Shown piece by piece: positions 1 through 58,797 of a DNA stretch of 58,797 nucleotides (position 1 is its first letter; each line of letters begins with the position of its first letter). The position numbers were made by a program, and so were the translations under genes. A model generated the notes under the pieces. It had not been told where the DNA came from. It searched no databases and saw nothing but the letters and a program-made list of their open reading frames with translations. The DNA is from a virus: positions 1 through 58,797 of IMG/VR virus record IMGVR_UViG_3300048837_000207. One strand, written 5' to 3'.

Positions 1-477
1 GGCAAGTCGTGGGTACCCCACATCCTGCCGCTGCTCAACAGGTTCCCGCCGGGACCCATCACGGTGCTGGACTACGGCTGCGGGCGCGGCACGTTCAAGC
101 CTGCGATCGAGCCGCTGCACCCGGACGTGATCGTGAGCGAGTACGACCCCGGCGTCGTCGGCAAGGACGAGCTGCCGATGATCCCGGTGGACTACGTCGT
201 CTGTACCGACGTTCTGGAACACGTCGAGGAAAAGTACGTCGTGGACACGCTGCGCACGATCAACTGGCTGGCGATCAGTGGGGTGTTCTTCAACATCGAC
301 GTGGCGCTCTCGAAGAGCTTCCTCCCCGATGGGAGGAACACCCACATCACGATCAAGCCGACGAAGTGGTGGCGGGAAATGCTCGCCATGCACATCCCCG
401 ACATGGACTGGACGATCCACGAGGAGTCTCGCGGGCGCATCGTGATCAGCGGGTGGAGGAAGAAGCATGTCGAATAA
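1..477 (+). CDS. Class I SAM-dependent methyltransferase, 5' end cut by window
   Basis: The frame is open from base 1, so the start lies outside the window; 158 residues are visible. A glycine-rich SAM-binding motif (VLDYGCGRG, about residues 22-30) and a following acidic/TDVLEHV motif are typical of class I (Rossmann) methyltransferases of the Methyltransf_11/23 kind. A GTG at 64 could start translation, but it would leave only one residue before motif I, which is too short, so I treat the gene as truncated. It overlaps the next gene by 11 bp and heads a run of glycan-type genes, so a sugar or small-molecule substrate is more likely than DNA. The substrate is unknown. Confidence 0.75.
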   Translation, partial: GKSWVPHILPLLNRFPPGPITVLDYGCGRGTFKPAIEPLHPDVIVSEYDPGVVGKDELPMIPVDYVVCTDVLEHVEEKYVVDTLRTINWLAISGVFFNIDVALSKSFLPDGRNTHITIKPTKWWREMLAMHIPDMDWTIHEESRGRIVISGWRKKHVE

Positions 478-1099
478 GTTCGTCATCGGCGGCGGCTGGT
501 CCGTCAGCCAGTTCGTCGATCAGCTCGACGACCTGAAGTCGCTGGGGCACGTCATCGGCGTCAACGACGCATCGGTGCATCTCGACGTTCACGAGGCCAT
601 CACGATGGACCGGCTGTGGTTCGAGCATCGCTGGCCGGTGCTGCGCAAGCAGCACGTGCAGAAGGTCTGGGTGCGCGAGAAGTGCGACTGCAACGTCCCG
701 CGCAAGGACGAGCGCGACAACTGGCTCACGTTCAAGCACTTCAACAAGCCGGACCCGAGCATCACCGCTGGCGAACTGCACGGTGGGAACTCGGGCACCT
801 GCGCGATCAATCTCGCGTTCCAGCAGATGTCCGACGGTGACAACCTGTTCTTGTTTGGCTTCGACATGTGCAAGGGACCCAGCGACGAACCGTACTGGTA
901 CCCGCCGTACCCGTGGGCAAACCCCGGAGGCGCCACGAAGCCGGGGCACTTCAAGCAGTGGACCAACGATCTCGTCGGGTTCGCTCGCCACGCGAAGGTG
1001 AAACAGTTCAACGTGTACAACGTCTCGATACGCAGTCGCATCGAGCTGTGGCCGAAGCTCAGGTTTGACCAGATGCTGGAGATGATTCATGGTTTCTAA
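467..1099 (+). CDS. DUF115/sialyltransferase-like Rossmann protein
   Basis: This 210-residue protein opens with a glycine-rich strand-turn (KFVIGGGWSV, residues 4-13). It later has a GGNSGTCAINLA helix and the hydrophobic FLFGFDM strand, followed by an aromatic/proline-rich stretch. That pattern is shared by DUF115 (MptE-like) and CMP-sialyltransferase-like proteins used in surface or flagellin glycosylation; I infer the assignment from memory of the pattern. It lies between a methyltransferase and two glycosyltransferases with overlapping ends, so the four genes are probably translated together. It could transfer or activate a sugar for virion or host-surface decoration; no substrate can be read. 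Confidence 0.5.
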   Translation: MSNKFVIGGGWSVSQFVDQLDDLKSLGHVIGVNDASVHLDVHEAITMDRLWFEHRWPVLRKQHVQKVWVREKCDCNVPRKDERDNWLTFKHFNKPDPSITAGELHGGNSGTCAINLAFQQMSDGDNLFLFGFDMCKGPSDEPYWYPPYPWANPGGATKPGHFKQWTNDLVGFARHAKVKQFNVYNVSIRSRIELWPKLRFDQMLEMIHGF

Positions 1100-1838
1100 G
1101 GTCCCTCCGCCGCCATTGACCGTGCGGATGATCTATCCGTACTACGAGAATCCGAAGATGCTGGAGCGGCAGGTCGAGAACTGGAACCGCTACAGCGGCG
1201 AGCTGCGCGGCGCACTGCGGGTCATCCTGATTGACGATGGCAGCACGAAGTATCCAGCCTACGACATCTTCAAGGACTGCAAGATCCCGAAGAAGCTCTA
1301 CCGCGTGACGGAGGACATCCCGTGGAACCAGCATGGTGCGCGTAACCTCGGAGCTAAGGTGGCCTGCAGGCCGGACGAGAACTTCTGGCTGTACATGTCC
1401 GACATGGACATCCTGCTCACCCCAGAGATGGCAAACGTCCTCTTTCGCAAGGAGCTGGATCCGGAGCACTACTACACGATGGAGCGCACGTTCCTCCCCG
1501 ACTGCCAGCGCCGCAAGTATCATTGCAACACCTTCATGGTGAAGCACTCGATCTACTGGGCGGTGAACGGCTATGACGAAGATTACTGCGGGACCTATGG
1601 CGGTGACGGGCCGTTTCTCCGGCAGATCAATACGCTCGCTCCACGGGTCCATCTCGATGATGTTCTCCTTTACGGCGTGGAGCGGGACGTTGTTCCAGAC
1701 GCGAATACGGATCTCCCGCGCAAGGAAGGCCATTTCGGAGACGAGTACCGACGACGCTTTAACCGAAAGCGTGCGACGGGCGATGAGAGGTCCAAGAACC
1801 CGATCCGCTTCAAGTGGGAGAAGGTAGAGCTGCCATGA
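1089..1838 (+). CDS. Family 2 (GT-A) glycosyltransferase
   Basis: A 249-residue protein with the hallmarks of a GT-A fold. The N-terminal strand RMIYPYYENPKML is followed by VILIDDGST (nucleotide-binding acidic pair), and the metal-binding DxD-type motif lies in YMSDMDILLTPEM. The later GYDEDYCGTYGGDG segment resembles the catalytic acidic loop of galactosyl/GalNAc-transferase C-terminal domains. No membrane segment is visible, so it should be cytosolic. Its start overlaps the stop of the gene before it by 11 bp, and its stop overlaps the next start as ATGA. The sugar donor and acceptor are unknown. Confidence 0.8.
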   Translation: MVSKVPPPPLTVRMIYPYYENPKMLERQVENWNRYSGELRGALRVILIDDGSTKYPAYDIFKDCKIPKKLYRVTEDIPWNQHGARNLGAKVACRPDENFWLYMSDMDILLTPEMANVLFRKELDPEHYYTMERTFLPDCQRRKYHCNTFMVKHSIYWAVNGYDEDYCGTYGGDGPFLRQINTLAPRVHLDDVLLYGVERDVVPDANTDLPRKEGHFGDEYRRRFNRKRATGDERSKNPIRFKWEKVELP

Positions 1839-2557
1839 GTGACCTGAAGGTCGTCTGCTGGAAGTGGGCGCCGCCCGTCGGCTACCGTTCCGCGTTCACG
1901 CACGTGCAGGTGAACACCCTGCTCAGCATGGTCGGGCGGCAGTACAAGAAGCCGTTCGAGCTGATCTGCATCACGGACAACCCGAGGCACATCAGCTCCG
2001 AAGTCCGGATCATCCCCTTGGCGGAAGTCGAGGAGTTCGCGCACATCCCGTCGCCGCATGGCGGCCTGAACCCGGCGTGCTACCGACGGCTGTGGATGTA
2101 CGGCGACCACGCTCGGCAGATGATCGGGGAACGGTTCGTGTCGATCGACCTCGACGTGGTGCTGACCGGCGACGTGACCCCGGTGTGGGATCGTCCCGAG
2201 GACTTCATGATCTGGGGCGAGACGCTGCGCCGCACGCCGTACAACGGTTCGATGCAGCTCATGACCGCTGGCGCCCGACGGCAGGTGTACGATGACTTCG
2301 ATCCGGACAACAGCCCCCGCGATGCGCGGAAGGCCGGGTTCGACGGGTCAGATCAGGCGTGGATCAGTTACAAGCTCGGACCCCATGAGGAGCGGTGGAC
2401 GAAGGAGGACGGAGTATTCTCCTTCCGCCTCCACGTCAAACCGGAGGGGGGCCGCATGCCGAAGGGTGCGAGAGTCGTGTTCTTCGAAGGGCAGGTAGAC
2501 CCTTGGTCTCCATTCGCTCAGAAGCTTTGCCCTTGGATCAAGGAGCATTGGCGATGA
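1835..2557 (+). CDS. Second GT-A-like glycosyltransferase
   Basis: A 240-residue protein. I chose the ATG at 1835 because it forms an ATGA overlap with the previous stop, although the frame is open a few codons further upstream. The motif VSIDLDVVLTGDVTPVW carries a DxD pair after a hydrophobic strand, as in GT8-like enzymes that hold a metal and a nucleotide sugar. The segments FELICITDNP and GFDGSDQAWISY are typical of the same fold. It follows a GT2 enzyme directly, so the two may add successive sugars. Acceptor unknown. Confidence 0.65.
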   Translation: MSDLKVVCWKWAPPVGYRSAFTHVQVNTLLSMVGRQYKKPFELICITDNPRHISSEVRIIPLAEVEEFAHIPSPHGGLNPACYRRLWMYGDHARQMIGERFVSIDLDVVLTGDVTPVWDRPEDFMIWGETLRRTPYNGSMQLMTAGARRQVYDDFDPDNSPRDARKAGFDGSDQAWISYKLGPHEERWTKEDGVFSFRLHVKPEGGRMPKGARVVFFEGQVDPWSPFAQKLCPWIKEHWR

Positions 2558-2748
2558 GCGGTAGCCCCGCCGACCCGCTGGCGTTACTGGAGTGTGGTGA
2601 CTGCACCAGCATGGAGTTTCACCTGACCGTCAATGGTGGGGTGTACTGCGCCAAGTGCGACGGCAAGATCAACGCTCGCCTGATCTACAAGTTCCCGACT
2701 AAGTCCAGCTCGCCGCCGACGGACGCGGCCCCCTCGGGCGCGGCGTAG
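2554..2748 (+). CDS. Small zinc-ribbon protein
   Basis: A 64-residue protein whose ATG overlaps the previous stop as ATGA. Two cysteine pairs (ECGDC near residue 14 and CAKC near residue 33) form a likely four-cysteine zinc ribbon. The C-terminus is proline/serine-rich. It ends the rightward glycan cassette, and its last 50 bases overlap the 3' end of the convergent terminase gene. Function unknown. Confidence 0.6.
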   Translation: MSGSPADPLALLECGDCTSMEFHLTVNGGVYCAKCDGKINARLIYKFPTKSSSPPTDAAPSGAA

Positions 2749-4096
2749 TGTCAGCGATCAACTGGGCGACGTAGTCCCCGAGCGCACCGAGCGCTGCGTA
2801 CTGCAGCGCGTCGGCCAGATCCGACCACGGGTGGGTCTTTTCCGGCTTGTCGTCCAGCTCCTTGGTCTGCTTCGACCGCTTGTAGCGGTAGTACGACTTC
2901 AGCGCCTGCACGAGCAGCGGGCAGTCGGTCCCGCTGATGAGCAGGCCGTTCATGCGCAGCATGACCTGCTCGGCGGCGCGGAGGCGCGGCTCCAGATCGT
3001 TCGTTGGCGCCGGGTAGGCCCGGAAGCCCAGCCGCTTCAGGCACTCGAACGGCGACTCCTCCCCGACCTGCGACTTCTGCCGCCCCGCCGGGTCCGCGAC
3101 CATGAAGATGCGAGATCCCGCATAGTGCGTGGAGATGAGCGGGCGCAGGACCGTCACGGCGAACTGCTCGATGCCCATCCCGTTTGAGATAGCTTCGCGG
3201 AACACCACCAGTCGCCCGGAGGCGTCCACCTGACAGAACAGGGCGGCGGGCGTGCGCCCGAAGTCCTGCCCGATCATGATCGGCATCAGCGTGTTGGCAC
3301 GCAGCGGTTCGTAGGTGACGTGAACGTCCGGCTTGAAGCTGGTGCGGAACACGGCCTGACCGGCGAGGCTCTTGCCGTACTTGGCGTGGACGTGGACATC
3401 GACCCAGTCCTCGGTGTTCGACTCGATCAGGGACTCGTAGTAGCCGTCCGGGAGGTTCTCACGGTTCTCGGCGGTCGGCTCCATGCCACCCGGCTGCTTG
3501 AACACTGCCCAGTTCGTTGGCAGGTCCACTTCCATCTTGATGTGCCACTCCGAGTCCTCGTCGGGCGGGTTCGACTCGCCGATGATGCCGAACCATGCGT
3601 TCTTGGCGACACCGAGCGGCCTGAAACGACCCACGCGACCCAGCAAGGCTTCCACAACTGAGATGGGAATCTCGCGGTACTCCGACACCCACCCGCCCGT
3701 GATGTTGAGCGAGAGCAGGCGCTGCTGGTCCTCTGGCTTGTCGAGAGGGATGAGCATCCACTCGGAGTGGATTTTCCCCTGCGTGGGGTGAACGAAGTCG
3801 AACACCAGCGTCGAGTCCGTGACCTTGTACTGGAACACGGGCTGGAGCCACTTACGGATGTCCTCCAGAATCGTCTGGCGGAGCTGCTGGGCAGTGTTGC
3901 GGACGATGACGAACCGCGTCCTACGGACCCCTCCGGCGTCCACATGCTCTTCCAGCATGCGCTTCGCCAGCTCCATGATGCACCCGGTGGTCTTGCCCGA
4001 GCCGTACGGCCCCAGAAGCAGACGGACCTTGGCTTTGTCGTTCAGCATGAACCGCGACACCGTTGGCGGGGCGCGGTAGGTCAGGGCGCTACTCAT
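2699..4096 (-). CDS. terL: Terminase large subunit
   Basis: ATPase/nuclease motor that packages DNA into the prohead. The 465-residue protein has a Walker A motif GPYGSGKTT (about residues 32-40) and an ATPase core strand near ITGGWVSEYRE. The RNase H-like nuclease acids follow in order: IGQDFGRTPA, FMVADPAGR and HPWSDLADALQYA. This order and length fit the terminase large subunit family. The start overlaps the small-subunit stop by 8 bp. The gene lies on the strand opposite the other virion genes and ends inside the convergent zinc-ribbon gene. The packaging type (cos, pac or direct repeat) cannot be told from the sequence. Confidence 0.93.
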   Translation of the reverse strand: MSSALTYRAPPTVSRFMLNDKAKVRLLLGPYGSGKTTGCIMELAKRMLEEHVDAGGVRRTRFVIVRNTAQQLRQTILEDIRKWLQPVFQYKVTDSTLVFDFVHPTQGKIHSEWMLIPLDKPEDQQRLLSLNITGGWVSEYREIPISVVEALLGRVGRFRPLGVAKNAWFGIIGESNPPDEDSEWHIKMEVDLPTNWAVFKQPGGMEPTAENRENLPDGYYESLIESNTEDWVDVHVHAKYGKSLAGQAVFRTSFKPDVHVTYEPLRANTLMPIMIGQDFGRTPAALFCQVDASGRLVVFREAISNGMGIEQFAVTVLRPLISTHYAGSRIFMVADPAGRQKSQVGEESPFECLKRLGFRAYPAPTNDLEPRLRAAEQVMLRMNGLLISGTDCPLLVQALKSYYRYKRSKQTKELDDKPEKTHPWSDLADALQYAALGALGDYVAQLIADTTPRPRGPRPSAASWT

Positions 4097-4595
4097 CCGT
4101 GGAATGCTCCAGTGCAGGCTTGGCGTCAGACTCGATCTTCACTTCCCGATCGCCGATGACGATGTTCAGCGAGAAGGTGCCCCGGCCATCGCCTTCTTTG
4201 TCCTTCGCCTGTGAAGGACCCTTTCCAGCAAGCTGTGCGGAAACCTCGATCGCCTTGATGCGGGCCATCGACTGGGCGTCCTTGTCGTTAGCGATCTCGT
4301 CGAGGACCTTGAGGTTGTCCTCCAGCATCACGTCCGCTTTTAACTTAATGCGGTTCGCGGCGTTCATATCGCCAGCGAGGCGCTCGATCGCCTCTTTCAG
4401 CATCTGGCGAAAGATGGGGGCCTTTCGAAGGATCGACCACTGAGCCTCGGAGATCCCGTAACGCTCGCGGACGCCCTCTGCGTCTGACAATCCTGCAGCC
4501 AGCTCGGTGACGATACTGGCTTTCAGAGAGTCGATGGGGAGTGCCGTGTCAGTCCCCGGAAAAACGATGTTGGTATTCGGCGGTGGCCGAGCCAT
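4089..4595 (-). CDS. terS: Terminase small subunit
   Basis: A 168-residue, mostly helical protein directly upstream of the large subunit. The segment LSDAEGVRERYGISEAQWSILRKAPIFRQML (about residues 38-70) reads as a helix-turn-helix DNA-binding region. A helical oligomerisation region and a charged tail follow. This is how small terminase subunits recognise the packaging site and load the motor. A strong GAGGAG ribosome-binding site precedes the ATG. The call rests on position, size and the helix-turn-helix rather than on a diagnostic motif. Confidence 0.75.
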   Translation of the reverse strand: MARPPPNTNIVFPGTDTALPIDSLKASIVTELAAGLSDAEGVRERYGISEAQWSILRKAPIFRQMLKEAIERLAGDMNAANRIKLKADVMLEDNLKVLDEIANDKDAQSMARIKAIEVSAQLAGKGPSQAKDKEGDGRGTFSLNIVIGDREVKIESDAKPALEHSTDE

Positions 4596-4683
4596 AGTTC
4601 ACTCCTCACATATTTCCCTTATACTACAGCAATCTAGCCCACGATTTGCAAGGGGACTCGATGGCTGAGATGGAGTACGTGTC
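4596..4683. promoter_or_regulatory. Divergent gap between terminase and late operon
   Basis: This 88-bp gap separates the leftward terminase genes from the rightward late operon. On the plus strand TATACT at 4620-4625 could be a -10 box, with a weak TTCACT 16 bp upstream. On the minus strand TTGCAA followed by TAGTAT about 19 bp later is an equally weak pair. AAGGGG at 4650-4655 is a ribosome-binding site for the short reading frame at 4661. Confidence 0.35.
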
Positions 4684-4687
4684 ATAA
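4661..4687 (+). CDS. Possible 8-residue leader peptide
   Basis: ATG at 4661 sits 5 bases after AAGGGG and opens a frame reading MAEMEYVS before TAA at 4685-4687. The TAA overlaps the proposed ATA start of the next gene (ATAA), copying the ATGA and GTGA start-stop overlaps used throughout this genome. It may couple translation into the Ntn hydrolase. An alternative is that this ATG is the real start and a -1 shift joins the frames, but no slippery heptamer is visible. Confidence 0.35.
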   Translation: MAEMEYVS

Positions 4688-5181
4688 CTACTATAGCCTA
4701 CCGAGACGGAGTTCTTGCTGCGGACTCGCGAGTCACGCATGGCGAGGACGGCTCCGCGAGGATCCACACTTGCAAGAAGCTCTTCCGTAAGACGATCACG
4801 CAGGGAAAGAAAACCTTCGATGTCGTCATCGCTACCGCTGGCGAATCATCCCCCGGCATGGTGTTCGTCGATTGGTACGGCACGGGCAAACCGATCCCCG
4901 ACATCTTCCTCCATCTCGGTGGAGACTTCACCTGCCTCGTGCTGACGCCACAGGGGCTGTTCGAATACGACGTGTACTGCCGCGCGGAGGAAGTCCTCGA
5001 TGACTTCTACGCAGTTGGCAGTGGCGCGAAGGTTGCACTCGGCGCGATGGCTTGTGGGAAGTCAGCGATCGAGGCCGTGCGGATCGCCGCACGCTTTGAT
5101 CCCTACACAGGGGGTCGCATCAACTCAGAAACGCTCGTCAGAGCGGAGGTAACTCGTGACCGCAAAAAAGTCGTCCGGTAA
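4684..5181 (+). CDS. HslV/proteasome-like Ntn hydrolase, likely ATA start
   Basis: The frame reads ATA then TTIAYRDGVLAADSRVT, the exact N-terminal pattern of HslV/proteasome-beta proteases, in which the Thr after the initiator becomes the nucleophile. The later GSGAKVALGAMACGKSAIEAVRIAARFDPYTGG is the family's helix region. From 4684 the protein is 165 residues, close to HslV. No ATG, GTG or TTG gives this N-terminus: the first ATG in frame (4858) removes the catalytic region. GGAG at 4672-4675 lies 8 bases before ATA. No HslU partner is visible. As the first late gene it could be a head-maturation or host-directed protease; that is inference. Confidence 0.7.
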   Translation: MTTIAYRDGVLAADSRVTHGEDGSARIHTCKKLFRKTITQGKKTFDVVIATAGESSPGMVFVDWYGTGKPIPDIFLHLGGDFTCLVLTPQGLFEYDVYCRAEEVLDDFYAVGSGAKVALGAMACGKSAIEAVRIAARFDPYTGGRINSETLVRAEVTRDRKKVVR

Positions 5182-5446
5182 GGACGTGGATTCATTCCGC
5201 AAGCTTCACGACAAGAACTTCAAGGTCCCCCGCCAGATCAAGGCCGCGCTCGATGAGCTTGGCGATGCGTGGGAGTACGAAGGCGAATTCATGAAGCGGG
5301 CGGGCGTGTCGCAGACTGATTTTGCCCTGTTCCGCGACCAGTTTGCCGACCACTGGCTCGAAGCCCGCACACAGAGCCGGAACTCCAAGCGCGTGTGGTG
5401 CGGCACCGTGAAGTTCGCCAACAAGCTCCGGGAGTATGCGTCATGA
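5156..5446 (+). CDS. Small hypothetical late protein
   Basis: A 96-residue basic protein starting at GTG 5156, which overlaps the end of the Ntn hydrolase by 26 bp. The middle (FMKRAGVSQTDFALFRDQF, about residues 45-63) reads like a short helix-turn-helix, so DNA binding is possible. Its TGA overlaps the next ATG (ATGA), so it is translated together with the phosphoesterase gene. I do not recognise the family. Confidence 0.6.
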   Translation: MTAKKSSGKDVDSFRKLHDKNFKVPRQIKAALDELGDAWEYEGEFMKRAGVSQTDFALFRDQFADHWLEARTQSRNSKRVWCGTVKFANKLREYAS

Positions 5447-6513
5447 CCACTCGCAAGGGGATCGACGAGTTCCGGCAGGCGCACGACGACAGCGTCAAGC
5501 TCGCCGCCGCGAACGAGAAGCTCCGGATGCTGGAGGCGCAGCTCCTCACCGACGACTTCGTTCGCAACCAGATCCTCAAGGTCGTCAACTCCCCGTTCAT
5601 CATTCCGGAGTGGACCGTCAAGCCAGCGAAGAAGGTCTCGGACCTCGCTGGCGTACCGACGCTCTTCCTCTCCGACTGGCACTGGGGTGAAGTGGTCCGC
5701 CCGACCGAGATCGGCGGCGTGAACGCCTACGACATGACCATCGCCAAGCGCCGCGCCGAGACTGTCCTGAACGTGGCCACCGAGCTGCTCACGAAGCATC
5801 TCACGTCGGCGCACTACCCCGGCATCTGCCTGATCCTCGGCGGCGACATGCTCTCCGGGGACATCCACGACGAGCTGAAGGAGACCAACGAGGAACCGAC
5901 GACCGTCGTGTGGCTCGACCTTCTGGGCGTCCTGACCCAGATCATCTGCAGCCTGCAGGTGACTTTCGGGAAGGTGTTCGTCATCGGGGTCACGGGCAAC
6001 CACGGGCGGATGACCCACAAGCCCCGCGCCAAGCGGCGGAACCACTCCAACTGGGACTGGCTGCTGTATCAGGTTCTCCGCAGGAATCTGGAAGGCGACC
6101 GGGTGAACTTCCTGATCCCGGACGGCCCGGACGCCCTGTTCCGCCTGTACCACCATCGGTACATGCTGACCCACGGCGACCAGTTCCGGGGCGGCGACGG
6201 CATCATCGGTCCGCTCGGCCCGATCACCCGTGGCGACGTGAAGAAGCGGTCCCGGCAGGCGCAGGTCAACGCTGGGTACGACACCCTGCTCATGGGGCAC
6301 TGGCACCAGCTCATCCAGCTCGATTCCCTGATCGTGAACGGAAGCTTGAAGGGGTACGATGAGTACGCCGCGACGAACAACTTCAAGTTCGAGTCGCCCC
6401 GACAGGCGCTGTGGATCACCCACCCCGACCACGGGATTACCTTCTCGATGCCGGTCTACGCCGAGCGCCGCGACCGCGACGAGCGGGTGGAGTGGGCCTC
6501 AGTCCCGGCTTGA
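5443..6513 (+). CDS. Calcineurin-like metallophosphoesterase
   Basis: A 356-residue protein with every metal-site motif of calcineurin-like phosphoesterases in order: SDWHWGE (DxH, residues 78-80), LGGDML (GD), TGNHGR (GNH), THGDQF and MGHWHQ (GHxH). The family hydrolyses phosphomonoesters, phosphodiesters or nucleic-acid ends using two metal ions. The first 60 residues are helical and probably oligomeric. The ATG at 5443 overlaps the preceding stop. Its place just ahead of the portal gene is curious for an enzyme; a role in DNA-end processing or degradation of host signals is possible but not shown. Confidence 0.85.
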   Translation: MTTRKGIDEFRQAHDDSVKLAAANEKLRMLEAQLLTDDFVRNQILKVVNSPFIIPEWTVKPAKKVSDLAGVPTLFLSDWHWGEVVRPTEIGGVNAYDMTIAKRRAETVLNVATELLTKHLTSAHYPGICLILGGDMLSGDIHDELKETNEEPTTVVWLDLLGVLTQIICSLQVTFGKVFVIGVTGNHGRMTHKPRAKRRNHSNWDWLLYQVLRRNLEGDRVNFLIPDGPDALFRLYHHRYMLTHGDQFRGGDGIIGPLGPITRGDVKKRSRQAQVNAGYDTLLMGHWHQLIQLDSLIVNGSLKGYDEYAATNNFKFESPRQALWITHPDHGITFSMPVYAERRDRDERVEWASVPA

Positions 6514-6564
6514 CACACGGCTGGCATACCACGAGACTACTCTGAACGCAATTGAGGAGCCGCG

Positions 6565-8697
6565 ATGGCCGTACTTCCTGTTCCGCAGCCCGTAGGGGGC
6601 GGGGTCAACACCGGCAACCCCAATCGGGGACTGCTGCGCATCGTTTCCCCACAGGATCTGCAGCAGCAGGAGCGCCTCGCGTCGGAGGCTGCGGAGAAGC
6701 CTAACGACGACGCGCTTACCTCACAGCTTGCGTCACACATCCGCGCGCGAATGACCGAGATGCGGAACTTCCGCAATACGGAGCGCATCAGCGAGCGCCT
6801 GATCGACGCCCTGCGCTGCTACCGGGGCCAGTACGACCCCACGAAGCTGCAGGAAATCTCGAAGTTTGGCGGCAGTCAGGTCTACGCCCGCATCACCGGC
6901 ACCAAGTGCCGCGCCGCGACGGCCCTGCTCCGGGACGTATTCCTCGGCGGCGAGCGCCCGTGGGAGGTCGCACCGACGCCGGTCCCGACCATCCCGGACG
7001 ACATCACTGGCGCCATCGACCAGCTCGTCATGACCGAGGTCGTGGCGATGACCCAGATGGGGGCGCCACCGGATGAGGGGCAGATCGACGCTCGCCGCCG
7101 CCAGCTCAGGCAGCAGGCGGAGAAGGCGGCCAAGAAGCAGGCGAAGGACGAGGCGGCCCGCTCCACGGACAAGCTCGACGACATCCTTCGTGAGGGGAAC
7201 TTCTACGAGGCGTTCGCCGAGTTCCTCATCGACCTGCCGATTTTCCCGTTCGCCTGCATCAAGGGACCGGAGGTCCGGCGGGTGTCCCGCCTCAAGTGGG
7301 TAAACGGCAAGCCCCAGATGTCGCAGATCCCGCAGATGTTCTGGCGCCGGGTGTCGCCGTTCGATCTGTATTTCAGCCCCGGAGCCTCTGGCCCCCACGA
7401 GGCTGAGTTCGTCGAGCGCATCCGCCTGACCCGCTCCGACCTGCTGTCGGTGAAGGGCCTCCCCGGCTACCGGGACGACCAGATTGATCAGGTACTGGAG
7501 CGGTTCTCCGAGACCGGCTTCCGCGAGTGGTGGGACACGACCGACGCCGAGCGTGCCCGCATGGAGGACCGCGAGCGGTGGCCTCGCACACAGACTGGCC
7601 TCATCGACACTGCGGAGTTCCACGGATCGGTGCAGGGGTCTACCCTTATCGACTGGGGAATGCCCGCAGAGGATGTCCCTGACCCGCTTGCGGAGTACCG
7701 CATCACGGCGTGGCTGGTCGATCGCTTCGTCATCAAGGCCCAGATCAATCCGTCCCCGCGCCAGCGGCACCCGTACTACATGACCTCGTACGAGAAGGTC
7801 CCCGGCGCCATGATCGGCGAGGGCCTGCCGGACGTTCTCGACGACGTGCAGCAGGTGGTGAACGCCGCCCTGCGCAGCCTTGTGAACAACCTGTCGATCT
7901 CCAGTGGACCGCAGGTGGTCATCAACGACACCGTACTGCAGCCGGGAGAGGTCGATGACCTGTACCCGTGGAAGCGGTGGCACGTCAAATTCGACCCGAT
8001 GATCTCGGGGTCAACGAAGCCGATCGACTTCTACCAGCCGAATTCCAACGCGGATGTCCTGCTCAGCGTGTTCGAAAAGTTCAACGCGCTCGCGGACGAT
8101 GTCAGCTCGATCCCTCGTTACATGATGGGTAACGAGAAGGTGGGCGGCGCGGGCCGGACTGCTTCCGGTCTCGCCATGCTTATGGGCAATGCTGCGAAAA
8201 CTCTGCAGAACGTCGCCGCCACCGTGGATCGCGAGGTCATGGAGCCGCTGCTCTGTGACCTGTTCGACATGATCATGCTCACCAGCCCGGATGCGTTCCG
8301 TGGCGACGAGCAGATCGTCGTGAAGGGTGTAAACTACGCCCAGAAGCGCGAACAGGACCGGATGCGCCAGTTGGAGTTCCTGCAGCTCACCGGCAACCCG
8401 GTGGACCTGAACATCATCGGCATCCCCGGTCGTGCGAACGTCCTCCGCTCCGTGGCAAACAACCTCGGCCTCGACCACGAACGGGTCGTGCCGAGCGACG
8501 ACGATTTGCAGCAGATGATGGGAATGGGTCCTCCGGGCGCCCCCGGCCAGCCGCCGGGTGCCGCGCCGCCGGGGCAGACTCCAGCACCCAAGGACGAACG
8601 CGCTGGCCCCGAGAAGGCTCGACAGGAGCAGGGGACCGAGCAGATGTTCGCAGGCAATGGTCAGGCAGGTGGCGGGACACCCGCCGGAGGAAAGTGA
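6565..8697 (+). CDS. Portal (head-tail connector) protein
   Basis: A 710-residue protein at the usual portal position, followed by scaffold and capsid genes. The segment around QQVVNAALRSLVNNLSISSGPQVVIN and the later LADDVSSIPRYMMGN...RTASGLAMLMGNAAKTLQ (about residues 430-560) is typical of podovirus-type portal proteins, which form the dodecameric ring through which DNA enters and leaves. The C-terminus is Pro/Gly/Gln-rich and probably disordered. GAGGAG precedes the ATG. Confidence comes from size, order and this conserved core. Confidence 0.88.
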   Translation: MAVLPVPQPVGGGVNTGNPNRGLLRIVSPQDLQQQERLASEAAEKPNDDALTSQLASHIRARMTEMRNFRNTERISERLIDALRCYRGQYDPTKLQEISKFGGSQVYARITGTKCRAATALLRDVFLGGERPWEVAPTPVPTIPDDITGAIDQLVMTEVVAMTQMGAPPDEGQIDARRRQLRQQAEKAAKKQAKDEAARSTDKLDDILREGNFYEAFAEFLIDLPIFPFACIKGPEVRRVSRLKWVNGKPQMSQIPQMFWRRVSPFDLYFSPGASGPHEAEFVERIRLTRSDLLSVKGLPGYRDDQIDQVLERFSETGFREWWDTTDAERARMEDRERWPRTQTGLIDTAEFHGSVQGSTLIDWGMPAEDVPDPLAEYRITAWLVDRFVIKAQINPSPRQRHPYYMTSYEKVPGAMIGEGLPDVLDDVQQVVNAALRSLVNNLSISSGPQVVINDTVLQPGEVDDLYPWKRWHVKFDPMISGSTKPIDFYQPNSNADVLLSVFEKFNALADDVSSIPRYMMGNEKVGGAGRTASGLAMLMGNAAKTLQNVAATVDREVMEPLLCDLFDMIMLTSPDAFRGDEQIVVKGVNYAQKREQDRMRQLEFLQLTGNPVDLNIIGIPGRANVLRSVANNLGLDHERVVPSDDDLQQMMGMGPPGAPGQPPGAAPPGQTPAPKDERAGPEKARQEQGTEQMFAGNGQAGGGTPAGGK

Positions 8698-8698
8698 G

Positions 8699-8959
8699 AT
8701 GAAGCCAATGGTTCGTGTGTACGCCGACGGCGGCAAGATCGTGGAGCGGGAGTACGGCGGTAATCCGACGTTCGGAAAGGCTGTCGCGGCCAATTTCGGC
8801 GTCGGCGACGGCTACAGCTACCGTCCGAAGAAGGCCGAGAAGAAGGCCGCACCGAAGGCCGCACCGAAGGAGAAGCCGCGCGAGATCAACGTCGGCAACG
8901 CCGTCGCTGAGTTCGGCAACGTGATGGCCAAGCGCAAGGCTGCTCTGGACGAAACCTGA
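8699..8959 (+). CDS. Small Lys/Ala-rich hypothetical protein
   Basis: An 86-residue protein whose ATG lies just after the portal stop behind GGAGG. The N-terminal half is compact (VRVYADGGKIVEREYGGNP). The middle holds a lysine/alanine/proline run (KKAEKKAAPKAAPKEKPRE), which is probably a flexible DNA- or head-interacting linker. It lies between portal and scaffold, so a minor head protein is plausible. The family is not recognised. Confidence 0.6.
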   Translation: MKPMVRVYADGGKIVEREYGGNPTFGKAVAANFGVGDGYSYRPKKAEKKAAPKAAPKEKPREINVGNAVAEFGNVMAKRKAALDET

Positions 8960-9021
8960 GTCCTGTTGCAAACTGCACCGGACGGGCTGTAGACTTCAGT
9001 GAACGTGTGAGGAGTACGCAC

Positions 9022-9183
9022 ATGCAGAGCAAGTTTCTTGGGGACACGAAGGGCAATCGCGACCTGAACACCAACCGCTCGAAGGGCGGCGGTGGCAGCG
9101 GCGAGGGCCACGGCGGCAAGCCGAGTTCGAAGTTCATCGGTGAGACCAAGGGCAACCGCGATCTCCCGATCAAGCGGAGCTGA
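9022..9183 (+). CDS. 53-residue protein with a duplicated SKFxGxTKGNRDL motif
   Basis: ATG 9022 is preceded by GAGGAG and the frame ends in TGA at 9181-9183. The protein carries the same 13-residue motif twice: SKFLGDTKGNRDL at residues 3-15 and SKFIGETKGNRDL at residues 36-48. A glycine/serine linker of about 20 residues joins the copies. Such a two-headed small basic protein could bridge two copies of a partner, perhaps scaffold or capsid given its neighbours. The function is unknown. Confidence 0.6.
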   Translation: MQSKFLGDTKGNRDLNTNRSKGGGGSGEGHGGKPSSKFIGETKGNRDLPIKRS

Positions 9184-9185
9184 TC

Positions 9186-9380
9186 ATGAAGCAGTCGAAG
9201 GGGTCGAAGCAGATCAAGTGCGTGGACCTGTCCCGTCTGGACGGAGTTCGCGACGTTGCGCTCGGCCACAAGGCGACTGCTGAGCGGGCCGATCGGAACT
9301 ACTCGAAGAGCGACTACGTTCGTCGCCACGAGGAACACTCCGATGTGGCCGCACGCAACAAGCGGTGGGGGCTGGCCTGA
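9186..9380 (+). CDS. Small basic hypothetical protein
   Basis: A 64-residue protein that starts two bases after the previous stop and overlaps the next gene by 16 bp. It is rich in Lys, Arg and Asp with no hydrophobic segment, so it is soluble and possibly nucleic-acid or capsid associated. Tight packing in the head-gene run supports it being real. The family is not recognised. Confidence 0.5.
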   Translation: MKQSKGSKQIKCVDLSRLDGVRDVALGHKATAERADRNYSKSDYVRRHEEHSDVAARNKRWGLA

Positions 9381-9610
9381 AGCTCACTCCGCAGCAGATC
9401 GAGGCGCTTGTACGTCTGCGGGCATCCCCGGACTTCAAGCACTACGAGGAGGCCGTCCGGGAATACGAGGGCGAGCTGACTGAGAGGATGGTGAAGTCGC
9501 GCGATCGCGTGATGATCCATCAGGCGCAGGGCGGGATCGAAGCCTGCCGCGCACTCAGAGAGCTTGCAGACTCAGCTCCCGAGACGTTACGCAAGATGAC
9601 CGGCAAGTAG
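9365..9610 (+). CDS. Small helical hypothetical protein
   Basis: An 81-residue protein starting at GTG 9365. It is almost wholly helical by composition (QQIEALVRLRASPDFKHYEEAVREYEGELTERMVK), with charged heptad-like spacing. A later internal start is possible because the first four residues look unstructured. It sits just ahead of the scaffold gene with an 11-bp gap. A small head-assembly role fits the context; no family is recognised. Confidence 0.55.
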   Translation: MGAGLKLTPQQIEALVRLRASPDFKHYEEAVREYEGELTERMVKSRDRVMIHQAQGGIEACRALRELADSAPETLRKMTGK

Positions 9611-9620
9611 AGGAACACGC

Positions 9621-10664
9621 ATGAGTGCGCTCCCCAAGGCAGTACAGAAGCAGATCGCGGAGGCGAATCGCCTCGCCGAGCAGCTCAACCAGCAGAGGCT
9701 CGACGGACAGGCCCCGCCACCGGATGGAACTCCGGCTCCCGATCAGGGCGCTCCGCCGCCCGCTGCCGCCGACGGCCAGCCTACCCCGGCTGCCGCACCG
9801 GCTCCGGCCCCCGCCCCTGCTGATGGGTGGGAGCAGAAGTACAAGGTTCTGCAGGGGAAGTACAACGCGGAGGTTCCGCGCCTGCAGAGAACGGTGAACG
9901 AGCAGAGTACGGCCATCGGAGAGCTGCGACAGCAGTTGACGGCCACCCAGACGATGCTCGCTTCGCTTGGCCAGAGACAGGGTGCTGCCCCTGCCACCGC
10001 CGCTCCCGCGCCTGCGGGCGGCAAGCTGGTCAAAGACGAAGAGGTTCGCGAGTACGGCGAGGATCTGACCGACTACATTCGGCGCGTGGCGCAGGACGCC
10101 ATCATGCCGAAAGTCTCGGAGCAGATGCAGCCGATGAGGCAGCAGGTCGAGCAGGTTCGCAGCGTGGCCGGTCAGGTCATGCAGCGGTCGGCCCAGACCG
10201 ATCAGGGAAAGATGTTCGCTCTCCTCGACCGTGAAGTCGAAGGGTGGCAGCAGCAGAACGAGGACGGACAGTTCTTGGAGTGGCTGCAGCTTCCCGACAC
10301 CTACTCGGGCGTGAAGCGGATGGACCTCCTGAAGCAGGCGTACGAGCGTTACGACGGACCGCGAGTCGTGGCGTTTTTCAAGGGCTATCGGAACGAACAC
10401 GCAGTCGTCACACCGCCAGCCGCTGCTGCACCTTCGGGCGCACCACAGCGAAAGTTGGAAGAGTTTGTGGCCCCCGGCACCGCAAAGGCCGGGACGACTG
10501 TCACTCAGGACGGAGCCGGAAAGCGGATTTGGACGCAGGCCGAAATCAAGCAGTTCTACGATGACTGTGCTGCCGGTAAGTACCGCTCCCCCACGATGGT
10601 GGAACGGAAAAAGCAGATCGAGCAGGACATCTTCGCAGCATCGCGTGAAGGCCGGGTTCGCTAA
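9621..10664 (+). CDS. Capsid assembly scaffolding protein
   Basis: A 347-residue protein with an acidic/proline/alanine-rich N-terminus (residues 30-70) and a long coiled-coil centre (KYKVLQGKYNAEVPRLQRTVNEQS..., about residues 72-120). The helical segment EYGEDLTDYIRRVAQDAIMPKVSEQMQPMRQQVEQV comes next. The gene lies immediately before the major capsid gene. This composition and order match phage scaffolds that guide procapsid assembly and are then removed. No protease domain is fused to it. Confidence 0.78.
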   Translation: MSALPKAVQKQIAEANRLAEQLNQQRLDGQAPPPDGTPAPDQGAPPPAAADGQPTPAAAPAPAPAPADGWEQKYKVLQGKYNAEVPRLQRTVNEQSTAIGELRQQLTATQTMLASLGQRQGAAPATAAPAPAGGKLVKDEEVREYGEDLTDYIRRVAQDAIMPKVSEQMQPMRQQVEQVRSVAGQVMQRSAQTDQGKMFALLDREVEGWQQQNEDGQFLEWLQLPDTYSGVKRMDLLKQAYERYDGPRVVAFFKGYRNEHAVVTPPAAAAPSGAPQRKLEEFVAPGTAKAGTTVTQDGAGKRIWTQAEIKQFYDDCAAGKYRSPTMVERKKQIEQDIFAASREGRVR

Positions 10665-10698
10665 CCAGTTCTGATCTCCTTTAGGAGGAGCGACAGTC

Positions 10699-11679
10699 AT
10701 GGCTTACACAATTGGCACGGCATGGAGCGGCAACAACCAGTCTCCGGCCTACACCGGGATCTTCATCCCGACCCTCTGGAGCGGCAAGCTTCTGGAGAAG
10801 TTCTACGCGGCCACCGTCCTCGGTGCGATCGCCAACACGGACTACGAAGGCGAGATTCGCAATCAGGGCGACCTCGTCAAGATCCGTCAGCGTCCGACGA
10901 TCTCGATCGCCGACTACGAGGTCAACATGGACCTCGTCATTCAGCGTCCGTCGAGCAACCTCGTCGAGCTGAGCATCGACAAGGGCAAGTACTTCAACCT
11001 CGCCCTCGACGACGTGATGGAAGTGCAGGCCGACCTCGACCTGCTCAGCATCTGGGCGGAGGACGCCGCCGAGCAGATGAAGATCGCGATCGACACGGAA
11101 GTCCTCGACTACCTGTCCACCGAGACGCTGACGTCTGGGATGTTCGGCAACACTGCCGGTGTCATCTCGGGCGACATCCGTCTGGGCCTCCCCGGCAACC
11201 CGCTGTACCTCGGCAAGGTTGCCGCTGGCACGGGCGCGGGCGACAGCACGTCGAACGACCGCCTGATCACGGACGCGATCGTGGACTTCGGTCAGGTCCT
11301 CGACGAAGCCAACATCCCGGAGACGGGCCGCTGGCTGGTCATCCCGGCGTGGATGGCTGCGATGATCAAGAAGTCCGACCTGAAGGATGCGTCGATTGCC
11401 GGTGACGGTACGTCGATTCTCCGCAACGGTCGCCTCGGCATGATCGACCGCTTCACGCTGTACTACAGCAACCTGCTGCCGACGGCAGACGGCTACAGCT
11501 CCCAGACCTACGTGTACTTCGGCACGAACGCCGCACTGACGTTCGCCGCCCAGTTCACGAAGATGGAGACGCTGCGGTCCGAGCGTTCGTTCTCCAACCT
11601 CGTCCGTGGCCTGCAGGTCTACGGTCGCAAGCTGGTGAACACCGCTGCCTTCGGTCGCGCGGTGGTCGCGAAGGGCTAA
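10699..11679 (+). CDS. Major capsid protein
   Basis: A 326-residue protein behind a strong AGGAGGAG ribosome-binding site, after the scaffold and before a strong terminator. The sequence pattern (IFIPTLWSGKLLEKFYAATV, the GDLVKIRQRPTISIADY strand region, and the helix with DVMEVQADLDLLSIWAEDAAEQMKIAIDTEVL) is typical of HK97-fold capsid proteins of podovirus-like phages. Its codon use is among the most biased in the window (mostly C- or G-ending codons), as expected for the most abundant virion protein. Confidence 0.9.
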   Translation: MAYTIGTAWSGNNQSPAYTGIFIPTLWSGKLLEKFYAATVLGAIANTDYEGEIRNQGDLVKIRQRPTISIADYEVNMDLVIQRPSSNLVELSIDKGKYFNLALDDVMEVQADLDLLSIWAEDAAEQMKIAIDTEVLDYLSTETLTSGMFGNTAGVISGDIRLGLPGNPLYLGKVAAGTGAGDSTSNDRLITDAIVDFGQVLDEANIPETGRWLVIPAWMAAMIKKSDLKDASIAGDGTSILRNGRLGMIDRFTLYYSNLLPTADGYSSQTYVYFGTNAALTFAAQFTKMETLRSERSFSNLVRGLQVYGRKLVNTAAFGRAVVAKG

Positions 11680-11706
11680 CCCCTAGCGACGGTCTGTCAA
11701 GGACCA

Positions 11707-11740
11707 CCCCCGGCGGGGTAAAATCCGCCGGGGGTTTCTT
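11707..11740 (+). terminator. Rho-independent terminator after capsid gene
   Basis: A perfect 10-bp stem (CCCCCGGCGG at 11707-11716 with its complement at 11725-11734) around an 8-base loop is followed by TTTCTT. It lies 27 bases after the capsid stop. It probably sets capsid transcript levels above those of the tail genes by partial termination. Confidence 0.85.
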
Positions 11741-11752
11741 CAGGGGTTGCTC

Positions 11753-12109
11753 ATGGCCAAGACGTACCAGACTGCACTCGACGAGGCGCGGGAGATCCTT
11801 CAGGACACGGACAGCGACGATTATCGCTACTCCAACACCGTCCTCCTGAACATCCTCAATCGCGCCCTGCAGGAGCTTGGCCGCATCCGTCCGGATGCCT
11901 TCTGGACCACATTCTCGGTGGACGACATCGTCGTCCCCGAAGTCACGACCCTCGACCTCAGTACGACGTTCCCCCTCCCCATGCAGTTCTACCTGCCCGT
12001 GGTGAGCTTCATCGTCGCGTGGGCTGAAGTCCTCGATGACGAGTTCACGCAGGACGGTCGTGCGGGTATGCTGCTGGCACAGTTCAAGCAGCAGGTACTC
12101 TCACTGTGA
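11753..12109 (+). CDS. Head-tail adaptor-like protein
   Basis: A 118-residue protein. I chose ATG 11753 over an in-frame TTG two codons upstream. It is the first gene after the capsid terminator. The helical N-terminus (TALDEAREILQDTDSDDYRYSNTVLLNILNRALQELGRI) matches a common phage family found between capsid and tail genes (from memory, DUF6682-like), which attaches beneath the portal. Its stop overlaps the next GTG (GTGA). Confidence 0.6.
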   Translation: MAKTYQTALDEAREILQDTDSDDYRYSNTVLLNILNRALQELGRIRPDAFWTTFSVDDIVVPEVTTLDLSTTFPLPMQFYLPVVSFIVAWAEVLDDEFTQDGRAGMLLAQFKQQVLSL

Positions 12110-12726
12110 CCGCCGCAACCGCACTCTGGCTGAAGGACATCATCCCCCGCACCCCCGGCATCGTCCGGCAGGTCGCCAAGCGGGAGCTTATCCTCACCGC
12201 CCGCGAGTTCTACCGGGACTCGTATGCGTGGCGTGAGGTCGTCGAGTCCGTGTACTGGGATGACGGGCTGTTCGAGTTCGTCGTCCCGACTCCGTACATC
12301 TATGCGGAAGTCATTCAGGTCACGCAGGTGGAGGTCAACGGCCAGCCGCTGACGCCGAAGGTCGAGCGCCCCCTTGGCGATCGGCAGAACGGCACACCGA
12401 CGAGCTGGTTCCCCACCGGCCCGGACACGATCGAGATCTGGCCGACTCCGGAAATGTACGAGGACACACTGCGGATTCGCGTGGTGCTGATCCCGGATGT
12501 GGAGGCCACGGAGCTTCCAGACCTCGCGGCAGCGAAGCACTACGAGGCGCTGCTCGACGGCGTCCTCGGGCGCATCTACGCGCACCCGGCGAAGCCGTAC
12601 AGCAACCCGCAGCTCGGTGAGTACCATCTGCGGCGGTTCCGTAGCGCCATCGGTGCTGCGGCTGGAGAATTCAAGCAGGGCGGGTTTGCAGGCCAGAACT
12701 GGACCTTCCCGCGCTTCGGAAAGTAG
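12106..12726 (+). CDS. Head-tail connector/tail completion-like protein
   Basis: A 206-residue protein starting at GTG 12106 inside the preceding stop. It combines an N-terminal helix with a beta-rich middle (YAEVIQVTQVEVNGQPLTPKVERP and WFPTGPDTIEIWPTPE) and a helical C-terminus. This pattern resembles podovirus connector or adaptor proteins such as the tail-tubular A type. The gene order adaptor, connector, fibre supports this; no exact family was confirmed. Confidence 0.55.
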   Translation: MTAATALWLKDIIPRTPGIVRQVAKRELILTAREFYRDSYAWREVVESVYWDDGLFEFVVPTPYIYAEVIQVTQVEVNGQPLTPKVERPLGDRQNGTPTSWFPTGPDTIEIWPTPEMYEDTLRIRVVLIPDVEATELPDLAAAKHYEALLDGVLGRIYAHPAKPYSNPQLGEYHLRRFRSAIGAAAGEFKQGGFAGQNWTFPRFGK

Positions 12727-12735
12727 GAGTAGCCC

Positions 12736-14181
12736 GTGGCCGCACAGAAGTTCGCCAACAACGCCAGCTCGCTGCTGGCGGCATCCATCGACGACATTGA
12801 GACCAGCATTCAGGTGGATGCGGGGTACGGCGCCCTGTTCCCCAATCCGGGGGAGGGCGAGTACTTCGTCATTGCGCTGGAGAACGGCGCGGGCGACCTC
12901 GAAATCTGCAAGGTGACGGCCAGAGCCACCGACCTCTTCACTGTCGTGCGCGGGTGGGAGGACACCATTCCGCAGGCGTGGACCAACGGCGTCACCCGTA
13001 TCGAGCTGCGCAACACCGCTGGCTCGATGAGTGGTCTCGTCCAGAAGTCCGGCGACACGATGGAGGGCGACCTCCACATGGCTGGGCATTCCATCCATGA
13101 CGCCGTTCTGGAAGGCGAGACGGTCATCGAGGCCGGGGCGATCATCAAGGGCGCGACGATCACCAATGCCGCTGGCGACCTCGGCAACGCGATCACGATC
13201 CCGGACGACGGGCAGTCGCCGCCGCTGGTTGGCGGATCCTCGGTCCTGACCGTATCGTCTTTCGATCCCCAGTCGGTGTTCACCGCTGGCATGATCATGA
13301 TGTTCTACGGCGACGTGGGCGACATCCCGGACGGCTGGGCGCTGTGCGACGGCAACAACGGTCGCCCCGACCTGCGCAACAGGTTCATCGTCGGTGTCGG
13401 TTCCGACTACGTGCTGGGAGATGTCGGCGGCGATGACATCCTGACCGGCCTCGTGACGGCCTCTGGCGGTGCGGCAGGCGCTGCGACTGAGGAACATATC
13501 CTCACGATCGACGAAATTCCTTCGCACTCCCACACGTTCTCCACCCGTGGGTCGAACGCATCCTCGCAGGGCAACTCCCAGCGTGACTTCCCTCGAAGCT
13601 ACGATGAAAGCGATGCCACGACTGTGGAAAGCTGCGAAGTGGAGGCCGTCGGCGGCGGGCTTGGCCACTCGCATGCCATCGACATCGCGGCGCACACCCA
13701 CGATATCGCGGATCAGGACAACCGGCCCCCGTACTACGCGCTGTACTTCATCATCAAGGTCGATCCTTCTGGCGACTACGGTGGCGTCGGTGGGGGCAGC
13801 GGTGGCGATGGGTCGATGTACGACATGTACAACGAGGATGGCTGCACTGCCTACATCGGCGGGCAGGCGACCCTCATGGACGACGTTGCGATCGTCAGCG
13901 GGCTGATCCAGATCAACTGCTGCGCGTCGAACGTGTTCCGCATCCAGCTCTCGGAGAATGCCGAGCTGCTCGCGCCCAACAATCCGATCAGCGGACAGGT
14001 CATCAACATCATCGTCAAGAACTCGGCCAGCTACACGCTGACGTTCCCGTCGGTGTTCAAGTGGGCTGGCGGGTCTGCTCCAACGATCACGACCGGCGCT
14101 GGCGCGAAGGACATCATCTCCTGCCAGTACGACTCGGCGGATGATGTCTGGTACTGCTCCGTTCAGGCGGCGTTCGCATAA
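12736..14181 (+). CDS. Tail fibre/collar-domain protein
   Basis: A 481-residue protein starting at GTG 12736. The N-terminal 100 residues form a beta-rich attachment domain. The segment SGLVQKSGDTMEGDLHMAGHSIHDA then introduces a fibre shaft. The segment GDIPDGWALCDGNNGRPDLRNRFIVGVG (about residues 195-222) is the phage tail collar domain, and His-rich HSHTF and HSHAIDIAAHTHD motifs follow, as in metal-stabilised fibre tips. It is likely an adhesin that contacts the host surface. Its stop overlaps the next ATG (TAATG). Confidence 0.82.
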   Translation: MAAQKFANNASSLLAASIDDIETSIQVDAGYGALFPNPGEGEYFVIALENGAGDLEICKVTARATDLFTVVRGWEDTIPQAWTNGVTRIELRNTAGSMSGLVQKSGDTMEGDLHMAGHSIHDAVLEGETVIEAGAIIKGATITNAAGDLGNAITIPDDGQSPPLVGGSSVLTVSSFDPQSVFTAGMIMMFYGDVGDIPDGWALCDGNNGRPDLRNRFIVGVGSDYVLGDVGGDDILTGLVTASGGAAGAATEEHILTIDEIPSHSHTFSTRGSNASSQGNSQRDFPRSYDESDATTVESCEVEAVGGGLGHSHAIDIAAHTHDIADQDNRPPYYALYFIIKVDPSGDYGGVGGGSGGDGSMYDMYNEDGCTAYIGGQATLMDDVAIVSGLIQINCCASNVFRIQLSENAELLAPNNPISGQVINIIVKNSASYTLTFPSVFKWAGGSAPTITTGAGAKDIISCQYDSADDVWYCSVQAAFA

Positions 14182-14891
14182 TGTTCCCGACTTTTTTCCT
14201 TCCTGCTCCATCGGCGGCGATCGACCCGTCGATGATCATGCTGCTTCTGCATTTCGAAGAGACTTGGACCGACGGAACGTCCACCTACGTCGTCGATAGC
14301 AGTAGCTACGCGGCGGACGTATACATCACCAACGGGAGCCTCACTACCGCGCAACAGAAGTTTGGCAACAAGAGCTGGACCGCAGTGGGGAACTACGCAA
14401 ATGTCCGGCCCAAAAATTACGCCAGCGGCCAGTGGCGAGTCGATAACAGAGACTGGTGCATGGAGGGGTGGTTCAGGCATCCGTCTGGTGATTTCGGTGC
14501 GGGCATGTTCTTCACGATTGGCCATCCGAGTTTCGTTGATCGGATGATCTGCAGCTTCGAGAGCGGGAATAATGTCTACGTCAGGCAGTGGCAGGCCAGT
14601 TCTCCTGCTTGGGTCCTTGCTGGAACTTTCCCTGTCGATACGTGGTTCCACTTTGCTGTCGTGAGGTATTCTGGCAAGGTGAAAATGTACATCAACGGAG
14701 TACTGCAGCAGGAGACTGCGGCGGATGCTTTTGTCTGTGCGCAAGAAAGCCCCCAGCTTGAGATCGTCGGCAACATCGGTAATCTCTGGGACTACCCCTC
14801 TGGGTATATCGACGAAGTACGGATCGTGATGGGGGACGCCGTGTACTACGGCGAATTCGACCCGCCGACTGCAGCGTTCCCGGATCCTTGA
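14181..14891 (+). CDS. LamG/concanavalin-like fibre protein
   Basis: A 236-residue protein in the laminin-G/concanavalin A lectin pattern. LLLHFEETWTDG is followed by FGNKSWTAVGNYA, then the strand WCMEGWFRHPSG, then WFHFAVVRYSGKVKMYINGVLQQ, and finally GYIDEVRIVMGDAVYYGEFDPP. These jelly-roll domains bind sugars in many tail fibres. It starts one base inside the preceding collar-protein stop, so the two are probably made together as parts of one adhesion apparatus. Confidence 0.72.
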   Translation: MFPTFFLPAPSAAIDPSMIMLLLHFEETWTDGTSTYVVDSSSYAADVYITNGSLTTAQQKFGNKSWTAVGNYANVRPKNYASGQWRVDNRDWCMEGWFRHPSGDFGAGMFFTIGHPSFVDRMICSFESGNNVYVRQWQASSPAWVLAGTFPVDTWFHFAVVRYSGKVKMYINGVLQQETAADAFVCAQESPQLEIVGNIGNLWDYPSGYIDEVRIVMGDAVYYGEFDPPTAAFPDP

Positions 14892-14901
14892 GGGCTGATT
14901 C

Positions 14902-16767
14902 ATGGGGCAGGTCATCAAACTGGAAGCGTTCGGGGGCATGATCCCCCGCATGTCGCCGCGCCTGCTCCCTCCGCAGGCGGCGACCCTCGCCCGCAACACG
15001 AAGCTGCTCAACGGCGAGCTGCGTGGCTACCGTGCGCCCCGCGAGATCGCGGACCTGACCTACGAGCCGTTCACTGTTCGAAGGGCATATCGGATCGAGT
15101 ACAACGACCAGTACTACGGCGCTGGCGAACACTGGCTCGCGTTCGACAGCAAGGAAGTGGACGTGGTCCGCTCCCCGATCGTGAACGACAGGTTCGACCG
15201 ATACTACTGGGCTGGTGACGGGCGCCCGAAGTACAACCCGCTGAGCCGGATCCTGCACGGGCTGGACCCGTACTACCTCGGTGTCCCGGCGCCACTCACT
15301 GCGCCGACCGTAACGCCTCCCGCTGGCACCGATGAGACGCGGACCTACCTCGTCACGTTTGTCTCTGCGTATGGGGAAGAGAGCGGCCCGTCGCCGTACA
15401 AGGTCGCCACCGGCAACTCTGGAACGTGGGCGCTCACGAGCCTGCCCACTTCAGTGGCAGATCCGTCGTTCAGGAACATCACGCACAAGCGGATCTACCG
15501 CACAGTCGTGGGGAACAACTCCGCGCTGTACTACCGCGTGGCGACGATCGCTCTGAGCGACACAGCCTACGACGACACGTCGAACGACGACGAGGTCGTC
15601 CTCAACGAAGTGCTGGAATCGACGACGTGGGCCGAGCCGCCGGACGATCTGGAAGGCTGGGTGCTGATGCCCAACGGCTACCTCGTGGGCTGGGTCGGGC
15701 GTCGGCTGTGCTTCAGTGAGCCGTACCGCCCGTGGGCGTGGCCCGCCGAGTACGAGCTGTCCACCGAGTTCGAGATCGTCGGCCTCTGCGTGTGGGGTTC
15801 CACACTCATCATCGGAACGAAGAGCCAGCCCTACCTTGGGCAGGGCGTGACTCCGGCGTCGTTCACGATGCAGAAGATGGACGCCGTCGAGCCGTGCCTG
15901 TCCCGCAAGGGCATGGTGGCCACGGTCGCAGGGGCCTACTACCCGTCGATCAACGGCCTCGCGCTGATCAACTCGTCGGGGGTGCAGATCGTCACGAAGG
16001 ACATCCTCACGAAGGAGGAGTGGGCGCAGTACAACCCGGCGAACATCTTCGCGGCCTCACTCGGCCTGCAGTACCTCGCGTTCAATTCGACCAGTTTCGG
16101 GTTCCTGTTCAACCCGACGGAACCCAACACGAAGCTGGTCGAGCTGGACAGGTTCCAGCAGGTGAACGGGCTGGAGACGGACCGTTACACCGGCAACATC
16201 AACCTGATCATCTCCGACCGGGTCTACGACTGGGACCCGGAGGATGTCGAGCGCCTGTGGTGGCGCTGGCGGTCGAAGGAGTTCCACCTGCCCAAGCAGG
16301 TGAACTTCGGCGCCGTGCGGATCAAGTTCGACACCAGCGACTACTCCATCGGGGCGGACATCACCGAGACTTACGGTGGGTGGAACGATGACAGGTTTGC
16401 CGATGGCCCGCTGAACGTCCTCGGTGGCCATGCGCTCAACGATGTCGAGCTGGAGTACGACGATCCGGGCATGACGGATGAGATCGTCTACGACCCGCTG
16501 ATCCCGCAGTGGCGCACGCCGCTCGGCGGCGGACCCATGTACCCACTCACGTCGATGAGCGTCTCCGTTGGCGCCGTGCGGTTCATCGCGTACATCGTCC
16601 GTGGCAGCGCACGTGTCAAGAAGTTCGACAAGGTGTTCTTCGGCGAGAACACCATCCGGCTGCCGACTGGGTTCAAGCATGACGTGTGGCAGTTCGAGAT
16701 CATGTCGAACACCAACGTCTACTCGATCCAGATCGCTGAGACTGGCAAGGACCTCGAAAAGGCATGA
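14902..16767 (+). CDS. Structural tail protein (tubular/spike-like)
   Basis: A 621-residue beta-rich protein. The opening KLEAFGGMIPRMSPRLLPPQAATLARNTKLLNGELRGYR is common in podovirus tail proteins placed beside connectors and fibres. An Ig/fibronectin-like stretch follows (TRTYLVTFVSAYGEESGPSP, about residues 150-170), and then propeller-like repeats. By size and position it may be the tail-tubular B-like nozzle protein. Its TGA overlaps the next ATG. Confidence 0.6.
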   Translation: MGQVIKLEAFGGMIPRMSPRLLPPQAATLARNTKLLNGELRGYRAPREIADLTYEPFTVRRAYRIEYNDQYYGAGEHWLAFDSKEVDVVRSPIVNDRFDRYYWAGDGRPKYNPLSRILHGLDPYYLGVPAPLTAPTVTPPAGTDETRTYLVTFVSAYGEESGPSPYKVATGNSGTWALTSLPTSVADPSFRNITHKRIYRTVVGNNSALYYRVATIALSDTAYDDTSNDDEVVLNEVLESTTWAEPPDDLEGWVLMPNGYLVGWVGRRLCFSEPYRPWAWPAEYELSTEFEIVGLCVWGSTLIIGTKSQPYLGQGVTPASFTMQKMDAVEPCLSRKGMVATVAGAYYPSINGLALINSSGVQIVTKDILTKEEWAQYNPANIFAASLGLQYLAFNSTSFGFLFNPTEPNTKLVELDRFQQVNGLETDRYTGNINLIISDRVYDWDPEDVERLWWRWRSKEFHLPKQVNFGAVRIKFDTSDYSIGADITETYGGWNDDRFADGPLNVLGGHALNDVELEYDDPGMTDEIVYDPLIPQWRTPLGGGPMYPLTSMSVSVGAVRFIAYIVRGSARVKKFDKVFFGENTIRLPTGFKHDVWQFEIMSNTNVYSIQIAETGKDLEKA

Positions 16768-18407
16768 CGACGTTCAAGGCCAACCGCAAGTTCCCGAATC
16801 CGATTACGGTGACGGATGACCCGAAGTCGCACACGCTTGCACTTCAGCAGGTCATTGAAGCCCTGAATATTGGGCAGCGCCGGACGAAGGAGGTCCAGAG
16901 CAGTTACGTCCGCGTCCATGAATTGGTGGACGTGGGGCTGATCGAAGTCGTCGGGAACCAGCTCAAGCTCACGAACCTTGGGCAGGCTGTCGCCGCTGGC
17001 GGGGCAACCACGCTGGCGGCGCTCACCGATGTAGATCTGACTGGCCTCGCCGACGGTGATGTGCTGGTCTGGAACTCCGGTACGTCAAGGTGGGAACCCG
17101 GCACTGCATCGGGGGCCTCTGCACTGGCCGACCTCACCGACGTGGACCTGACCGGCCTTGCCGATGGGGACACGCTGATCTACGACTCCGGTACGTTGAC
17201 GTGGACTCCCGCCACGCCCAGTGGCGGCGGTGCGAGCGCAACGCTGGAGGACGAGATCCTCGCAGACTCCCCTAGCGGGTACTGGAAGTGCGAGTACAAC
17301 ACGGTCGGTGGCGGCACGCTCCTTGATTCCAGCGGGAACGGATACGACTCGACTTCTGGGAACATGTCTTCAGCGAACTTCGACACGCCGCTCGTCCCGT
17401 CCACTCCGAACACGCTTTACCTGCGCGTGCCGACTGGGTCGGGGTACTATGAACTTCCGTCCACCCCCTTCGGTACTGCGCCGCTCACGGGGGACTGGAC
17501 GATGGAGTGTGTCGTTGTCCCTTGCGTCATCGGGGCGAACTCCGTTCGAATCCTCACCTTCTCCGGGATTGGCGAGACCGAAGCGGCCAACTACCAGTTC
17601 TATCTCAACCTCTCCACCTCGGGCGAGCTTTCTATGTTCTGGGAGTATGGGGCGGGGGCGAACCTCAACGTCCCTTCCAGCATCCTGCTGGAAGAAGGTA
17701 CGCGATACCACGTCGCCATGATCAAAGACGGCACGGCAGACACGATCGCGTTCTATATCAACGGCGTGCTTGTCGCGACGGTCGCGTATTCGTTCGAGCC
17801 TTCCGGCGGCGGGTCTGCCTTTGTCAGGGTCGGATCCGACGGCACCGGCACGACCAACGGGTTTATCGTCGGGCACATTGCGTTCTACAACGGTGTGAAG
17901 CTCGACTCCACGCGCATCATGGCGCACTACGCTGCCATCAATGGTGGCGGCACGACTCTGATGACCTACGCCCTCGACGACCTGACCGATGTGGACGCTG
18001 CGGCTCCGTCGGACGGCGACGTGCTGACGTGGGACACCGGCACCATGACGTGGAGGCCGGAGGCTCCCGCAGTCGAGATCCAGTCGTACTTTGCCGGTCG
18101 GCCTGCGGACTCGCAGGTGATGCTGTACTGGCATGCCACCAAGCTGCTGATCATCCCCGGCGACTTCGCTGGTGCGTACGGCTACTGCCGGGTGAATCCG
18201 ACGGCGACGGTCACTCTCAACGTGGCAATCAATGGGTCGAATTTCGGCACCATCAGCATCTCGACTGGCGGGGTGTTTACGTTTGCTACGACCTCCGGCG
18301 CGCAGCAGGGGTTCTCCCCCGGCGATCGTCTTTCGATCACCAATCAGGCGACCAGCGACCTCACCGCCGCTGACATCGGAGTGACGTTGGTCGGCGTGCT
18401 GGCGTAG
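16764..18407 (+). CDS. Tail fibre with linker repeats and LamG domain
   Basis: A 547-residue protein. The N-terminal attachment domain (residues 1-85) is followed by two copies of a ALTDVDLTGLADGDVL-type shaft repeat. A LamG-like lectin domain lies at about residues 155-390 (ADSPSGYWKCEYN...LLDSSGNGYD), and a third repeat follows. The C-terminal 105 residues (SYFAGRPADSQVML...TNQATSDLTAADIGVTLVG) form a tip domain common at the ends of phage fibres. It resembles the 236-residue LamG protein two genes upstream, so the fibre set may be partly duplicated. Confidence 0.75.
   Translation: MTTFKANRKFPNPITVTDDPKSHTLALQQVIEALNIGQRRTKEVQSSYVRVHELVDVGLIEVVGNQLKLTNLGQAVAAGGATTLAALTDVDLTGLADGDVLVWNSGTSRWEPGTASGASALADLTDVDLTGLADGDTLIYDSGTLTWTPATPSGGGASATLEDEILADSPSGYWKCEYNTVGGGTLLDSSGNGYDSTSGNMSSANFDTPLVPSTPNTLYLRVPTGSGYYELPSTPFGTAPLTGDWTMECVVVPCVIGANSVRILTFSGIGETEAANYQFYLNLSTSGELSMFWEYGAGANLNVPSSILLEEGTRYHVAMIKDGTADTIAFYINGVLVATVAYSFEPSGGGSAFVRVGSDGTGTTNGFIVGHIAFYNGVKLDSTRIMAHYAAINGGGTTLMTYALDDLTDVDAAAPSDGDVLTWDTGTMTWRPEAPAVEIQSYFAGRPADSQVMLYWHATKLLIIPGDFAGAYGYCRVNPTATVTLNVAINGSNFGTISISTGGVFTFATTSGAQQGFSPGDRLSITNQATSDLTAADIGVTLVGVLA
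17020..18066 (+). repeat. Three coding repeats in the fibre shaft
   Basis: The unit (A/D)LTDVD...ADGDVLxWxxGTxxWxP of about 33 codons appears at roughly 17020-17110, 17117-17215 and 17971-18066. The third copy is separated from the first two by the lectin domain. The units suit domain shuffling or fibre-length change by recombination. Confidence 0.75.
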
Positions 18408-18472
18408 GGCATCGCTCGGTACACTCGGAACTTCTCTGTCCCCAACTGCATGTTCCCTGAGCGAGGTCCGTA

Positions 18473-19030
18473 ATGGACACCTTCGACAAAGCCCTGAAGC
18501 ACACCCTCGGCATCGAAGGTGGGTACAGTAACCACCCGGCAGACTCGGGTGGCCGGACTCGCTACGGCATCACGGAGGCCAAGGCGCGGGCATTCGGCTA
18601 CACCGGCCCCATGACCCAGCTTCCCATTGATCTGGCGAAACAGATCTACCGGGAGGACTTCTGGGACATCATCCGGCTGGATCAGGTGGCTGAGTTGAGC
18701 GAGGAGGTCGCGCTGGAGATGTTCGACACCAGCGTGAACTGCGGCCCCGGAGTCCCGGTCAAGTTCCTCCAGCGTCTCCTGAACGCCTTCAACCGGCAGC
18801 AGACCGACTACGCGGACATCGCCGTGGACGGAATGATGGGCCGGAATACCCTTGCTGCGCTGCGTGCGTTCCTCTCCCGCCGTGGTAAACTGGGGTCGCA
18901 GGTGCTGGTTGAGGCACTGAATTCCCTTCAGGGGGCGTTCTACACCGATCTGGCAGAACGGCGTCCGAAAGACGAAGCATTCATGTTCGGTTGGTTCGCC
19001 AACCGTGTTCTGAAGAGGGCCGACACATGA
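18473..19030 (+). CDS. Endolysin, GH108 N-acetylmuramidase type
   Basis: A 185-residue muramidase. The N-terminal EGGYSNHPADSGGRTRYGIT (Glu15 in the E-G-G-Y catalytic motif) is diagnostic of glycoside hydrolase family 108 (ZliS-like) phage lysozymes, which cleave peptidoglycan glycan strands. The C-terminal part (FNRQQTDYADIAVDGMMGRNTLAALRAFL) is the associated peptidoglycan-binding region. No signal peptide is seen, so export should depend on the holin encoded next, whose ATG overlaps this stop. Confidence 0.92.
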   Translation: MDTFDKALKHTLGIEGGYSNHPADSGGRTRYGITEAKARAFGYTGPMTQLPIDLAKQIYREDFWDIIRLDQVAELSEEVALEMFDTSVNCGPGVPVKFLQRLLNAFNRQQTDYADIAVDGMMGRNTLAALRAFLSRRGKLGSQVLVEALNSLQGAFYTDLAERRPKDEAFMFGWFANRVLKRADT

Positions 19031-19452
19031 CGCCGCTCGACTGGATCAAGGCGCTACTCGGTAAGGGGCTCGTCGAGCCCGTAGCCGACTACTACAAGCG
19101 CAAGCAGGAACTCAAGCAGGCCAAGTTCGAAGCCCAGTTGAAGTTCGAACAGGCCAAGGGCGACCGGCAGGCACAACTCATCCGCGAGGGACTTGCCGCC
19201 GACGCGAACTGGGAGATGGAGTTCGCACGCCAAGCCGCTGCAAGCTGGAAGGATGAGTACACGTTGCTCGTCGTCAGCATCCCGGCAGTCCTCGCGTTCA
19301 TGCGAACGAAATGGCTCGATGGTCCGCAGATCGTTGCGGACGGCTTTGCGGCACTCGCCGCGACCCCTACTTGGTATCAAATCCTGCTCTGTAGCATGTT
19401 CGGTGCGACGGTGGGTATCCGCTGGTGGCGTCGGACCCAGAGCGACACATGA
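19027..19452 (+). CDS. Holin-like membrane protein
   Basis: A 141-residue protein whose ATG overlaps the endolysin stop. It has an amphipathic charged N-terminus and helix (KRKQELKQAKFEAQLKFEQAK). Two hydrophobic segments follow (TLLVVSIPAVLAFM, about residues 79-92, and WYQILLCSMFGATVGIRWW, about residues 117-135). Position next to the muramidase and two membrane spans fit a holin that permeabilises the inner membrane at lysis time. The long coiled N-terminus is unusual. Confidence 0.7.
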   Translation: MTPLDWIKALLGKGLVEPVADYYKRKQELKQAKFEAQLKFEQAKGDRQAQLIREGLAADANWEMEFARQAAASWKDEYTLLVVSIPAVLAFMRTKWLDGPQIVADGFAALAATPTWYQILLCSMFGATVGIRWWRRTQSDT

Positions 19453-19483
19453 GCGGGGAAGAGATGGATGGGAAGGTGTAATC

Positions 19484-19804
19484 ATGTGGGAGAAGGTACA
19501 GGAGTGGGGCTGGAGCCTCGTTTTGCTTGCGCTCGGGGCAGTGGGGACATTGCTCTCTAGGTGGATCTCAATGCTGCATAAGCACGAGAAGCAGCTCGCG
19601 ATTATCGAGCATGAACAGCAGGCTCGAATCGCAGCTTCAACTGAGATGGTCAAGTCTCTGTCGGATATGAACGCCCGCTTGGAAGTGCATCGCAAGGAGT
19701 CGATGGATCGCATGGATTCGTTGCGCCGCGACCTCCGGGAGGACTTCAAGACGCTGATCGAGTTCCACACTCGTAGTGAAGAACGCGACCAGCGACGTGG
19801 CTGA
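19484..19804 (+). CDS. Spanin-like (Rz-type) membrane coiled-coil protein
   Basis: A 106-residue protein with an N-terminal signal-anchor (WSLVLLALGAVGTLLSRWI, residues 10-28). A charged coiled coil runs to the C-terminus (HKHEKQLAIIEHEQQARIAASTEMVK...). Together with its place after endolysin and holin, this suits an inner-membrane spanin subunit. No nested outer-membrane lipoprotein partner was found, so it might instead be an accessory lysis regulator. Confidence 0.5.
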   Translation: MWEKVQEWGWSLVLLALGAVGTLLSRWISMLHKHEKQLAIIEHEQQARIAASTEMVKSLSDMNARLEVHRKESMDRMDSLRRDLREDFKTLIEFHTRSEERDQRRG

Positions 19805-20243
19805 CGGACTGACATCGGCGCATCAGGATGTCCTGTGGGGGTTCCTCCGGGACCGCATCGGACTTCCCTACAGCAGTGACCTCGTCTGCATCGGGCGGGT
19901 CATGGACGACAAGCTGATCGCCGTGGTCGGGTTCGCGAACTTCACCGGGACCTCCTGCCACATGCACATGGCTGGGGACCACCCCCGGTGGATGAACAGA
20001 GAGTTCCTTCGGGCGGCCTTCGCCTACCCGTTCGAAGCTCTAGGCTTGACAATGGTGTTCGGAGTCGTACCTTCTGGTAACATCCGGGCACTTGGGATAG
20101 ACCGCAAACTGGGGTTCCGTGAGATTCTCTACATCCCCGGCGCGCATCCCGACGGTGGGATCCACATTCTTCAGATGAAGCGGGAAGAGTGCCGCTGGTT
20201 GAGGACACGCAATGGGAAAGAAGAGTACACCGAAGCCGCCTGA
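19776..20243 (+). CDS. GNAT-like acetyltransferase fold protein
   Basis: A 155-residue protein, start taken as GTG 19776 overlapping the previous gene. The pattern of a beta sheet (VCIGRVMDDKLIAVVGFANFTG), then FPFEALGLTMVFGVVPSGNIRALGIDRKLGFREI matches the C-terminal half of GNAT acyltransferases (N-x-x-A/S-x-x-x-x-x-K-L-G-F). Similar proteins sit near lysis and ejection genes of other podoviruses. The acetylated target is unknown. Its end overlaps the next gene by 32 bp. Confidence 0.65.
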   Translation: MKNATSDVADGLTSAHQDVLWGFLRDRIGLPYSSDLVCIGRVMDDKLIAVVGFANFTGTSCHMHMAGDHPRWMNREFLRAAFAYPFEALGLTMVFGVVPSGNIRALGIDRKLGFREILYIPGAHPDGGIHILQMKREECRWLRTRNGKEEYTEAA

Positions 20244-21279
20244 CCTTCAGCCCTACGCCGATGCGATGTCGCAGCAGGGCGAGTGGGCCTACAGGGCAGG
20301 GCAGGATCAGCTCGCATGGGCGCGTGAACAGGACGCGAGCAACCGCCAGTTGCTCGATCAGGTCCTCGGCCCGCAGCTTCAGGCGCAGCAGGATCAGGCC
20401 CAGTGGGCGCGATCGGACCGCGAGCGGTACGAGAACGTCTACCAGCCGCTTGAGGACAACCTCATTCAGGACTTCCAGTCCTACGGCACCCCGGAACAGC
20501 TCGCTCGCAACCGTGGCCGCGCGATGGCCGACGTGGCGTCGAGCTTCGATGCGCAGCGGCGCAACGCCCTGCAGCGGCTGGAAGGCTTCGGCGTGGACCC
20601 GTCCCAGACCCGCAACGCGGCGCTCGACGTGGCGATGCGGACCCAGCAGGGCGCCGCGCTGGCCGCCGCCGGTACGAACGCCACCCGCATCGACGAGGAC
20701 AAGGCCCGTGCGCTCCGCGCGGACGCCATCAACATCGGTCGCGGCATGCCGTCGCAGGTTGCCCAGTCGTATGGGCAGTCGGTTGCGGCTGGCTCGCAGG
20801 CGATGGGCGGCGCCAACTCGACCTTCGGCACGTCTGCCGGTGCGATGGGGAACCCCACGGCATGGGGGCAGATGGGGCAGTCGGGTGCGATGGGCGCGTC
20901 CAACATCACGAATCAGGGCTTCGCCAACCAGATGACCCAGTACAACGCCCAGCAGGCGGCGAACTCCAGCATGATGTCGGGCATCGGCTCGGCAGTCGGC
21001 ATGGCGGCCATGCTCGCTGACGGCGGCCAGCCCAAGCAGGCGCTGCCGGTGACTCCGGGGCACATCGCCTCCGGCCCCGGCGACGGCTCGGGCATTGACG
21101 ACCAGATGCCGATGGCGATCGTGAACCCCAAGACCGGGCGGATCGAGCAGCAGGCCCGCGTGTCGCCGGACGAGTACATCATCCCGGCTGATGTGGTGCG
21201 CAAGAAGGGCGTGGAGTTCTTCGACAAGCTGCTGGAGAAGTACCACACGCCTGCGGATCAGCAGAGGGCAATGGCATGA
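20212..21279 (+). CDS. Internal virion/ejection protein A
   Basis: A 355-residue protein. The N-terminal half is Gln/Ala/Asp-rich and helical. A Gly/Ser/Ala/Met-rich low-complexity stretch follows (residues 180-250). The C-terminal RVSPDEYIIPADVVRKKGVEFFDKLLEKYH (about residues 303-345) is a motif common in phage internal virion proteins. It precedes two further large virion genes, and ATGA joins it to the next. It is probably released into the cell envelope with the DNA. Confidence 0.68.
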   Translation: MGKKSTPKPPDLQPYADAMSQQGEWAYRAGQDQLAWAREQDASNRQLLDQVLGPQLQAQQDQAQWARSDRERYENVYQPLEDNLIQDFQSYGTPEQLARNRGRAMADVASSFDAQRRNALQRLEGFGVDPSQTRNAALDVAMRTQQGAALAAAGTNATRIDEDKARALRADAINIGRGMPSQVAQSYGQSVAAGSQAMGGANSTFGTSAGAMGNPTAWGQMGQSGAMGASNITNQGFANQMTQYNAQQAANSSMMSGIGSAVGMAAMLADGGQPKQALPVTPGHIASGPGDGSGIDDQMPMAIVNPKTGRIEQQARVSPDEYIIPADVVRKKGVEFFDKLLEKYHTPADQQRAMA

Positions 21280-23003
21280 GCTTCGGCGCATTCATGGAAG
21301 GTCTGCAGGGCGGCGTGAAGTCCGGGCAGGGCATCCGCCGCGAGCGGCAGCTCGACGACATCTACGACGCTGCCACCCGCAAGCTGAAGAACGAGGAAAA
21401 GGCCGACAACATGGCCCGCGCCGATTTCGGCGATGTCGGCGATGACTCGGCGCTCGGGGACCCGTTCGGCCAGCAGTTGTTCAACTGGGCCAAGGGGCTG
21501 TTCAAGGGTGGCGACGACGCCACTACGGCAGTGCCGGACCCCGGCGCGGCGGCCCTGCAGGACAAGGTCTCCGACGTGGAGACAATCCGCACCGGCATCC
21601 CGCAGGAGGACCCCTCCAGCTATCCGGGCGCGGGCCTTGCGCCGTACGCCAATGGTGGGCGGGTGCAGAAGTTCGAAAGCGGGGGCCAGCCGCTCTCGGA
21701 GGAGGAACTCCGCAAGCAGAAGGCCGAGCGGTATGGCACGACCCCGCAGAAGCTCGTCTCGGATCTTGGCAACGCTACAGGCACGGTAGCGCGGGCGATC
21801 CCGGCTGCAGCGAAGTGGGGGGTCCATAAGGTGGCCGATGCCATCGACGTGGGTACAGACGACCCGGTGGATAACTATGCCGAGGGCGCTTTCGACACGC
21901 CTCGTGTTCTCGCGGGGCAGGTGGTGCGCAAGTTCGGCGACTTCGTCGGCGGCGACATCCCGTTCTACGACGAGACCGGCGGCGCGAAGCCGCAGGCACT
22001 GCCGACCCCGGCCCCGACGGCTCCTCCTGCGCGTGGTGTACGCCCCGGCGCACCGCCGAGCGCGGTCGCCCGCAAGCCTGCCGCCGCAGCGCCCGCCGCC
22101 GCGATTCCGACCCCCGGCGCCGCCCCGGCGAAGCAGGCCGAGGCCCCTGTGATGTCCCCCGACGTGATCAAGCAGATCCCGTGGGACAAGGTCAACGTGA
22201 TGGACCTGCCGAAGTTCAAGACGCAGGACTGGGTCAAGTACCGCGAATCCGCCGCTCGCCAGATGGTCATGCGCGGCGGCGTGACGACTCTGGACGCCTA
22301 CGACAAGGTCGATCAGCAGGTGATCGGCATGCAGCAGCGCGGCACCAAGGCCCTGCTGCAGGAAGCCATCATGCGGGTCCAGTCCGGCGACCTGAAGGGA
22401 GCTGGCAACGCTCTCGTGGCGATGTTCCAGTACGTTCCCTCCGGGACGGACGCAGTCGTGGGCACCTACAACGGTCAGCTCGTGGCACAGTTCGTCGACG
22501 AACAGACTGGCCAGCCCGTGGGCGAACCGACTCCGGTCGATGGCAAGATGCTCGGCGACCTGTGGCAGCAGTACGCCAACCCGGCGGCATGGGCCGAGAT
22601 GGCTCAGGACCGGGCGAAGCTCGCGGATCAGGAGGCGCGTACCGGGATCATGCAGGGGACTCTGGATCTCGCCGAGCGCAGGCTCGACGAAGTTGAGATC
22701 CCCGAGGCGCAGTCCAGTGCGGACTACCGGGCGTTGATCGGAGAGGCGTCAATGGCGAAGGCGGTCGGCGGCGGGGCGGAGGGCCTCAAGCCGTCGGAGC
22801 AGCTCGCCAGCGACAAGGATGTGCGGGACGTGGTTTCGCAGTACGCCATGATGCAGGATGAGGATGGGAACCTGTTGCACCCCAAGCTGCAGGACCCTAA
22901 CATCCAGCATGCGCTCCTCACTGCTATCATGAAGATGAAGCGGCAGTCGGGGGCGCCGACGGAAGAGATTCTGCTGCAGATTCTGAACGCCGCGAAGGAA
23001 TAA
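21276..23003 (+). CDS. Internal virion/ejection protein B
   Basis: A 575-residue protein. The N-terminal part contains PYANGGRVQKFESGGQPLSEEELRKQKAERYGTTP. An Ala/Pro-rich linker lies at about residues 245-295, and the C-terminal 280 residues are helical. It lies between ejection protein A and the giant protein, in the same order as podovirus internal core genes. No enzyme motif is visible. The stop is 4 bases before the next ATG. Confidence 0.62.
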   Translation: MSFGAFMEGLQGGVKSGQGIRRERQLDDIYDAATRKLKNEEKADNMARADFGDVGDDSALGDPFGQQLFNWAKGLFKGGDDATTAVPDPGAAALQDKVSDVETIRTGIPQEDPSSYPGAGLAPYANGGRVQKFESGGQPLSEEELRKQKAERYGTTPQKLVSDLGNATGTVARAIPAAAKWGVHKVADAIDVGTDDPVDNYAEGAFDTPRVLAGQVVRKFGDFVGGDIPFYDETGGAKPQALPTPAPTAPPARGVRPGAPPSAVARKPAAAAPAAAIPTPGAAPAKQAEAPVMSPDVIKQIPWDKVNVMDLPKFKTQDWVKYRESAARQMVMRGGVTTLDAYDKVDQQVIGMQQRGTKALLQEAIMRVQSGDLKGAGNALVAMFQYVPSGTDAVVGTYNGQLVAQFVDEQTGQPVGEPTPVDGKMLGDLWQQYANPAAWAEMAQDRAKLADQEARTGIMQGTLDLAERRLDEVEIPEAQSSADYRALIGEASMAKAVGGGAEGLKPSEQLASDKDVRDVVSQYAMMQDEDGNLLHPKLQDPNIQHALLTAIMKMKRQSGAPTEEILLQILNAAKE

Positions 23004-23007
23004 CCTG

Positions 23008-26000
23008 ATGGCCTCTCTGGAAGAAGTGCTGGCCCAGATCAACGGATCTGGCCCGGACCTCACTACGCCTGAAGATGTGATTCAGGGGCAGGCGGGGAGT
23101 GTCGGCGGGCCTGATCTCCCTCGCGGCATCCGGAACAACAACCCCGGCAACATCCGGCGCTCCGCGATCCCGTGGGAAGGTAAGGTCGAGGGCACGGACA
23201 CGGCGTTCGAGACCTTCGCCACCCCTGAGCATGGCATGCGGGCGTTGGAGAAGAACCTCACGACGTACCAGACCAAGCATGGGCTGGACACCCCGCGCAA
23301 GATCATCGGGCGGTGGGCGCCGCCGACCGAGAACGACACCGGGGCCTACGTCAACGCCGTGGCTCAGGCACTTGGCGTCGGCCCGGATGACCCTATCAAC
23401 GTGCAAGACCCGGCGGTCATGCAGCGGTTGCGCGATGCGATCATCCAGCACGAGAACGGCCAGAACCCGTACGCGGGCGGCGCGGCTGCGCCCACTGCGG
23501 CCCCGGCCAGCCCCGGCGTGGATGTCGCGGGCGCTCGCCAGCGGGCCATCGGGACCCGCGAGACGATGGAATCCGCTCGGGACAGCATTGGCACCAGCGA
23601 GGACTACAACACCCTCCTGCAGGGCGCTGCGGGCCTCCTGAAGGGCGCGGCCCCCGGCGGCAGCGTCTCTGCAGGCGACTACGGAAAGTCGGCTGTGGCC
23701 TCTCTGGGTTCGCTCGGCAGCATGTTGGCGGGCGCGGGCGAGTACGCCTCGCAGCAGCTCGGTGCTGGTGAAGGTACCGGGAACGAGGCATGGCGCTCGC
23801 TTTCCCCCATGTTCGCTGCAATGCGCGAGACGACCGACGCCTTCACGCAGGAGTGGCTGGACAAGCGGTCGGACGAAGCCAAGGAGCGGGCCGCCCGCCA
23901 GTTTACGACGCTCGACCCCGACCAGACCATCTGGCAGGGCGGCATGGGCGAGTTCGTCTCCAGCATCGCGCTCAAGGGCGCAGAGTCGCTGGCCCCCACG
24001 ATCGTTCCTCTCGGCGGCGCGGCCCTCCTCGGTCGGCTGTCGGTAGTCGCCGCATCGACGGTCCTCGGTGGCTCCGAGGCCGTACTGAGCATGGGCGCTG
24101 CCGCAGCGGACATGGCCGACGCCGTCCGCGAGGCTCCGATCGAGGAGCTGATGTCCTCGCCCCAGTTCCAGACACGGCTGAAGGAAGCTGGCGGCAACGA
24201 GGTCGCGGCCCGCGAGGCGTTCATCAACGACGTGCAGGGGTGGTCGCCGATCATCACTGGCGCGATCGTCGGCCTCACGGCCAAGATCGTCGGCAGGTCC
24301 TTCGACGAGATCTTCAGCCCTGACAAGGGCCTCGGCCTGTTCAAGCGGACCGGCGTGGGCTTCACGTCGGAGGCCACACAGGAAGCTGGCCAGTCGGCAG
24401 CGGAGCAGGTCGCCCAGAACGTCGCCCGTCGTGTGTACAACAGCGACACGGGCGTCTGGGACGGGGTCCTCGAAGCCTCGCTGCAGGGCGCGGCGGTCGG
24501 TGGCCCGATGGGCGGTGGCATGGCCGCAGCCTTCGGCACCCGGCCCCAGCCGGTCAAGCCCAAGGAGCAGGCGGTTCCGGACGACATCGCCGCTGCCGTC
24601 AACCCGGTTCCGGTCGGTGCGCCGACGGTTCCCGACACGACTGCCATCCCCGTTCCGAATGTCGATCCGACCGGAACAATGAACGCGCCGGAGCAGGAGG
24701 GCATGTTTGCTGGCATCGGCCCGCAGACGTGGACCGATATGGGCGGTGGAGAGCCGCCCCCGCCGCCCAGTGGCGGAGGCCCCGGCACTCCGGGGATGAG
24801 CTTCGGTAACGAGCAGGTAGCGCGAGCGATCGACACCGCGCCGTTGAGCGCGATACAGGGGACGGAGCCGCCCCCGCGAGCAGGGCAGTATCCCGGCTTC
24901 GCTGCCAACATCCCCGGCCCGCAGGATCCGTTCGACACGACTGGCATGGAAACGGTGGAGCCGCCGCCGCCGCCGATGCCGCCCAACGCCGGTCCGCAGT
25001 TGGACCCGGACACGCTGCCGTTCGTCCCGCCGGAAGCCCCGGCACAGGGCGAGCCGCCCGTACCGTATCAGCCCGCGCAGGAAGATCAGGTGCTGCTGGA
25101 AGGCCAGCCGCCCGACAAGACCTCTCGCCAGCAGGTCGGCTGGCGCGTGCGCCGCCTCGACCGACAGGGCAACGTCATTGCCTCCAAGCTCATGGGCAAG
25201 GAGGAGGCCGCTAACGGCATGGCCGAGGTCTGGCGCAAGGAGTCCGAGGCCAAGGGCACCGGGGACACGATCGAAGTCCTCCCGGCGCGGCAGACGGTCC
25301 TCGGCGATCGCTCGCCGGAAGCGGAGTCCGTCGGCGACTACATGGCGCAGCTCGACGACCTCCAGTCGGAGGACCGCCGGGGCGTCTACATCTCCAAGAA
25401 GGGCCTCGCGCACCTGAAGGCCGTCGGCAAGCTGGACGAGGTTCTGGGCCGGGGCGTGCCGATCCGCAACTTCGACAACCTCGGCGGCATCATGGTCGCC
25501 AAGGGCGGCGCTGCCGCCCGCGAGCTGATCGAACTCAAGGAGACCGACGCCGGGTCGCTGGACGAGATCATCGGTTACGCCACGACCGCTGGCCGTGGCA
25601 AGCCTGTGGGGAAGGATTCGCTCGTTGCCCAGAAGGTGGACGAGGACCTCAACGTCGTCCGCGAGCGGCTCATCAGTCCTGCGGAGAAGCAGCAGGTCAT
25701 CGAGGAGTGGGGCGAGGATGTGCGGTTCGTGCGACCCGAGAAGGCGCTGGCCGACCGCAAGGCGCGAGTCGCGGCTGATCGCAAGCCCGTCCAGTCACAG
25801 GACGTTGCACAGTCGAAGGAGAAGGTCGGTGAGCTGTTCACTGGTCCGGTCATTGGCGGCGACAAGGCACGGGCTGAGGCGCTGGTCGAGCAGGATCCGG
25901 ACATCACCGAGGACGAGGTCGGCGAGAAGCTGATCCAGTCCGCTGCCGTCACCGCCAAGGCGGAGCGTGAGCGCCGCAAGTTCGGCGACCTCCCGGCCCC

Positions 26001-29000
26001 CGAGGACGTGTACTTCCGTGGTAAGGAAGTCACGCAGGCCGCTCGCACCGCGCAGTCCGCTGGCAAGACGAAGGCGGAACTGGAAGCGCAGAAGGCCGAG
26101 CTGGAGGCCACCCCGCTCTCCCCCTTGGAGGATGCAAAGACCCGGCAGGAAACCCTGACCCGGATCTCCGACGCAATCTACGAAGCGAACCGGGACGTTC
26201 AGAAGGCCGCTGGCACCGTCACCGGCACCAAGGACGTGGCGGCGCAGCGCCAGCAGGAGTACCGCGACCTCTACGGCAAGCTGGTCGATGCGGCGATCCG
26301 CGTCGAGATACAGCAGGACATGGGGTCCGATCAGGACGCGACCGAGGCACAGGCTGCCTACGATCAGGCGCTTGAGGACATCAAGCTGTTCATGCAGGTC
26401 GAGGGTGCGTACACCCGTGGCGAGGCGCTGGCCGACGCCGCGATGCGCTTCAGCCCCAAGGCCCGCAAGAAGGTTTTCGCACGCACGCAGGCCGCGAAGG
26501 AGAACAAGCGCGACCTCACTGCTGTGGAGAAGGCTGTCGAGCAGGGCTTCCGGGCACGGCCCGACGAAGTCACGACCGACGAGATGTCGCCGAAGGAGGC
26601 TCGCGCAGCGGGCAAGCTCCGCAACACGGGCGAGCAGGTCGTCAGCGACACCGTCTCGGCGGAGAACGTCGCGCGGGCGGCACGGGTCAGTGCGCTCAGT
26701 GCTGCGGAGCTGGGGAAGGTCAAGCTCCACACGAAGCGGCTGGAGGCGGCTGCGAAGAAGCTCGAAGGCATGCTGACGGATCCGGAGACCCGGTATCTCG
26801 TCCGCCGCTGGCTGGGCGAGTACATGCTGGCCATGCGCCGCAACACCCCCGCCGAGCAGCGGAACGTCAAGACGAACCGGAACTGGGCATGGCACGGTCG
26901 CGCTGGCCGTGTGACCGAGATGGTCGGCAACCTGTTCGGCGAGAACGTCACGGCTGCGACCCAGCAGAAGGGACTGGAGAACGTCGCCACTCGTGTGGTG
27001 AAGCTCGCCTCGCGTGCCAACCGGCTGGGCATCGGCGCCGAGATGGACCCGACCGGGTTCATTCTGGCGATCGAGAGCGGCAAGGCTTCGGAGCTGGAGG
27101 CGTTCCTCACCGAGCAGGTGACACCGCTGGAGGACACGGGCTTCCCGAGCGACCTCACGAAGGACGCGCTGGAGGCGATGGACCCCGGCACCCTGAACAC
27201 GCTCTACGTTCGTGCAGTGAACTTCATGGACGCCGAGCGCACCCCCGACGTGGTGCGGGCGTTCATGGTCCGTGGGGTCAAGAAGTGGCTGGGCCGTCGG
27301 TTCTCTACTGGAGAAGTCAACGTCAACGAGGACCGGAACGTACGCACCGGCGAGAAGGCTGTCCCGGCGACATTCAAGGAGCGCGACGCCAAAGGTAATG
27401 TGACGAAGGAGTGGGAGCCCGCGCCACGCTTCGTTTCCGCCCGACAGCTCTACAACGAGTTGATCAGCGGAAGCTCGTCGATGCAGGGTACCGGCGGCGA
27501 CAAGCGCATGCCGCTCGACCAGCTCAAGGAGCTGTACGCGCTCGCCGTGGAAGAGTCCAAGAGCGCGGCCAAGGCCAAGGATCGCCTGCCGGAGCGCCCG
27601 ATGGGGCTGTACCGGAACAAGCTCCTCCGTCGTGTTGCGAAGAGCGACAAGGTCGAGGACATCCTGCGTGCGTCGGCCAAGGCGGGCAAGCAGAAGGTCG
27701 GCACTGGCGGCACGCAGCTCACTCGGACGACGACCGACAAGGCGACCCCGGACAAGTACACGAAGGCGGAGTCGAAGTACTCCCCCGGCGTGTTGCTCAA
27801 CAACGATCCTCCCCGCGAGCTGAAGGGCAAGGCGAAGGAGGAACACGAGGCCAAGCAGAGGCAGGCTATCTCCGAGATGGCCCGCGAAGATGTGGCGTTC
27901 GATGAGTTCCTCACGAAGCTGGAGAAGAACCGCGACTTCGCGGCCATCGCCAGCGAGGTTGACGGTAAGGGCAGGATGACAGAGCGCGCCAGACTCGCTC
28001 GCAATGCCCAGACTTACGCTACATGGTTGAGCCTGTACCTTGGCTCGTTCGTGAAGCTCAACGAGGCACAGCAGCTCCAGAACCCGAAGGTGCTGGACGA
28101 AGTTCTGCAGCTTGTCGAAGATCTGCGGAACATCCGCAACCTGCCGATGAAGAACTTCATCACTCAGTTGGGCGGGGCGTTTGGCGTCGAAATGGCCGCG
28201 CAGGAGAAGCGGGCGCGGGGCGCGATCAACAACGCGCTCGACAAGCGTAACCCGCAGGATAAGGGGCAGTGGATGGCTGCTTCACTGGCCCGCCTTGGGG
28301 CGACGGAAGCGGCACTGGACCGGCTCAACGAGCAGTGGAAGAACAGCGAGGAATACGTCGAGATCATCCAGCCGATACTGGCAAACATCCGCAAGGCGCT
28401 TATTCGCGACAAGTGGTACAGCTACGAGTTGACGGATGACGAGCAGGACGCTGTCTCTTGGCTGTTCGCCAAGTGGTCGAGGAATGAGGAGTGGATGAAC
28501 CGGCTCACGAAGAAGCAGCGTGAAGCCATCGAGAAGCTGCCGTTCGACCAGACGCTGAAGGATGAACTGTACGACCCGCTGAGCAAGCAGCTTGCAGCTA
28601 CTGGGTTCCCCAACCGGGACGTGGCGCTGGAGAAGAAGTTCGTCAAGCGGTTCGGGAAGGACGCAGGAACGCCCCGCGAGCGTGTGCTGGAAGGCGATGT
28701 CGTCTACAGGCTCGACGCAGACGGAAACCGCATCCCGACTATCACCGGCAAGGAAGTCGGCGGTGCGTGGGCGCTGCCGGACGACCCCAACACCCCGGAG
28801 AACCAGCTCGCCGATCGGATCCGTGAAGCGTCACTGCCTCCGGAGCAGCGTGCCCGCGCTCGCGAAGAAGCTCTTGTCAACATGACGGACGAGGAAGCGG
28901 ACAAGCTTCCGGCAGGGCGGAAGGAGGAACGGCAGCGGCTGCTGACCGAGTCGAAGGCCACGCGCTACGCCGCTCAGCTCCAGAAGGTTCAGGACCTGAT

Positions 29001-32000
29001 GCAGGAGTTCCGTGACTACGTGTCGGGGAACCTGCGCAACGTCACCGCCGCCGCGATCAACGCCGCCGAGTCTCGGATGATCGAAGCCCTGCGTGACCTT
29101 GGCGCGTGGAAGGACATCTCCAAGAAGGATGGCACCGGCACGATCAAGCTGCCGGACGCAGAGTCCGTCATGCGTCAGATCGAGAAGCTCACAGCCGATA
29201 TGCGGGCGCTCGAAGCAGAGTACGGCTACCACCGCGTGGCGGTTCGCGACAGCAAGGGCAAGCCTACCGGCGAGACCAAGTTGCTGTTCATCGGCGGCGA
29301 GCGCACTGACGCCAAGGGGCGGCTGGTCGGGCAGGACCCGAAGTACCTCAAGCAGTGGGACAAGCTGGCCGAGGAGATGAACGACGCGCAGGCGCAGCTC
29401 GCGCTGCTCCCGCGAGGCCCGAAGTTCAAGACCGAAGCCATCACCTACCGGCGCCTTGGCGACCGGCTGGTGCAGGGCCTCGTGACCAAGGCACAGGTGG
29501 CCGAGAACGCTGCGGTGCTGAAGCTCCGCCGGTTCATGACCGAGATCGAGCGCCAGCTCACGCTCGGCCTGCCCAAGACTCCGCAGCCGCGTAAGTCCGC
29601 GTGGAAGGGCCTGCCGCTGGACGAGAACGACAAGCCTCTGGACCCTCCCCGCAAGCTCACCGAGAAGGAGGAACTCGCACGGGCCAAGGCCGAGGCTCGC
29701 GAGTCGCTGGCGAACCAGCAGGAACCCCTCCCTTTTGAGGTAGCTCAGGCGGTCAATCGCCTGAGCGGCAAGCTGAATCTCGACCTCACTGCGATGTCGG
29801 GAGATGCCGCCGCGCCCACCGCCAACGAGTCGGAGGCGTACAGCGCGATCACTACTGCACTGGCGAACGCCCCCGAGGGCGCGACGATGGGCGATGTGGT
29901 CGCCGACCTGCAGAGCAGTCTGGAACGTGATCACCCGTACCAGCCGCTGCTCGCCAAGCTGGCGCGGTTCCCCGAGATCGCGGCGACCAACGTCCGGTTC
30001 GTGGAACTGATTCCCGGCACGAAGGGCAACGGTGTCGGTCGGCTCGTTCTGGACAGCGAGAACAAGCCGCGCATCATCCTGAGCAGGAAGTGGTTCGGCG
30101 CCAACGGCCTCAACCCGGTCGAGGGCCTGCATGCGCTGCTGCACGAGATGGTCCACGCTGCCACGGTGGGCAACATCATCGGGCCGATGTACGGCAACCG
30201 TGAGCTGCGCAACCGGATTGACACCTTGCGCAAGATCGCTCGCGAGAAGTTCGGCGATCGGTTCGACTATGCCACCAGCGATGTCTACGAGTTCGTGGCC
30301 GAGGCGTACACCAACGCCGAGTTCCAGCGTGCGCTGAAGGACTACAAGGCTGCCGAGCTGGCGAAGTCCTCGCTCTGGAATCGCTTCGTGAACATCGTCC
30401 GCACCTTCATGGGGCTGGACACCGAGTTCACCGACCTGCTCGACGCCGTCATGACTATCACGACGGACACCTTCGGGCCGACGCCGTTCGACAAGTACAG
30501 CAAGCGTGTGGTGGATCTGGAAGGCGCTGGCTTGAATCTGGGCGTGGACACCTTCTTGGACAAGCACGTCACTCCTGTGACGAACGCGCTGAAGGACCGG
30601 GCCAAGCTCCGCGCCGACATGGTTCGCGAAGGCACCACGGCCCTGAACCGGCTCGCCGAGGCGGGCCGCAGGTTCATGGTCAAGTCGCTGACGGTCCGCC
30701 AGCTCCACGACTTCTTCGTCAACGAGTTCGGTGGCAAGGACGGCGCCTTGGCCAAGTGGTTCGCTGCGTGGGAGGCCCGCAACGCCTCTGCCACACACGA
30801 GCTGGGAGTCGCCGACAAGCTCTCCCGCCGCTGGACGTTGCTGCGCGATGCAGACCCGGAGGCCGAAGTCCGGCTCTCCGAAGTGATGCACGACGCGACG
30901 ACCTACGGCATGCACATCGACGAGGCGTTCCCGTCCGCTGCCGCATTTCAGGCGAAGGCCAATCTGGCTGCGCTCAAGGCGAGCAAGGCCCGCAAGGCGT
31001 ACGAAGAAGCCAAGGTGGTGTTCGACGCGACCTACGGCAAGCAGCCCAACATCCATCTGGAAGAGAGCCAGCGGGGTGACTACGACAAGATCCGGGCAGA
31101 GTGGGACAAGCTGACCCCGGAAGCGCAGGCGCTCTACAAGGAAGTGCGGAACTACTACCGCGAGACGATCGACCGCGAGAGCAGGCTGATGATGCTCAAC
31201 GCGATCCGGTCGAGCAAGCTCTACGACGGCGAGTTCACGCTCACCGAGAACGACATCGACTTCGAAAAGATCAACGAGGGCGAGGGCGGCATCAACGGCT
31301 GGCTCCAGCGCACGCTCGGGATCGACATCGCTGCCGACAAGAAGGCGATCGAGAAGCTGAAGGAAAGCCTCAAGACGGACTCGGCGACCCTCACGAAGGA
31401 CCAGATCCGGGCACGCAAGCAGGCCCTGCGCCTGACCCAGATTGATCTGGCCGAGGAGATCGACCAGCTCCGCATCGTGGCCAAGATGGCGAGCATCCCG
31501 CGCCTGAAGAAGGGTCCGTATTTCCCGAAGCGCCGGTTCGGCGACTACGTCGTCCGCGCCGAGAAGCTGATCGAGGTCAAGCGGTTCGCGAACCGGCCCG
31601 AGGCCAATGCGTGGAAGCACGAGCAGCAGCTCAAGGACCCGACGATCCAGTTCAAGGAAAAGCGCCACGAGGACGGCACGATGGACGTTGCCGCCATCGA
31701 GGTTGAGTTCAGGACTGGGGAAACCTACACCGAGGCTGCGAACGCCCGCGAGGAGCTGATCCGGATCTACGGCAAGGACGCGGTCACGGACATCGACACG
31801 AAGTCGAACCAGTTCGCGCGAGATGCGTCGATCCCGTCGAACGCGGCGCTGCAGGCGCTGCTCGGCAAGCTGGAAGGGAACCCCGGCGCACAGGCGGCGC
31901 TGCGGAACTTCTACCTGCAGACGCTGAGCGACAAGTCGTTCCGCAAGAACGAGATCAAGCGCAAGAACATCCGTGGCGCCGACGCTGCGAACCAGCAGCG

Positions 32001-33840
32001 TGCGTTCGCGTTCTACGCCAAGTCGTCGTCCTACTACACCGCCCAGCTCCGCTACGGCCACGTCATGGCGACGGCCAAGCGGGAGATGGACGAGTTCGTC
32101 AAGAAGAACCGCGAGCAGCCGGGGGACCGGCACTCCACAATCATGCTGCGAAAGCTGGTTGACGAGCTGGAGATTCGGGACAATCAGGCCGCCGACATCC
32201 ACGACCTGCCGAAGTTCATCCGGCGCTCGGTCGAGTACGGCCAGTTCATGCTGCTCACCAGCCCGTCGTACTGGCTGATCAACGCTACGCAGCCGTGGAT
32301 GGTTACGGTGCCGTGGCTGGCAGGCTACACGTCTACCCTTAATGCGGTGAACGAGCTGAAGAAGGCGCAGAACCTGATCATCCACCCGCTCCTCAAAGAG
32401 TCGGTGAAGTCCTACGGCGGCTTCAAGGCCCTGTGGTCCAAGACGACCGCAGAGGATGCCTTCACCGTCGTCGAGAAGGTTGTGGACGACATCGCCAAGA
32501 GCGACCACCCGCGCAAGGCCGACCTGCTCCGCATGATCGAGTCGCTGAAGCAGGCGTCGATCATCGACCTGTCGTTCGTGGCCGAGCTGCGGCAGATCGC
32601 AGTGGGCGAGGACAGCAAGATGGCTGACGCCGTCCTCGATGCCTCGCGGATCATGGCGCACCTGACCGAGGTCAACAACCGCCTGATGGTCTCGATCGCG
32701 GCCTACGAGATCTACCGCAAGCAGGGGCAGAGCCACGAGGACGCGGTCCAGTTCGCCAAGCAGGCCGTGGCCAAGACCCAGTTCGACTACTCGGCGCAGA
32801 ACAAGCCTCGCCTGTTCAGCGCCAACGACGCTGCGTGGAAGCCGCTGGTGTTCCAGTTCATGCAGTACGCTCAGCACATGTATGTCACGATGTTCGAGCA
32901 GGTCGCGAAGCTCGTGCGCAACGAGAACTTCGGCGATCGGAAGCGGGCGGCGCGGATCCTCGGCGGCATGCTCGGGACCCACATGATCGCTGGCGGTATC
33001 GTTGGCATGACGATCCAGCCGATCAAGTGGGCCTTCGGCCTGCTCATGGTGGCGTTCGGCGATGACGACGAGGACAACACGTTCCGCAATGCTGTGTCGG
33101 GCGAGACCTACGACCGCGCCATCGCCGATGCACTGGCGGCCATCTTCGGCACCAACAAGGTGTCGGAGGTCCTGCGGGCCGGGGCGCCGCGTGCGCTTGG
33201 CTTCGACGTGTCGAACCGCATGGCCTTGGGCCAGCTCTACATGGCCGACATCAACCCGAAGAACGCCGAGACCCTCGCTGGCTCGATCGCGATGAGCTTC
33301 CTCGGCCCGATGCCGAATCTTGTCGGCAACCTGTATCAGGCATCGCAGAAGTTCGCCGAGGGAGACCTCGATCGCGCTGCCGAGCTGGCGTCACCGAAGA
33401 TGATCCGCGATGTGATCCGCGCCTACCGTTTCGCGAACGAAGGTGTAACGGACAACACCGGCAAGGTCATCATGACCCCGAGCCAGCTTGACCCGGTGTC
33501 CCTGTTCTGGCAGTCGATGGGCTTCAGCCCGTCGCAGGTGGCTGAGCTGTATGCTCGGAACTCCGCTGTCAAGGACCGGCAGATGTTTGCGAACACTCGC
33601 AAGGCCGAGGTCATGAAGATGCAGCGGATGGTTCGCGTTACCGGGAACTACCGCGATGCGCAGCAGGCCCTGCGGGAGTACAATCGTCAGTTCCCCGAGA
33701 ACCCCATCACGTTCGCCGAAGTCGTGCGGAGCCTGACCGGCCAGCGCGAGGACGAGCGGACAGTGCAGCGGCTTGGTGCTACGCTTGGCGAACGCGAGCG
33801 TGCCTACGCTCGTGAAGGCAAGCCCTACAACGTGGAGTGA
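23008..33840 (+). CDS. Giant polyvalent virion protein: lysozyme-like + HExxH metallopeptidase
   Basis: 3610 residues, uninterrupted. Residues 38-155 form a lysozyme-like domain (RGIRNNNPGNIRRS... and YVNAVAQALGVGPDD) known from phage structural lysins. A Pro/Gly-rich linker spans about 560-700. Long Lys/Glu-rich helical regions cover about 860-2300. Residues 2379-2383 read HEMVH (zincin motif) with Glu residues in EFVAE at 2428-2432 as possible third ligand, typical of the metallopeptidase in phage polyvalent proteins. The C-terminal 600 residues include membrane-like segments (FMLLTSPSYWLINATQPWMVTVPWLAGY) and resemble the LPD38 region. It is probably packed in the head, ejected ahead of DNA, and acts in envelope and cytoplasm. 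Confidence 0.8.
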   Translation: MASLEEVLAQINGSGPDLTTPEDVIQGQAGSVGGPDLPRGIRNNNPGNIRRSAIPWEGKVEGTDTAFETFATPEHGMRALEKNLTTYQTKHGLDTPRKIIGRWAPPTENDTGAYVNAVAQALGVGPDDPINVQDPAVMQRLRDAIIQHENGQNPYAGGAAAPTAAPASPGVDVAGARQRAIGTRETMESARDSIGTSEDYNTLLQGAAGLLKGAAPGGSVSAGDYGKSAVASLGSLGSMLAGAGEYASQQLGAGEGTGNEAWRSLSPMFAAMRETTDAFTQEWLDKRSDEAKERAARQFTTLDPDQTIWQGGMGEFVSSIALKGAESLAPTIVPLGGAALLGRLSVVAASTVLGGSEAVLSMGAAAADMADAVREAPIEELMSSPQFQTRLKEAGGNEVAAREAFINDVQGWSPIITGAIVGLTAKIVGRSFDEIFSPDKGLGLFKRTGVGFTSEATQEAGQSAAEQVAQNVARRVYNSDTGVWDGVLEASLQGAAVGGPMGGGMAAAFGTRPQPVKPKEQAVPDDIAAAVNPVPVGAPTVPDTTAIPVPNVDPTGTMNAPEQEGMFAGIGPQTWTDMGGGEPPPPPSGGGPGTPGMSFGNEQVARAIDTAPLSAIQGTEPPPRAGQYPGFAANIPGPQDPFDTTGMETVEPPPPPMPPNAGPQLDPDTLPFVPPEAPAQGEPPVPYQPAQEDQVLLEGQPPDKTSRQQVGWRVRRLDRQGNVIASKLMGKEEAANGMAEVWRKESEAKGTGDTIEVLPARQTVLGDRSPEAESVGDYMAQLDDLQSEDRRGVYISKKGLAHLKAVGKLDEVLGRGVPIRNFDNLGGIMVAKGGAAARELIELKETDAGSLDEIIGYATTAGRGKPVGKDSLVAQKVDEDLNVVRERLISPAEKQQVIEEWGEDVRFVRPEKALADRKARVAADRKPVQSQDVAQSKEKVGELFTGPVIGGDKARAEALVEQDPDITEDEVGEKLIQSAAVTAKAERERRKFGDLPAPEDVYFRGKEVTQAARTAQSAGKTKAELEAQKAELEATPLSPLEDAKTRQETLTRISDAIYEANRDVQKAAGTVTGTKDVAAQRQQEYRDLYGKLVDAAIRVEIQQDMGSDQDATEAQAAYDQALEDIKLFMQVEGAYTRGEALADAAMRFSPKARKKVFARTQAAKENKRDLTAVEKAVEQGFRARPDEVTTDEMSPKEARAAGKLRNTGEQVVSDTVSAENVARAARVSALSAAELGKVKLHTKRLEAAAKKLEGMLTDPETRYLVRRWLGEYMLAMRRNTPAEQRNVKTNRNWAWHGRAGRVTEMVGNLFGENVTAATQQKGLENVATRVVKLASRANRLGIGAEMDPTGFILAIESGKASELEAFLTEQVTPLEDTGFPSDLTKDALEAMDPGTLNTLYVRAVNFMDAERTPDVVRAFMVRGVKKWLGRRFSTGEVNVNEDRNVRTGEKAVPATFKERDAKGNVTKEWEPAPRFVSARQLYNELISGSSSMQGTGGDKRMPLDQLKELYALAVEESKSAAKAKDRLPERPMGLYRNKLLRRVAKSDKVEDILRASAKAGKQKVGTGGTQLTRTTTDKATPDKYTKAESKYSPGVLLNNDPPRELKGKAKEEHEAKQRQAISEMAREDVAFDEFLTKLEKNRDFAAIASEVDGKGRMTERARLARNAQTYATWLSLYLGSFVKLNEAQQLQNPKVLDEVLQLVEDLRNIRNLPMKNFITQLGGAFGVEMAAQEKRARGAINNALDKRNPQDKGQWMAASLARLGATEAALDRLNEQWKNSEEYVEIIQPILANIRKALIRDKWYSYELTDDEQDAVSWLFAKWSRNEEWMNRLTKKQREAIEKLPFDQTLKDELYDPLSKQLAATGFPNRDVALEKKFVKRFGKDAGTPRERVLEGDVVYRLDADGNRIPTITGKEVGGAWALPDDPNTPENQLADRIREASLPPEQRARAREEALVNMTDEEADKLPAGRKEERQRLLTESKATRYAAQLQKVQDLMQEFRDYVSGNLRNVTAAAINAAESRMIEALRDLGAWKDISKKDGTGTIKLPDAESVMRQIEKLTADMRALEAEYGYHRVAVRDSKGKPTGETKLLFIGGERTDAKGRLVGQDPKYLKQWDKLAEEMNDAQAQLALLPRGPKFKTEAITYRRLGDRLVQGLVTKAQVAENAAVLKLRRFMTEIERQLTLGLPKTPQPRKSAWKGLPLDENDKPLDPPRKLTEKEELARAKAEARESLANQQEPLPFEVAQAVNRLSGKLNLDLTAMSGDAAAPTANESEAYSAITTALANAPEGATMGDVVADLQSSLERDHPYQPLLAKLARFPEIAATNVRFVELIPGTKGNGVGRLVLDSENKPRIILSRKWFGANGLNPVEGLHALLHEMVHAATVGNIIGPMYGNRELRNRIDTLRKIAREKFGDRFDYATSDVYEFVAEAYTNAEFQRALKDYKAAELAKSSLWNRFVNIVRTFMGLDTEFTDLLDAVMTITTDTFGPTPFDKYSKRVVDLEGAGLNLGVDTFLDKHVTPVTNALKDRAKLRADMVREGTTALNRLAEAGRRFMVKSLTVRQLHDFFVNEFGGKDGALAKWFAAWEARNASATHELGVADKLSRRWTLLRDADPEAEVRLSEVMHDATTYGMHIDEAFPSAAAFQAKANLAALKASKARKAYEEAKVVFDATYGKQPNIHLEESQRGDYDKIRAEWDKLTPEAQALYKEVRNYYRETIDRESRLMMLNAIRSSKLYDGEFTLTENDIDFEKINEGEGGINGWLQRTLGIDIAADKKAIEKLKESLKTDSATLTKDQIRARKQALRLTQIDLAEEIDQLRIVAKMASIPRLKKGPYFPKRRFGDYVVRAEKLIEVKRFANRPEANAWKHEQQLKDPTIQFKEKRHEDGTMDVAAIEVEFRTGETYTEAANAREELIRIYGKDAVTDIDTKSNQFARDASIPSNAALQALLGKLEGNPGAQAALRNFYLQTLSDKSFRKNEIKRKNIRGADAANQQRAFAFYAKSSSYYTAQLRYGHVMATAKREMDEFVKKNREQPGDRHSTIMLRKLVDELEIRDNQAADIHDLPKFIRRSVEYGQFMLLTSPSYWLINATQPWMVTVPWLAGYTSTLNAVNELKKAQNLIIHPLLKESVKSYGGFKALWSKTTAEDAFTVVEKVVDDIAKSDHPRKADLLRMIESLKQASIIDLSFVAELRQIAVGEDSKMADAVLDASRIMAHLTEVNNRLMVSIAAYEIYRKQGQSHEDAVQFAKQAVAKTQFDYSAQNKPRLFSANDAAWKPLVFQFMQYAQHMYVTMFEQVAKLVRNENFGDRKRAARILGGMLGTHMIAGGIVGMTIQPIKWAFGLLMVAFGDDDEDNTFRNAVSGETYDRAIADALAAIFGTNKVSEVLRAGAPRALGFDVSNRMALGQLYMADINPKNAETLAGSIAMSFLGPMPNLVGNLYQASQKFAEGDLDRAAELASPKMIRDVIRAYRFANEGVTDNTGKVIMTPSQLDPVSLFWQSMGFSPSQVAELYARNSAVKDRQMFANTRKAEVMKMQRMVRVTGNYRDAQQALREYNRQFPENPITFAEVVRSLTGQREDERTVQRLGATLGERERAYAREGKPYNVE

Positions 33841-33842
33841 TC

Positions 33843-34100
33843 ATGGCACGCGACTACAAGAAAGAGTACGCCAATTACCACAGCAAGCCGGAGCAGAAGC
33901 ACAACCGTGCCCTGCGCAACGCGGCCCGCCGCGAAATGGCCGAGAAGGGCATGGTGCGAAAGGGCGACGGCAAGGACGTGGACCACAAGAAGCCGCTGGA
34001 TCAGGGTGGGTCGAACCATCCGTCTAACTGGCGGGTGCAGGATCGGTCGAAGAACCGGGGGTTCGCGAGAGACTCAAAGGGTCAGCCCAAGTCGCGCTGA
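33843..34100 (+). CDS. Small HNH endonuclease-like protein
   Basis: An 85-residue protein, ATG 33843 behind GGAG. The segment DVDHKKPLDQGGSNHPSNWRVQDRSKNRG (about residues 46-74) carries the D-H, N and N/H pattern of an HNH nuclease core, although the usual paired zinc cysteines are absent. It is very basic. It closes the late operon, and its last 77 bases overlap the convergent primase-helicase gene. In other phages such proteins assist packaging-end cleavage or DNA nicking. Confidence 0.65.
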   Translation: MARDYKKEYANYHSKPEQKHNRALRNAARREMAEKGMVRKGDGKDVDHKKPLDQGGSNHPSNWRVQDRSKNRGFARDSKGQPKSR

Positions 34101-36951
34101 CTTCCATCGCGTTGATACGCGGCCCCGCGTACCGGGTTCCGACGCCAAGGATGCACCGCATCTTCTTGGCGTGCAGGTCCTTGATCAACTGGTCGATCGC
34201 ACCGTAGGTCGGCAGCTCCTTGTGGGAGAGCCAGACCATGAAGTCGCGAGTCGAGAACCGAATCAGCTTGTCATTGACGGCGTACACTACTGATGCTTTC
34301 TCCGAGCGTGGCGACTCCTTGATCTCCGGCATGTAGTCTTTCGGCGGGCGCCCAGCGGGGAGCATGACCGTACGGGGATTGGATACCGTCTTGCCGCCGA
34401 CACCGCCAGTGATCGGATGCGAAGTGTGGAACCTGTCGATGACCAACATGCGATCGCCGCGATCGCGCAGGTAGTCGGCGAAGATCTCCACCATCGTGTG
34501 TTCCTCTGCCATCGTCGTCGTGCGGCTGCGCAGGTGTTCCGTATTCGTGATCAGAAACTTGCGCAGGGTCTCGATGTCGATGTGGCACAGGTCCAGCTTG
34601 CGGGCGATCGCGGCTCCTACCAGCAGCAGGGAAGTGATGCCGACCCAGAAGCGGTCCTGCGACTGCATGTCCTTACCGATGTGCAGGTACATACCCTGCA
34701 CCGCAGTACGAATCTCATCGACGTGGGTCGCGAGGTACTGGGCGTAGACACGCCCCGCGTGACCATAATTGTTCTTGAGGTTTTCGAACAGCAGCGTGAT
34801 CTCGGCGGGTGACTTGGAGGACCTCGGGGCCTCGGTCATTTCCAGTTCGAACACACGCGCCGTGCCAGCATCGCTGCCAGTGGTACGCCGCGCCATCGCT
34901 TCGAAAATCGACTCGTTCGACGCGGCAGTGACCATCGTCTCCCATGTGCCGGACCCGCGCAGGTTGGCCCCGGCGTCGAGGCGCGACTTCTCGCGGCCCT
35001 GCGAGAGCTGGAACACGAGCGTGGCGAACCCATCGACGGTGGTCTTGCCGCGCAGCTCGTCCCAATAGGCCGGGAGGTTGTTGAGGAAGCCGATCTTCTT
35101 CGCGACGGACTTCTGTGTGTCATCCACCGAGTTCATGGCGTGAACCGGCGAACCCCACACCGCCTGACTAAGCTTCAAGATCGACGATTTTCCCACACCG
35201 CTTGCAGTAGAAACGAGACTCAGCGTGCCGCCCTCGATGCCAACGAACTTCAACAGCGGAGCGGCAAAGGCAGCGGCAAGGACCGCTGTAAGTGCGGGGT
35301 GGTTCTGGTCGGTAACGAACTTGGCGACTTTTTTCCATTCCTCCAGATCTCCTCTCGGTTCATAGAGCTTCGCGAGCGCGGTGAACTCCCGCGACGGACG
35401 CACGTCATTACGAACGCGACCGTCCGAGTGGTAGACCGTCGGGCTGGTGGCGAAGCCAGTCAGCTTGTCGCCCGTGTAGATCCAGCCGAGCTGGTCCGTC
35501 ACGTCTGCCACCCGTCGGGCGTTCTGAATCTTCTCCAGCCAGCGTGCCATGAGTTCTCCGAAGGGGCCAACTTCCTTGGCGTTGAGTACGACACCGAAAC
35601 TCGCCAGCGTCTCCACCAGCTTGCGGTGGTTGCCAAGCATGCTCATCGGCAGGGTGACTGTCCACGTCTCGGTGTCCTTGAGTCTGATGTCCAGCAGCAT
35701 GTCGAACTCGCCAGTGGCGAGCGACTTCACGGGCCTGAAGTTGGAGGGGATGTGCCGGAACATCCGGATCCACTCCTTCACGTTGTTCACAGGGTCGGTG
35801 AGCATCAGGCGCTCGATGCCCTTCTCGTCAGGGGCGACCCGCCACCCGGTGGGCAGGCCCATCATGTCCTGCATGCCTTCGTAGCCGACCTGCACCGGAG
35901 TCTTGATGAACCCGTTGTGCGGACACTTGGCGCACTTCTCAGGCCGGTACGTTTCGAAGGTCTTGCACAGCGTAGGGCCTGCGCTGTTCGCCAGCCGCGC
36001 CTGCCACTTCGCCTCGGTGCCGGACTCGCTGTAGCCGGGGTGGCCGCAGGAGATCCGGTGGGCGTAGTCGGCGGCGTCCTCGCAGTGCTTCAGGAGCTGG
36101 AGGTAGGCCATCCACTCAGGCTCGGAGCAAGCTTCACCCTTGGTCTCCAGAACCCATGCGCTCGCGGCGCAGTGCTTGGTGATCTCAGCGAAGGTGGACG
36201 GCTTGGCCGGGGTACGCTCGCCGACCCCGCCGCCCAGATCGTCGTTGACGCTCGGCCCCACCTTGGGTGCCTTCCTACCCGATGTGGGCGCGAACGGTAG
36301 TAGTGCGATTTCCAGATCGTCTGGGGAATACCTTACACCACTGCTGTACAGAATCTCGACGGGCTTAGGGTTCGCGGGGTCCTTCCAGTTCTTGGAGCCG
36401 GGGACCCGCAGGACTCGTGCCGAGTCGGCGGTGATGCTGTGGTCGGCCTTGAGGTCGAGGGCCTTGCAGGCTTCCTTCAGAGCGCCTGAGAGGCTCTGCC
36501 AGCGTTCCTGAGTCAGGTACTCATCGAAGGGCCAGTACGTGTGGATCCCGTTGCCCGAGTGAACCACGATCGACGGGGGCGGCATCTTGGCCGACCGGCA
36601 GAACTCGACCACAGCCACGATGGCTTCCTTGTGGTCCGAGTACCCCTGCTTGAAGTCGATGTCGAGCCAGAGCGCGGCCAGCTCCTGCACGTTGTCGTGG
36701 ACCCGGACAACTTTTTTGCCCTTTTCATTCTGGTGAAAGCCTTGCTTGTACGATGCAAGGGCAAAGTAGAGATTCTGCTGGCCCTCGGCCATCGCCGTAG
36801 CCTTGGCCACCGCCTCCTCATGGGAAGCGCAGACCGTGTGGTTCCACGACATGAAGGTGGAACCGTCCGGTCTCGTCTTTGGCGCCGGTCGGGCAAGGAT
36901 GATCTTGCCGCCCGCAGGCACTACTGCATCAAGGAATTCCTGAAGATCCAT
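34024..36951 (-). CDS. Primase-helicase (AEP-type primase + DUF927-like ATPase)
   Basis: A 975-residue replication enzyme. The N-terminal third has archaeo-eukaryotic primase motifs: ALWLDIDF (catalytic DxD) and VVHSGNGIHTYWPFDE (sxH-type), then the ADSARVLRVPGSKNWK segment. Residues 260-350 include a Cys/His cluster ending CAKCPHNG. The C-terminal half has Walker A TASGVGKSSI in a DUF927-like superfamily 3 context, with YWDELRGKT and the NLRGSGTWETMV region. It would unwind and prime at the fork together with the polymerase. It is the last gene of the replication operon. Confidence 0.85.
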   Translation of the reverse strand: MDLQEFLDAVVPAGGKIILARPAPKTRPDGSTFMSWNHTVCASHEEAVAKATAMAEGQQNLYFALASYKQGFHQNEKGKKVVRVHDNVQELAALWLDIDFKQGYSDHKEAIVAVVEFCRSAKMPPPSIVVHSGNGIHTYWPFDEYLTQERWQSLSGALKEACKALDLKADHSITADSARVLRVPGSKNWKDPANPKPVEILYSSGVRYSPDDLEIALLPFAPTSGRKAPKVGPSVNDDLGGGVGERTPAKPSTFAEITKHCAASAWVLETKGEACSEPEWMAYLQLLKHCEDAADYAHRISCGHPGYSESGTEAKWQARLANSAGPTLCKTFETYRPEKCAKCPHNGFIKTPVQVGYEGMQDMMGLPTGWRVAPDEKGIERLMLTDPVNNVKEWIRMFRHIPSNFRPVKSLATGEFDMLLDIRLKDTETWTVTLPMSMLGNHRKLVETLASFGVVLNAKEVGPFGELMARWLEKIQNARRVADVTDQLGWIYTGDKLTGFATSPTVYHSDGRVRNDVRPSREFTALAKLYEPRGDLEEWKKVAKFVTDQNHPALTAVLAAAFAAPLLKFVGIEGGTLSLVSTASGVGKSSILKLSQAVWGSPVHAMNSVDDTQKSVAKKIGFLNNLPAYWDELRGKTTVDGFATLVFQLSQGREKSRLDAGANLRGSGTWETMVTAASNESIFEAMARRTTGSDAGTARVFELEMTEAPRSSKSPAEITLLFENLKNNYGHAGRVYAQYLATHVDEIRTAVQGMYLHIGKDMQSQDRFWVGITSLLLVGAAIARKLDLCHIDIETLRKFLITNTEHLRSRTTTMAEEHTMVEIFADYLRDRGDRMLVIDRFHTSHPITGGVGGKTVSNPRTVMLPAGRPPKDYMPEIKESPRSEKASVVYAVNDKLIRFSTRDFMVWLSHKELPTYGAIDQLIKDLHAKKMRCILGVGTRYAGPRINAMEVSATWADPLSLSRTPGSSTDPAPAS

Positions 36952-36968
36952 CGCGCCCCCGCGAAAGT

Positions 36969-36992
36969 GAGGGGGAGGTTTCCCTCCCCCTC
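36969..36992 (-). terminator. GAAA-capped hairpin before primase gene
   Basis: On the minus strand a perfect 10-bp stem is closed by a GAAA tetraloop, in the gap between the SSB-like gene and the primase-helicase gene. No T-run follows (ACTTTC). It more likely stabilises mRNA ends or weakens readthrough than fully terminates. Confidence 0.5.
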
Positions 36993-37005
36993 AGAGCCAC
37001 ACCTA

Positions 37006-38154
37006 CTACTTGCCGCCGAGCAGGCTTTCGAGGATGTCGTCGAACCCACCCTTCGCTGCGGGGGCGGCAGCGGGAGCAGGCGCGTCATCCTCGTCAGCCG
37101 CCGGAGCCGGAGCAGGGGCGGAGGGCTTGGTTGCGGCCTTCTTCTTGGCCTTCTTGGCGGCGGCTGCTGCGGCCTTCGCTGCAGCAAGGGCAGCCTCGGC
37201 AGCAGCAGTGCCGTCATCGTCCTCATCCTCGTCATCCGTCGGCTCGACCACGGGGGCGAGCGGAGCGGCCACGGTCGGCACGTCCTCGTCATCGACGGGG
37301 CGGGGCTTCGGCTTGGAGGGAGCCTTGACGGGAGCCGGGGTCGCTTCTGGGGCCGGAGCCGCTGCATCGCCCTCCCCGGTAGTTCCCGCCGAGGCATAGT
37401 CGGGTTCCTCGGAGAGGATGTGTTCGACCTCGGGGCTGTCGCGCAGCTCCTCGATCGTGGCGTACTCCTCTTCCGTCAGGAACCGGGGGTGATCGTCCTC
37501 GTCCGTGGAGACCCGGAACGTCAGCTTCGGGTGCGAGGCACCAGAGTCGAAGCCAACCTGAGTCGCCACGGCGTAGTACTCCACGCCCGCAGGGCCGAGG
37601 ACCTTCTCGGCGTAGTCCTTCAGCGGGTTCAGCGAGGCGGGCGGGATCCGCATCAGGAATACGTGCGCGTCGGCGCCCTTCTTCGCCAGCTCGTCGGCGA
37701 ACACCACCGCCATGCGGCGAACGTCGCTGCACTCGCGCCCCTTCTTGCCCTGCTCGGTGATGCGGCTCCCCCACGCATTGCGGGGGCAGGTCGCGCAGAC
37801 CGTGTGCTGCTTGTTCTGCACGGCAGCGTCAGGCTTCACGCCATCGCTCGACCAGCAGTCCGGCGGCGAGTTGTCGCCCTCCTGCCACTTGCCCTTGTAG
37901 TAGGTCTTGGACAGGTTCTTGTTCGACTTCACGAACACCACGTCGATGGACGGGACGGCGTTGCCACGGCGATCGAGGAAATCGACCTCGGTGCCGCCCT
38001 TGCGGACGCGCCACACCTTGCCACGGTAGCTGATGATCGGGAACCCGGCGGTGACGCCAGAGGCCAGCTCACTGGCGACGGCGCGAGCCTGCTCGGGGGA
38101 CTTCCGCAGGTGGAAGGGAAGCTGGTTCTTGTTCAACGGGACGAGATTGGTCAT
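37006..38154 (-). CDS. Putative single-stranded DNA-binding protein
   Basis: A 382-residue protein. ATG 38154 overlaps the previous stop as ATGA. A central cysteine set (PPDCWSSDG, VCATCPRNAWGS, ECSDVRR) suggests a zinc-binding element in an OB-like domain. The last 110 residues are an extended Asp/Glu and Ala/Lys/Pro-rich tail ending DDILESLLGGK. The acidic tail and the position between helicases and primase fit phage SSBs, which recruit partners through such tails. Assignment rests on composition and context. Confidence 0.6.
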   Translation of the reverse strand: MTNLVPLNKNQLPFHLRKSPEQARAVASELASGVTAGFPIISYRGKVWRVRKGGTEVDFLDRRGNAVPSIDVVFVKSNKNLSKTYYKGKWQEGDNSPPDCWSSDGVKPDAAVQNKQHTVCATCPRNAWGSRITEQGKKGRECSDVRRMAVVFADELAKKGADAHVFLMRIPPASLNPLKDYAEKVLGPAGVEYYAVATQVGFDSGASHPKLTFRVSTDEDDHPRFLTEEEYATIEELRDSPEVEHILSEEPDYASAGTTGEGDAAAPAPEATPAPVKAPSKPKPRPVDDEDVPTVAAPLAPVVEPTDDEDEDDDGTAAAEAALAAAKAAAAAAKKAKKKAATKPSAPAPAPAADEDDAPAPAAAPAAKGGFDDILESLLGGK

Positions 38155-38558
38155 GAGGCCCTCCGGACTCCAACAGTGTGTACAGACGTGAACTTGACGC
38201 CGGGGACTTCCTCCCCAGCCTCCAGCAACTCGCGCACGGCGACCTTGTTCGCCTTCAGATCGACGGCGTCCCACTTGCCAGTGGATTCGACCCACTCGCG
38301 GAATACCGCGCGATCCTGAACGGTGGCGCTGTGCTGCGTGTTGCGGTAGACGGTGCCTGCATCGCAGGACAGGGAGTCGGCACCCAGCTCTTCGAGCTTC
38401 GTCAGGAGGATGCCTTCCAGCTTCTCCATACCCTGATTGGTGCGCTCCATCGACTTCTTGAACTCGGCTTCTGCGGCCTTCTTGGCATCGCGCAGGCCGA
38501 TGTAGATCGCCACCAGTTCGGCGGGTGGACGATCAGCGACGGGTTTCGTGCTGCTCAT
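38151..38558 (-). CDS. Conserved phage helical protein next to SSB
   Basis: A 135-residue protein. A coiled-coil N-terminal half (AIYIGLRDAKKAAEAEFKKSMERTNQGMEKLEGILLTKLEELG) is followed by the segment DAGTVYRNTQHSATVQDRAVFREWV. This pattern recurs in many phages beside SSB or recombination genes, but no function is established to my knowledge. GAGGAGACCACATG is its start context. It is likely a partner of the SSB-like protein, because the two genes overlap by 4 bp. Confidence 0.6.
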   Translation of the reverse strand: MSSTKPVADRPPAELVAIYIGLRDAKKAAEAEFKKSMERTNQGMEKLEGILLTKLEELGADSLSCDAGTVYRNTQHSATVQDRAVFREWVESTGKWDAVDLKANKVAVRELLEAGEEVPGVKFTSVHTVGVRRAS

Positions 38559-39093
38559 GTGGTCTCCTCTTTGTGGACTGTAATCTTTTTCTGGAAACGA
38601 TCGCCCGTGCGATCCGCATCATCAGCTCGTCGTCTCCACTACCACGCATCGCGTTCACTGCGTGCAGTACCAGCCTGCAGTTACGCGGGGTGTACCCCTT
38701 ACTTGGGTCTATCCTATCTACCGTTGCCGACAGTGGACCTATGACTCCATGTCCGGGGCAGAAAGCAAGACCAGTAATAGCACACCCGCGCTGGTAGTTC
38801 AACTCAAACCACTTCGCAGTAAGCGCGTACGGTATGTTGCGCTTTTTTGCATTGCTACGTTTGGCGTTCTCGATGGTTTTCCAAGGGCGTCTACGTCTCA
38901 GCGAGCGATACTCGGCTGCCGGATCGGCAGCCCTTCTAGCGGAACGCTTGGCGTGCTGAGCGGCTTTCGTTCTTTCGTAGTACGCCTTCACGTAGCGGCG
39001 TCGGCCCGGAGTCTTTGCGTATTTCCGCTCCCACTCCAACCTATGCGCTAAGTTCTCGCTGCGCCACTCCCCCTGCCTACTCGAAGAGTTCAA
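38533..39093 (-). CDS. HNH endonuclease, possible homing type
   Basis: A 186-residue, very basic protein. The segment CAITGLAFCPG...ATVDRIDPSKGYTPRNCRLVLHAVNAMRG (about residues 107-150) is an HNH-like nuclease core with D-R-x-D, N and N/H positions. The N-terminal 70 residues are Arg/Lys-rich. It is wedged between helicase and SSB-partner genes with overlaps on both sides (17 and 26 bp). It resembles the rightward HNH protein at 57396-57878 in the same core motif, which suggests mobile relatives. Confidence 0.75.
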   Translation of the reverse strand: MNSSSRQGEWRSENLAHRLEWERKYAKTPGRRRYVKAYYERTKAAQHAKRSARRAADPAAEYRSLRRRRPWKTIENAKRSNAKKRNIPYALTAKWFELNYQRGCAITGLAFCPGHGVIGPLSATVDRIDPSKGYTPRNCRLVLHAVNAMRGSGDDELMMRIARAIVSRKRLQSTKRRPHEQHETRR

Positions 39094-40609
39094 GAAGCGC
39101 CCCCTGCATACGCTGTTTTGACTGCAGCCGCTTGTAACACTGCGTTTCGACCTTCGCCCCTGTAATGTGCATGATCAACGTCTTTCGAGTCTGCCCCGGC
39201 CTCGTAATTCTTGCGCATGCCTGCTCGTAGATCTCGTTGGATGTCGTCGGACCAAACCACACTATAAGGTTGGCTGCGGTAAGTGTCAACCCATGAGCTG
39301 AGCATTGAGGGTGCATGATCAGCACCCGTGGAAACATCCCACTCTGGAACTCGGTGAAAATCTGATCGCGGGCAGACTTCGGGGTTTCACCGGATACCTG
39401 TGCGACCGAGTAGCCTAATTTCGTCAGCCGGTTGGCGATCATCTTGGAGGCGTGAATAAAGTTCACGAACACAATGACCTTGCCCTCGGCCTCGTCGATC
39501 AGCTCGGTCAGGGCGTCCATGCGGGGGGCGTTGTCCAGTTCGACCGCCTTCCCGTCTCTCGTGTACACGAAACCAGTAGTGATCTGCAGCAGCTTCGACA
39601 TCAGCACGCCTTCATTGGCAGCGTTCACTTCACCACTGGCAAACGCCGTTTTCATGTGGCGCATCATCTCGGTGTAGACGCGCTTCTGCTCGGGCGTGAG
39701 CGGAGCCTCGCGGGTGTCGTAGATGGTCGGCGGCAGCTCGACGCAGTCATCGCGCTTGAAGCGCACGGCAGGCTGCAGCATGTCGTAGACGGTATCCTTG
39801 GAGTCGTTGCGGGGCACCCACCGGAAGGTGGATACCGGGTACATCGTGGCTTCCTTGAAGTTCTTGAAGAACTTCGGCGCCCGGTCGGGAGTCAGGAGCT
39901 TGGCCTGTGCCCACGCATCGCAAGGCTCGTTCGGAGTCGGGCTGCCAGTGAGGCCCCAAGCGAACGAACGGCTACCCACGAGAGCTGCAAGAGCCTTCCA
40001 GCGATCAGTACGAGCGTTGCGAAAAGCAGCAAGCTCGTCAATAACCACACAGTTGATATCGTTGCGGCGTAGAAGGTCAGGGAGGACAGTCTTAATTCCG
40101 TCGTGGTTGATAACGTAAATATGGTGGTCCTGCGCAAGAACCTCCTTCCTCCGCTCCCGACTCCCATGCAGAACTCCCACGCTCAGGTGATTGAAGTACC
40201 GGAATACCTCCCTGTACCACACGGTGGTGAGGGTCGAGAGGGGGGCCACGATGATCGCCCGCTGAATCTGCTTCTCGCGGATCAGAAAGTCAACGGCGAA
40301 CAGGGTCGCGCGTGTCTTGCCGGTGCCCATTTCCGACAGCACGTAGGCCCGCCTGTTCATCGTGAGCATGGCCGCAGTGACCTTCTGGGTCTTGAACGGA
40401 CTATCACCGTTCCAGTCGTACCTGACCATGATGGGCGCAGGGGCCTTGAGGCCGAGGTTGCGAGCGAGCTTCACAACGTCATGCGAGTGGGGAACGACGA
40501 TGCGGTCCTTCTCCACACGGTGGTCCTTTACCAGATTCGCCAGCGCCGCGTTGTACGGCAGCGAGAGCGTCTGGTTCCGGCGATCGACTAAGACAGCATC
40601 GCCAGCCAT
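39077..40609 (-). CDS. SNF2-like superfamily 2 helicase
   Basis: A 510-residue ATPase. Motif I is SEMGTGKTRA (about residues 92-101), motif Ia IIVAPLSTL, motif II VVIDELAAFRN (DEL[A]), and motif III GLTGSPTPN. Motifs V-VI lie in QCSAHGLTLTAANLIVWF...YEQACARITRPGQTR. This set is characteristic of SNF2/RapA-like translocases, which phages use for branch migration or replication restart. It sits in the replication operon directly after a VRR-NUC nuclease, a pairing often seen in phages. Confidence 0.9.
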   Translation of the reverse strand: MAGDAVLVDRRNQTLSLPYNAALANLVKDHRVEKDRIVVPHSHDVVKLARNLGLKAPAPIMVRYDWNGDSPFKTQKVTAAMLTMNRRAYVLSEMGTGKTRATLFAVDFLIREKQIQRAIIVAPLSTLTTVWYREVFRYFNHLSVGVLHGSRERRKEVLAQDHHIYVINHDGIKTVLPDLLRRNDINCVVIDELAAFRNARTDRWKALAALVGSRSFAWGLTGSPTPNEPCDAWAQAKLLTPDRAPKFFKNFKEATMYPVSTFRWVPRNDSKDTVYDMLQPAVRFKRDDCVELPPTIYDTREAPLTPEQKRVYTEMMRHMKTAFASGEVNAANEGVLMSKLLQITTGFVYTRDGKAVELDNAPRMDALTELIDEAEGKVIVFVNFIHASKMIANRLTKLGYSVAQVSGETPKSARDQIFTEFQSGMFPRVLIMHPQCSAHGLTLTAANLIVWFGPTTSNEIYEQACARITRPGQTRKTLIMHITGAKVETQCYKRLQSKQRMQGALLELFE

Positions 40610-40893
40610 CCGGCCAGTACCTCCGGGTTCGTGCCGTCATAGACGATCACGTGCGCCCCTGCCTTGTGCATTTCCATGATCGTCGCTTCCTGCCGTTCCG
40701 TCGGCTTCTTCCCCGGCGCCTTCGTCTCGATGGCGAAGAACTGCCCCTTGATGCAGCCGACGAAGTCAAGGGTGGGCTTCCCCATCCCGTTCTGCACAGG
40801 CATGTGGTAGTACACGGGGTAGCCCTTGTCCTGCAGGGTTTTCAGCGCCCGCTTGACCTGCGCCTTGACCTTGGCCTCCGGAGTGCTAGCCAT
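40588..40893 (-). CDS. VRR-NUC domain nuclease
   Basis: A 101-residue stand-alone PD-(D/E)xK nuclease. K-A-Q-V-K-R-A-L-K starts the core, MPVQNGMGKPTLDFVGCIKGQFFAIETKAPG carries the catalytic D...ExK, and QEATIMEMHKAGAHVIVYDG completes it. VRR-NUC proteins of this size act as structure-specific nucleases on branched DNA. It overlaps the SNF2 helicase start by 22 bp. ATG 40893 was chosen because it lies just inside the preceding gene. Confidence 0.88.
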   Translation of the reverse strand: MASTPEAKVKAQVKRALKTLQDKGYPVYYHMPVQNGMGKPTLDFVGCIKGQFFAIETKAPGKKPTERQEATIMEMHKAGAHVIVYDGTNPEVLAGWLAMLS

Positions 40894-41161
40894 TGTGGCA
40901 GTCGTAGCACGCCTGCACGATAACTTCAGCCAGCTTGTCCACGGAGCCTTCGGCCTCCGCTTCGCCGCAGTAGACTTCGACCTCGTCACCCTCAATCTCG
41001 ACCTTCACCTTCTTGCCTTCGGCAGCGGCCTTGGCCAGCACTACGAACGCGGCGCCGGGGGAGGTCGTGTACCACTGCGACCCGACGGCGTCGGCAACGG
41101 TGTCCTCGTCCTCGCCCACGAACTTCGCGGCCCACTCATCCAGCACTTCACGCTTTGCCAT
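40886..41161 (-). CDS. Small acidic hypothetical protein
   Basis: A 91-residue acidic protein that may form a small alpha/beta fold (GKKVKVEIEGDEVEVYCGEAEAEG, then a helix). It ends with two cysteines (ACYDCHNG). The stop overlaps the VRR-NUC start by 8 bp. Its place between nucleases suggests a replication or recombination accessory; no family is recognised. Confidence 0.5.
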   Translation of the reverse strand: MAKREVLDEWAAKFVGEDEDTVADAVGSQWYTTSPGAAFVVLAKAAAEGKKVKVEIEGDEVEVYCGEAEAEGSVDKLAEVIVQACYDCHNG

Positions 41162-41172
41162 GACTGACCCTC

Positions 41173-41652
41173 CTACAGGTCGAAAACCATCCCGCACTTG
41201 GCGAGAAACTCAGTGTCGTCGATTTCTGTCTCGGCGGCATGCAAGCGCCGCCCGTTCTTGAACTCAATGTCCAGCCCGCCACTGCCGTCACACTCCACCT
41301 TCTTTATATGCTTGGGGAAGTGCTTGGCGAGGCGGAAGAAAAACAGCTCTCCCCGCAGACTCAGGTTCTTCACGACTTCCCTCACTTCGACGGCCATGAG
41401 GCCGAGGTCTTGCGCAACGCGCTCGTCCACCATGTGGTCGATGCAGCGTGCGAACTTCTTGTCGATCGGGTCATGCCATGCGATGCGAAGCCGCAGCGAC
41501 ATGCTGCGAATGTCGTACTCGGTGTGGACCTTCACGTTCAGCCCGCGATATTCCGCGTCTGTCAGGGCTTCCCTAGCGGCTTTGTCCCTGATCATCTGTT
41601 GAATCGCACGCGACAGGAACTCTGGCCTGTTGGACACGTTGCTCTTGCTCAC
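41173..41652 (-). CDS. Hypothetical replication-operon protein
   Basis: A 159-residue protein starting at GTG 41652, supported by GGGAGGAG upstream and a GTGA overlap with the nuclease gene before it. It alternates charged helices and strands (MSLRLRIAWHDPIDKKFARCIDHMVDERVAQDLGLMA). The C-terminal KKVECDGSGGLDIEFKNGRRLHAAETEIDD forms strand pairs. No enzyme motif is seen. It sits between a Cas4-like exonuclease and a small acidic protein. Confidence 0.5.
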   Translation of the reverse strand: MSKSNVSNRPEFLSRAIQQMIRDKAAREALTDAEYRGLNVKVHTEYDIRSMSLRLRIAWHDPIDKKFARCIDHMVDERVAQDLGLMAVEVREVVKNLSLRGELFFFRLAKHFPKHIKKVECDGSGGLDIEFKNGRRLHAAETEIDDTEFLAKCGMVFDL

Positions 41653-42314
41653 CGCTCCTCCCAATTGGGGCAGTGCTTCACAGGGCAGTACCGGCACAGG
41701 CCGCTCGGCTTCGCCGGGAAGTCGGTGGTCTTGATCGCCAGCTCGATGCGCGATGCACGCGGCAGCAGGTCCGACCAGATCTTCTTGAAGTCGTGCTTCG
41801 TGTACGACTCACGACTGATGTTCTTGTGCTTGAGCCAGAAGAACGCGAGGTCGAACGTCTCCAGCTCGGGGACGAACTGCGACAGCACCGCTGCCGACAT
41901 GGCGAGCTGCGTGAAGTCAGGCTTCACCTTGCCCGTCTTGTAGTCGATGACGATCGCGTGGGTTCCCTGAATGATCGCCAAGTCGATGATGGCCCGCAGG
42001 TAGACATCGCTGGCGAAGAACTCCGTCGGTTCGAAGTCCCGGTTCAGGGCAAGCTTCTGTTCCCCGAGCTTTTCTCCGGGGGTGGCGGCGAGTCGTGCTG
42101 CCAGCTTTTCGTGCATCCTGAACGCAACAGGGAGTGGATCGCCTTTCGTAACACGGCGGAAGAGCGCGGCGTGGATGGCGTTGCCTTCGGCTCCTGCTTC
42201 GGAATCTCCGTACTCATCTTTGATATCCTTCTTGACGTTGATGTGGAAGTACTGCTTAGGGCAGTTCTCGTAGCGCGTCAGCGCCGAGTAGCTCCATGCG
42301 AAAGGCTTGGCCAT
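41649..42314 (-). CDS. PD-(D/E)xK exonuclease, Cas4/RecB-like
   Basis: A 221-residue nuclease. The N-terminal YSALTRYENCPKQYFHINV is the RecB/Cas4 opening with a lone cysteine. The His of GNAIHAALF and the strand pair RAIIDLAII...AIVIDYKTGK give the catalytic D and D-x-K. Three more cysteines close the protein (GLCRYCPVKHC), which fits the four-cysteine iron-sulphur site of Cas4/AddB-type enzymes. It is coupled to the DNA polymerase gene (TAATG) and probably trims DNA ends in phage replication or recombination. Confidence 0.85.
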   Translation of the reverse strand: MAKPFAWSYSALTRYENCPKQYFHINVKKDIKDEYGDSEAGAEGNAIHAALFRRVTKGDPLPVAFRMHEKLAARLAATPGEKLGEQKLALNRDFEPTEFFASDVYLRAIIDLAIIQGTHAIVIDYKTGKVKPDFTQLAMSAAVLSQFVPELETFDLAFFWLKHKNISRESYTKHDFKKIWSDLLPRASRIELAIKTTDFPAKPSGLCRYCPVKHCPNWEER

Positions 42315-44173
42315 TACTTGCAGTCTCCGAAGGTCGGACCCCAATGGACTTCCACCGCAACAGGCAGGTCGGGTGCCCATGCAGGTGGTGCCGACATGAT
42401 CTGTGTGATCTGCGCGGCAAGTGTCTCAGCATCCCTCTCCGGGACCACGTAGTCAAGTTCGTCGTGGACCTGCAGCACCATCTGGAGGCCCAATTCCCGA
42501 TGGATCGTGAGCATGTTGTCCATGACGATGATGCGGGCAAGGGCCTGCACGATGTTCTCGGCCAGCTTGCCGCCGAAGAGCTTCCGGGTCTCGCGACCGA
42601 AGGTGTAGATCCAGTCCCCGGTGTCGCTGCGGCGCAGGTCGTTGTAGTAGATCGGCATGCCGTTTGGCAGGATGATCATGTTCTTGGCGGTCATGCAGAC
42701 CTGCTTACCGTCGGGGGGCGCGATGATCGCCTTCCCTTCACCTGTGGCAATCATCGACAGGATGCGGTCGAACTTGTTCCACAACTGTGGAATCTCGCGG
42801 TACAGGGTGCGGTAGGTGTTGACGAGCTTCTGGGCCTCAACCAGCTCGACCTTGACGTTGTCCTTCCTGAGAGTCGTCTGGAGCTTCGGCGCTCCCATGC
42901 CATAGCCGAGGCCAAGGATGCAGGTCTTGCCGACGAACCGGCGGGCGTCGTCCTCCTTGGACCGCCCCTTGACCACGTCCACCCGGTAGGCATTGGCAGC
43001 GAAGGACGAGTACACGTCCTGCCGGTCCCGGAAGCCCTGCGTCAAAATGTCGCACCCGGCCAGCCACGACACGATGCGGGCCTCGATCTGCGAGAGGTCG
43101 GCGCCCAGCACGACATGCCCCTTTGGCGCACGCATGGCAAACCGGATCTTCGATTTGTCCACCCGTGGGGGGTTCTGCATGTTGATCTTCTGCGTACCGC
43201 CGTACCGGCCCGTGTGGGCCGCGTAGTAGTTCAGGGGGACCCTGAGCTTCCGGTGGCGCTTGGCGATCTCCAGCAGCCTCCCTGTGCGCGTCTCACCGAT
43301 CGTGGACTTCATCCCGAGGCGAGCCTCGATCAGGCCAGTCACGATTTCATCGTCGGCGTACTCCTCCTGCAGGGCCTTGAACTCCGGGTCGCCCTTGGCG
43401 AAGGCCCACGTCAGCTTGTCAGTCGTGAGGGAAACCTTCGTCGGTGGTTCCACGCCGATACGCTGCAGGACGGCGGCGAACTTGTCGTTTGACATAAGTT
43501 CGTCCTTCGTCGCCAGCCGGGAGAGCGATGCCATGAGCTGCGCCTTCTTGGCGATCTCGTGCTGCAGCTCCTTGGCGAGCAGGTTGGCATCCAGCTCCAG
43601 CACAGGATCGAGGTACATCCTGTGTGTGAGGTCCATGATCGCGAACTCGGAGCGGGGGAACAGGGGCTTCAGGTGCTTGAACAGCAGCCACGTTCCCTCA
43701 ACGTCGGTGATGCAGTAGTCCGCGTAGGAGTACAACTCCGTCTGCGACAGCGACTGCCGTGACCGGCCAATCATGTTGTGGACCTCGACGCCCTTGCGCA
43801 GGCCATCGAAGTCGCAGTACTCCAAGCACTTCGCCAGCGACACTCCGGACAGGAAGGGCCGCAGGTGGGCCTGAGCCATGCTGATGGTGTCGAAGATGAA
43901 CTTGGGCCTGATCCCAAAGACCTGCTGCAGGATGGTCGCGTCGAACATCATGTTGTGGCCGACGACAGCGTTGTTCGGGATATCAAGGGCAGACAGCCAC
44001 TGCGCCGTCTGCTTCTTGGTACCACTGAACCACTGCGTTGGCTCCTCATTCACCTTGGCAGCGACGAGGATGACCTCAAACCGAGGGTCGGTGATGTAGT
44101 CCTCGGTGGACATCTTCGACAGCGAGAACTCGCGGTCGTAGTAGGTTTCGAAGTCGATCGTGATGATGTTCAC
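42314..44173 (-). CDS. Family A DNA polymerase with 3'-5' exonuclease
   Basis: A 619-residue replicative polymerase. The exonuclease begins ITIDFETYYD (ExoI DxE), followed by GHNMMFD (ExoII) and YCITDVEGT (ExoIII). Polymerase motif A is LGADLSQIEARI, motif B is in RRFVGKTCILGLGYGMG, and motif C is LQVHDEL. All catalytic acids are present. It is shorter than Pol I because the 5' nuclease domain is absent, as is usual for phage polymerases. It heads the nuclease/helicase run of the replication operon. Confidence 0.96.
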   Translation of the reverse strand: MNIITIDFETYYDREFSLSKMSTEDYITDPRFEVILVAAKVNEEPTQWFSGTKKQTAQWLSALDIPNNAVVGHNMMFDATILQQVFGIRPKFIFDTISMAQAHLRPFLSGVSLAKCLEYCDFDGLRKGVEVHNMIGRSRQSLSQTELYSYADYCITDVEGTWLLFKHLKPLFPRSEFAIMDLTHRMYLDPVLELDANLLAKELQHEIAKKAQLMASLSRLATKDELMSNDKFAAVLQRIGVEPPTKVSLTTDKLTWAFAKGDPEFKALQEEYADDEIVTGLIEARLGMKSTIGETRTGRLLEIAKRHRKLRVPLNYYAAHTGRYGGTQKINMQNPPRVDKSKIRFAMRAPKGHVVLGADLSQIEARIVSWLAGCDILTQGFRDRQDVYSSFAANAYRVDVVKGRSKEDDARRFVGKTCILGLGYGMGAPKLQTTLRKDNVKVELVEAQKLVNTYRTLYREIPQLWNKFDRILSMIATGEGKAIIAPPDGKQVCMTAKNMIILPNGMPIYYNDLRRSDTGDWIYTFGRETRKLFGGKLAENIVQALARIIVMDNMLTIHRELGLQMVLQVHDELDYVVPERDAETLAAQITQIMSAPPAWAPDLPVAVEVHWGPTFGDCK

Positions 44174-44203
44174 TGAAGCTCTTTCGCCTGATCGCTGTTG
44201 TAG

Positions 44204-44401
44204 TCATTCATGGAACCCTGCCCTCCGCATTCTGGATATCTGATTCTTGATCGCCCTGTGATCGGACGGGGTTGACCCCGAGACCACGATCGACTTGCCG
44301 TCAGGTGCGTACCACTTGTAATGGGCCGCATTACTTCGCTCGACTCGCCAACCTTGCCTGACGGCAGCTTGGCGTAGGCGCTCCAGCTCTTTACACTTCA
44401 T
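44204..44401 (-). CDS. HicA-like small dsRNA-binding-fold protein
   Basis: A 65-residue protein. ATG 44401 overlaps the previous stop (ATGA). The pattern ELERLRQAAVRQGWRVERSNAAHYKWYAPDGKSIVVSGSTPSD follows the HicA/YcfA fold: helix, W-x-V strand, H-Y-K strand, PDG turn, then a Thr-Pro stretch. In HicA toxins the histidine is catalytic for mRNA cleavage. No HicB antitoxin is visible nearby, so this is an orphan and may bind RNA instead. The assignment is by pattern only. Confidence 0.55.
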   Translation of the reverse strand: MKCKELERLRQAAVRQGWRVERSNAAHYKWYAPDGKSIVVSGSTPSDHRAIKNQISRMRRAGFHE

Positions 44402-44958
44402 TTGGCGTACCTCTTCATCAGGAAGCTCACCCACTGGACGACGTTCACTTCCAACTGGTTGAGCGAGCCATAGTTCTTCACGGTCCCCTCAATAAGTGCC
44501 GGGGAGATCCCTTTCTCCGACGAGTGTGCAGCCACGGGGGCAACCCCCTCGCGATCGACCTTCCACACGGTGCCGCCCGCGTTGATGATAGTCTGCGCCT
44601 CGTTGTCGAACCGTACGTCGGTCACGACCATGCGTGGGGAAGTCATGGCCCGTACCTCGTCCCACCTGCGCAGCATCAACATCACCCACAGGTCGGGGTG
44701 TACGTGCTGCCTGCCCCACTCGGTGCCAAGCGTCTGCGCAACCTGCCGTGGGGATTTGCCGAGCCAAGGGATAACCTGCTCCTTGCGCTCCCGGTCGTCC
44801 CAGACGTGAAGGTCGATACCGAGCATGGCTTCCAGCCCCATCTTGAGCGGCATGGCAAGCGTGTAGCGAGAGAAGCCGCAGTTCGCCATGTACATGGCGA
44901 CGGTGTCTTTGCCGCAGCCTGCGGGGCCGCAGAGTCCAATCAGCAGTTGCTTGCTCAC
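44398..44958 (-). CDS. Deoxynucleoside monophosphate kinase
   Basis: A 186-residue P-loop kinase, start GTG 44958 (GTGA overlap). Walker A reads GLCGPAGCGKDTVA (residues 9-22), the GKDT form typical of phage dNMP kinases. It is followed by LAMPLKMGLEAMLGI, LGTEWGRQHVHPDLWVM and the strand RMVVTDVRFDNEAQTI. It would phosphorylate dNMPs from host DNA breakdown to feed the phage polymerase located downstream. Confidence 0.88.
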   Translation of the reverse strand: MSKQLLIGLCGPAGCGKDTVAMYMANCGFSRYTLAMPLKMGLEAMLGIDLHVWDDRERKEQVIPWLGKSPRQVAQTLGTEWGRQHVHPDLWVMLMLRRWDEVRAMTSPRMVVTDVRFDNEAQTIINAGGTVWKVDREGVAPVAAHSSEKGISPALIEGTVKNYGSLNQLEVNVVQWVSFLMKRYAK

Positions 44959-45227
44959 CGGGTTGAGTCCTTGCGCAGTACGAACCTGTTGTGGAGAAGC
45001 ATCGCGGCGAGACAGCCGGTGCCGCCTCCGAAGCCTAGTGCCAGAACCAGCCATATCGTGAATCCCTCTTTGGCAACCATCGCCACAACGTAGACTTCGA
45101 ACAGGGCCATCGCGTTGCTCGTCGCGACGACCCAGCCGTAGTTGTTGTGTATGACATTGCGTTGCTGAAACGCCTTCAAGAAGATAAAGGCGAAGTTGGC
45201 AGCGAACGTGGCGAGGAAAGCGATCAT
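44955..45227 (-). CDS. Small three-span membrane protein
   Basis: A 90-residue hydrophobic protein. Segments IAFLATFAANFAFIFLKAF, WVVATSNAMALFEVYVVAMVA and IWLVLALGFGGGTGCLAAMLL are probable membrane spans, and the C-terminus RFVLRKDSTR is basic and so probably cytoplasmic. ATG 45227 overlaps the preceding stop. A membrane protein inside a replication operon could anchor the fork or alter the host membrane. The family is not recognised. Confidence 0.6.
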   Translation of the reverse strand: MIAFLATFAANFAFIFLKAFQQRNVIHNNYGWVVATSNAMALFEVYVVAMVAKEGFTIWLVLALGFGGGTGCLAAMLLHNRFVLRKDSTR

Positions 45228-45490
45228 GCCTCGACCGTGACGACCTTCCTGATCGGACCCCTGCCGTCTGCCGCGTCTGCCGCTGCCCATGCCGCGTTCC
45301 AGCGCGTGGTATCCCAATGCCGCTTCGGCACAGGGGCGGCTTGCGGGTGCGTGAACGCGAACTGCATCGTCGGGCGCATATCGTGGTAGACGATGTTGAA
45401 CACCTTGCGAGCGTGGTTGCTCCAGCCCTCCCACTGCCGCTTCGGCACCTTGTGCTTGTTGAGGACTGGCCTGCCCATGTTCTTTGTCAT
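45224..45490 (-). CDS. Hypothetical protein, first gene of replication operon
   Basis: An 88-residue basic protein preceded by AAGGAGACTACATG. It is rich in Trp, His and Arg (KRQWEGWSNHARKVFNIVYHDMRP and KRHWDTTRWNAAWAAADAA). No known motif is seen, but similar Trp-rich small proteins are common in phage replication regions. It is the first product made from the 45.7-kb promoter, behind a structured leader. Confidence 0.6.
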   Translation of the reverse strand: MTKNMGRPVLNKHKVPKRQWEGWSNHARKVFNIVYHDMRPTMQFAFTHPQAAPVPKRHWDTTRWNAAWAAADAADGRGPIRKVVTVEA

Positions 45491-45703
45491 GTAGTCTCCT
45501 TGTGAAAATGATAGTTCATGCCCCGTCTCGTGGGGCCTACGGCGGATCCAGAGTTCGCTCTTTATGAGGCGGCTTCACTCCCCCGCTGGCGACCGTTACT
45601 TTGTTGGGCCGAAGCCCGCAATGTCTCGCGACCTGTCGCCTGCGCGAGGGTGCGCTAGCACCTAACTTAAACAGCAGTATGCCCACGAATCCGAAAATGT
45701 CAA
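45491..45703 (-). promoter_or_regulatory. Sigma70-like promoter and structured leader
   Basis: On the minus strand TTGACA (45703-45698) and CATACT (16-bp spacer, near 45681-45676) form a good promoter. The following leader of about 180 nt holds stacked hairpins: GGTGC/GCACC, CTCGCG/CGCGAG, a GGGC-TTCG-GCCC tetraloop, and GCCCC/GGGGC just before the AAGGAG site. It drives the replication operon and may be a regulatory RNA leader. No known riboswitch pattern is recognised. Confidence 0.6.
45506..45516 (-). repeat. Directional motif copy M1
   Basis: Minus-strand AACTATCATTT, 16 bases upstream of the start at 45490 and directly before its AAGGAG site. It is the only copy outside the early block and its sole link to the replication operon. 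Confidence 0.7.
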
Positions 45704-45717
45704 GCCCTACAGCAGAC

Positions 45718-45747
45718 AAAAAAATGGGGACCCCCGAAGGGGTCCCC
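45718..45747 (-). terminator. Strong terminator ending the early block
   Basis: On the minus strand a perfect 9-bp stem (GGGGACCCC with its complement, TTCG loop) is followed by a run of seven T after one A. It separates the early transcription block, last stop at 45780, from the replication promoter at 45703. Confidence 0.9.
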
Positions 45748-45763
45748 AAAGTGTTTTCGGGCA

Positions 45764-45780
45764 CTTGCTAGGCTAGCAAT
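45764..45780. repeat. Palindrome copy P1 (centre GGC)
   Basis: TTGCTAGGCTAGCAA, 15-bp core at 45765-45779. It touches the stop codon of the last early gene and precedes the terminator, so no downstream early gene remains for it to control as an operator. Confidence 0.85.
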
Positions 45781-46505
45781 CAGGCGATGCCGTGGACTAC
45801 CCGAACCGGCCAGTCAGGACTGATCGTCTCGTCCGGTAGCAGCAGCGCCTCCGTGATGACCGCATCGTACGGGGCCAGCGCGGCAGGCGTCCATTCCTTG
45901 TCCAGCAGCACTGCCTCCGGTAGCCTCGACCGCACCTTGATCTTGCGCACGACTTCCTGCCCACGTTCAGGCAGGAAGCTGCACAGGTTGGGCCACAGCC
46001 GGTGGATCTGCCCCATCGTGTTGCAAGCCGAGAAGGCCCGCTCGACCTTGTTGTAGACCTGCGCACGCTCGATATCGAGCTTCACCCACCGCTCGCCCCA
46101 CTCCACCAGTGCATCCACCATGCTGATGGGAAGTCGGCTCATGTTCACCATGTCTGCGCCGGACCTCCATGTCTCGGTAGATGGCAGTGGCAGGCCAGTG
46201 CCGAACTTGACGAACATGGTCAGCGGCATCCTTGGCGGGGAGAACACAGTATCGACCTTGAACTCCTTCACGTCCCACTGCAGCGTCAGGTCGCTGTTCC
46301 GATGCAGCAGTGTCGGCATACTGGACTTCAGCAGCCGCAGGGCCGCACGTTCCTCATTTGTCCACAGGTGCCGGTAGATTTCCTTCGGGGCTATGGGGCA
46401 GGGGGCGAGCAGCCCCATCCGGTTCACCATCCGTTGCCCTACTCGCTCCAAGACTTCCGACTTGGAGTAGTCGCGGACGGTCTGGTTGTGTCGTCGTCGT
46501 CTCAT
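45780..46505 (-). CDS. Hypothetical early protein, paralogue of its neighbour
   Basis: A 241-residue protein, mostly helical. The segment ERAQVYNKVERAFSACNTMGQIHRLWPNLCSFLP and the later ITEALLLPDE align with IRHFHNKIYEV...IARAWPEVASAVP and ELLAASVMLPAD in the gene before it, so the two look like diverged copies. It starts MRRRRH, overlaps the neighbour by 4 bp, and ends at the block terminator. Function unknown. Confidence 0.6.
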   Translation of the reverse strand: MRRRRHNQTVRDYSKSEVLERVGQRMVNRMGLLAPCPIAPKEIYRHLWTNEERAALRLLKSSMPTLLHRNSDLTLQWDVKEFKVDTVFSPPRMPLTMFVKFGTGLPLPSTETWRSGADMVNMSRLPISMVDALVEWGERWVKLDIERAQVYNKVERAFSACNTMGQIHRLWPNLCSFLPERGQEVVRKIKVRSRLPEAVLLDKEWTPAALAPYDAVITEALLLPDETISPDWPVRVVHGIA

Positions 46506-47206
46506 GTTATGCCCTCCTTATTGAGGCCAATCCACGCTGGTAGTTTCCCGTCAGCAGGCAGCATCACGGAGGCTGCCAACAGCTCGACCAAGCGAACAGA
46601 ATCTGCTGCCGACAGGCGAAGGTTGAGCCTCCCCCTGATGGCTTCGATCCTGCCGGTGTCCCGATGCGGAGCAGTCCGCATCCCTGCCAGCAGGGACGGC
46701 ACCGCACTCGCGACCTCTGGCCACGCGCGAGCGATATCCGCCTTGCTGGAGAACAACGGAGAGACCTCGTAGATCTTGTTGTGGAAGTGTCGGATCTCCG
46801 TGTCCATCGCTTCCGCCTTCGCGTACCAAGCCGTGAGCTTAGGGTCCTTGCGCACCGCCTCGTCCAGCATGAACGGTGATAGTACGCTGCTGGGACACAC
46901 AGGGCAGTCCTCCATGTGTAGCCAGAACGGCTGGACAGGATCAGCCCAATCGTCCACCGTGCGTGGATCCTGCAGGGTGAAGTGGATTACCTGCTGCCGT
47001 GCCGTCGCGCGCAGCAGGTTCCGGTACGCTATGTTGTGGTGGTGCATGGACGTGGGGACACGATCCACGAACCACTTGGCCACTTGAGGGGTGAACGCCC
47101 CGGAGTAAACCTTCACCGGGTCGCATGGGAACGGGATCGTCTGCCTCAGTCGAGGCAGCAAACCCGCCAGCTCAGTACGAAACGTGTACCTGACTGCTTC
47201 ACTCAT
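46502..47206 (-). CDS. Hypothetical early protein, paralogue of its neighbour
   Basis: A 234-residue protein. The N-terminal half has a beta-like opening and two cysteines (EDCPVCPS). The C-terminal half carries the shared W-P-x-V-x-x-x-x-P pattern described for the next gene. It overlaps the VWA-protein gene by 8 bp, so it is translated with it and could be a substrate or partner of the MoxR/VWA pair. A weak copy of the directional motif (CGGTGATAGTA) lies near 46875. Confidence 0.55.
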   Translation of the reverse strand: MSEAVRYTFRTELAGLLPRLRQTIPFPCDPVKVYSGAFTPQVAKWFVDRVPTSMHHHNIAYRNLLRATARQQVIHFTLQDPRTVDDWADPVQPFWLHMEDCPVCPSSVLSPFMLDEAVRKDPKLTAWYAKAEAMDTEIRHFHNKIYEVSPLFSSKADIARAWPEVASAVPSLLAGMRTAPHRDTGRIEAIRGRLNLRLSAADSVRLVELLAASVMLPADGKLPAWIGLNKEGIT

Positions 47207-48455
47207 AGTCGCTCAGCTCCACGCGAACCAGATCACCGAACGGCGGCTGCACGTCCGTCGTCATTACCCAGATGACGGGGTAAGGCGGCGGGACCGGAGG
47301 GAACGTGCCGTAGCCGTCGGTGAAGAAGATCAGGCAGTCAGGCACGATGCCAAGTTCCTCCACCTTCTGGAACGCAGGGATGAAGTTCGTACCACCGCCA
47401 CCGCGAAGCTCGGGCTTGTAGGTGTAGAGGTCGGTGTTGGCATCCAGTTCGTGAACGTCATGCACCTTGGCGTCACAGGACATCAGCCACAACCGCTGTG
47501 GCCTGCATGTGGAGAGAATCTCAGCCGACTCGGCGTAGCTCGCATCGAACTCAGCCTGCCCCATGCTGCCAGAGGTATCCACCACCTTGACCACCGTGCC
47601 AGCGCCGAACCCGGTGTAGCTCGGGAAGAAGATCTTCTGAGTCACCAGCCGACGGCGATGCGGTGACGCCCACGACGTAGCCTCACGGCTCACGATACGT
47701 GTGACGATGTGCCGCAGCCGATCCTTCCAGTTGACCTGCGGCTTGAGCATCTCCTCCACCCAACGCTCAAGGCTGGCGGGCATCTTCCCCATTGCCTTGG
47801 CTTGGTTACGTGCCGACGCAATGGACCGCTTCATCTCAGCCTCGGACTGCTTCGACGGCTCGTAGATATGGGTGTCCATCGGTTGCTGGTCTCCCACACC
47901 TTCGTTGGACGGGTCCCCTTGGCTGCCGGGAGGCGGCTGTCCACCGCCCGGTCCACCCGGCCCTTTCCCCTTGCCACTGGGAGGCGGCTTGAGCTTCTTG
48001 GCGAGCAGCCGGTACACATCCTCAAACAGCTCGGTGCCTTCCCTCGCGATGTTGGTGTCGTACAGCAGTCCCTTCGGCATCTGCCCGATCTTGTTGGCAA
48101 CGAGCAGCGCGTTGACGATGTAGTCGGCTGCGATGTTCGCCAGTCCGGGGTGGAACGGCTTGCCTTCGAAGCCGAGATCCGAGTACCGCTTGAACCGATC
48201 CATGTGCATCCACATGGCGTGGCCAATCTCATGGCAGCACACGAACACGGCCTCGGGTAGGCTCAGCTTGGCGAGGAAGTCCTCGTCGAACCAGATGAGC
48301 TTGCCGTTGGTCGCAGCAGTGGGGATGCCGGGGTACTTGCCCACACGCAGGTCCATCATGTCGAGCATGAGGGACGCAAAGAACGGGCAGTGCAGAAGCA
48401 TCGCGGTCTTCATTTCGGTGAACCGCGTGCGTGCTACGGGGTTGTTGATTTCCAT
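47199..48455 (-). CDS. DUF2201-like putative metallopeptidase with VWA domain
   Basis: A 418-residue protein with two parts. The N-terminal FVCCHEIGHAMWMHMDR (about residues 72-88) is an HExxH zinc site, and GLANIAADYIVNALL follows, as in the DUF2201 N-terminal family. After a Gly/Pro/Lys-rich linker (residues 160-200), the C-terminal half is a VWA-type domain with a MIDAS-like DTSGSM, a GGGGTNF turn and FFTDGYG. Such proteins pair with MoxR AAA chaperones, and a MoxR-type gene lies 2.6 kb upstream in the same block. The start is AAGGAGACAACGATG next to palindrome P2. Confidence 0.85.
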   Translation of the reverse strand: MEINNPVARTRFTEMKTAMLLHCPFFASLMLDMMDLRVGKYPGIPTAATNGKLIWFDEDFLAKLSLPEAVFVCCHEIGHAMWMHMDRFKRYSDLGFEGKPFHPGLANIAADYIVNALLVANKIGQMPKGLLYDTNIAREGTELFEDVYRLLAKKLKPPPSGKGKGPGGPGGGQPPPGSQGDPSNEGVGDQQPMDTHIYEPSKQSEAEMKRSIASARNQAKAMGKMPASLERWVEEMLKPQVNWKDRLRHIVTRIVSREATSWASPHRRRLVTQKIFFPSYTGFGAGTVVKVVDTSGSMGQAEFDASYAESAEILSTCRPQRLWLMSCDAKVHDVHELDANTDLYTYKPELRGGGGTNFIPAFQKVEELGIVPDCLIFFTDGYGTFPPVPPPYPVIWVMTTDVQPPFGDLVRVELSDYE

Positions 48456-48467
48456 CGTTGTCTCCTT

Positions 48468-48484
48468 GTTGCTAGCCTAGCAAC
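48468..48484. repeat. Palindrome copy P2 (centre GCC)
   Basis: GTTGCTAGCCTAGCAAC fills most of the 30-bp gap before the VWA gene, directly upstream of its AAGGAG site. Its central base is reversed relative to the GGC copies. Confidence 0.9.
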
Positions 48485-48485
48485 G

Positions 48486-49118
48486 TCAAAGGTCGAGGCC
48501 GGTCTGGAGGTTGAACGTCAGGACCGGCTTGCTCCTGACGAACTCCAGTAGTGGCATGCGCAACGGCAGCAGTTCCTTCTGCCACTCACGAACGAGGTTC
48601 GCGAGCTTACTGGTTGCGGGCTTCAGGTGGCCGCCGCTACGCCGCCATCGGCTGCGGGACATGGGGACTTCGTCGTCCTTCACGTGGTGCCCCACGTTCC
48701 ACCCATCAACGCAGAGCCACATGAACTGACCAGTCCAGCTATCGCAGCGGCGAATCGCCACGGCGGTGCGCAGGTCTACGTCAACCATGTGGGCGGCGGC
48801 GATGAGGTCCGTCTTGCAGGCTTCGGCCTTGTCGATGGGCACCAACACGTTCATGTTCTTCTTGCCCACGTAGCCGATGTTGGGGACATTCGGAGCCTCG
48901 TCGCAGTTGTCGAGCATGGTGAGGACGGCTCCTACTGCGTCGCCGTGGGACACCTTGAATCCCTGCTCGATTGCGGAACACACCTTGGTGAAGTCGGACT
49001 TCTTCATCCGCTCCCACCGAAAAGTGATAGTTCCAGTGCAGGTAAACGCCTCGGTCAGGTCGCTGCACACGTAGATTCCACCGACACCAGTGTGTCCGCT
49101 GATTCGTGATACGTTCAT
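48486..49118 (-). CDS. Hypothetical early protein
   Basis: A 210-residue soluble alpha/beta protein with several cysteines but no clear zinc site (YVCSDLTEAFTCTG, TMLDNCDEAPN, IRRCDSWTG). The start at 49118 lies two bases after the previous gene. It contains a directional motif copy reading Thr-Ile-Thr-Phe. It sits between the 420-residue gene and the VWA gene, so a role with the MoxR/VWA module is possible. Confidence 0.5.
   Translation of the reverse strand: MNVSRISGHTGVGGIYVCSDLTEAFTCTGTITFRWERMKKSDFTKVCSAIEQGFKVSHGDAVGAVLTMLDNCDEAPNVPNIGYVGKKNMNVLVPIDKAEACKTDLIAAAHMVDVDLRTAVAIRRCDSWTGQFMWLCVDGWNVGHHVKDDEVPMSRSRWRRSGGHLKPATSKLANLVREWQKELLPLRMPLLEFVRSKPVLTFNLQTGLDL
49023..49033 (-). repeat. 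Directional motif copy M3
   Basis: Minus-strand AACTATCACTT (one change), inside the 210-residue gene near its 5' end, reading Thr-Ile-Thr-Phe. Confidence 0.55.
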
Positions 49119-49120
49119 GG

Positions 49121-50383
49121 TCAGACCTCCTTGGCCATGCGGTCCATCATGTTGATGACTTCCTGTGCGTGAGCGCCGACCTCGGCGCGGAGCGTCGGCT
49201 TGGTCCGAAGTTCCTCCACGTCGTGCTGGCACAGGTGCTTGTCGATGTACTGGCGAATCTCTTCGATCCGCTTGTCACCCGTGACGTTCAGGTGCTTGAG
49301 CTGGCCGGACACCGACCGAACGTTGTCCACCAACGTGTAGTGAAACAGCTTGTCGGGATGCGACAGCCGCTCAGCCATACGCCCCACGTTCTCGTGGATG
49401 CGGACCCACAGGTCCTGCATGGCGTTCTCCAGCATCCTCTTCGTCTTGCCCTTCAGTGCGTCAGCCAGTGCCTGACACTGGGCCTCGGGCAGCCCCTTGA
49501 AGTCCGAGCCGACCGGGATCGGATGGAAGTCGAACGAGATATCGAAGTGCTGCCGGATCGACTCAGCATTGGGGTAGTCCGAGATATCGAACCGCTTGCC
49601 GAGCTTCTTCTTGGCCTCTTCGATCAGTTGGGGGTACAGCGGCACAAACGCATCCACCGCTGCCTCCATCTCCGCCTTGCGAGCGCCGAGCTTGCTGATG
49701 CAGTCGAAGAACGATGTGTTGGGCATCATCCTCGCCCCCGACCGACGGCCTGTGTCGTCCAGACCAGTGGTCGTCCACGGCGCAGTCACCGCGTAGAAGT
49801 CGGCACGTGCCGAGTCGATCGCCTTGTGGATCTTCTTCAGTTCCGTGTCGGCCCCCGCGAGCAGGTGCTTACGGGTTTCGAACGCAGTCACGTCGGCGTC
49901 GTTCGCATCGGCCACGTCTTGGCTGGCCTTGCGATCCTTCACCTTCGCATGCCACCTACGTGTGTTGAGCGTCACCAACGTGGCGAAGTTGCGCAGGTCC
50001 AGAGTCTCTGCGATCTCGTCGGTGGTGAACGTCGGCATGGTCATGGGCGGCAGCGAGTAGTCCGTCCTGTCCTTGGTGTCGGCAAAGGGCAGGGTTTCCT
50101 CCTGCGGGGCCGCAGGCTCGGTGATCGGCAGTTGCTCGCTGAAGTCAGCGAACGCCTCGCCTACCGGGTCCGTTGCTAGGCTAGCAACGTCGGGCTGGTC
50201 CATGATTTCCGTAGGCAACGGCTCGCCGTGGGTCAGCTCCTGCACGTCCGTAATCAGCGGCTCAAGCTCGGACTTGGGTTCCTCCACAGGTGCCGAAATG
50301 ATAGTTTCCGGCTCCTGCACAGGCAGAGGCTTGCTCTCGTCGAGGATATCAGCGAGCAGTTCGTCGAGGTTGAAGTCAGTCAT
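49121..50383 (-). CDS. Conserved phage protein of the MoxR/VWA module
   Basis: A 420-residue protein. Residues 1-115 are acidic, Pro-rich and probably disordered, and hold both a palindrome (as DVASLATD) and a directional motif (as ETIISAP). The rest is helical: TLVTLNTRRWHAKVKDRKAS, AFVPLYPQLIEEAKKKLGKRFDISDYPNAESIRQHFDISFDFHPIPVGSDFKGL. From memory this resembles DUF3150-type proteins found beside MoxR ATPases. It is probably a scaffold or adaptor for the AAA ring. The start is AAGGAGACACACAATG. Confidence 0.6.
   Translation of the reverse strand: MTDFNLDELLADILDESKPLPVQEPETIISAPVEEPKSELEPLITDVQELTHGEPLPTEIMDQPDVASLATDPVGEAFADFSEQLPITEPAAPQEETLPFADTKDRTDYSLPPMTMPTFTTDEIAETLDLRNFATLVTLNTRRWHAKVKDRKASQDVADANDADVTAFETRKHLLAGADTELKKIHKAIDSARADFYAVTAPWTTTGLDDTGRRSGARMMPNTSFFDCISKLGARKAEMEAAVDAFVPLYPQLIEEAKKKLGKRFDISDYPNAESIRQHFDISFDFHPIPVGSDFKGLPEAQCQALADALKGKTKRMLENAMQDLWVRIHENVGRMAERLSHPDKLFHYTLVDNVRSVSGQLKHLNVTGDKRIEEIRQYIDKHLCQHDVEELRTKPTLRAEVGAHAQEVINMMDRMAKEV
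50172..50188. repeat. Palindrome copy P3 (centre GGC), in coding sequence
   Basis: Perfect GTTGCTAGGCTAGCAAC inside the 420-residue gene's disordered region, reading Val-Ala-Ser-Leu-Ala on the minus strand. Confidence 0.9.
50296..50306 (-). repeat. Directional motif copy M4
   Basis: Minus-strand AACTATCATTT followed by CGGCACC, 108 bp from P3 in the same coding region, reading Thr-Ile-Ile-Ser. Confidence 0.75.
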
Positions 50384-50522
50384 TGTGTGTCTCCTTGTAG
50401 CGTCGAAGGGTCTCAGCATCCACCAGCCACGTGGCGGCAGCGTTGAGTGCGAACATTGCCATGCAGCAGATCATCAGCAGCGTATCCCGCACGGCTTGGG
50501 ATACAGTCATGAAAGCGTTCAC
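50376..50522 (-). CDS. 48-residue single-span membrane protein
   Basis: Starts at GTG 50522, which forms a GTGA overlap with the preceding stop and lies 8 bases after GGAG. The protein has one hydrophobic helix (LLMICCMAMFALNAAATWLV, residues 15-34) and a charged C-terminus (DAETLRRYKETHND). The stop overlaps the 420-residue gene's start by 8 bp. It is a tiny membrane peptide of an early host-takeover type. No family is recognised. Confidence 0.6.
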   Translation of the reverse strand: MNAFMTVSQAVRDTLLMICCMAMFALNAAATWLVDAETLRRYKETHND

Positions 50523-50689
50523 CAGTTGGTCTCCTTGCGTCGTAGCTCGATCTCCATGCGGAGCCTTTCCACTTCGCGTTCAGAACGGCGGTGTTCTTCC
50601 TCCGTGCGCTTGAAGCGCCGAAGGGCCTGTTCAAGCTCCATCTCCATCCGCCAGAGCGGGAGCCTCGGTTGCAGTCGGTGGGCGTTCAT
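50519..50689 (-). CDS. 56-residue coiled-coil peptide
   Basis: ATG 50689 overlaps the preceding stop as ATGA and is followed by a Glu/Arg-rich heptad pattern (EMELEQALRRFKRTEEEHRRSEREVERLRMEIELRR). The whole protein is probably one long coiled coil. It overlaps both neighbours by 4 bp, so it is translated between the MoxR-associated genes. Function unknown. Confidence 0.6.
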   Translation of the reverse strand: MNAHRLQPRLPLWRMEMELEQALRRFKRTEEEHRRSEREVERLRMEIELRRKETNW

Positions 50690-51018
50690 CCTTCCTCCTT
50701 CATGATGCGAATCGCTTCGGCCTCTGTGTAACGGCGGACAAGTTCAGGGTGCAGCCGAATGATGCCCCCCTCACTCACGTACTCGGTGCTGAGCATGCCT
50801 GCCGCCAGCAGGATATCCCCACCCCTTGACGCTCCCCACTGGACCAGCCGAACGTCGAACATGTCGGCATGCACGACGCCACGCTGGATGCGGTGTTCCA
50901 GTCTCACTTGGATAGCCCCTCCCCATCCTGCGATGGTGGCGCGATACCCGCTGGACTTACTGCCGCAGCGAGTGGCCTCCCCCTTCGTGCCCTTGATGCT
51001 GCCGTAGAAGTGGCTCAC
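50686..51018 (-). CDS. Conserved phage protein (FYGSIKGTKGEATRCG type)
   Basis: A 110-residue protein, start GTG 51018 (GTGA overlap with the MoxR-type gene). The opening SHFYGSIKGTKGEATRCGSKSSGYRATIAGWGGAIQV matches a small family widespread in phages, usually with unknown function. The C-terminal half has strand patterns (DMFDVRLVQWGA) and a helix. It is coupled tightly to the AAA protein and so is a probable accessory. Confidence 0.65.
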   Translation of the reverse strand: MSHFYGSIKGTKGEATRCGSKSSGYRATIAGWGGAIQVRLEHRIQRGVVHADMFDVRLVQWGASRGGDILLAAGMLSTEYVSEGGIIRLHPELVRRYTEAEAIRIMKEEG

Positions 51019-52082
51019 TTGCGCTGCTCCAAGATGTTGGCCGCCAGCACCAGATCCTTGTTCTCCCGGATCCACTGCGCGAAGTCGGGGGTCTGGATCA
51101 TCTGCGGGCAACGGCGCAGCACAGCCTTGAGGCCAGCCACCTGAAACTCCTTGCCCAACCGCTTGAGGAAGGTGAACGCAGGCTTGGCCGTGGTGGCATC
51201 CACACGATGCGCGACCATCTGCATGCAGGCATACGTCGCGTCGATCCGGTTCTCGGGAACCTTCACCTTGTCGGGTGTCGCCACGATATCCTCCCACTTG
51301 GGCAGTTCCTCAGCCACACGCAGAAACGCAACGAACTCAGCCGCTGCACCTTCACCGATGTAGCCACCTGCCGCCTCGGTGAACATGTCCATTGGCAGCT
51401 TGCCGATCAGATGGCTGGTCTTGACGAACGTGCGGGGAGTGCAGAACGGACCCGACTTGTCCGGTACCTTGTCAGCGAAGATCAGGCTCGGCTTCACCTT
51501 TGCGAATGCAATGGCGAACGGGTTCAGCCCCTGCCGCTCGGCCCAATCGACCCACGAGTCCAGAGAGGGTTCGATGTTGACCCGGCAGATGCGGTTCTGG
51601 ATGAACGCCAGATCCCGGTTCACGCCCGAACGATCCGACTCACGGTTCGATGCCGCGACGACCATGTACGTGAGTTCGAGCCGTGACTCGCCCACTTGGC
51701 CTGACAGCATCAGTTCCGCACTCGGCTTGGCAACGTCGGGGTTGGCCTGCGCACGCTCGTTGAGGAAGATGAAGCCGTGCTTGGGGTCATTCGCACGCGG
51801 GACCCACGGTGCCTTCGTGAAGGTCATGATGGGACTGTTGTCCGTATCACGACCGGGGAGGCCGAAGCCACGTACGTCCGGTGCCTCAACCGTGGTGAGA
51901 AAGAAGGACTTGATGCCGAAGGGCTGTGCGAGCCGCTTCGAAATGATAGTCCCCGCCTGCGCCACGGCAGCATCCTTGCCGACGCCCGGCCCGGACACCA
52001 GCTCCACGGTGAAGCGTTCGCCCGTCTCCTGCTGAATGAAGTACATGTCGGCAAGGAAGATGGCAGCTTGGTTTACGTTCAT
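51015..52082 (-). CDS. MoxR-type AAA+ protein with unusual Walker motifs
   Basis: A 355-residue protein with the MoxR layout. Walker A region LVSGPGVGKDAAV; LTTVEAPDVRGFGLPG; Walker B region GFIFLNERAQA; sensor YMVVAASNRESDRSG; second region FCTPRTFVKTSHL. Walker A lacks the Thr/Ser after Lys (Asp instead), and Walker B has Asn where Asp is usual, though the Glu is kept. Magnesium binding may be altered. MoxR proteins remodel VWA partners, here probably the gene at 47199-48455. The start is AAGGAGACAACACACATG. Confidence 0.82.
   Translation of the reverse strand: MNVNQAAIFLADMYFIQQETGERFTVELVSGPGVGKDAAVAQAGTIISKRLAQPFGIKSFFLTTVEAPDVRGFGLPGRDTDNSPIMTFTKAPWVPRANDPKHGFIFLNERAQANPDVAKPSAELMLSGQVGESRLELTYMVVAASNRESDRSGVNRDLAFIQNRICRVNIEPSLDSWVDWAERQGLNPFAIAFAKVKPSLIFADKVPDKSGPFCTPRTFVKTSHLIGKLPMDMFTEAAGGYIGEGAAAEFVAFLRVAEELPKWEDIVATPDKVKVPENRIDATYACMQMVAHRVDATTAKPAFTFLKRLGKEFQVAGLKAVLRRCPQMIQTPDFAQWIRENKDLVLAANILEQRK
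51941..51951 (-). repeat. Directional motif copy M5
   Basis: Minus-strand GACTATCATTT inside the MoxR-type gene, reading Thr-Ile-Ile-Ser just after its Walker A motif. Confidence 0.65.
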
Positions 52083-52128
52083 GTGTGTTGTCTCCTTCGA
52101 TTGATGATTGATCTAACGAACATGCGCC

Positions 52129-52341
52129 TCACGGCGCTTGCATCCAGTATCGAGCGGCCTCGTCGCTCCAGATGTCCTTGACGAGCTGCGCCGCAGCCTT
52201 GTTCGTTCCAGACATCAGTGGGTAGCCGTCCCGGTTGCGGACGATCCACGTACCGGGGTGCGACGTTGACTCTTCCAGTTCGAACGGTGCGTTGAGTGCG
52301 GCCCACTCAGGGTCGCTGGGCGTTGGGGGTTTCCTCGTCAT
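52129..52341 (-). CDS. Small hypothetical early protein
   Basis: A 70-residue protein. ATG 52341 overlaps the end of the preceding gene by 35 bp. The segment HPGTWIVRNRDGYPLMSGTNKAAAQLVKDIWSDEAARYWM reads as a small strand-strand-helix fold. It sits directly upstream of the MoxR-type gene. No family is recognised. Confidence 0.5.
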   Translation of the reverse strand: MTRKPPTPSDPEWAALNAPFELEESTSHPGTWIVRNRDGYPLMSGTNKAAAQLVKDIWSDEAARYWMQAP

Positions 52342-52528
52342 ACATCCTCCTTTCGTAGGTATCACGGATCACTGCCCACGCGTTACGCGGCTCACCCTTG
52401 GCGCGTAGCACGTGGCCCATGTGGATGAGGAACTCGGCTTCACCTGTCTGGGTAGTGGTAGTGACGGTATTGATGGTCGCGGTGCCGAACTGCAGCATGT
52501 ACGCTGCAAGCCAGTCCTCGTCAGTCAT
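52307..52528 (-). CDS. Small hypothetical early protein started at a palindrome
   Basis: A 73-residue protein with an acidic start (MTDEDWLAAYMLQFG), a Thr-rich centre (NTVTTTTQTG) and a basic C-terminus. Palindrome P4 abuts the ATG directly, so the site occupies the place of the ribosome-binding site and only a weak AGG remains. Repressor binding or RNA folding would be expected to block its translation. No family is recognised. Confidence 0.5.
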   Translation of the reverse strand: MTDEDWLAAYMLQFGTATINTVTTTTQTGEAEFLIHMGHVLRAKGEPRNAWAVIRDTYERRMYDEETPNAQRP

Positions 52529-52545
52529 GTTGCTAACCTAGCAAC
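52529..52545. repeat. Palindrome copy P4 (centre ACC)
   Basis: GTTGCTAACCTAGCAAC. It touches the ATG of the 73-residue gene and also contains the TAG stop of the upstream 58-residue gene, so one 17-bp site spans a gene junction. Confidence 0.85.
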
Positions 52546-52709
52546 AGGCGGAACCAGTTGACCATCTGGTAGATGGCCTGCAGGCTCCACACGAAGCACA
52601 AAATGATAGCGATAATGCAGGCAATCCTGCCGATCGCGCCGATTGCTGCCCATGTGTCGAGCAAGATCAGCGTGCGTGTGGGGTCGATGCCTTTACGTCT
52701 CTCGTTCAT
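52533..52709 (-). CDS. 58-residue membrane protein
   Basis: Starts at ATG 52709 and has a basic N-terminus (NERRKGIDPTR). One long or two short hydrophobic segments follow (LILLDTWAAIGAIGRIACIIAIILCFVW). The end LLLG-stop is encoded by the first half of palindrome P4, and a directional motif copy lies in the membrane segment. No family is recognised. Confidence 0.55.
   Translation of the reverse strand: MNERRKGIDPTRTLILLDTWAAIGAIGRIACIIAIILCFVWSLQAIYQMVNWFRLLLG
52601..52611 (-). repeat. Directional motif copy M6
   Basis: Minus-strand CGCTATCATTT inside the 58-residue membrane gene, reading Ala-Ile-Ile-Leu. It lies about 60 bp from P4. Confidence 0.5.
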
Positions 52710-52956
52710 TTGGGTTCTCCATGAGTACGACTTCATAGTCGCGGTGGTCGAGGCTGTCTGCCCACTGGTCTGCGGACATGACAGAGGGGAAGGGTCCATA
52801 CGCTTCAGAGTCTCCGTCACCTGAGCGATGGACGATCAGCACGAACTGGTAGCGTTCCTCCTTTGGTGGTTGATCGAACGGTTTCATAGGCGAGCCACAG
52901 CCCGAACAGGTCTCGGGCTTCTGGGCTTCGGTGCCGCAGGCAGCGCAGATCCACAT
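52693..52956 (-). CDS. Zinc-ribbon protein with GPF-type domain
   Basis: An 87-residue protein. The N-terminal WICAACGTEAQKPETCSGCGSPM is a four-cysteine zinc ribbon. The rest (YQFVLIVHRSGDGDSEAYGPFPSVMSADQWADSLDHRDYEVVLM) matches the C-terminal domain of the gene immediately upstream (YILIHGNPVDGMEYYGPFDDPSDASDYGDKLQGDWWVKEL). The two genes therefore share a small unnamed domain. It may be a DNA-contacting or protein-bridging early factor. Confidence 0.6.
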   Translation of the reverse strand: MWICAACGTEAQKPETCSGCGSPMKPFDQPPKEERYQFVLIVHRSGDGDSEAYGPFPSVMSADQWADSLDHRDYEVVLMENPNERET

Positions 52957-52958
52957 GG

Positions 52959-53627
52959 TCAGCCTCCCTTCACGAGTTCCTTCACCCACCAGTCACCCTG
53001 CAACTTGTCCCCATAGTCACTGGCATCAGAAGGATCATCGAAGGGACCGTAGTACTCCATGCCGTCCACAGGGTTGCCGTGGATCAGGATGTACAGCGCG
53101 GGCTTGACGGCAGGATTGGTGACGTAGCCGGTGGCCGCCTTGTTCTTGACCCACTCACTGGCCAGCTCACGCAGCCGCTTCTCGTGGTTGTGCAGCGATT
53201 CGTGGAGCATCTTCCCCATCGCTTCGGCACGGCCAATCGCCTTGGTCGTCGTACCTTCCTTCTGGATCAGCGCCAGAACTTCGTTGTTCAGCTCGGCCAG
53301 TCGATTGTTGAACAGATCGAACTTCTCAGCCGTGGTGATCGACCGCCTGTCCATTTCCTCCCTTGTGTCCACGACTGCCCTACCGGCCAGATCAGCCTTG
53401 CAGAACGCATCGGACGACTGCTTGGTCAGGAACGCGATCCGGTCCTGCAGGGCCTTGATCACGTCGTTGTTGGACTCGTACCACTCGGTGTGGCCTTCGA
53501 TGTGGTCATGCACGCGAGCGAACAGCAGGTCGAACTTGTCCCGCAGATCCCTGATGCCCTGCGCCAGCTCAGCGGCGCGTTGCAGAGAGATATGGGACTT
53601 CTGGGTTGTGGATTTCTTCGTGGTCAT
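52959..53627 (-). CDS. Coiled-coil early protein with shared GPF-type domain
   Basis: A 222-residue protein started by AAGGAGACACACATG, with palindrome P5 overlapping the ribosome-binding site region. Residues 12-170 form long helices (RAAELAQGIRDLRDKFDLLFARVHDHIEGH, then LNNEVLALIQKEG). The last 45 residues are the small domain shared with the downstream zinc-ribbon protein. No enzyme motif is seen. Confidence 0.55.
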   Translation of the reverse strand: MTTKKSTTQKSHISLQRAAELAQGIRDLRDKFDLLFARVHDHIEGHTEWYESNNDVIKALQDRIAFLTKQSSDAFCKADLAGRAVVDTREEMDRRSITTAEKFDLFNNRLAELNNEVLALIQKEGTTTKAIGRAEAMGKMLHESLHNHEKRLRELASEWVKNKAATGYVTNPAVKPALYILIHGNPVDGMEYYGPFDDPSDASDYGDKLQGDWWVKELVKGG

Positions 53628-53636
53628 GTGTGTCTC

Positions 53637-53653
53637 CTTGCTAGGTTAGCAAC
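53637..53653. repeat. Palindrome copy P5 (centre GGT)
   Basis: TTGCTAGGTTAGCAA core at 53638-53652, overlapping the CCTT half of the ribosome-binding site of the gene at 53627. Confidence 0.85.
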
Positions 53654-53660
53654 GTGTGAA

Positions 53661-53671
53661 AAATGATAGTT
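53661..53671 (-). repeat. Directional motif copy M7
   Basis: Minus-strand AACTATCATTT followed by TTCACACGT, in the gap upstream of the gene at 53627 and only 8 bp from P5, the closest pairing of the two families. Confidence 0.75.
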
Positions 53672-53680
53672 TGAGGGGCT

Positions 53681-53699
53681 GGGGGGCAGAACGCCCCCC
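53681..53699 (-). terminator. GC hairpin between early genes
   Basis: GGGGGGC and GCCCCCC (7-bp stem, 5-base loop) in the gap after the 166-residue gene. No T-run follows on the minus strand. It is either a weak terminator or an mRNA-end stabiliser upstream of M7. Confidence 0.4.
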
Positions 53700-53722
53700 G
53701 CCATGCGCAGAGAACCTGCGGC

Positions 53723-54223
53723 TTACTTGAACTCGCCGATGAGCCACGCCAGCTTGTTGGCATCGCCGGTCATGAACGACTCGTCAATGCTGCGGGCAAG
53801 ATCCTGCCACTTCTCGACCTCGCAATGCGGAACTTCCAGCTTGCGAGTGTCCTCCCTGCGGCCATAGTCATGCGTCAGGCCGAGTGCCGGGAACGCCACC
53901 TGCGTGGTGTACGTGGAGCCGACGGTGGGCAGGGTGTCGATCGTGGCCTTCACTTCCTCGGCAAACTCCTTCATGGCCACGGCATCGAACTGCACGGCGC
54001 ACTCAGCCCCCCATCCCCGCTGGATGGCAGTGATATCGGGCCGGATCGACTTCACCAGTCGCTTCTCGTACTTCTTCAGGATCTTCTGCGCCGCCGCTTC
54101 GATCTTCGCGTTGTTCGTCAGTTCGAACTTGGCCGCCAGATCGGTCTGCAATTTGCAGGCCGCCGTCGCCTTGGCCATGAGCATGGACTTGATGACGCGA
54201 AGCTGTGCTTGGGTGATCTTCAT
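53723..54223 (-). CDS. Hypothetical early protein
   Basis: A 166-residue protein started by GAAGGAGAAACACATG. The N-terminal half is Lys/Ala-rich and helical (AQLRVIKSMLMAKATAACKLQTDLAAKFELTNNAKIEAAAQKILKKYEKRLVK). The C-terminal half is mixed, with TTQVAFPALGLTHDYGRRED. Palindrome P6 lies just upstream. A helical, basic early protein of this type could bind nucleic acid, but no motif supports this firmly. Confidence 0.5.
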   Translation of the reverse strand: MKITQAQLRVIKSMLMAKATAACKLQTDLAAKFELTNNAKIEAAAQKILKKYEKRLVKSIRPDITAIQRGWGAECAVQFDAVAMKEFAEEVKATIDTLPTVGSTYTTQVAFPALGLTHDYGRREDTRKLEVPHCEVEKWQDLARSIDESFMTGDANKLAWLIGEFK

Positions 54224-54236
54224 GTGTTTCTCCTTC

Positions 54237-54253
54237 GTTGCTAGGTTAGCAAT
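54237..54253. repeat. Palindrome copy P6 (centre GGT)
   Basis: GTTGCTAGGTTAGCAAT. It lies between the stop at 54253 and the AAGGAG site of the gene at 54223. Confidence 0.85.
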
Positions 54254-54471
54254 CAGTTGATGGTCGGATTGGCCGCGAGTATCTGGTCGATCAAGTCGAT
54301 GCACTGCTCGGCCTGTGCCAGTGCCTCGGCATGCTGTGCGCCCCCTCCTTTCAGGGCCTTCAGTCGGTTGTAGAGCTTGACCCACTCCCAGCGAATCTCC
54401 TTCGCGCGGGCAATGGTCTCGGCATCCAGCGGCTGCGACAACTGGATGTGGTTGGTCACGAAGATGTTCAC
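54253..54471 (-). CDS. Small hypothetical helical protein
   Basis: A 72-residue protein, start GTG 54471 with GGAGG nine bases upstream and a GTGA overlap with the preceding stop. It is helical (IARAKEIRWEWVKLYNRLKALKGGGAQHAEALAQAEQCIDLIDQIL), with a coiled-coil look. No family is recognised. Confidence 0.5.
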   Translation of the reverse strand: MNIFVTNHIQLSQPLDAETIARAKEIRWEWVKLYNRLKALKGGGAQHAEALAQAEQCIDLIDQILAANPTIN

Positions 54472-54587
54472 GGGTACGGCCTCCCCGCCTCGACCACCCA
54501 GAGGACCATGAACATGATCCACAGGACGGCAACTGCGAAGTAGCCCAGCCAGCCCAGCACACGTGCCGAAAATGATAGTTTCCTCAT
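54468..54587 (-). CDS. 39-residue single-span membrane peptide
   Basis: ATG 54587 overlaps the preceding stop by one base (TGATG), and the TGA overlaps the next GTG. The sequence has a basic start (MRKLSFSAR), one membrane helix (VLGWLGYFAVAVLWIMFMVL), then a short tail. A directional motif copy forms codons 3-7. It is the shortest of the tiny membrane proteins in the block. Confidence 0.55.
   Translation of the reverse strand: MRKLSFSARVLGWLGYFAVAVLWIMFMVLWVVEAGRPYP
54570..54580 (-). repeat. Directional motif copy M8
   Basis: Minus-strand AACTATCATTT followed by TCGGCACGTG, the best match to the extended consensus. It sits in codons 3-7 of the 39-residue gene, in a different frame from the Thr-Ile-Ile-Ser copies. 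Confidence 0.75.
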
Positions 54588-54778
54588 CACTTCCACCCTC
54601 CCCTGCCAAAGATACGGTCGAACTCAGCCTCGAAACGAGGACTGGCCAGAGCCTCCGATACCGCAACGTCCTCGGCGCGGTCGTCCTCGGGCTTGGGCGG
54701 CACGTATGTGCAATGAGGGCAATCGCCAGCGATTGCTTCCCCTCCACAGTACGTGCAGACATGTGTTGGTGCCGTCAT
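54587..54778 (-). CDS. Small zinc-ribbon protein
   Basis: A 63-residue protein. THVCTYCGGEAIAGDCPHCTYVPP (residues 5-28) is a four-cysteine zinc ribbon, and an acidic helix follows. Its ATG overlaps the PRTase stop (TAATG). Together with the 87-residue gene it is one of two zinc-ribbon proteins in this block, possibly transcription- or translation-directed factors. Confidence 0.65.
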   Translation of the reverse strand: MTAPTHVCTYCGGEAIAGDCPHCTYVPPKPEDDRAEDVAVSEALASPRFEAEFDRIFGRGGWK

Positions 54779-55686
54779 TACATATCCCTCTGCAGTGCGT
54801 TCAACGAGGCATTGGTGGCAACGAGGTCGAGCTTGTCGTTCAGCGCCCGACGCTGGTCCTCCATTCTCTCCTCCAGATCCATCAAGGCACGGCGAGCTTT
54901 CCCGCCACGCTTGGTGGGAGGCTTGGGGGTCTTGGGTTTGCGCGTCGAGTTCATCGTGCGCTGCTCGGCGTAGACCTCGTCAATGGTGGGGCACGACTGA
55001 ACCGCGATCATGAAGCCCCTCACGTCGGGGCCGGAGTACTTCGGCAGCGAGACCCAAGCCGACAGTTCCTCGGTCACGGTGGGCGCGGCATACACAGGGT
55101 TGCCGTTCTCGTCCTGTGTGTCGTAGGGCTGCGGGGTTGCTAGGCTAGCAACGAGCGTATCGGTTATGTCGGAGTCCGGCCTCGGCCACTTGGCAGGCTT
55201 GGGTTCAGGCCGTGCGTTGGGATCGAACCCCTCGGGCAGGCGCCCACACACGTCGGCGTAGCTCCAGATGATGTACGGCGCATAGGTGATGGCGCCAAGG
55301 AACTGGGTCTCGTACCCGACTTTATCTGCCGTCACGTTGACCGAAATGATAGTTTTCGTGAGCGTGTTGCCAGAGCTGATCAAGTCATCCACGAACACCC
55401 ATCGCCTGCCGATCGTGCCTTCGATGCACTCGGAGCTGTGCGAGCCGTCGTTGTCCTTGCGGGCAATGGCCCAGCGCAGCCCCAAGGCTCGTGCCACGTA
55501 GGGCACAACCAGTGCGCCCGACAGGCCACGGCCTACGAGCGTGTCGCACTCGTCGAACTCTGCGAAGTTGGCTAGTCCCTCCTTGATGTAGGGAATGATC
55601 GCATCCAAGTCAGCCAGTGCCGATTCGAGGTATGGCGCGTGGGCCATGAGGATATCCCCGTCGGCGGACATGATTACGCGAGGCAT
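54778..55686 (-). CDS. Phosphoribosyltransferase-domain fusion protein
   Basis: A 302-residue protein. The first 135 residues are a type I PRTase fold: DTLVGRGLSGALVVPYVARALGL, then the PRPP motif WVFVDDLISSGNTLTKTII (about residues 97-115). The rest is not part of known PRTases: a Pro-rich linker holding palindrome P7 (as LVASLATP), then a Lys/Arg-rich coiled coil (RALMDLEERMEDQRRALNDKLDL). The directional motif lies inside the PRTase domain. Substrate unknown; nucleotide salvage or a regulatory PRTase are both possible. Confidence 0.7.
   Translation of the reverse strand: MPRVIMSADGDILMAHAPYLESALADLDAIIPYIKEGLANFAEFDECDTLVGRGLSGALVVPYVARALGLRWAIARKDNDGSHSSECIEGTIGRRWVFVDDLISSGNTLTKTIISVNVTADKVGYETQFLGAITYAPYIIWSYADVCGRLPEGFDPNARPEPKPAKWPRPDSDITDTLVASLATPQPYDTQDENGNPVYAAPTVTEELSAWVSLPKYSGPDVRGFMIAVQSCPTIDEVYAEQRTMNSTRKPKTPKPPTKRGGKARRALMDLEERMEDQRRALNDKLDLVATNASLNALQRDM
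55136..55152. repeat. Palindrome copy P7 (centre GGC), in coding sequence
   Basis: Perfect GTTGCTAGGCTAGCAAC in the linker of the PRTase fusion, reading Val-Ala-Ser-Leu-Ala. Confidence 0.9.
55344..55354 (-). repeat. Directional motif copy M9
   Basis: Minus-strand AACTATCATTT followed by CGGTCAACGTG, in the PRTase domain just after its PRPP motif, reading Thr-Ile-Ile-Ser. Confidence 0.75.
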
Positions 55687-55687
55687 C

Positions 55688-55840
55688 TTACTTCCCCTTG
55701 CTGTGTGGAACCGTGAACTTACCGGCACGGTCGGTGTACCGTGTCGGGCTGTCCTGCCTGTGGTCGTACTTGAGCTTCTGCTCGCGCCGCTTGGCGTGGC
55801 GGTCCGAGAGTGGCTTGCCGTACTGGTTCGTGGATTTCAT
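55688..55840 (-). CDS. 50-residue highly basic protein
   Basis: ATG 55840 after GGAG. It is rich in Lys, Arg, His, Asp and Tyr (SDRHAKRREQKLKYDHRQDSPTRYTDRAGKF). No hydrophobic core is apparent, so it may be disordered and bind nucleic acid. The frame stays open upstream through palindrome P8, but no better start is seen there. It is the first gene read after the 614-bp control region. Confidence 0.5.
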   Translation of the reverse strand: MKSTNQYGKPLSDRHAKRREQKLKYDHRQDSPTRYTDRAGKFTVPHSKGK

Positions 55841-55913
55841 CGTCGTTCTCCGTGTGGTGCCCCATTGGTGGATGCTATGGGTTGTGGGGCTGTCGGCCCA
55901 TAGCGTGTGTGTG

Positions 55914-55930
55914 ATTGCTAGGCTAGCAAC
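55914..55930. repeat. Palindrome copy P8 (centre GGC)
   Basis: ATTGCTAGGCTAGCAAC, 74 bp upstream of the 50-residue gene's ATG and 4 bp from the first AAGCGTC unit. Confidence 0.88.
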
Positions 55931-55933
55931 GGG

Positions 55934-56214
55934 AAGCGTCATCCAGATGGATGGCTGTGACGCTTTCGCTGGACGCTTTATTTCCGTTTAGGATCAAGGG
56001 CTTAGGGGGTATTGGGTAAAGGGACCACGTTTTTTTTACACGTAACGCTGTGGGGCTTTGGTCCCCAATCCCCTGACCCTTCTCTCTGCCCTGCCCTCAC
56101 GTGTAACCATCCTCAGTTAGCTCTATACCTCTTTTACCTATTTATATATAAGTATATAATATATAAAGGAATTCATCCAAAAGAAGCGTCCCGCAATTTG
56201 CCGAATAAAGCGTC
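55934..56214. repeat. Five AAGCGTC iteron-like units
   Basis: AAGCGTC at 55934-55940, 56184-56190 and 56208-56214 on the plus strand, and its complement at 55959-55965 and 55972-55978. The units flank the AT-rich island on both sides. Confidence 0.55.
56151..56180 (-). promoter_or_regulatory. Possible leftward promoter in AT-rich island
   Basis: Minus-strand TTGGAT (56180-56175), 18-bp spacer, TATACT (56156-56151). It would drive the block from the 50-residue gene onward. The AT-rich setting offers other -10 choices. Confidence 0.4.
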
Positions 56215-56260
56215 ACATGTTGGCGCTTTCGTGCCGGAAGCCCCGTACAGTACGTGCCGC

Positions 56261-56271
56261 GATGATAGTAA
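56261..56271 (-). repeat. Directional motif copy M10
   Basis: Minus-strand TTACTATCATC followed by GCGGCACGTA. The extended part matches M8 better than the core does. It lies in the control region upstream of the 50-residue gene. Confidence 0.55.
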
Positions 56272-56297
56272 TCCGCCGCTTTTCGGCCCCCCAGCCT

Positions 56298-56342
56298 CAC
56301 GTTCCCAACACGTAAGGTTCAAAGCTACGTGTTGGGAACGTG
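56298..56342. repeat. Inverted repeat, 17-bp arms and 11-bp spacer
   Basis: CACGTTCCCAACACGTA at 56298-56314 is exactly complementary to 56326-56342. It could be an operator for a dimeric protein, an origin element or a cruciform. P9 begins 8 bp further on. Confidence 0.85.
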
Positions 56343-56349
56343 TCCAGCC

Positions 56350-56366
56350 ATTGCTAGGCTAGCAAC
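56350..56366. repeat. Palindrome copy P9 (centre GGC)
   Basis: ATTGCTAGGCTAGCAAC, between the long inverted repeat and the terminator of the 245-residue gene. Confidence 0.88.
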
Positions 56367-56413
56367 ACGTGTGGGGAAAAGCCTCAAGGGCCGAGGTTTG
56401 CCATGACGCGGAC

Positions 56414-56442
56414 AAAAAAAGGGAGCGCCTTGCGGCGCTCCC
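56414..56442 (-). terminator. Terminator after the first early gene
   Basis: On the minus strand a perfect 9-bp stem (GGGAGCGCC/GGCGCTCCC, GCAA loop) is followed by seven T. It makes the 245-residue gene a separate transcript from the block downstream. Confidence 0.9.
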
Positions 56443-56454
56443 AATTTCGGCCTG

Positions 56455-57192
56455 TTAGCCGACGGCCAGCGGGTTGTTGCGGTACGTGTTGCCGTGCTTC
56501 AGCGACACCGCGCAGTTGTCGGCCCAGAGGACCAACTGCGCCTTTGCCTTGGCATTGAGGCACGCCGGGACCGCAGCGCCCTCGGGCTTGAGGTTCAGGA
56601 TGCGGTCGATCAACGTCGCCACGTCCTTCGCGTACTCCGGTGTCGCGGCGGCGGCGGCCTTGCGGGCTTCCATGACCGCAGCGAGGTTGTACGCCGCGTC
56701 TTTCAACTCTGTGCAGAGTTTGCCCGCGTCCACCACACCGTGGATGATTCCCTGCTCCTTCGCCTGTGCAAGGATCGTGCTGCACGTGAACAGCGCCTTC
56801 GCCCTGCTGTGCTTCTGGTCGCAGGTCCGCTTGATGCGGTCCTGATCTTCCTTCGGCAGCTTCGACGTGTCGCCGTAGGATGCCGCGAGCTTCGCGCGCA
56901 CTGCGTCGGCGTGCTTGTTCACCACTTCCTCGGGGAGCGGCTTCCCGCGCCACTCGGCGGGAACGTGCGGCGCGAAGGACAGCACAGCACCGAGGAACGT
57001 CGTGTCCCTGCTGTGAGTGTCGAACGACTTCACCACTGCATCTTCCAGCGCGGTCCACGCCGACTCGGCGATTGCTAGGCTAGCAACCTCGGGCGTCGTC
57101 TGCTGAACCGCGTTCAGCACGGGCTGGCCACCCTGCGCCGCGAGCTTGGCTTCAAGTTCCGCGATCTTCTGAGCCATTGTCTGTCGAGCCAT
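56455..57192 (-). CDS. First leftward early protein, unknown function
   Basis: A 245-residue protein, ATG 57192 after CAGGAGAAAGCA. The N-terminus is a short coiled coil (MAQKIAELEAKLAAQGG). A linker containing palindrome P10 (as EVASLAIAES) follows, and then a helical body (ALEDAVVKSFDTHSRDTTFLGAVLSFAPHVPAEWRGKP). The cysteines KRTCDQKHSRAKALFTC and AGKLCTELK may bind metal. It is the promoter-proximal gene of the leftward block, with its own terminator and flanked by three palindromes (P9-P11), so it could be the regulator that binds them; this is speculation. Confidence 0.6.
   Translation of the reverse strand: MARQTMAQKIAELEAKLAAQGGQPVLNAVQQTTPEVASLAIAESAWTALEDAVVKSFDTHSRDTTFLGAVLSFAPHVPAEWRGKPLPEEVVNKHADAVRAKLAASYGDTSKLPKEDQDRIKRTCDQKHSRAKALFTCSTILAQAKEQGIIHGVVDAGKLCTELKDAAYNLAAVMEARKAAAAATPEYAKDVATLIDRILNLKPEGAAVPACLNAKAKAQLVLWADNCAVSLKHGNTYRNNPLAVG
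57071..57087. repeat. Palindrome copy P10 (centre GGC), in coding sequence
   Basis: ATTGCTAGGCTAGCAAC within codons 36-41 of the 245-residue gene, reading Val-Ala-Ser-Leu-Ala. Confidence 0.9.
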
Positions 57193-57395
57193 TGCTTTCT
57201 CCTGTGGGACGGTATGTCCATAGGACGGGTGGTGGGGGAGGGGGGGTCCGGCGCTCGGCGTTGCTAGGCTAGCAAGTCGCGGGGCTACCGGGGTGCCGGA
57301 CACCGGCCACCCCCGTCCGTAGGCCCCTATTAGGCACTTCAGCCCCACACCAAGTAGGGTAGACAACCTACCCTACCCCGGTTTATCCTCCCCCG
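57193..57395. promoter_or_regulatory. Divergent control region
   Basis: This 203-bp gap separates leftward and rightward early genes. It contains palindrome P11, a G-rich run (57229-57247), and an inverted repeat GTAGGGTAG/CTACCCTAC (57354-57362 and 57368-57376, 5-bp spacer) 20 bp before the rightward ATG. No convincing sigma70 pair was found. The rightward gene lacks a ribosome-binding site. Confidence 0.5.
57260..57276. repeat. Palindrome copy P11 (centre GGC)
   Basis: GTTGCTAGGCTAGCAAG, 68 bp upstream of the ATG at 57192, the most promoter-proximal copy. Confidence 0.88.
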
Positions 57396-57878
57396 ATGAG
57401 TAAAGCACCGTGGACCAAACCCAAGCTCTGTCGCCGCTGCAAAAACGAGTTTCCGAGAACCCCAAAATTCTTCAGCGGGAAAGGACTCAAAGGAGGGTAC
57501 TGCAGGAAATGCGCTGACGCCGCGCTGGAAGCCTCTCAGCTCAACAACCCGAAGAAGCCCAAACACGAAAGCGGGCACTGGCTGTCGGAGAAGATGAAGC
57601 GCCTGCGGGTCCGCGCAGCGCGGCAGAACGTGCCGTTCGACCTCGACATCGAGTTCATGCGGGAGAAGTACTCGCTGACGCACTGCGAGTTCACCGGCAT
57701 CGAGTTCGCGGCGTCCGGACCGTTCGCGAAGTCGATTGACCGAAGAGATCCTAGCAGTGGGTACGTGAAGGCCAACGTCCAGATGGTGGTGTGGATCCAC
57801 AACGCGGCTCGTGGAAATTGGGGGGACGAAGCACTTGCGCGGTACGTGGCTGCGCTCGTGACGCGGAGGAGAAAATAA
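57396..57878 (+). CDS. Zinc-finger HNH endonuclease-like protein
   Basis: A 160-residue basic protein. The N-terminal LCRRCKNEFPRTPKFF...GGYCRKCADAAL (residues 11-44) is a four-cysteine zinc finger. The segment CEFTGIEFAASGPFAKSIDRRDPSSGYVKANVQMVVWIHNAARG (about residues 92-136) matches the HNH core of the protein at 38533-39093. It begins the rightward early run without a visible ribosome-binding site. It may be a free-standing homing nuclease or an early DNA-directed nuclease. Confidence 0.7.
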   Translation: MSKAPWTKPKLCRRCKNEFPRTPKFFSGKGLKGGYCRKCADAALEASQLNNPKKPKHESGHWLSEKMKRLRVRAARQNVPFDLDIEFMREKYSLTHCEFTGIEFAASGPFAKSIDRRDPSSGYVKANVQMVVWIHNAARGNWGDEALARYVAALVTRRRK

Positions 57879-57879
57879 A

Positions 57880-57907
57880 TTGACTTGTTGTGATTCGTAC
57901 CCATAAT
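57880..57907 (+). promoter_or_regulatory. Rightward promoter for a leaderless mRNA
   Basis: TTGACT (57880-57885), 16-bp spacer, CATAAT (57902-57907). The expected start, 7 bases on, is the A of the ATG at 57914. No ribosome-binding site lies between. Confidence 0.7.
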
Positions 57908-57913
57908 AGACCC

Positions 57914-58141
57914 ATGACCACCGACGAGTTCTACGCCGCAACCCTCCTCGCCCTCGGCCCTCCGCCCACACTGCGTTACGTCAACCACTACAATGACGCG
58001 GAGCGGGAGTACCGGAAAGAATTCCTCCGCATGGTCCGGCTGTCCGGCGTGTGCACGTATCAGGAATCCGCCGAGTACCTGTATCGGGACTGGCAGTGGG
58101 TCTACCACAACGGGTCCTTCTGCGAGCGCAACAAGCCATGA
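57914..58141 (+). CDS. Small early protein, paralogue 1
   Basis: A 75-residue protein. MTTDEFYAATLLALGPPPTLRY opens it, and EYRKEFLRMVRLSG and YLYRDWQWVYHN follow. The opening pattern F-x-x-A-x-x-x-L-x-G-P-x-P recurs in the next two genes, so the three form a small paralogous set. Translation appears leaderless from the promoter just upstream. The stop overlaps the next ATG. No known family. Confidence 0.65.
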   Translation: MTTDEFYAATLLALGPPPTLRYVNHYNDAEREYRKEFLRMVRLSGVCTYQESAEYLYRDWQWVYHNGSFCERNKP

Positions 58142-58347
58142 CCTTCAACGAACTGTTCACCGCTGCCCAGCTCGTCCTCGGCCCTTCACCACGCGATGAA
58201 GCGTCGAACGAAATGACGGCCTACCAGCTCAACCTGCTGAAGTGGTGCGAGGACGCAGGCGTGAAGAAGCTCGACGATCACGAGTACCGCAGGTTGCTGC
58301 TCGGCTGGTACTTCATGTGGGAGGCGGCGAATGCAGCTCGAATTTGA
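58138..58347 (+). CDS. Small early protein, paralogue 2
   Basis: A 69-residue protein starting inside the previous stop (ATGA). MTFNELFTAAQLVLGPSP matches the opening of the preceding gene, and AYQLNLLKWCEDAGVKKLDDHEYRRLLLGWYFMWEA matches its second half in pattern. It is therefore a diverged tandem copy. An alternative ATG for the next gene (58331) overlaps its 3' end. Confidence 0.62.
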   Translation: MTFNELFTAAQLVLGPSPRDEASNEMTAYQLNLLKWCEDAGVKKLDDHEYRRLLLGWYFMWEAANAARI

Positions 58348-58364
58348 TTTCCCAGAATCAGGGA

Positions 58365-58393
58365 TTGACACCCACACCCGGCCCACGGATAAT
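58365..58393 (+). promoter_or_regulatory. Second rightward promoter for a leaderless mRNA
   Basis: TTGACA (58365-58370), 17-bp spacer, GATAAT (58388-58393). The expected start falls on the A of ATG 58400, the same layout as at 57880-57914. Confidence 0.72.
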
Positions 58394-58399
58394 TCCGGC

Positions 58400-58642
58400 A
58401 TGGACTACGAGACCCTCGCCTCTGCGTTCGCGCTGCTGCACGGCAACCCGCCGAAGTCGTTGCGATACCGACACGGGTTGTTCTCTGCCGACGACAGCAA
58501 GGCCCAGCAGTACCGCAGTGCGTGCGAGAACTTCATCCGTGCGCAGCACCCCCACGCCACGCGGACCCGCGAGCTGTGCAGGCGGCGGCGCAACGACGTA
58601 CTCCGTGCCCTCTATGCCCAACTGGGGATCGAATCGAAATGA
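58400..58642 (+). CDS. Small early protein, paralogue 3, with two possible starts
   Basis: From ATG 58400 it has 80 residues and begins MDYETLASAFALLHGNPPKSLRY, matching the other two copies. The same frame also starts at ATG 58331 behind GGGAGG, adding 23 residues. The longer form would come from the upstream transcript, the shorter one from the promoter at 58365. The C-terminus is Arg-rich (RTRELCRRRRNDVL). I annotate the shorter form because it aligns with its paralogues. Confidence 0.62.
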   Translation: MDYETLASAFALLHGNPPKSLRYRHGLFSADDSKAQQYRSACENFIRAQHPHATRTRELCRRRRNDVLRALYAQLGIESK

Positions 58643-58791
58643 AGAACCTCGTCGAGCCGATACAGGATGCCTACGATCGCGTCGTGGACTTCGTCGTGAA
58701 GCACGAGTGCGAGGGCTGCAAGAAGCGCCGGAAGAAGGTCAAGGCGTTCTTCGATCGCACGAAGCGCGACTGGCTGCGGAGGCGCAAGTGA
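58639..58791 (+). CDS. 50-residue basic Cys protein
   Basis: ATG 58639 overlaps the previous stop (ATGA). It is a helical, strongly basic peptide with HECEGCKKRRKKVKAFFDRTKRDWLRRRK at its end. Two cysteines and a histidine could bind metal only as part of a dimer. A GTG inside its stop (58788) may start another gene that leaves the window. No family is recognised. Confidence 0.55.
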   Translation: MKNLVEPIQDAYDRVVDFVVKHECEGCKKRRKKVKAFFDRTKRDWLRRRK

Positions 58792-58797
58792 AGCGGG

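Follow-up and report, generated by a model that had tools for sequence, protein, structure and literature searches.

The early unit and its dyad array

The window, i.e., the whole stretch of 58,797 nucleotides analyzed here, is an IMG/VR contig of podovirus-like gene content that encodes portal and major head protein families, an internal virion protein, a DNA polymerase, an exonuclease, a helicase and a primase-helicase. It apparently represents a fragment and not a whole genome, relatives having ~3.4-4 kb more between the contig ends; this stretch between positions 58797 and 1 corresponds to positions 60806-64184 in the related contig G002 and to 15354-19461 in G003. Gene strands diverge at ~57.3-57.4 kb, and the early and replication genes lie on the minus strand between this point and 34 kb. 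The nearest isolates are the Rhizobium phages RHph_TM3_14A and kin, followed at greater distance by Planktothrix phage Pag-Yong1, and megablast against 50,697 phage records yielded no DNA-level match for the part from 40.0 to 58.8 kb. Rfam gave no matches, and neither an integrase nor an immunity repressor was found among the proteins scanned, which form a subset of those of the incomplete contig.

The dyad TTGCTA-N3-TAGCAA is present in 11 copies, all of them located within positions 45764-57276. When the whole contig was searched on both strands with the pattern GTTGCTA-NNN-TAGCAAC and up to three mismatches, all eleven sites of the original prediction were recovered and no further copy, degenerate ones included, appeared elsewhere in the contig, in agreement with the claim that the dyad is confined to this block. 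About one copy would be expected by chance; shuffled sequences contained one copy on average and four at most, and 0 of 100 shuffles reached 11. The sites and the elements around them are as follows, starting at the operon head and with dyads given without strand:

57260-57276, dyad site 1, located 68 bp ahead of the first early gene
56455-57192, minus strand, operon-head gene (245 aa) with an all-helical model; an aligning head gene lies behind a dyad in most relatives
57071-57087, dyad site 2, in the first early gene, codons ~36-41 (EVASLAI), adjoining a low-confidence linker of the model
56421-56442, minus strand, intrinsic terminator behind the first early gene; an equivalent is found in relatives
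56350-56366, dyad site 3, in the gap directly past the first gene's terminator
55914-55930, dyad site 4, in a gap, 74 bp upstream of the second early gene
55136-55152, dyad site 5, in a 302-aa gene (VASLAT)
54237-54253, dyad site 6, flanked by a stop codon and the ribosome-binding site of a 166-aa gene
53637-53653, dyad site 7, immediately upstream of the ribosome-binding site of a 222-aa gene
52529-52545, dyad site 8, immediately next to the ATG of a 73-aa gene
51015-52082, minus strand, 355-aa ATPase (phrog_1297), a conserved marker of the group
49121-50383, minus strand, conserved 420-aa early gene carrying a dyad
50172-50188, dyad site 9, in the N-terminal part (linker) of the 420-aa gene; the equivalent place is used by other dyads in most relatives
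48468-48484, dyad site 10, preceding the ribosome-binding site of the VWA/metallopeptidase-like gene (418 aa)
47199-48455, minus strand, 418-aa protein (phrog_1314), VWA/metallopeptidase-like in relatives
45764-45780, dyad site 11, past the final stop codon of the block, directly before a terminator
45725-45748, minus strand, intrinsic terminator closing the early unit, kept in relatives
45676-45703, minus strand, sigma70-like promoter TTGACA-16-CATACT preceding the downstream genes, kept in relatives

Within these sites, the 12 arm bases TTGCTA/TAGCAA are identical in 11 of 11 cases, and variation is limited to the outer pair, where R..Y is preferred, and to the 3-bp centre, which on the plus strand reads GGC seven times, GGT twice and GCC and ACC once each. 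The earlier description of near-invariant half-sites around a variable centre thus holds for the inner arms and is to be extended by the outer pair, which varies as well. The innermost pair is complementary in eight of the 11 sites, so that the dyad usually extends to a single central G:C pair, and its fullest form is RTTGCTAG-S-CTAGCAAY, a duplex dyad.

According to gene maps from a purpose-written simple gene finder, in which individual start codons may be off, three sites of the window lie in genes (57072, 55137 and 50173) and eight in gaps; among the latter, four are situated 1-14 bp and two 68-74 bp upstream of a start, one follows the terminator of the first gene and one the block's final stop codon. 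Several dyads adjoin a Shine-Dalgarno sequence on its upstream side, and most have no overlap with a recognizable promoter. This distribution over gaps, genes and the region past the last stop is the one originally described, and such scattering supports the accompanying view that the array is not one single promoter operator.

In the window and its near relatives, 14 genomes in all, 72 of the 101 sites reside in gaps (15.1 ± 3.5 expected) and 34 are found upstream of a start at a distance of at most 45 bp (20.0 ± 3.8 expected among gap positions). Dyads of different sequence, termed words in the following, occupy common positions, i.e., just ahead of the operon-head gene, behind the terminator of that gene, within the N-terminal portion of the 420-aa gene and downstream of the last early gene. 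In a five-phage alignment combined with a scan, the last site is followed by the conserved intrinsic terminator and then by the conserved TTGACA..CATACT promoter. With its first site ahead of the head gene and its last one just before terminator and promoter, the array therefore spans the early transcription unit, and the long contigs of near relatives contain no dyads in late genes.

Other features of the minus strand in this block are an AT-rich stretch (TTTATATATTATATACTTATATATAAATAG) at 56120-56165 in a GC-rich phage, similar in relatives and a possible origin or promoter, and an inverted repeat CGCTATGGGC...GCCCATAGC at 55865-55905, downstream of the site at 55914, with similar elements in the related contigs L158 and L159.

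Conservation of the sites and switching of the dyad word

In the nearest relative (83% identity in the 418-aa protein), the window's dyad recurs in 10 copies. At nine orthologous sites, 108 of 108 arm bases and 81% of the centre are identical, whereas identity amounts to ~45% in the ungapped 60-bp flanks. Both arms are under selection and the sites are far more conserved than neighbouring bases; neither this comparison nor the search for copies elsewhere, the two tests named in the original prediction, refutes it. In addition, the centre triplet is often reversed between orthologous sites (GGC vs. GCC), so that the sites possess no fixed direction.

Related podovirus contigs carry 5-11 copies each of a dyad of their own, namely TTAACAG-N-CTGTTAA, TTACAAG-N-CTTGTAA, TTACTCA-N-TGAGTAA, TCACACG-NN-CGTGTGA or CCACACA-NN-TGTGTGG. 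The half-site TTACACA is combined with one, two or three central bases depending on the phage (TTACACA-N1/2/3-TGTGTAA), and G002 contains the symmetric variant TTAGCAG-N-CTGCTAA beside TTAACAG-N-CTGTTAA, i.e., paired changes in the two arms (TTAACA/TTAGCA). GTTACCG-NN-CGGTAAC, TGCTAC-N-GTAGCA and CACTAC-N-GTAGTG occur in more distant relatives. RHph_TM3_14A has 15 copies of GTTACC-N6-GGTAAC distributed genome-wide and Pag-Yong1 has 19 copies of GGTTCA-N3-TGAACC in 50 kb, both reaching late genes. Across the podovirus group, at least nine different words are thus in use, and in first-order Markov resamples of the same loci one 6+6 dyad is almost never present twice.

No such array was detected at several distant loci (~35% ATPase identity) or at most N4-like loci (~25%). 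A pattern scan of IMG/VR with the 17-mer returned, among the matches listed, single copies outside the group except for one contig with two (L037), and concatenated-dyad BLAST, which recovers 31 cluster O phages, found no match for the window's word in known phages. N4-like contigs of ~35% GC (L222, L223, L224 and L231-L236) bear two to four copies of ATTTAC-NN-GTAAAT near the ATPase gene and may possess the same kind of array; in the related contig L165, five [TC]CACACA-NN-TGTGTGG dyads form a tandem 20-bp array at 6213-6308.

Short dyads in many copies could in principle be neutral mobile or recombinational repeats. This is scarcely credible here, since degenerate copies are wholly absent, the arms are perfect amid diverged flanks and positions are common while the word changes. 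The switching also bears on the idea that the phages captured sites of a host transcription factor. It is conceivable, in line with this idea, that hosts differ between related phages with different dyads, but many copies lie at non-promoter positions and a change of both half-site and spacer between related phages is easier to envisage with a phage-encoded partner; we consider a host factor very unlikely.

The dyads might also load a protein that, in a ParB- or KorB-like manner, organizes, anchors, partitions or replicates the early-entering genome end or assists its uptake, effects on transcription being secondary. The occurrence of sites both in genes and in gaps, with no constant placement relative to promoters, would agree with such an architectural role, as would the extension into late genes in RHph_TM3_14A and Pag-Yong1. 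The same applies to the site spacing, which in most genomes becomes wider with distance from the operon head (Spearman 0.86-0.93 in 8 of 14), a trend that is partly due to longer distal genes. On the other hand, the array in the window's clade stops at the early terminator and does not cover the genome, and no ParB-like gene was present in the subset of proteins scanned. On balance, an architectural role appears unlikely.

With regard to the form in which the dyads are read, the innermost bases on either side of the single central one are complementary to each other in 80 of the 91 sites. A one-base loop cannot be closed by a hairpin; preservation of the pair flanking the central base is therefore expected only if a two-fold symmetric protein reads duplex DNA. 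Predicted RNA folds at the window's sites are weak and unremarkable (z -0.4 to -2.3). The suggestion that the minus-strand RNA could form a hairpin at these sites is disfavoured by the retention of this very pair. The pair, the weak folds and the freely flipping centre likewise speak against translation control by a transcript hairpin beside the ribosome-binding site, as proposed for the SAS/ESAS motifs treated below. While the excess of sites shortly upstream of starts and the proximity of several window sites to Shine-Dalgarno sequences would suit this mode of action, sites also occur in genes and past the last stop, and we judge it quite unlikely.

The early hairpin promoters of bacteriophage N4 consist of a short stem and a 3-nt loop with a central purine on the template strand. 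The dyads resemble them in stem and loop size, a purine occupies the loop centre on the plus strand in nine of the window's 11 sites, and gene content overlaps with that of N4-like phages. However, loop polarity is absent, as the centre flips in relatives with both orientations seen; start points would land inside ribosome-binding sites and a sigma70-like promoter is present. Moreover, no N4-like virion polymerase was found: the 3610-aa virion protein (23008-33840, plus strand) shows an N-terminal lytic transglycosylase and C-terminal LPD39/DarB-like matches, with a middle part without match, and yielded no polymerase match in PHROGs, Pfam or PDB, though most of the protein matches nothing. 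The lack of a polymerase match and the flipping centre led us to drop N4-type promoters for a phage RNA polymerase as highly improbable.

Candidate binding proteins and a second, oriented motif

Among 140 early-region proteins compared with Pfam, one DNA-binding family of note emerged, a ribbon-helix-helix (RHH) protein of ~53-75 aa. It is present in every near relative with a long enough contig and has no match in the window. In G002 and G003, the RHH gene is located between orthologs of the window's last and first gene, in the ~3.4-4 kb absent from the contig. The original statement that no repressor gene is evident may accordingly be an artefact of the truncated contig, relatives encoding the RHH protein in the missing stretch. 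RHph_TM3_14A, on the other hand, combines genome-wide sites with the lack of a detectable RHH_1 gene, which counts against reading the array as regulator sites.

As a reader of the dyad, the RHH protein fits poorly. Its base-contact residues, which by analogy with CopG we take to be R10, H12 and I14, are invariant across phages whose dyads differ, and it may therefore bind a second motif instead, which would suit it better. It occurs in all sufficiently long contigs, yet the constancy of these predicted residues speaks against it as the dyad binder.

This second motif, [CT]TATCA[CT] or YTATCAY, which the original prediction does not mention, is asymmetric and oriented with transcription, a property of stoperators that is absent from the dyads. 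In the early blocks of the 14 near relatives there are ~90 copies on the coding strand vs. ~5 on the other strand, and the early block of the window has 9 vs. 0, with ~1-3.6 expected per block. The gap after the head gene contains an invariant copy in five aligned phages, ACTATCATY followed by GGCACG. The copies in the window are:

56261-56269, minus strand, second motif ACTATCATC in the gap after the head gene; the ACTATCAT core plus GGCACG is the part invariant in the five aligned phages
55345-55353, minus strand, second motif ACTATCATT
54579, 53670, 52610, 51950, 50305, 49031, 46883 and 45515, minus strand, start positions of further copies (those of the two above being 56269 and 55353)

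The operon-head protein (245 aa) is conserved in position and fast-evolving. Its confident all-helical AlphaFold model (pLDDT 84) matched no fold in PDB or BFVD and gave no VIA hit that is reliable (best Z 4.6), and these model searches neither support nor exclude it as a candidate dyad binder.

A homologous, fast-evolving protein pair is encoded in tandem at 45780-46505 and 46502-47206 on the minus strand, beside the last site, and recurs in nearly all relatives. It was discarded as binder, its AlphaFold model (pLDDT 87) giving no fold match. At a comparable place, Pag-Yong1 has two genes, one of them annotated as an AcrVA2-like anti-CRISPR. Single Pfam matches among early proteins of the window and its relatives (alignment A1) pertain to Tad2-like (Thoeris anti-defence), DUF6915, Band_7 and DUF6878.

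Comparison with known arrays and interpretation

Dispersed dyad arrays are already known, their function being unexplained, from two groups of actinobacterial phages. Mycobacterium cluster O phages such as Corndog contain more than 30 copies of 17-bp repeats with nearly invariant 7-bp arms and a 3-bp variable centre without orientation, about two-thirds of them in or near gaps, and are not obviously temperate (PMC4351075). In Microbacterium cluster EG phages (Hyperion, Squash and OneinaGillian), 8-10 copies of an 18-bp dyad, GATCAACC-NN-GGTTGATC, are described from short gaps in one genome arm, typically 14-22 bp upstream of starts, as conserved despite divergence of the region, and neither a repressor nor an integrase is reported (PMC7302621). 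The dyads studied here agree with this kind of array of apparently lytic phages in a length of 15-18 bp, invariant arms, a variable centre, many copies, absence from the rest of the genome, a preference for gaps and often for positions shortly upstream of starts, and persistence of sites amid diverging surroundings. They differ from cluster O, where copies with an A/T-rich centre cover the whole genome, by their 5-11 copies, G/C centre and restriction to the early unit. Cluster EG phages are unrelated actinobacterial phages in which the word is constant across the three phages described and, as far as that account extends, neither a terminator-bounded early unit nor a second directional motif is reported; in the present clade, the word switches and both features were found. 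New are thus the clade-wide word switching, the fit to the early unit, the YTATCAY motif and a conserved RHH gene located in the DNA missing from the contig.

The original prediction had named mycobacteriophage stoperators as the closest known analogy. Stoperators of cluster A are asymmetric, 13 bp in length, mostly in one orientation to transcription and bound by a known immunity repressor of temperate phages, with a motif that drifts from one subcluster to the next in parallel with its binder (PMC9283540; PMC6550527). Many dispersed sites in transcribed DNA and a motif that changes between groups are common to stoperators and the dyads; in contrast, the window's site is a perfect dyad with a centre that flips between orthologous sites. 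As two defining features, asymmetry and orientation, are lacking, we do not file the dyads as stoperators. The analogy is apt as a functional likeness, i.e., the array may work like stoperators by blocking elongation, but clusters O and EG share its architecture and stand closer. A further repeated motif upstream of starts is known as SAS/ESAS from clusters K and EF, with inverted repeats in the ESAS of cluster K (PMC3203893; PMC7302621); SAS is asymmetric and covers the ribosome-binding site, whereas the dyads precede the Shine-Dalgarno sequence and also occur within genes.

Taking these lines together, we propose with a probability of about one half that the array provides operator or roadblock sites for a lineage-specific, dimeric and phage-encoded regulator that would restrain or shut off early transcription. 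Such a regulator would bind the dyads with a recognition word differing from lineage to lineage and would occupy many points, i.e., ahead of the first gene, in intergenic gaps, within a small number of coding linkers and, with the last site, just before the terminator. Once bound, it would occlude the head promoter region and road-block RNA polymerase along the early unit, partial blocks adding up, with the outcome that early transcription is lowered or shut off. The clade-wide RHH protein, absent from the truncated contig, and the fast-evolving operon-head protein are the candidate binders. A spacer of 1 to 3 bp among phages with the half-site TTACACA is awkward for a rigid dimer and counts against the regulator, as does the fact that few sites overlap a recognizable promoter.

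A more elaborate version, which we consider unlikely, assumes two interlaced sets of sites for elongation control on the early operon of a lytic podovirus. The switching dyads would define immunity-like specificity groups without lysogeny and serve early shut-off and the exclusion of superinfecting relatives, while the near-invariant, oriented YTATCAY would form the second set, possibly read by the RHH protein.

Arrays reported earlier without function from two actinobacterial phage groups are here a trait of a podovirus group that reaches isolates from Rhizobium and Planktothrix. The natural variation in words, at least nine in number, can be used for finding the binder, the specificity of which must change with the word. 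If the proposed role in transcription proves true, strictly lytic phages would use multi-site elongation control, which has so far been tied to temperate mycobacteriophages.
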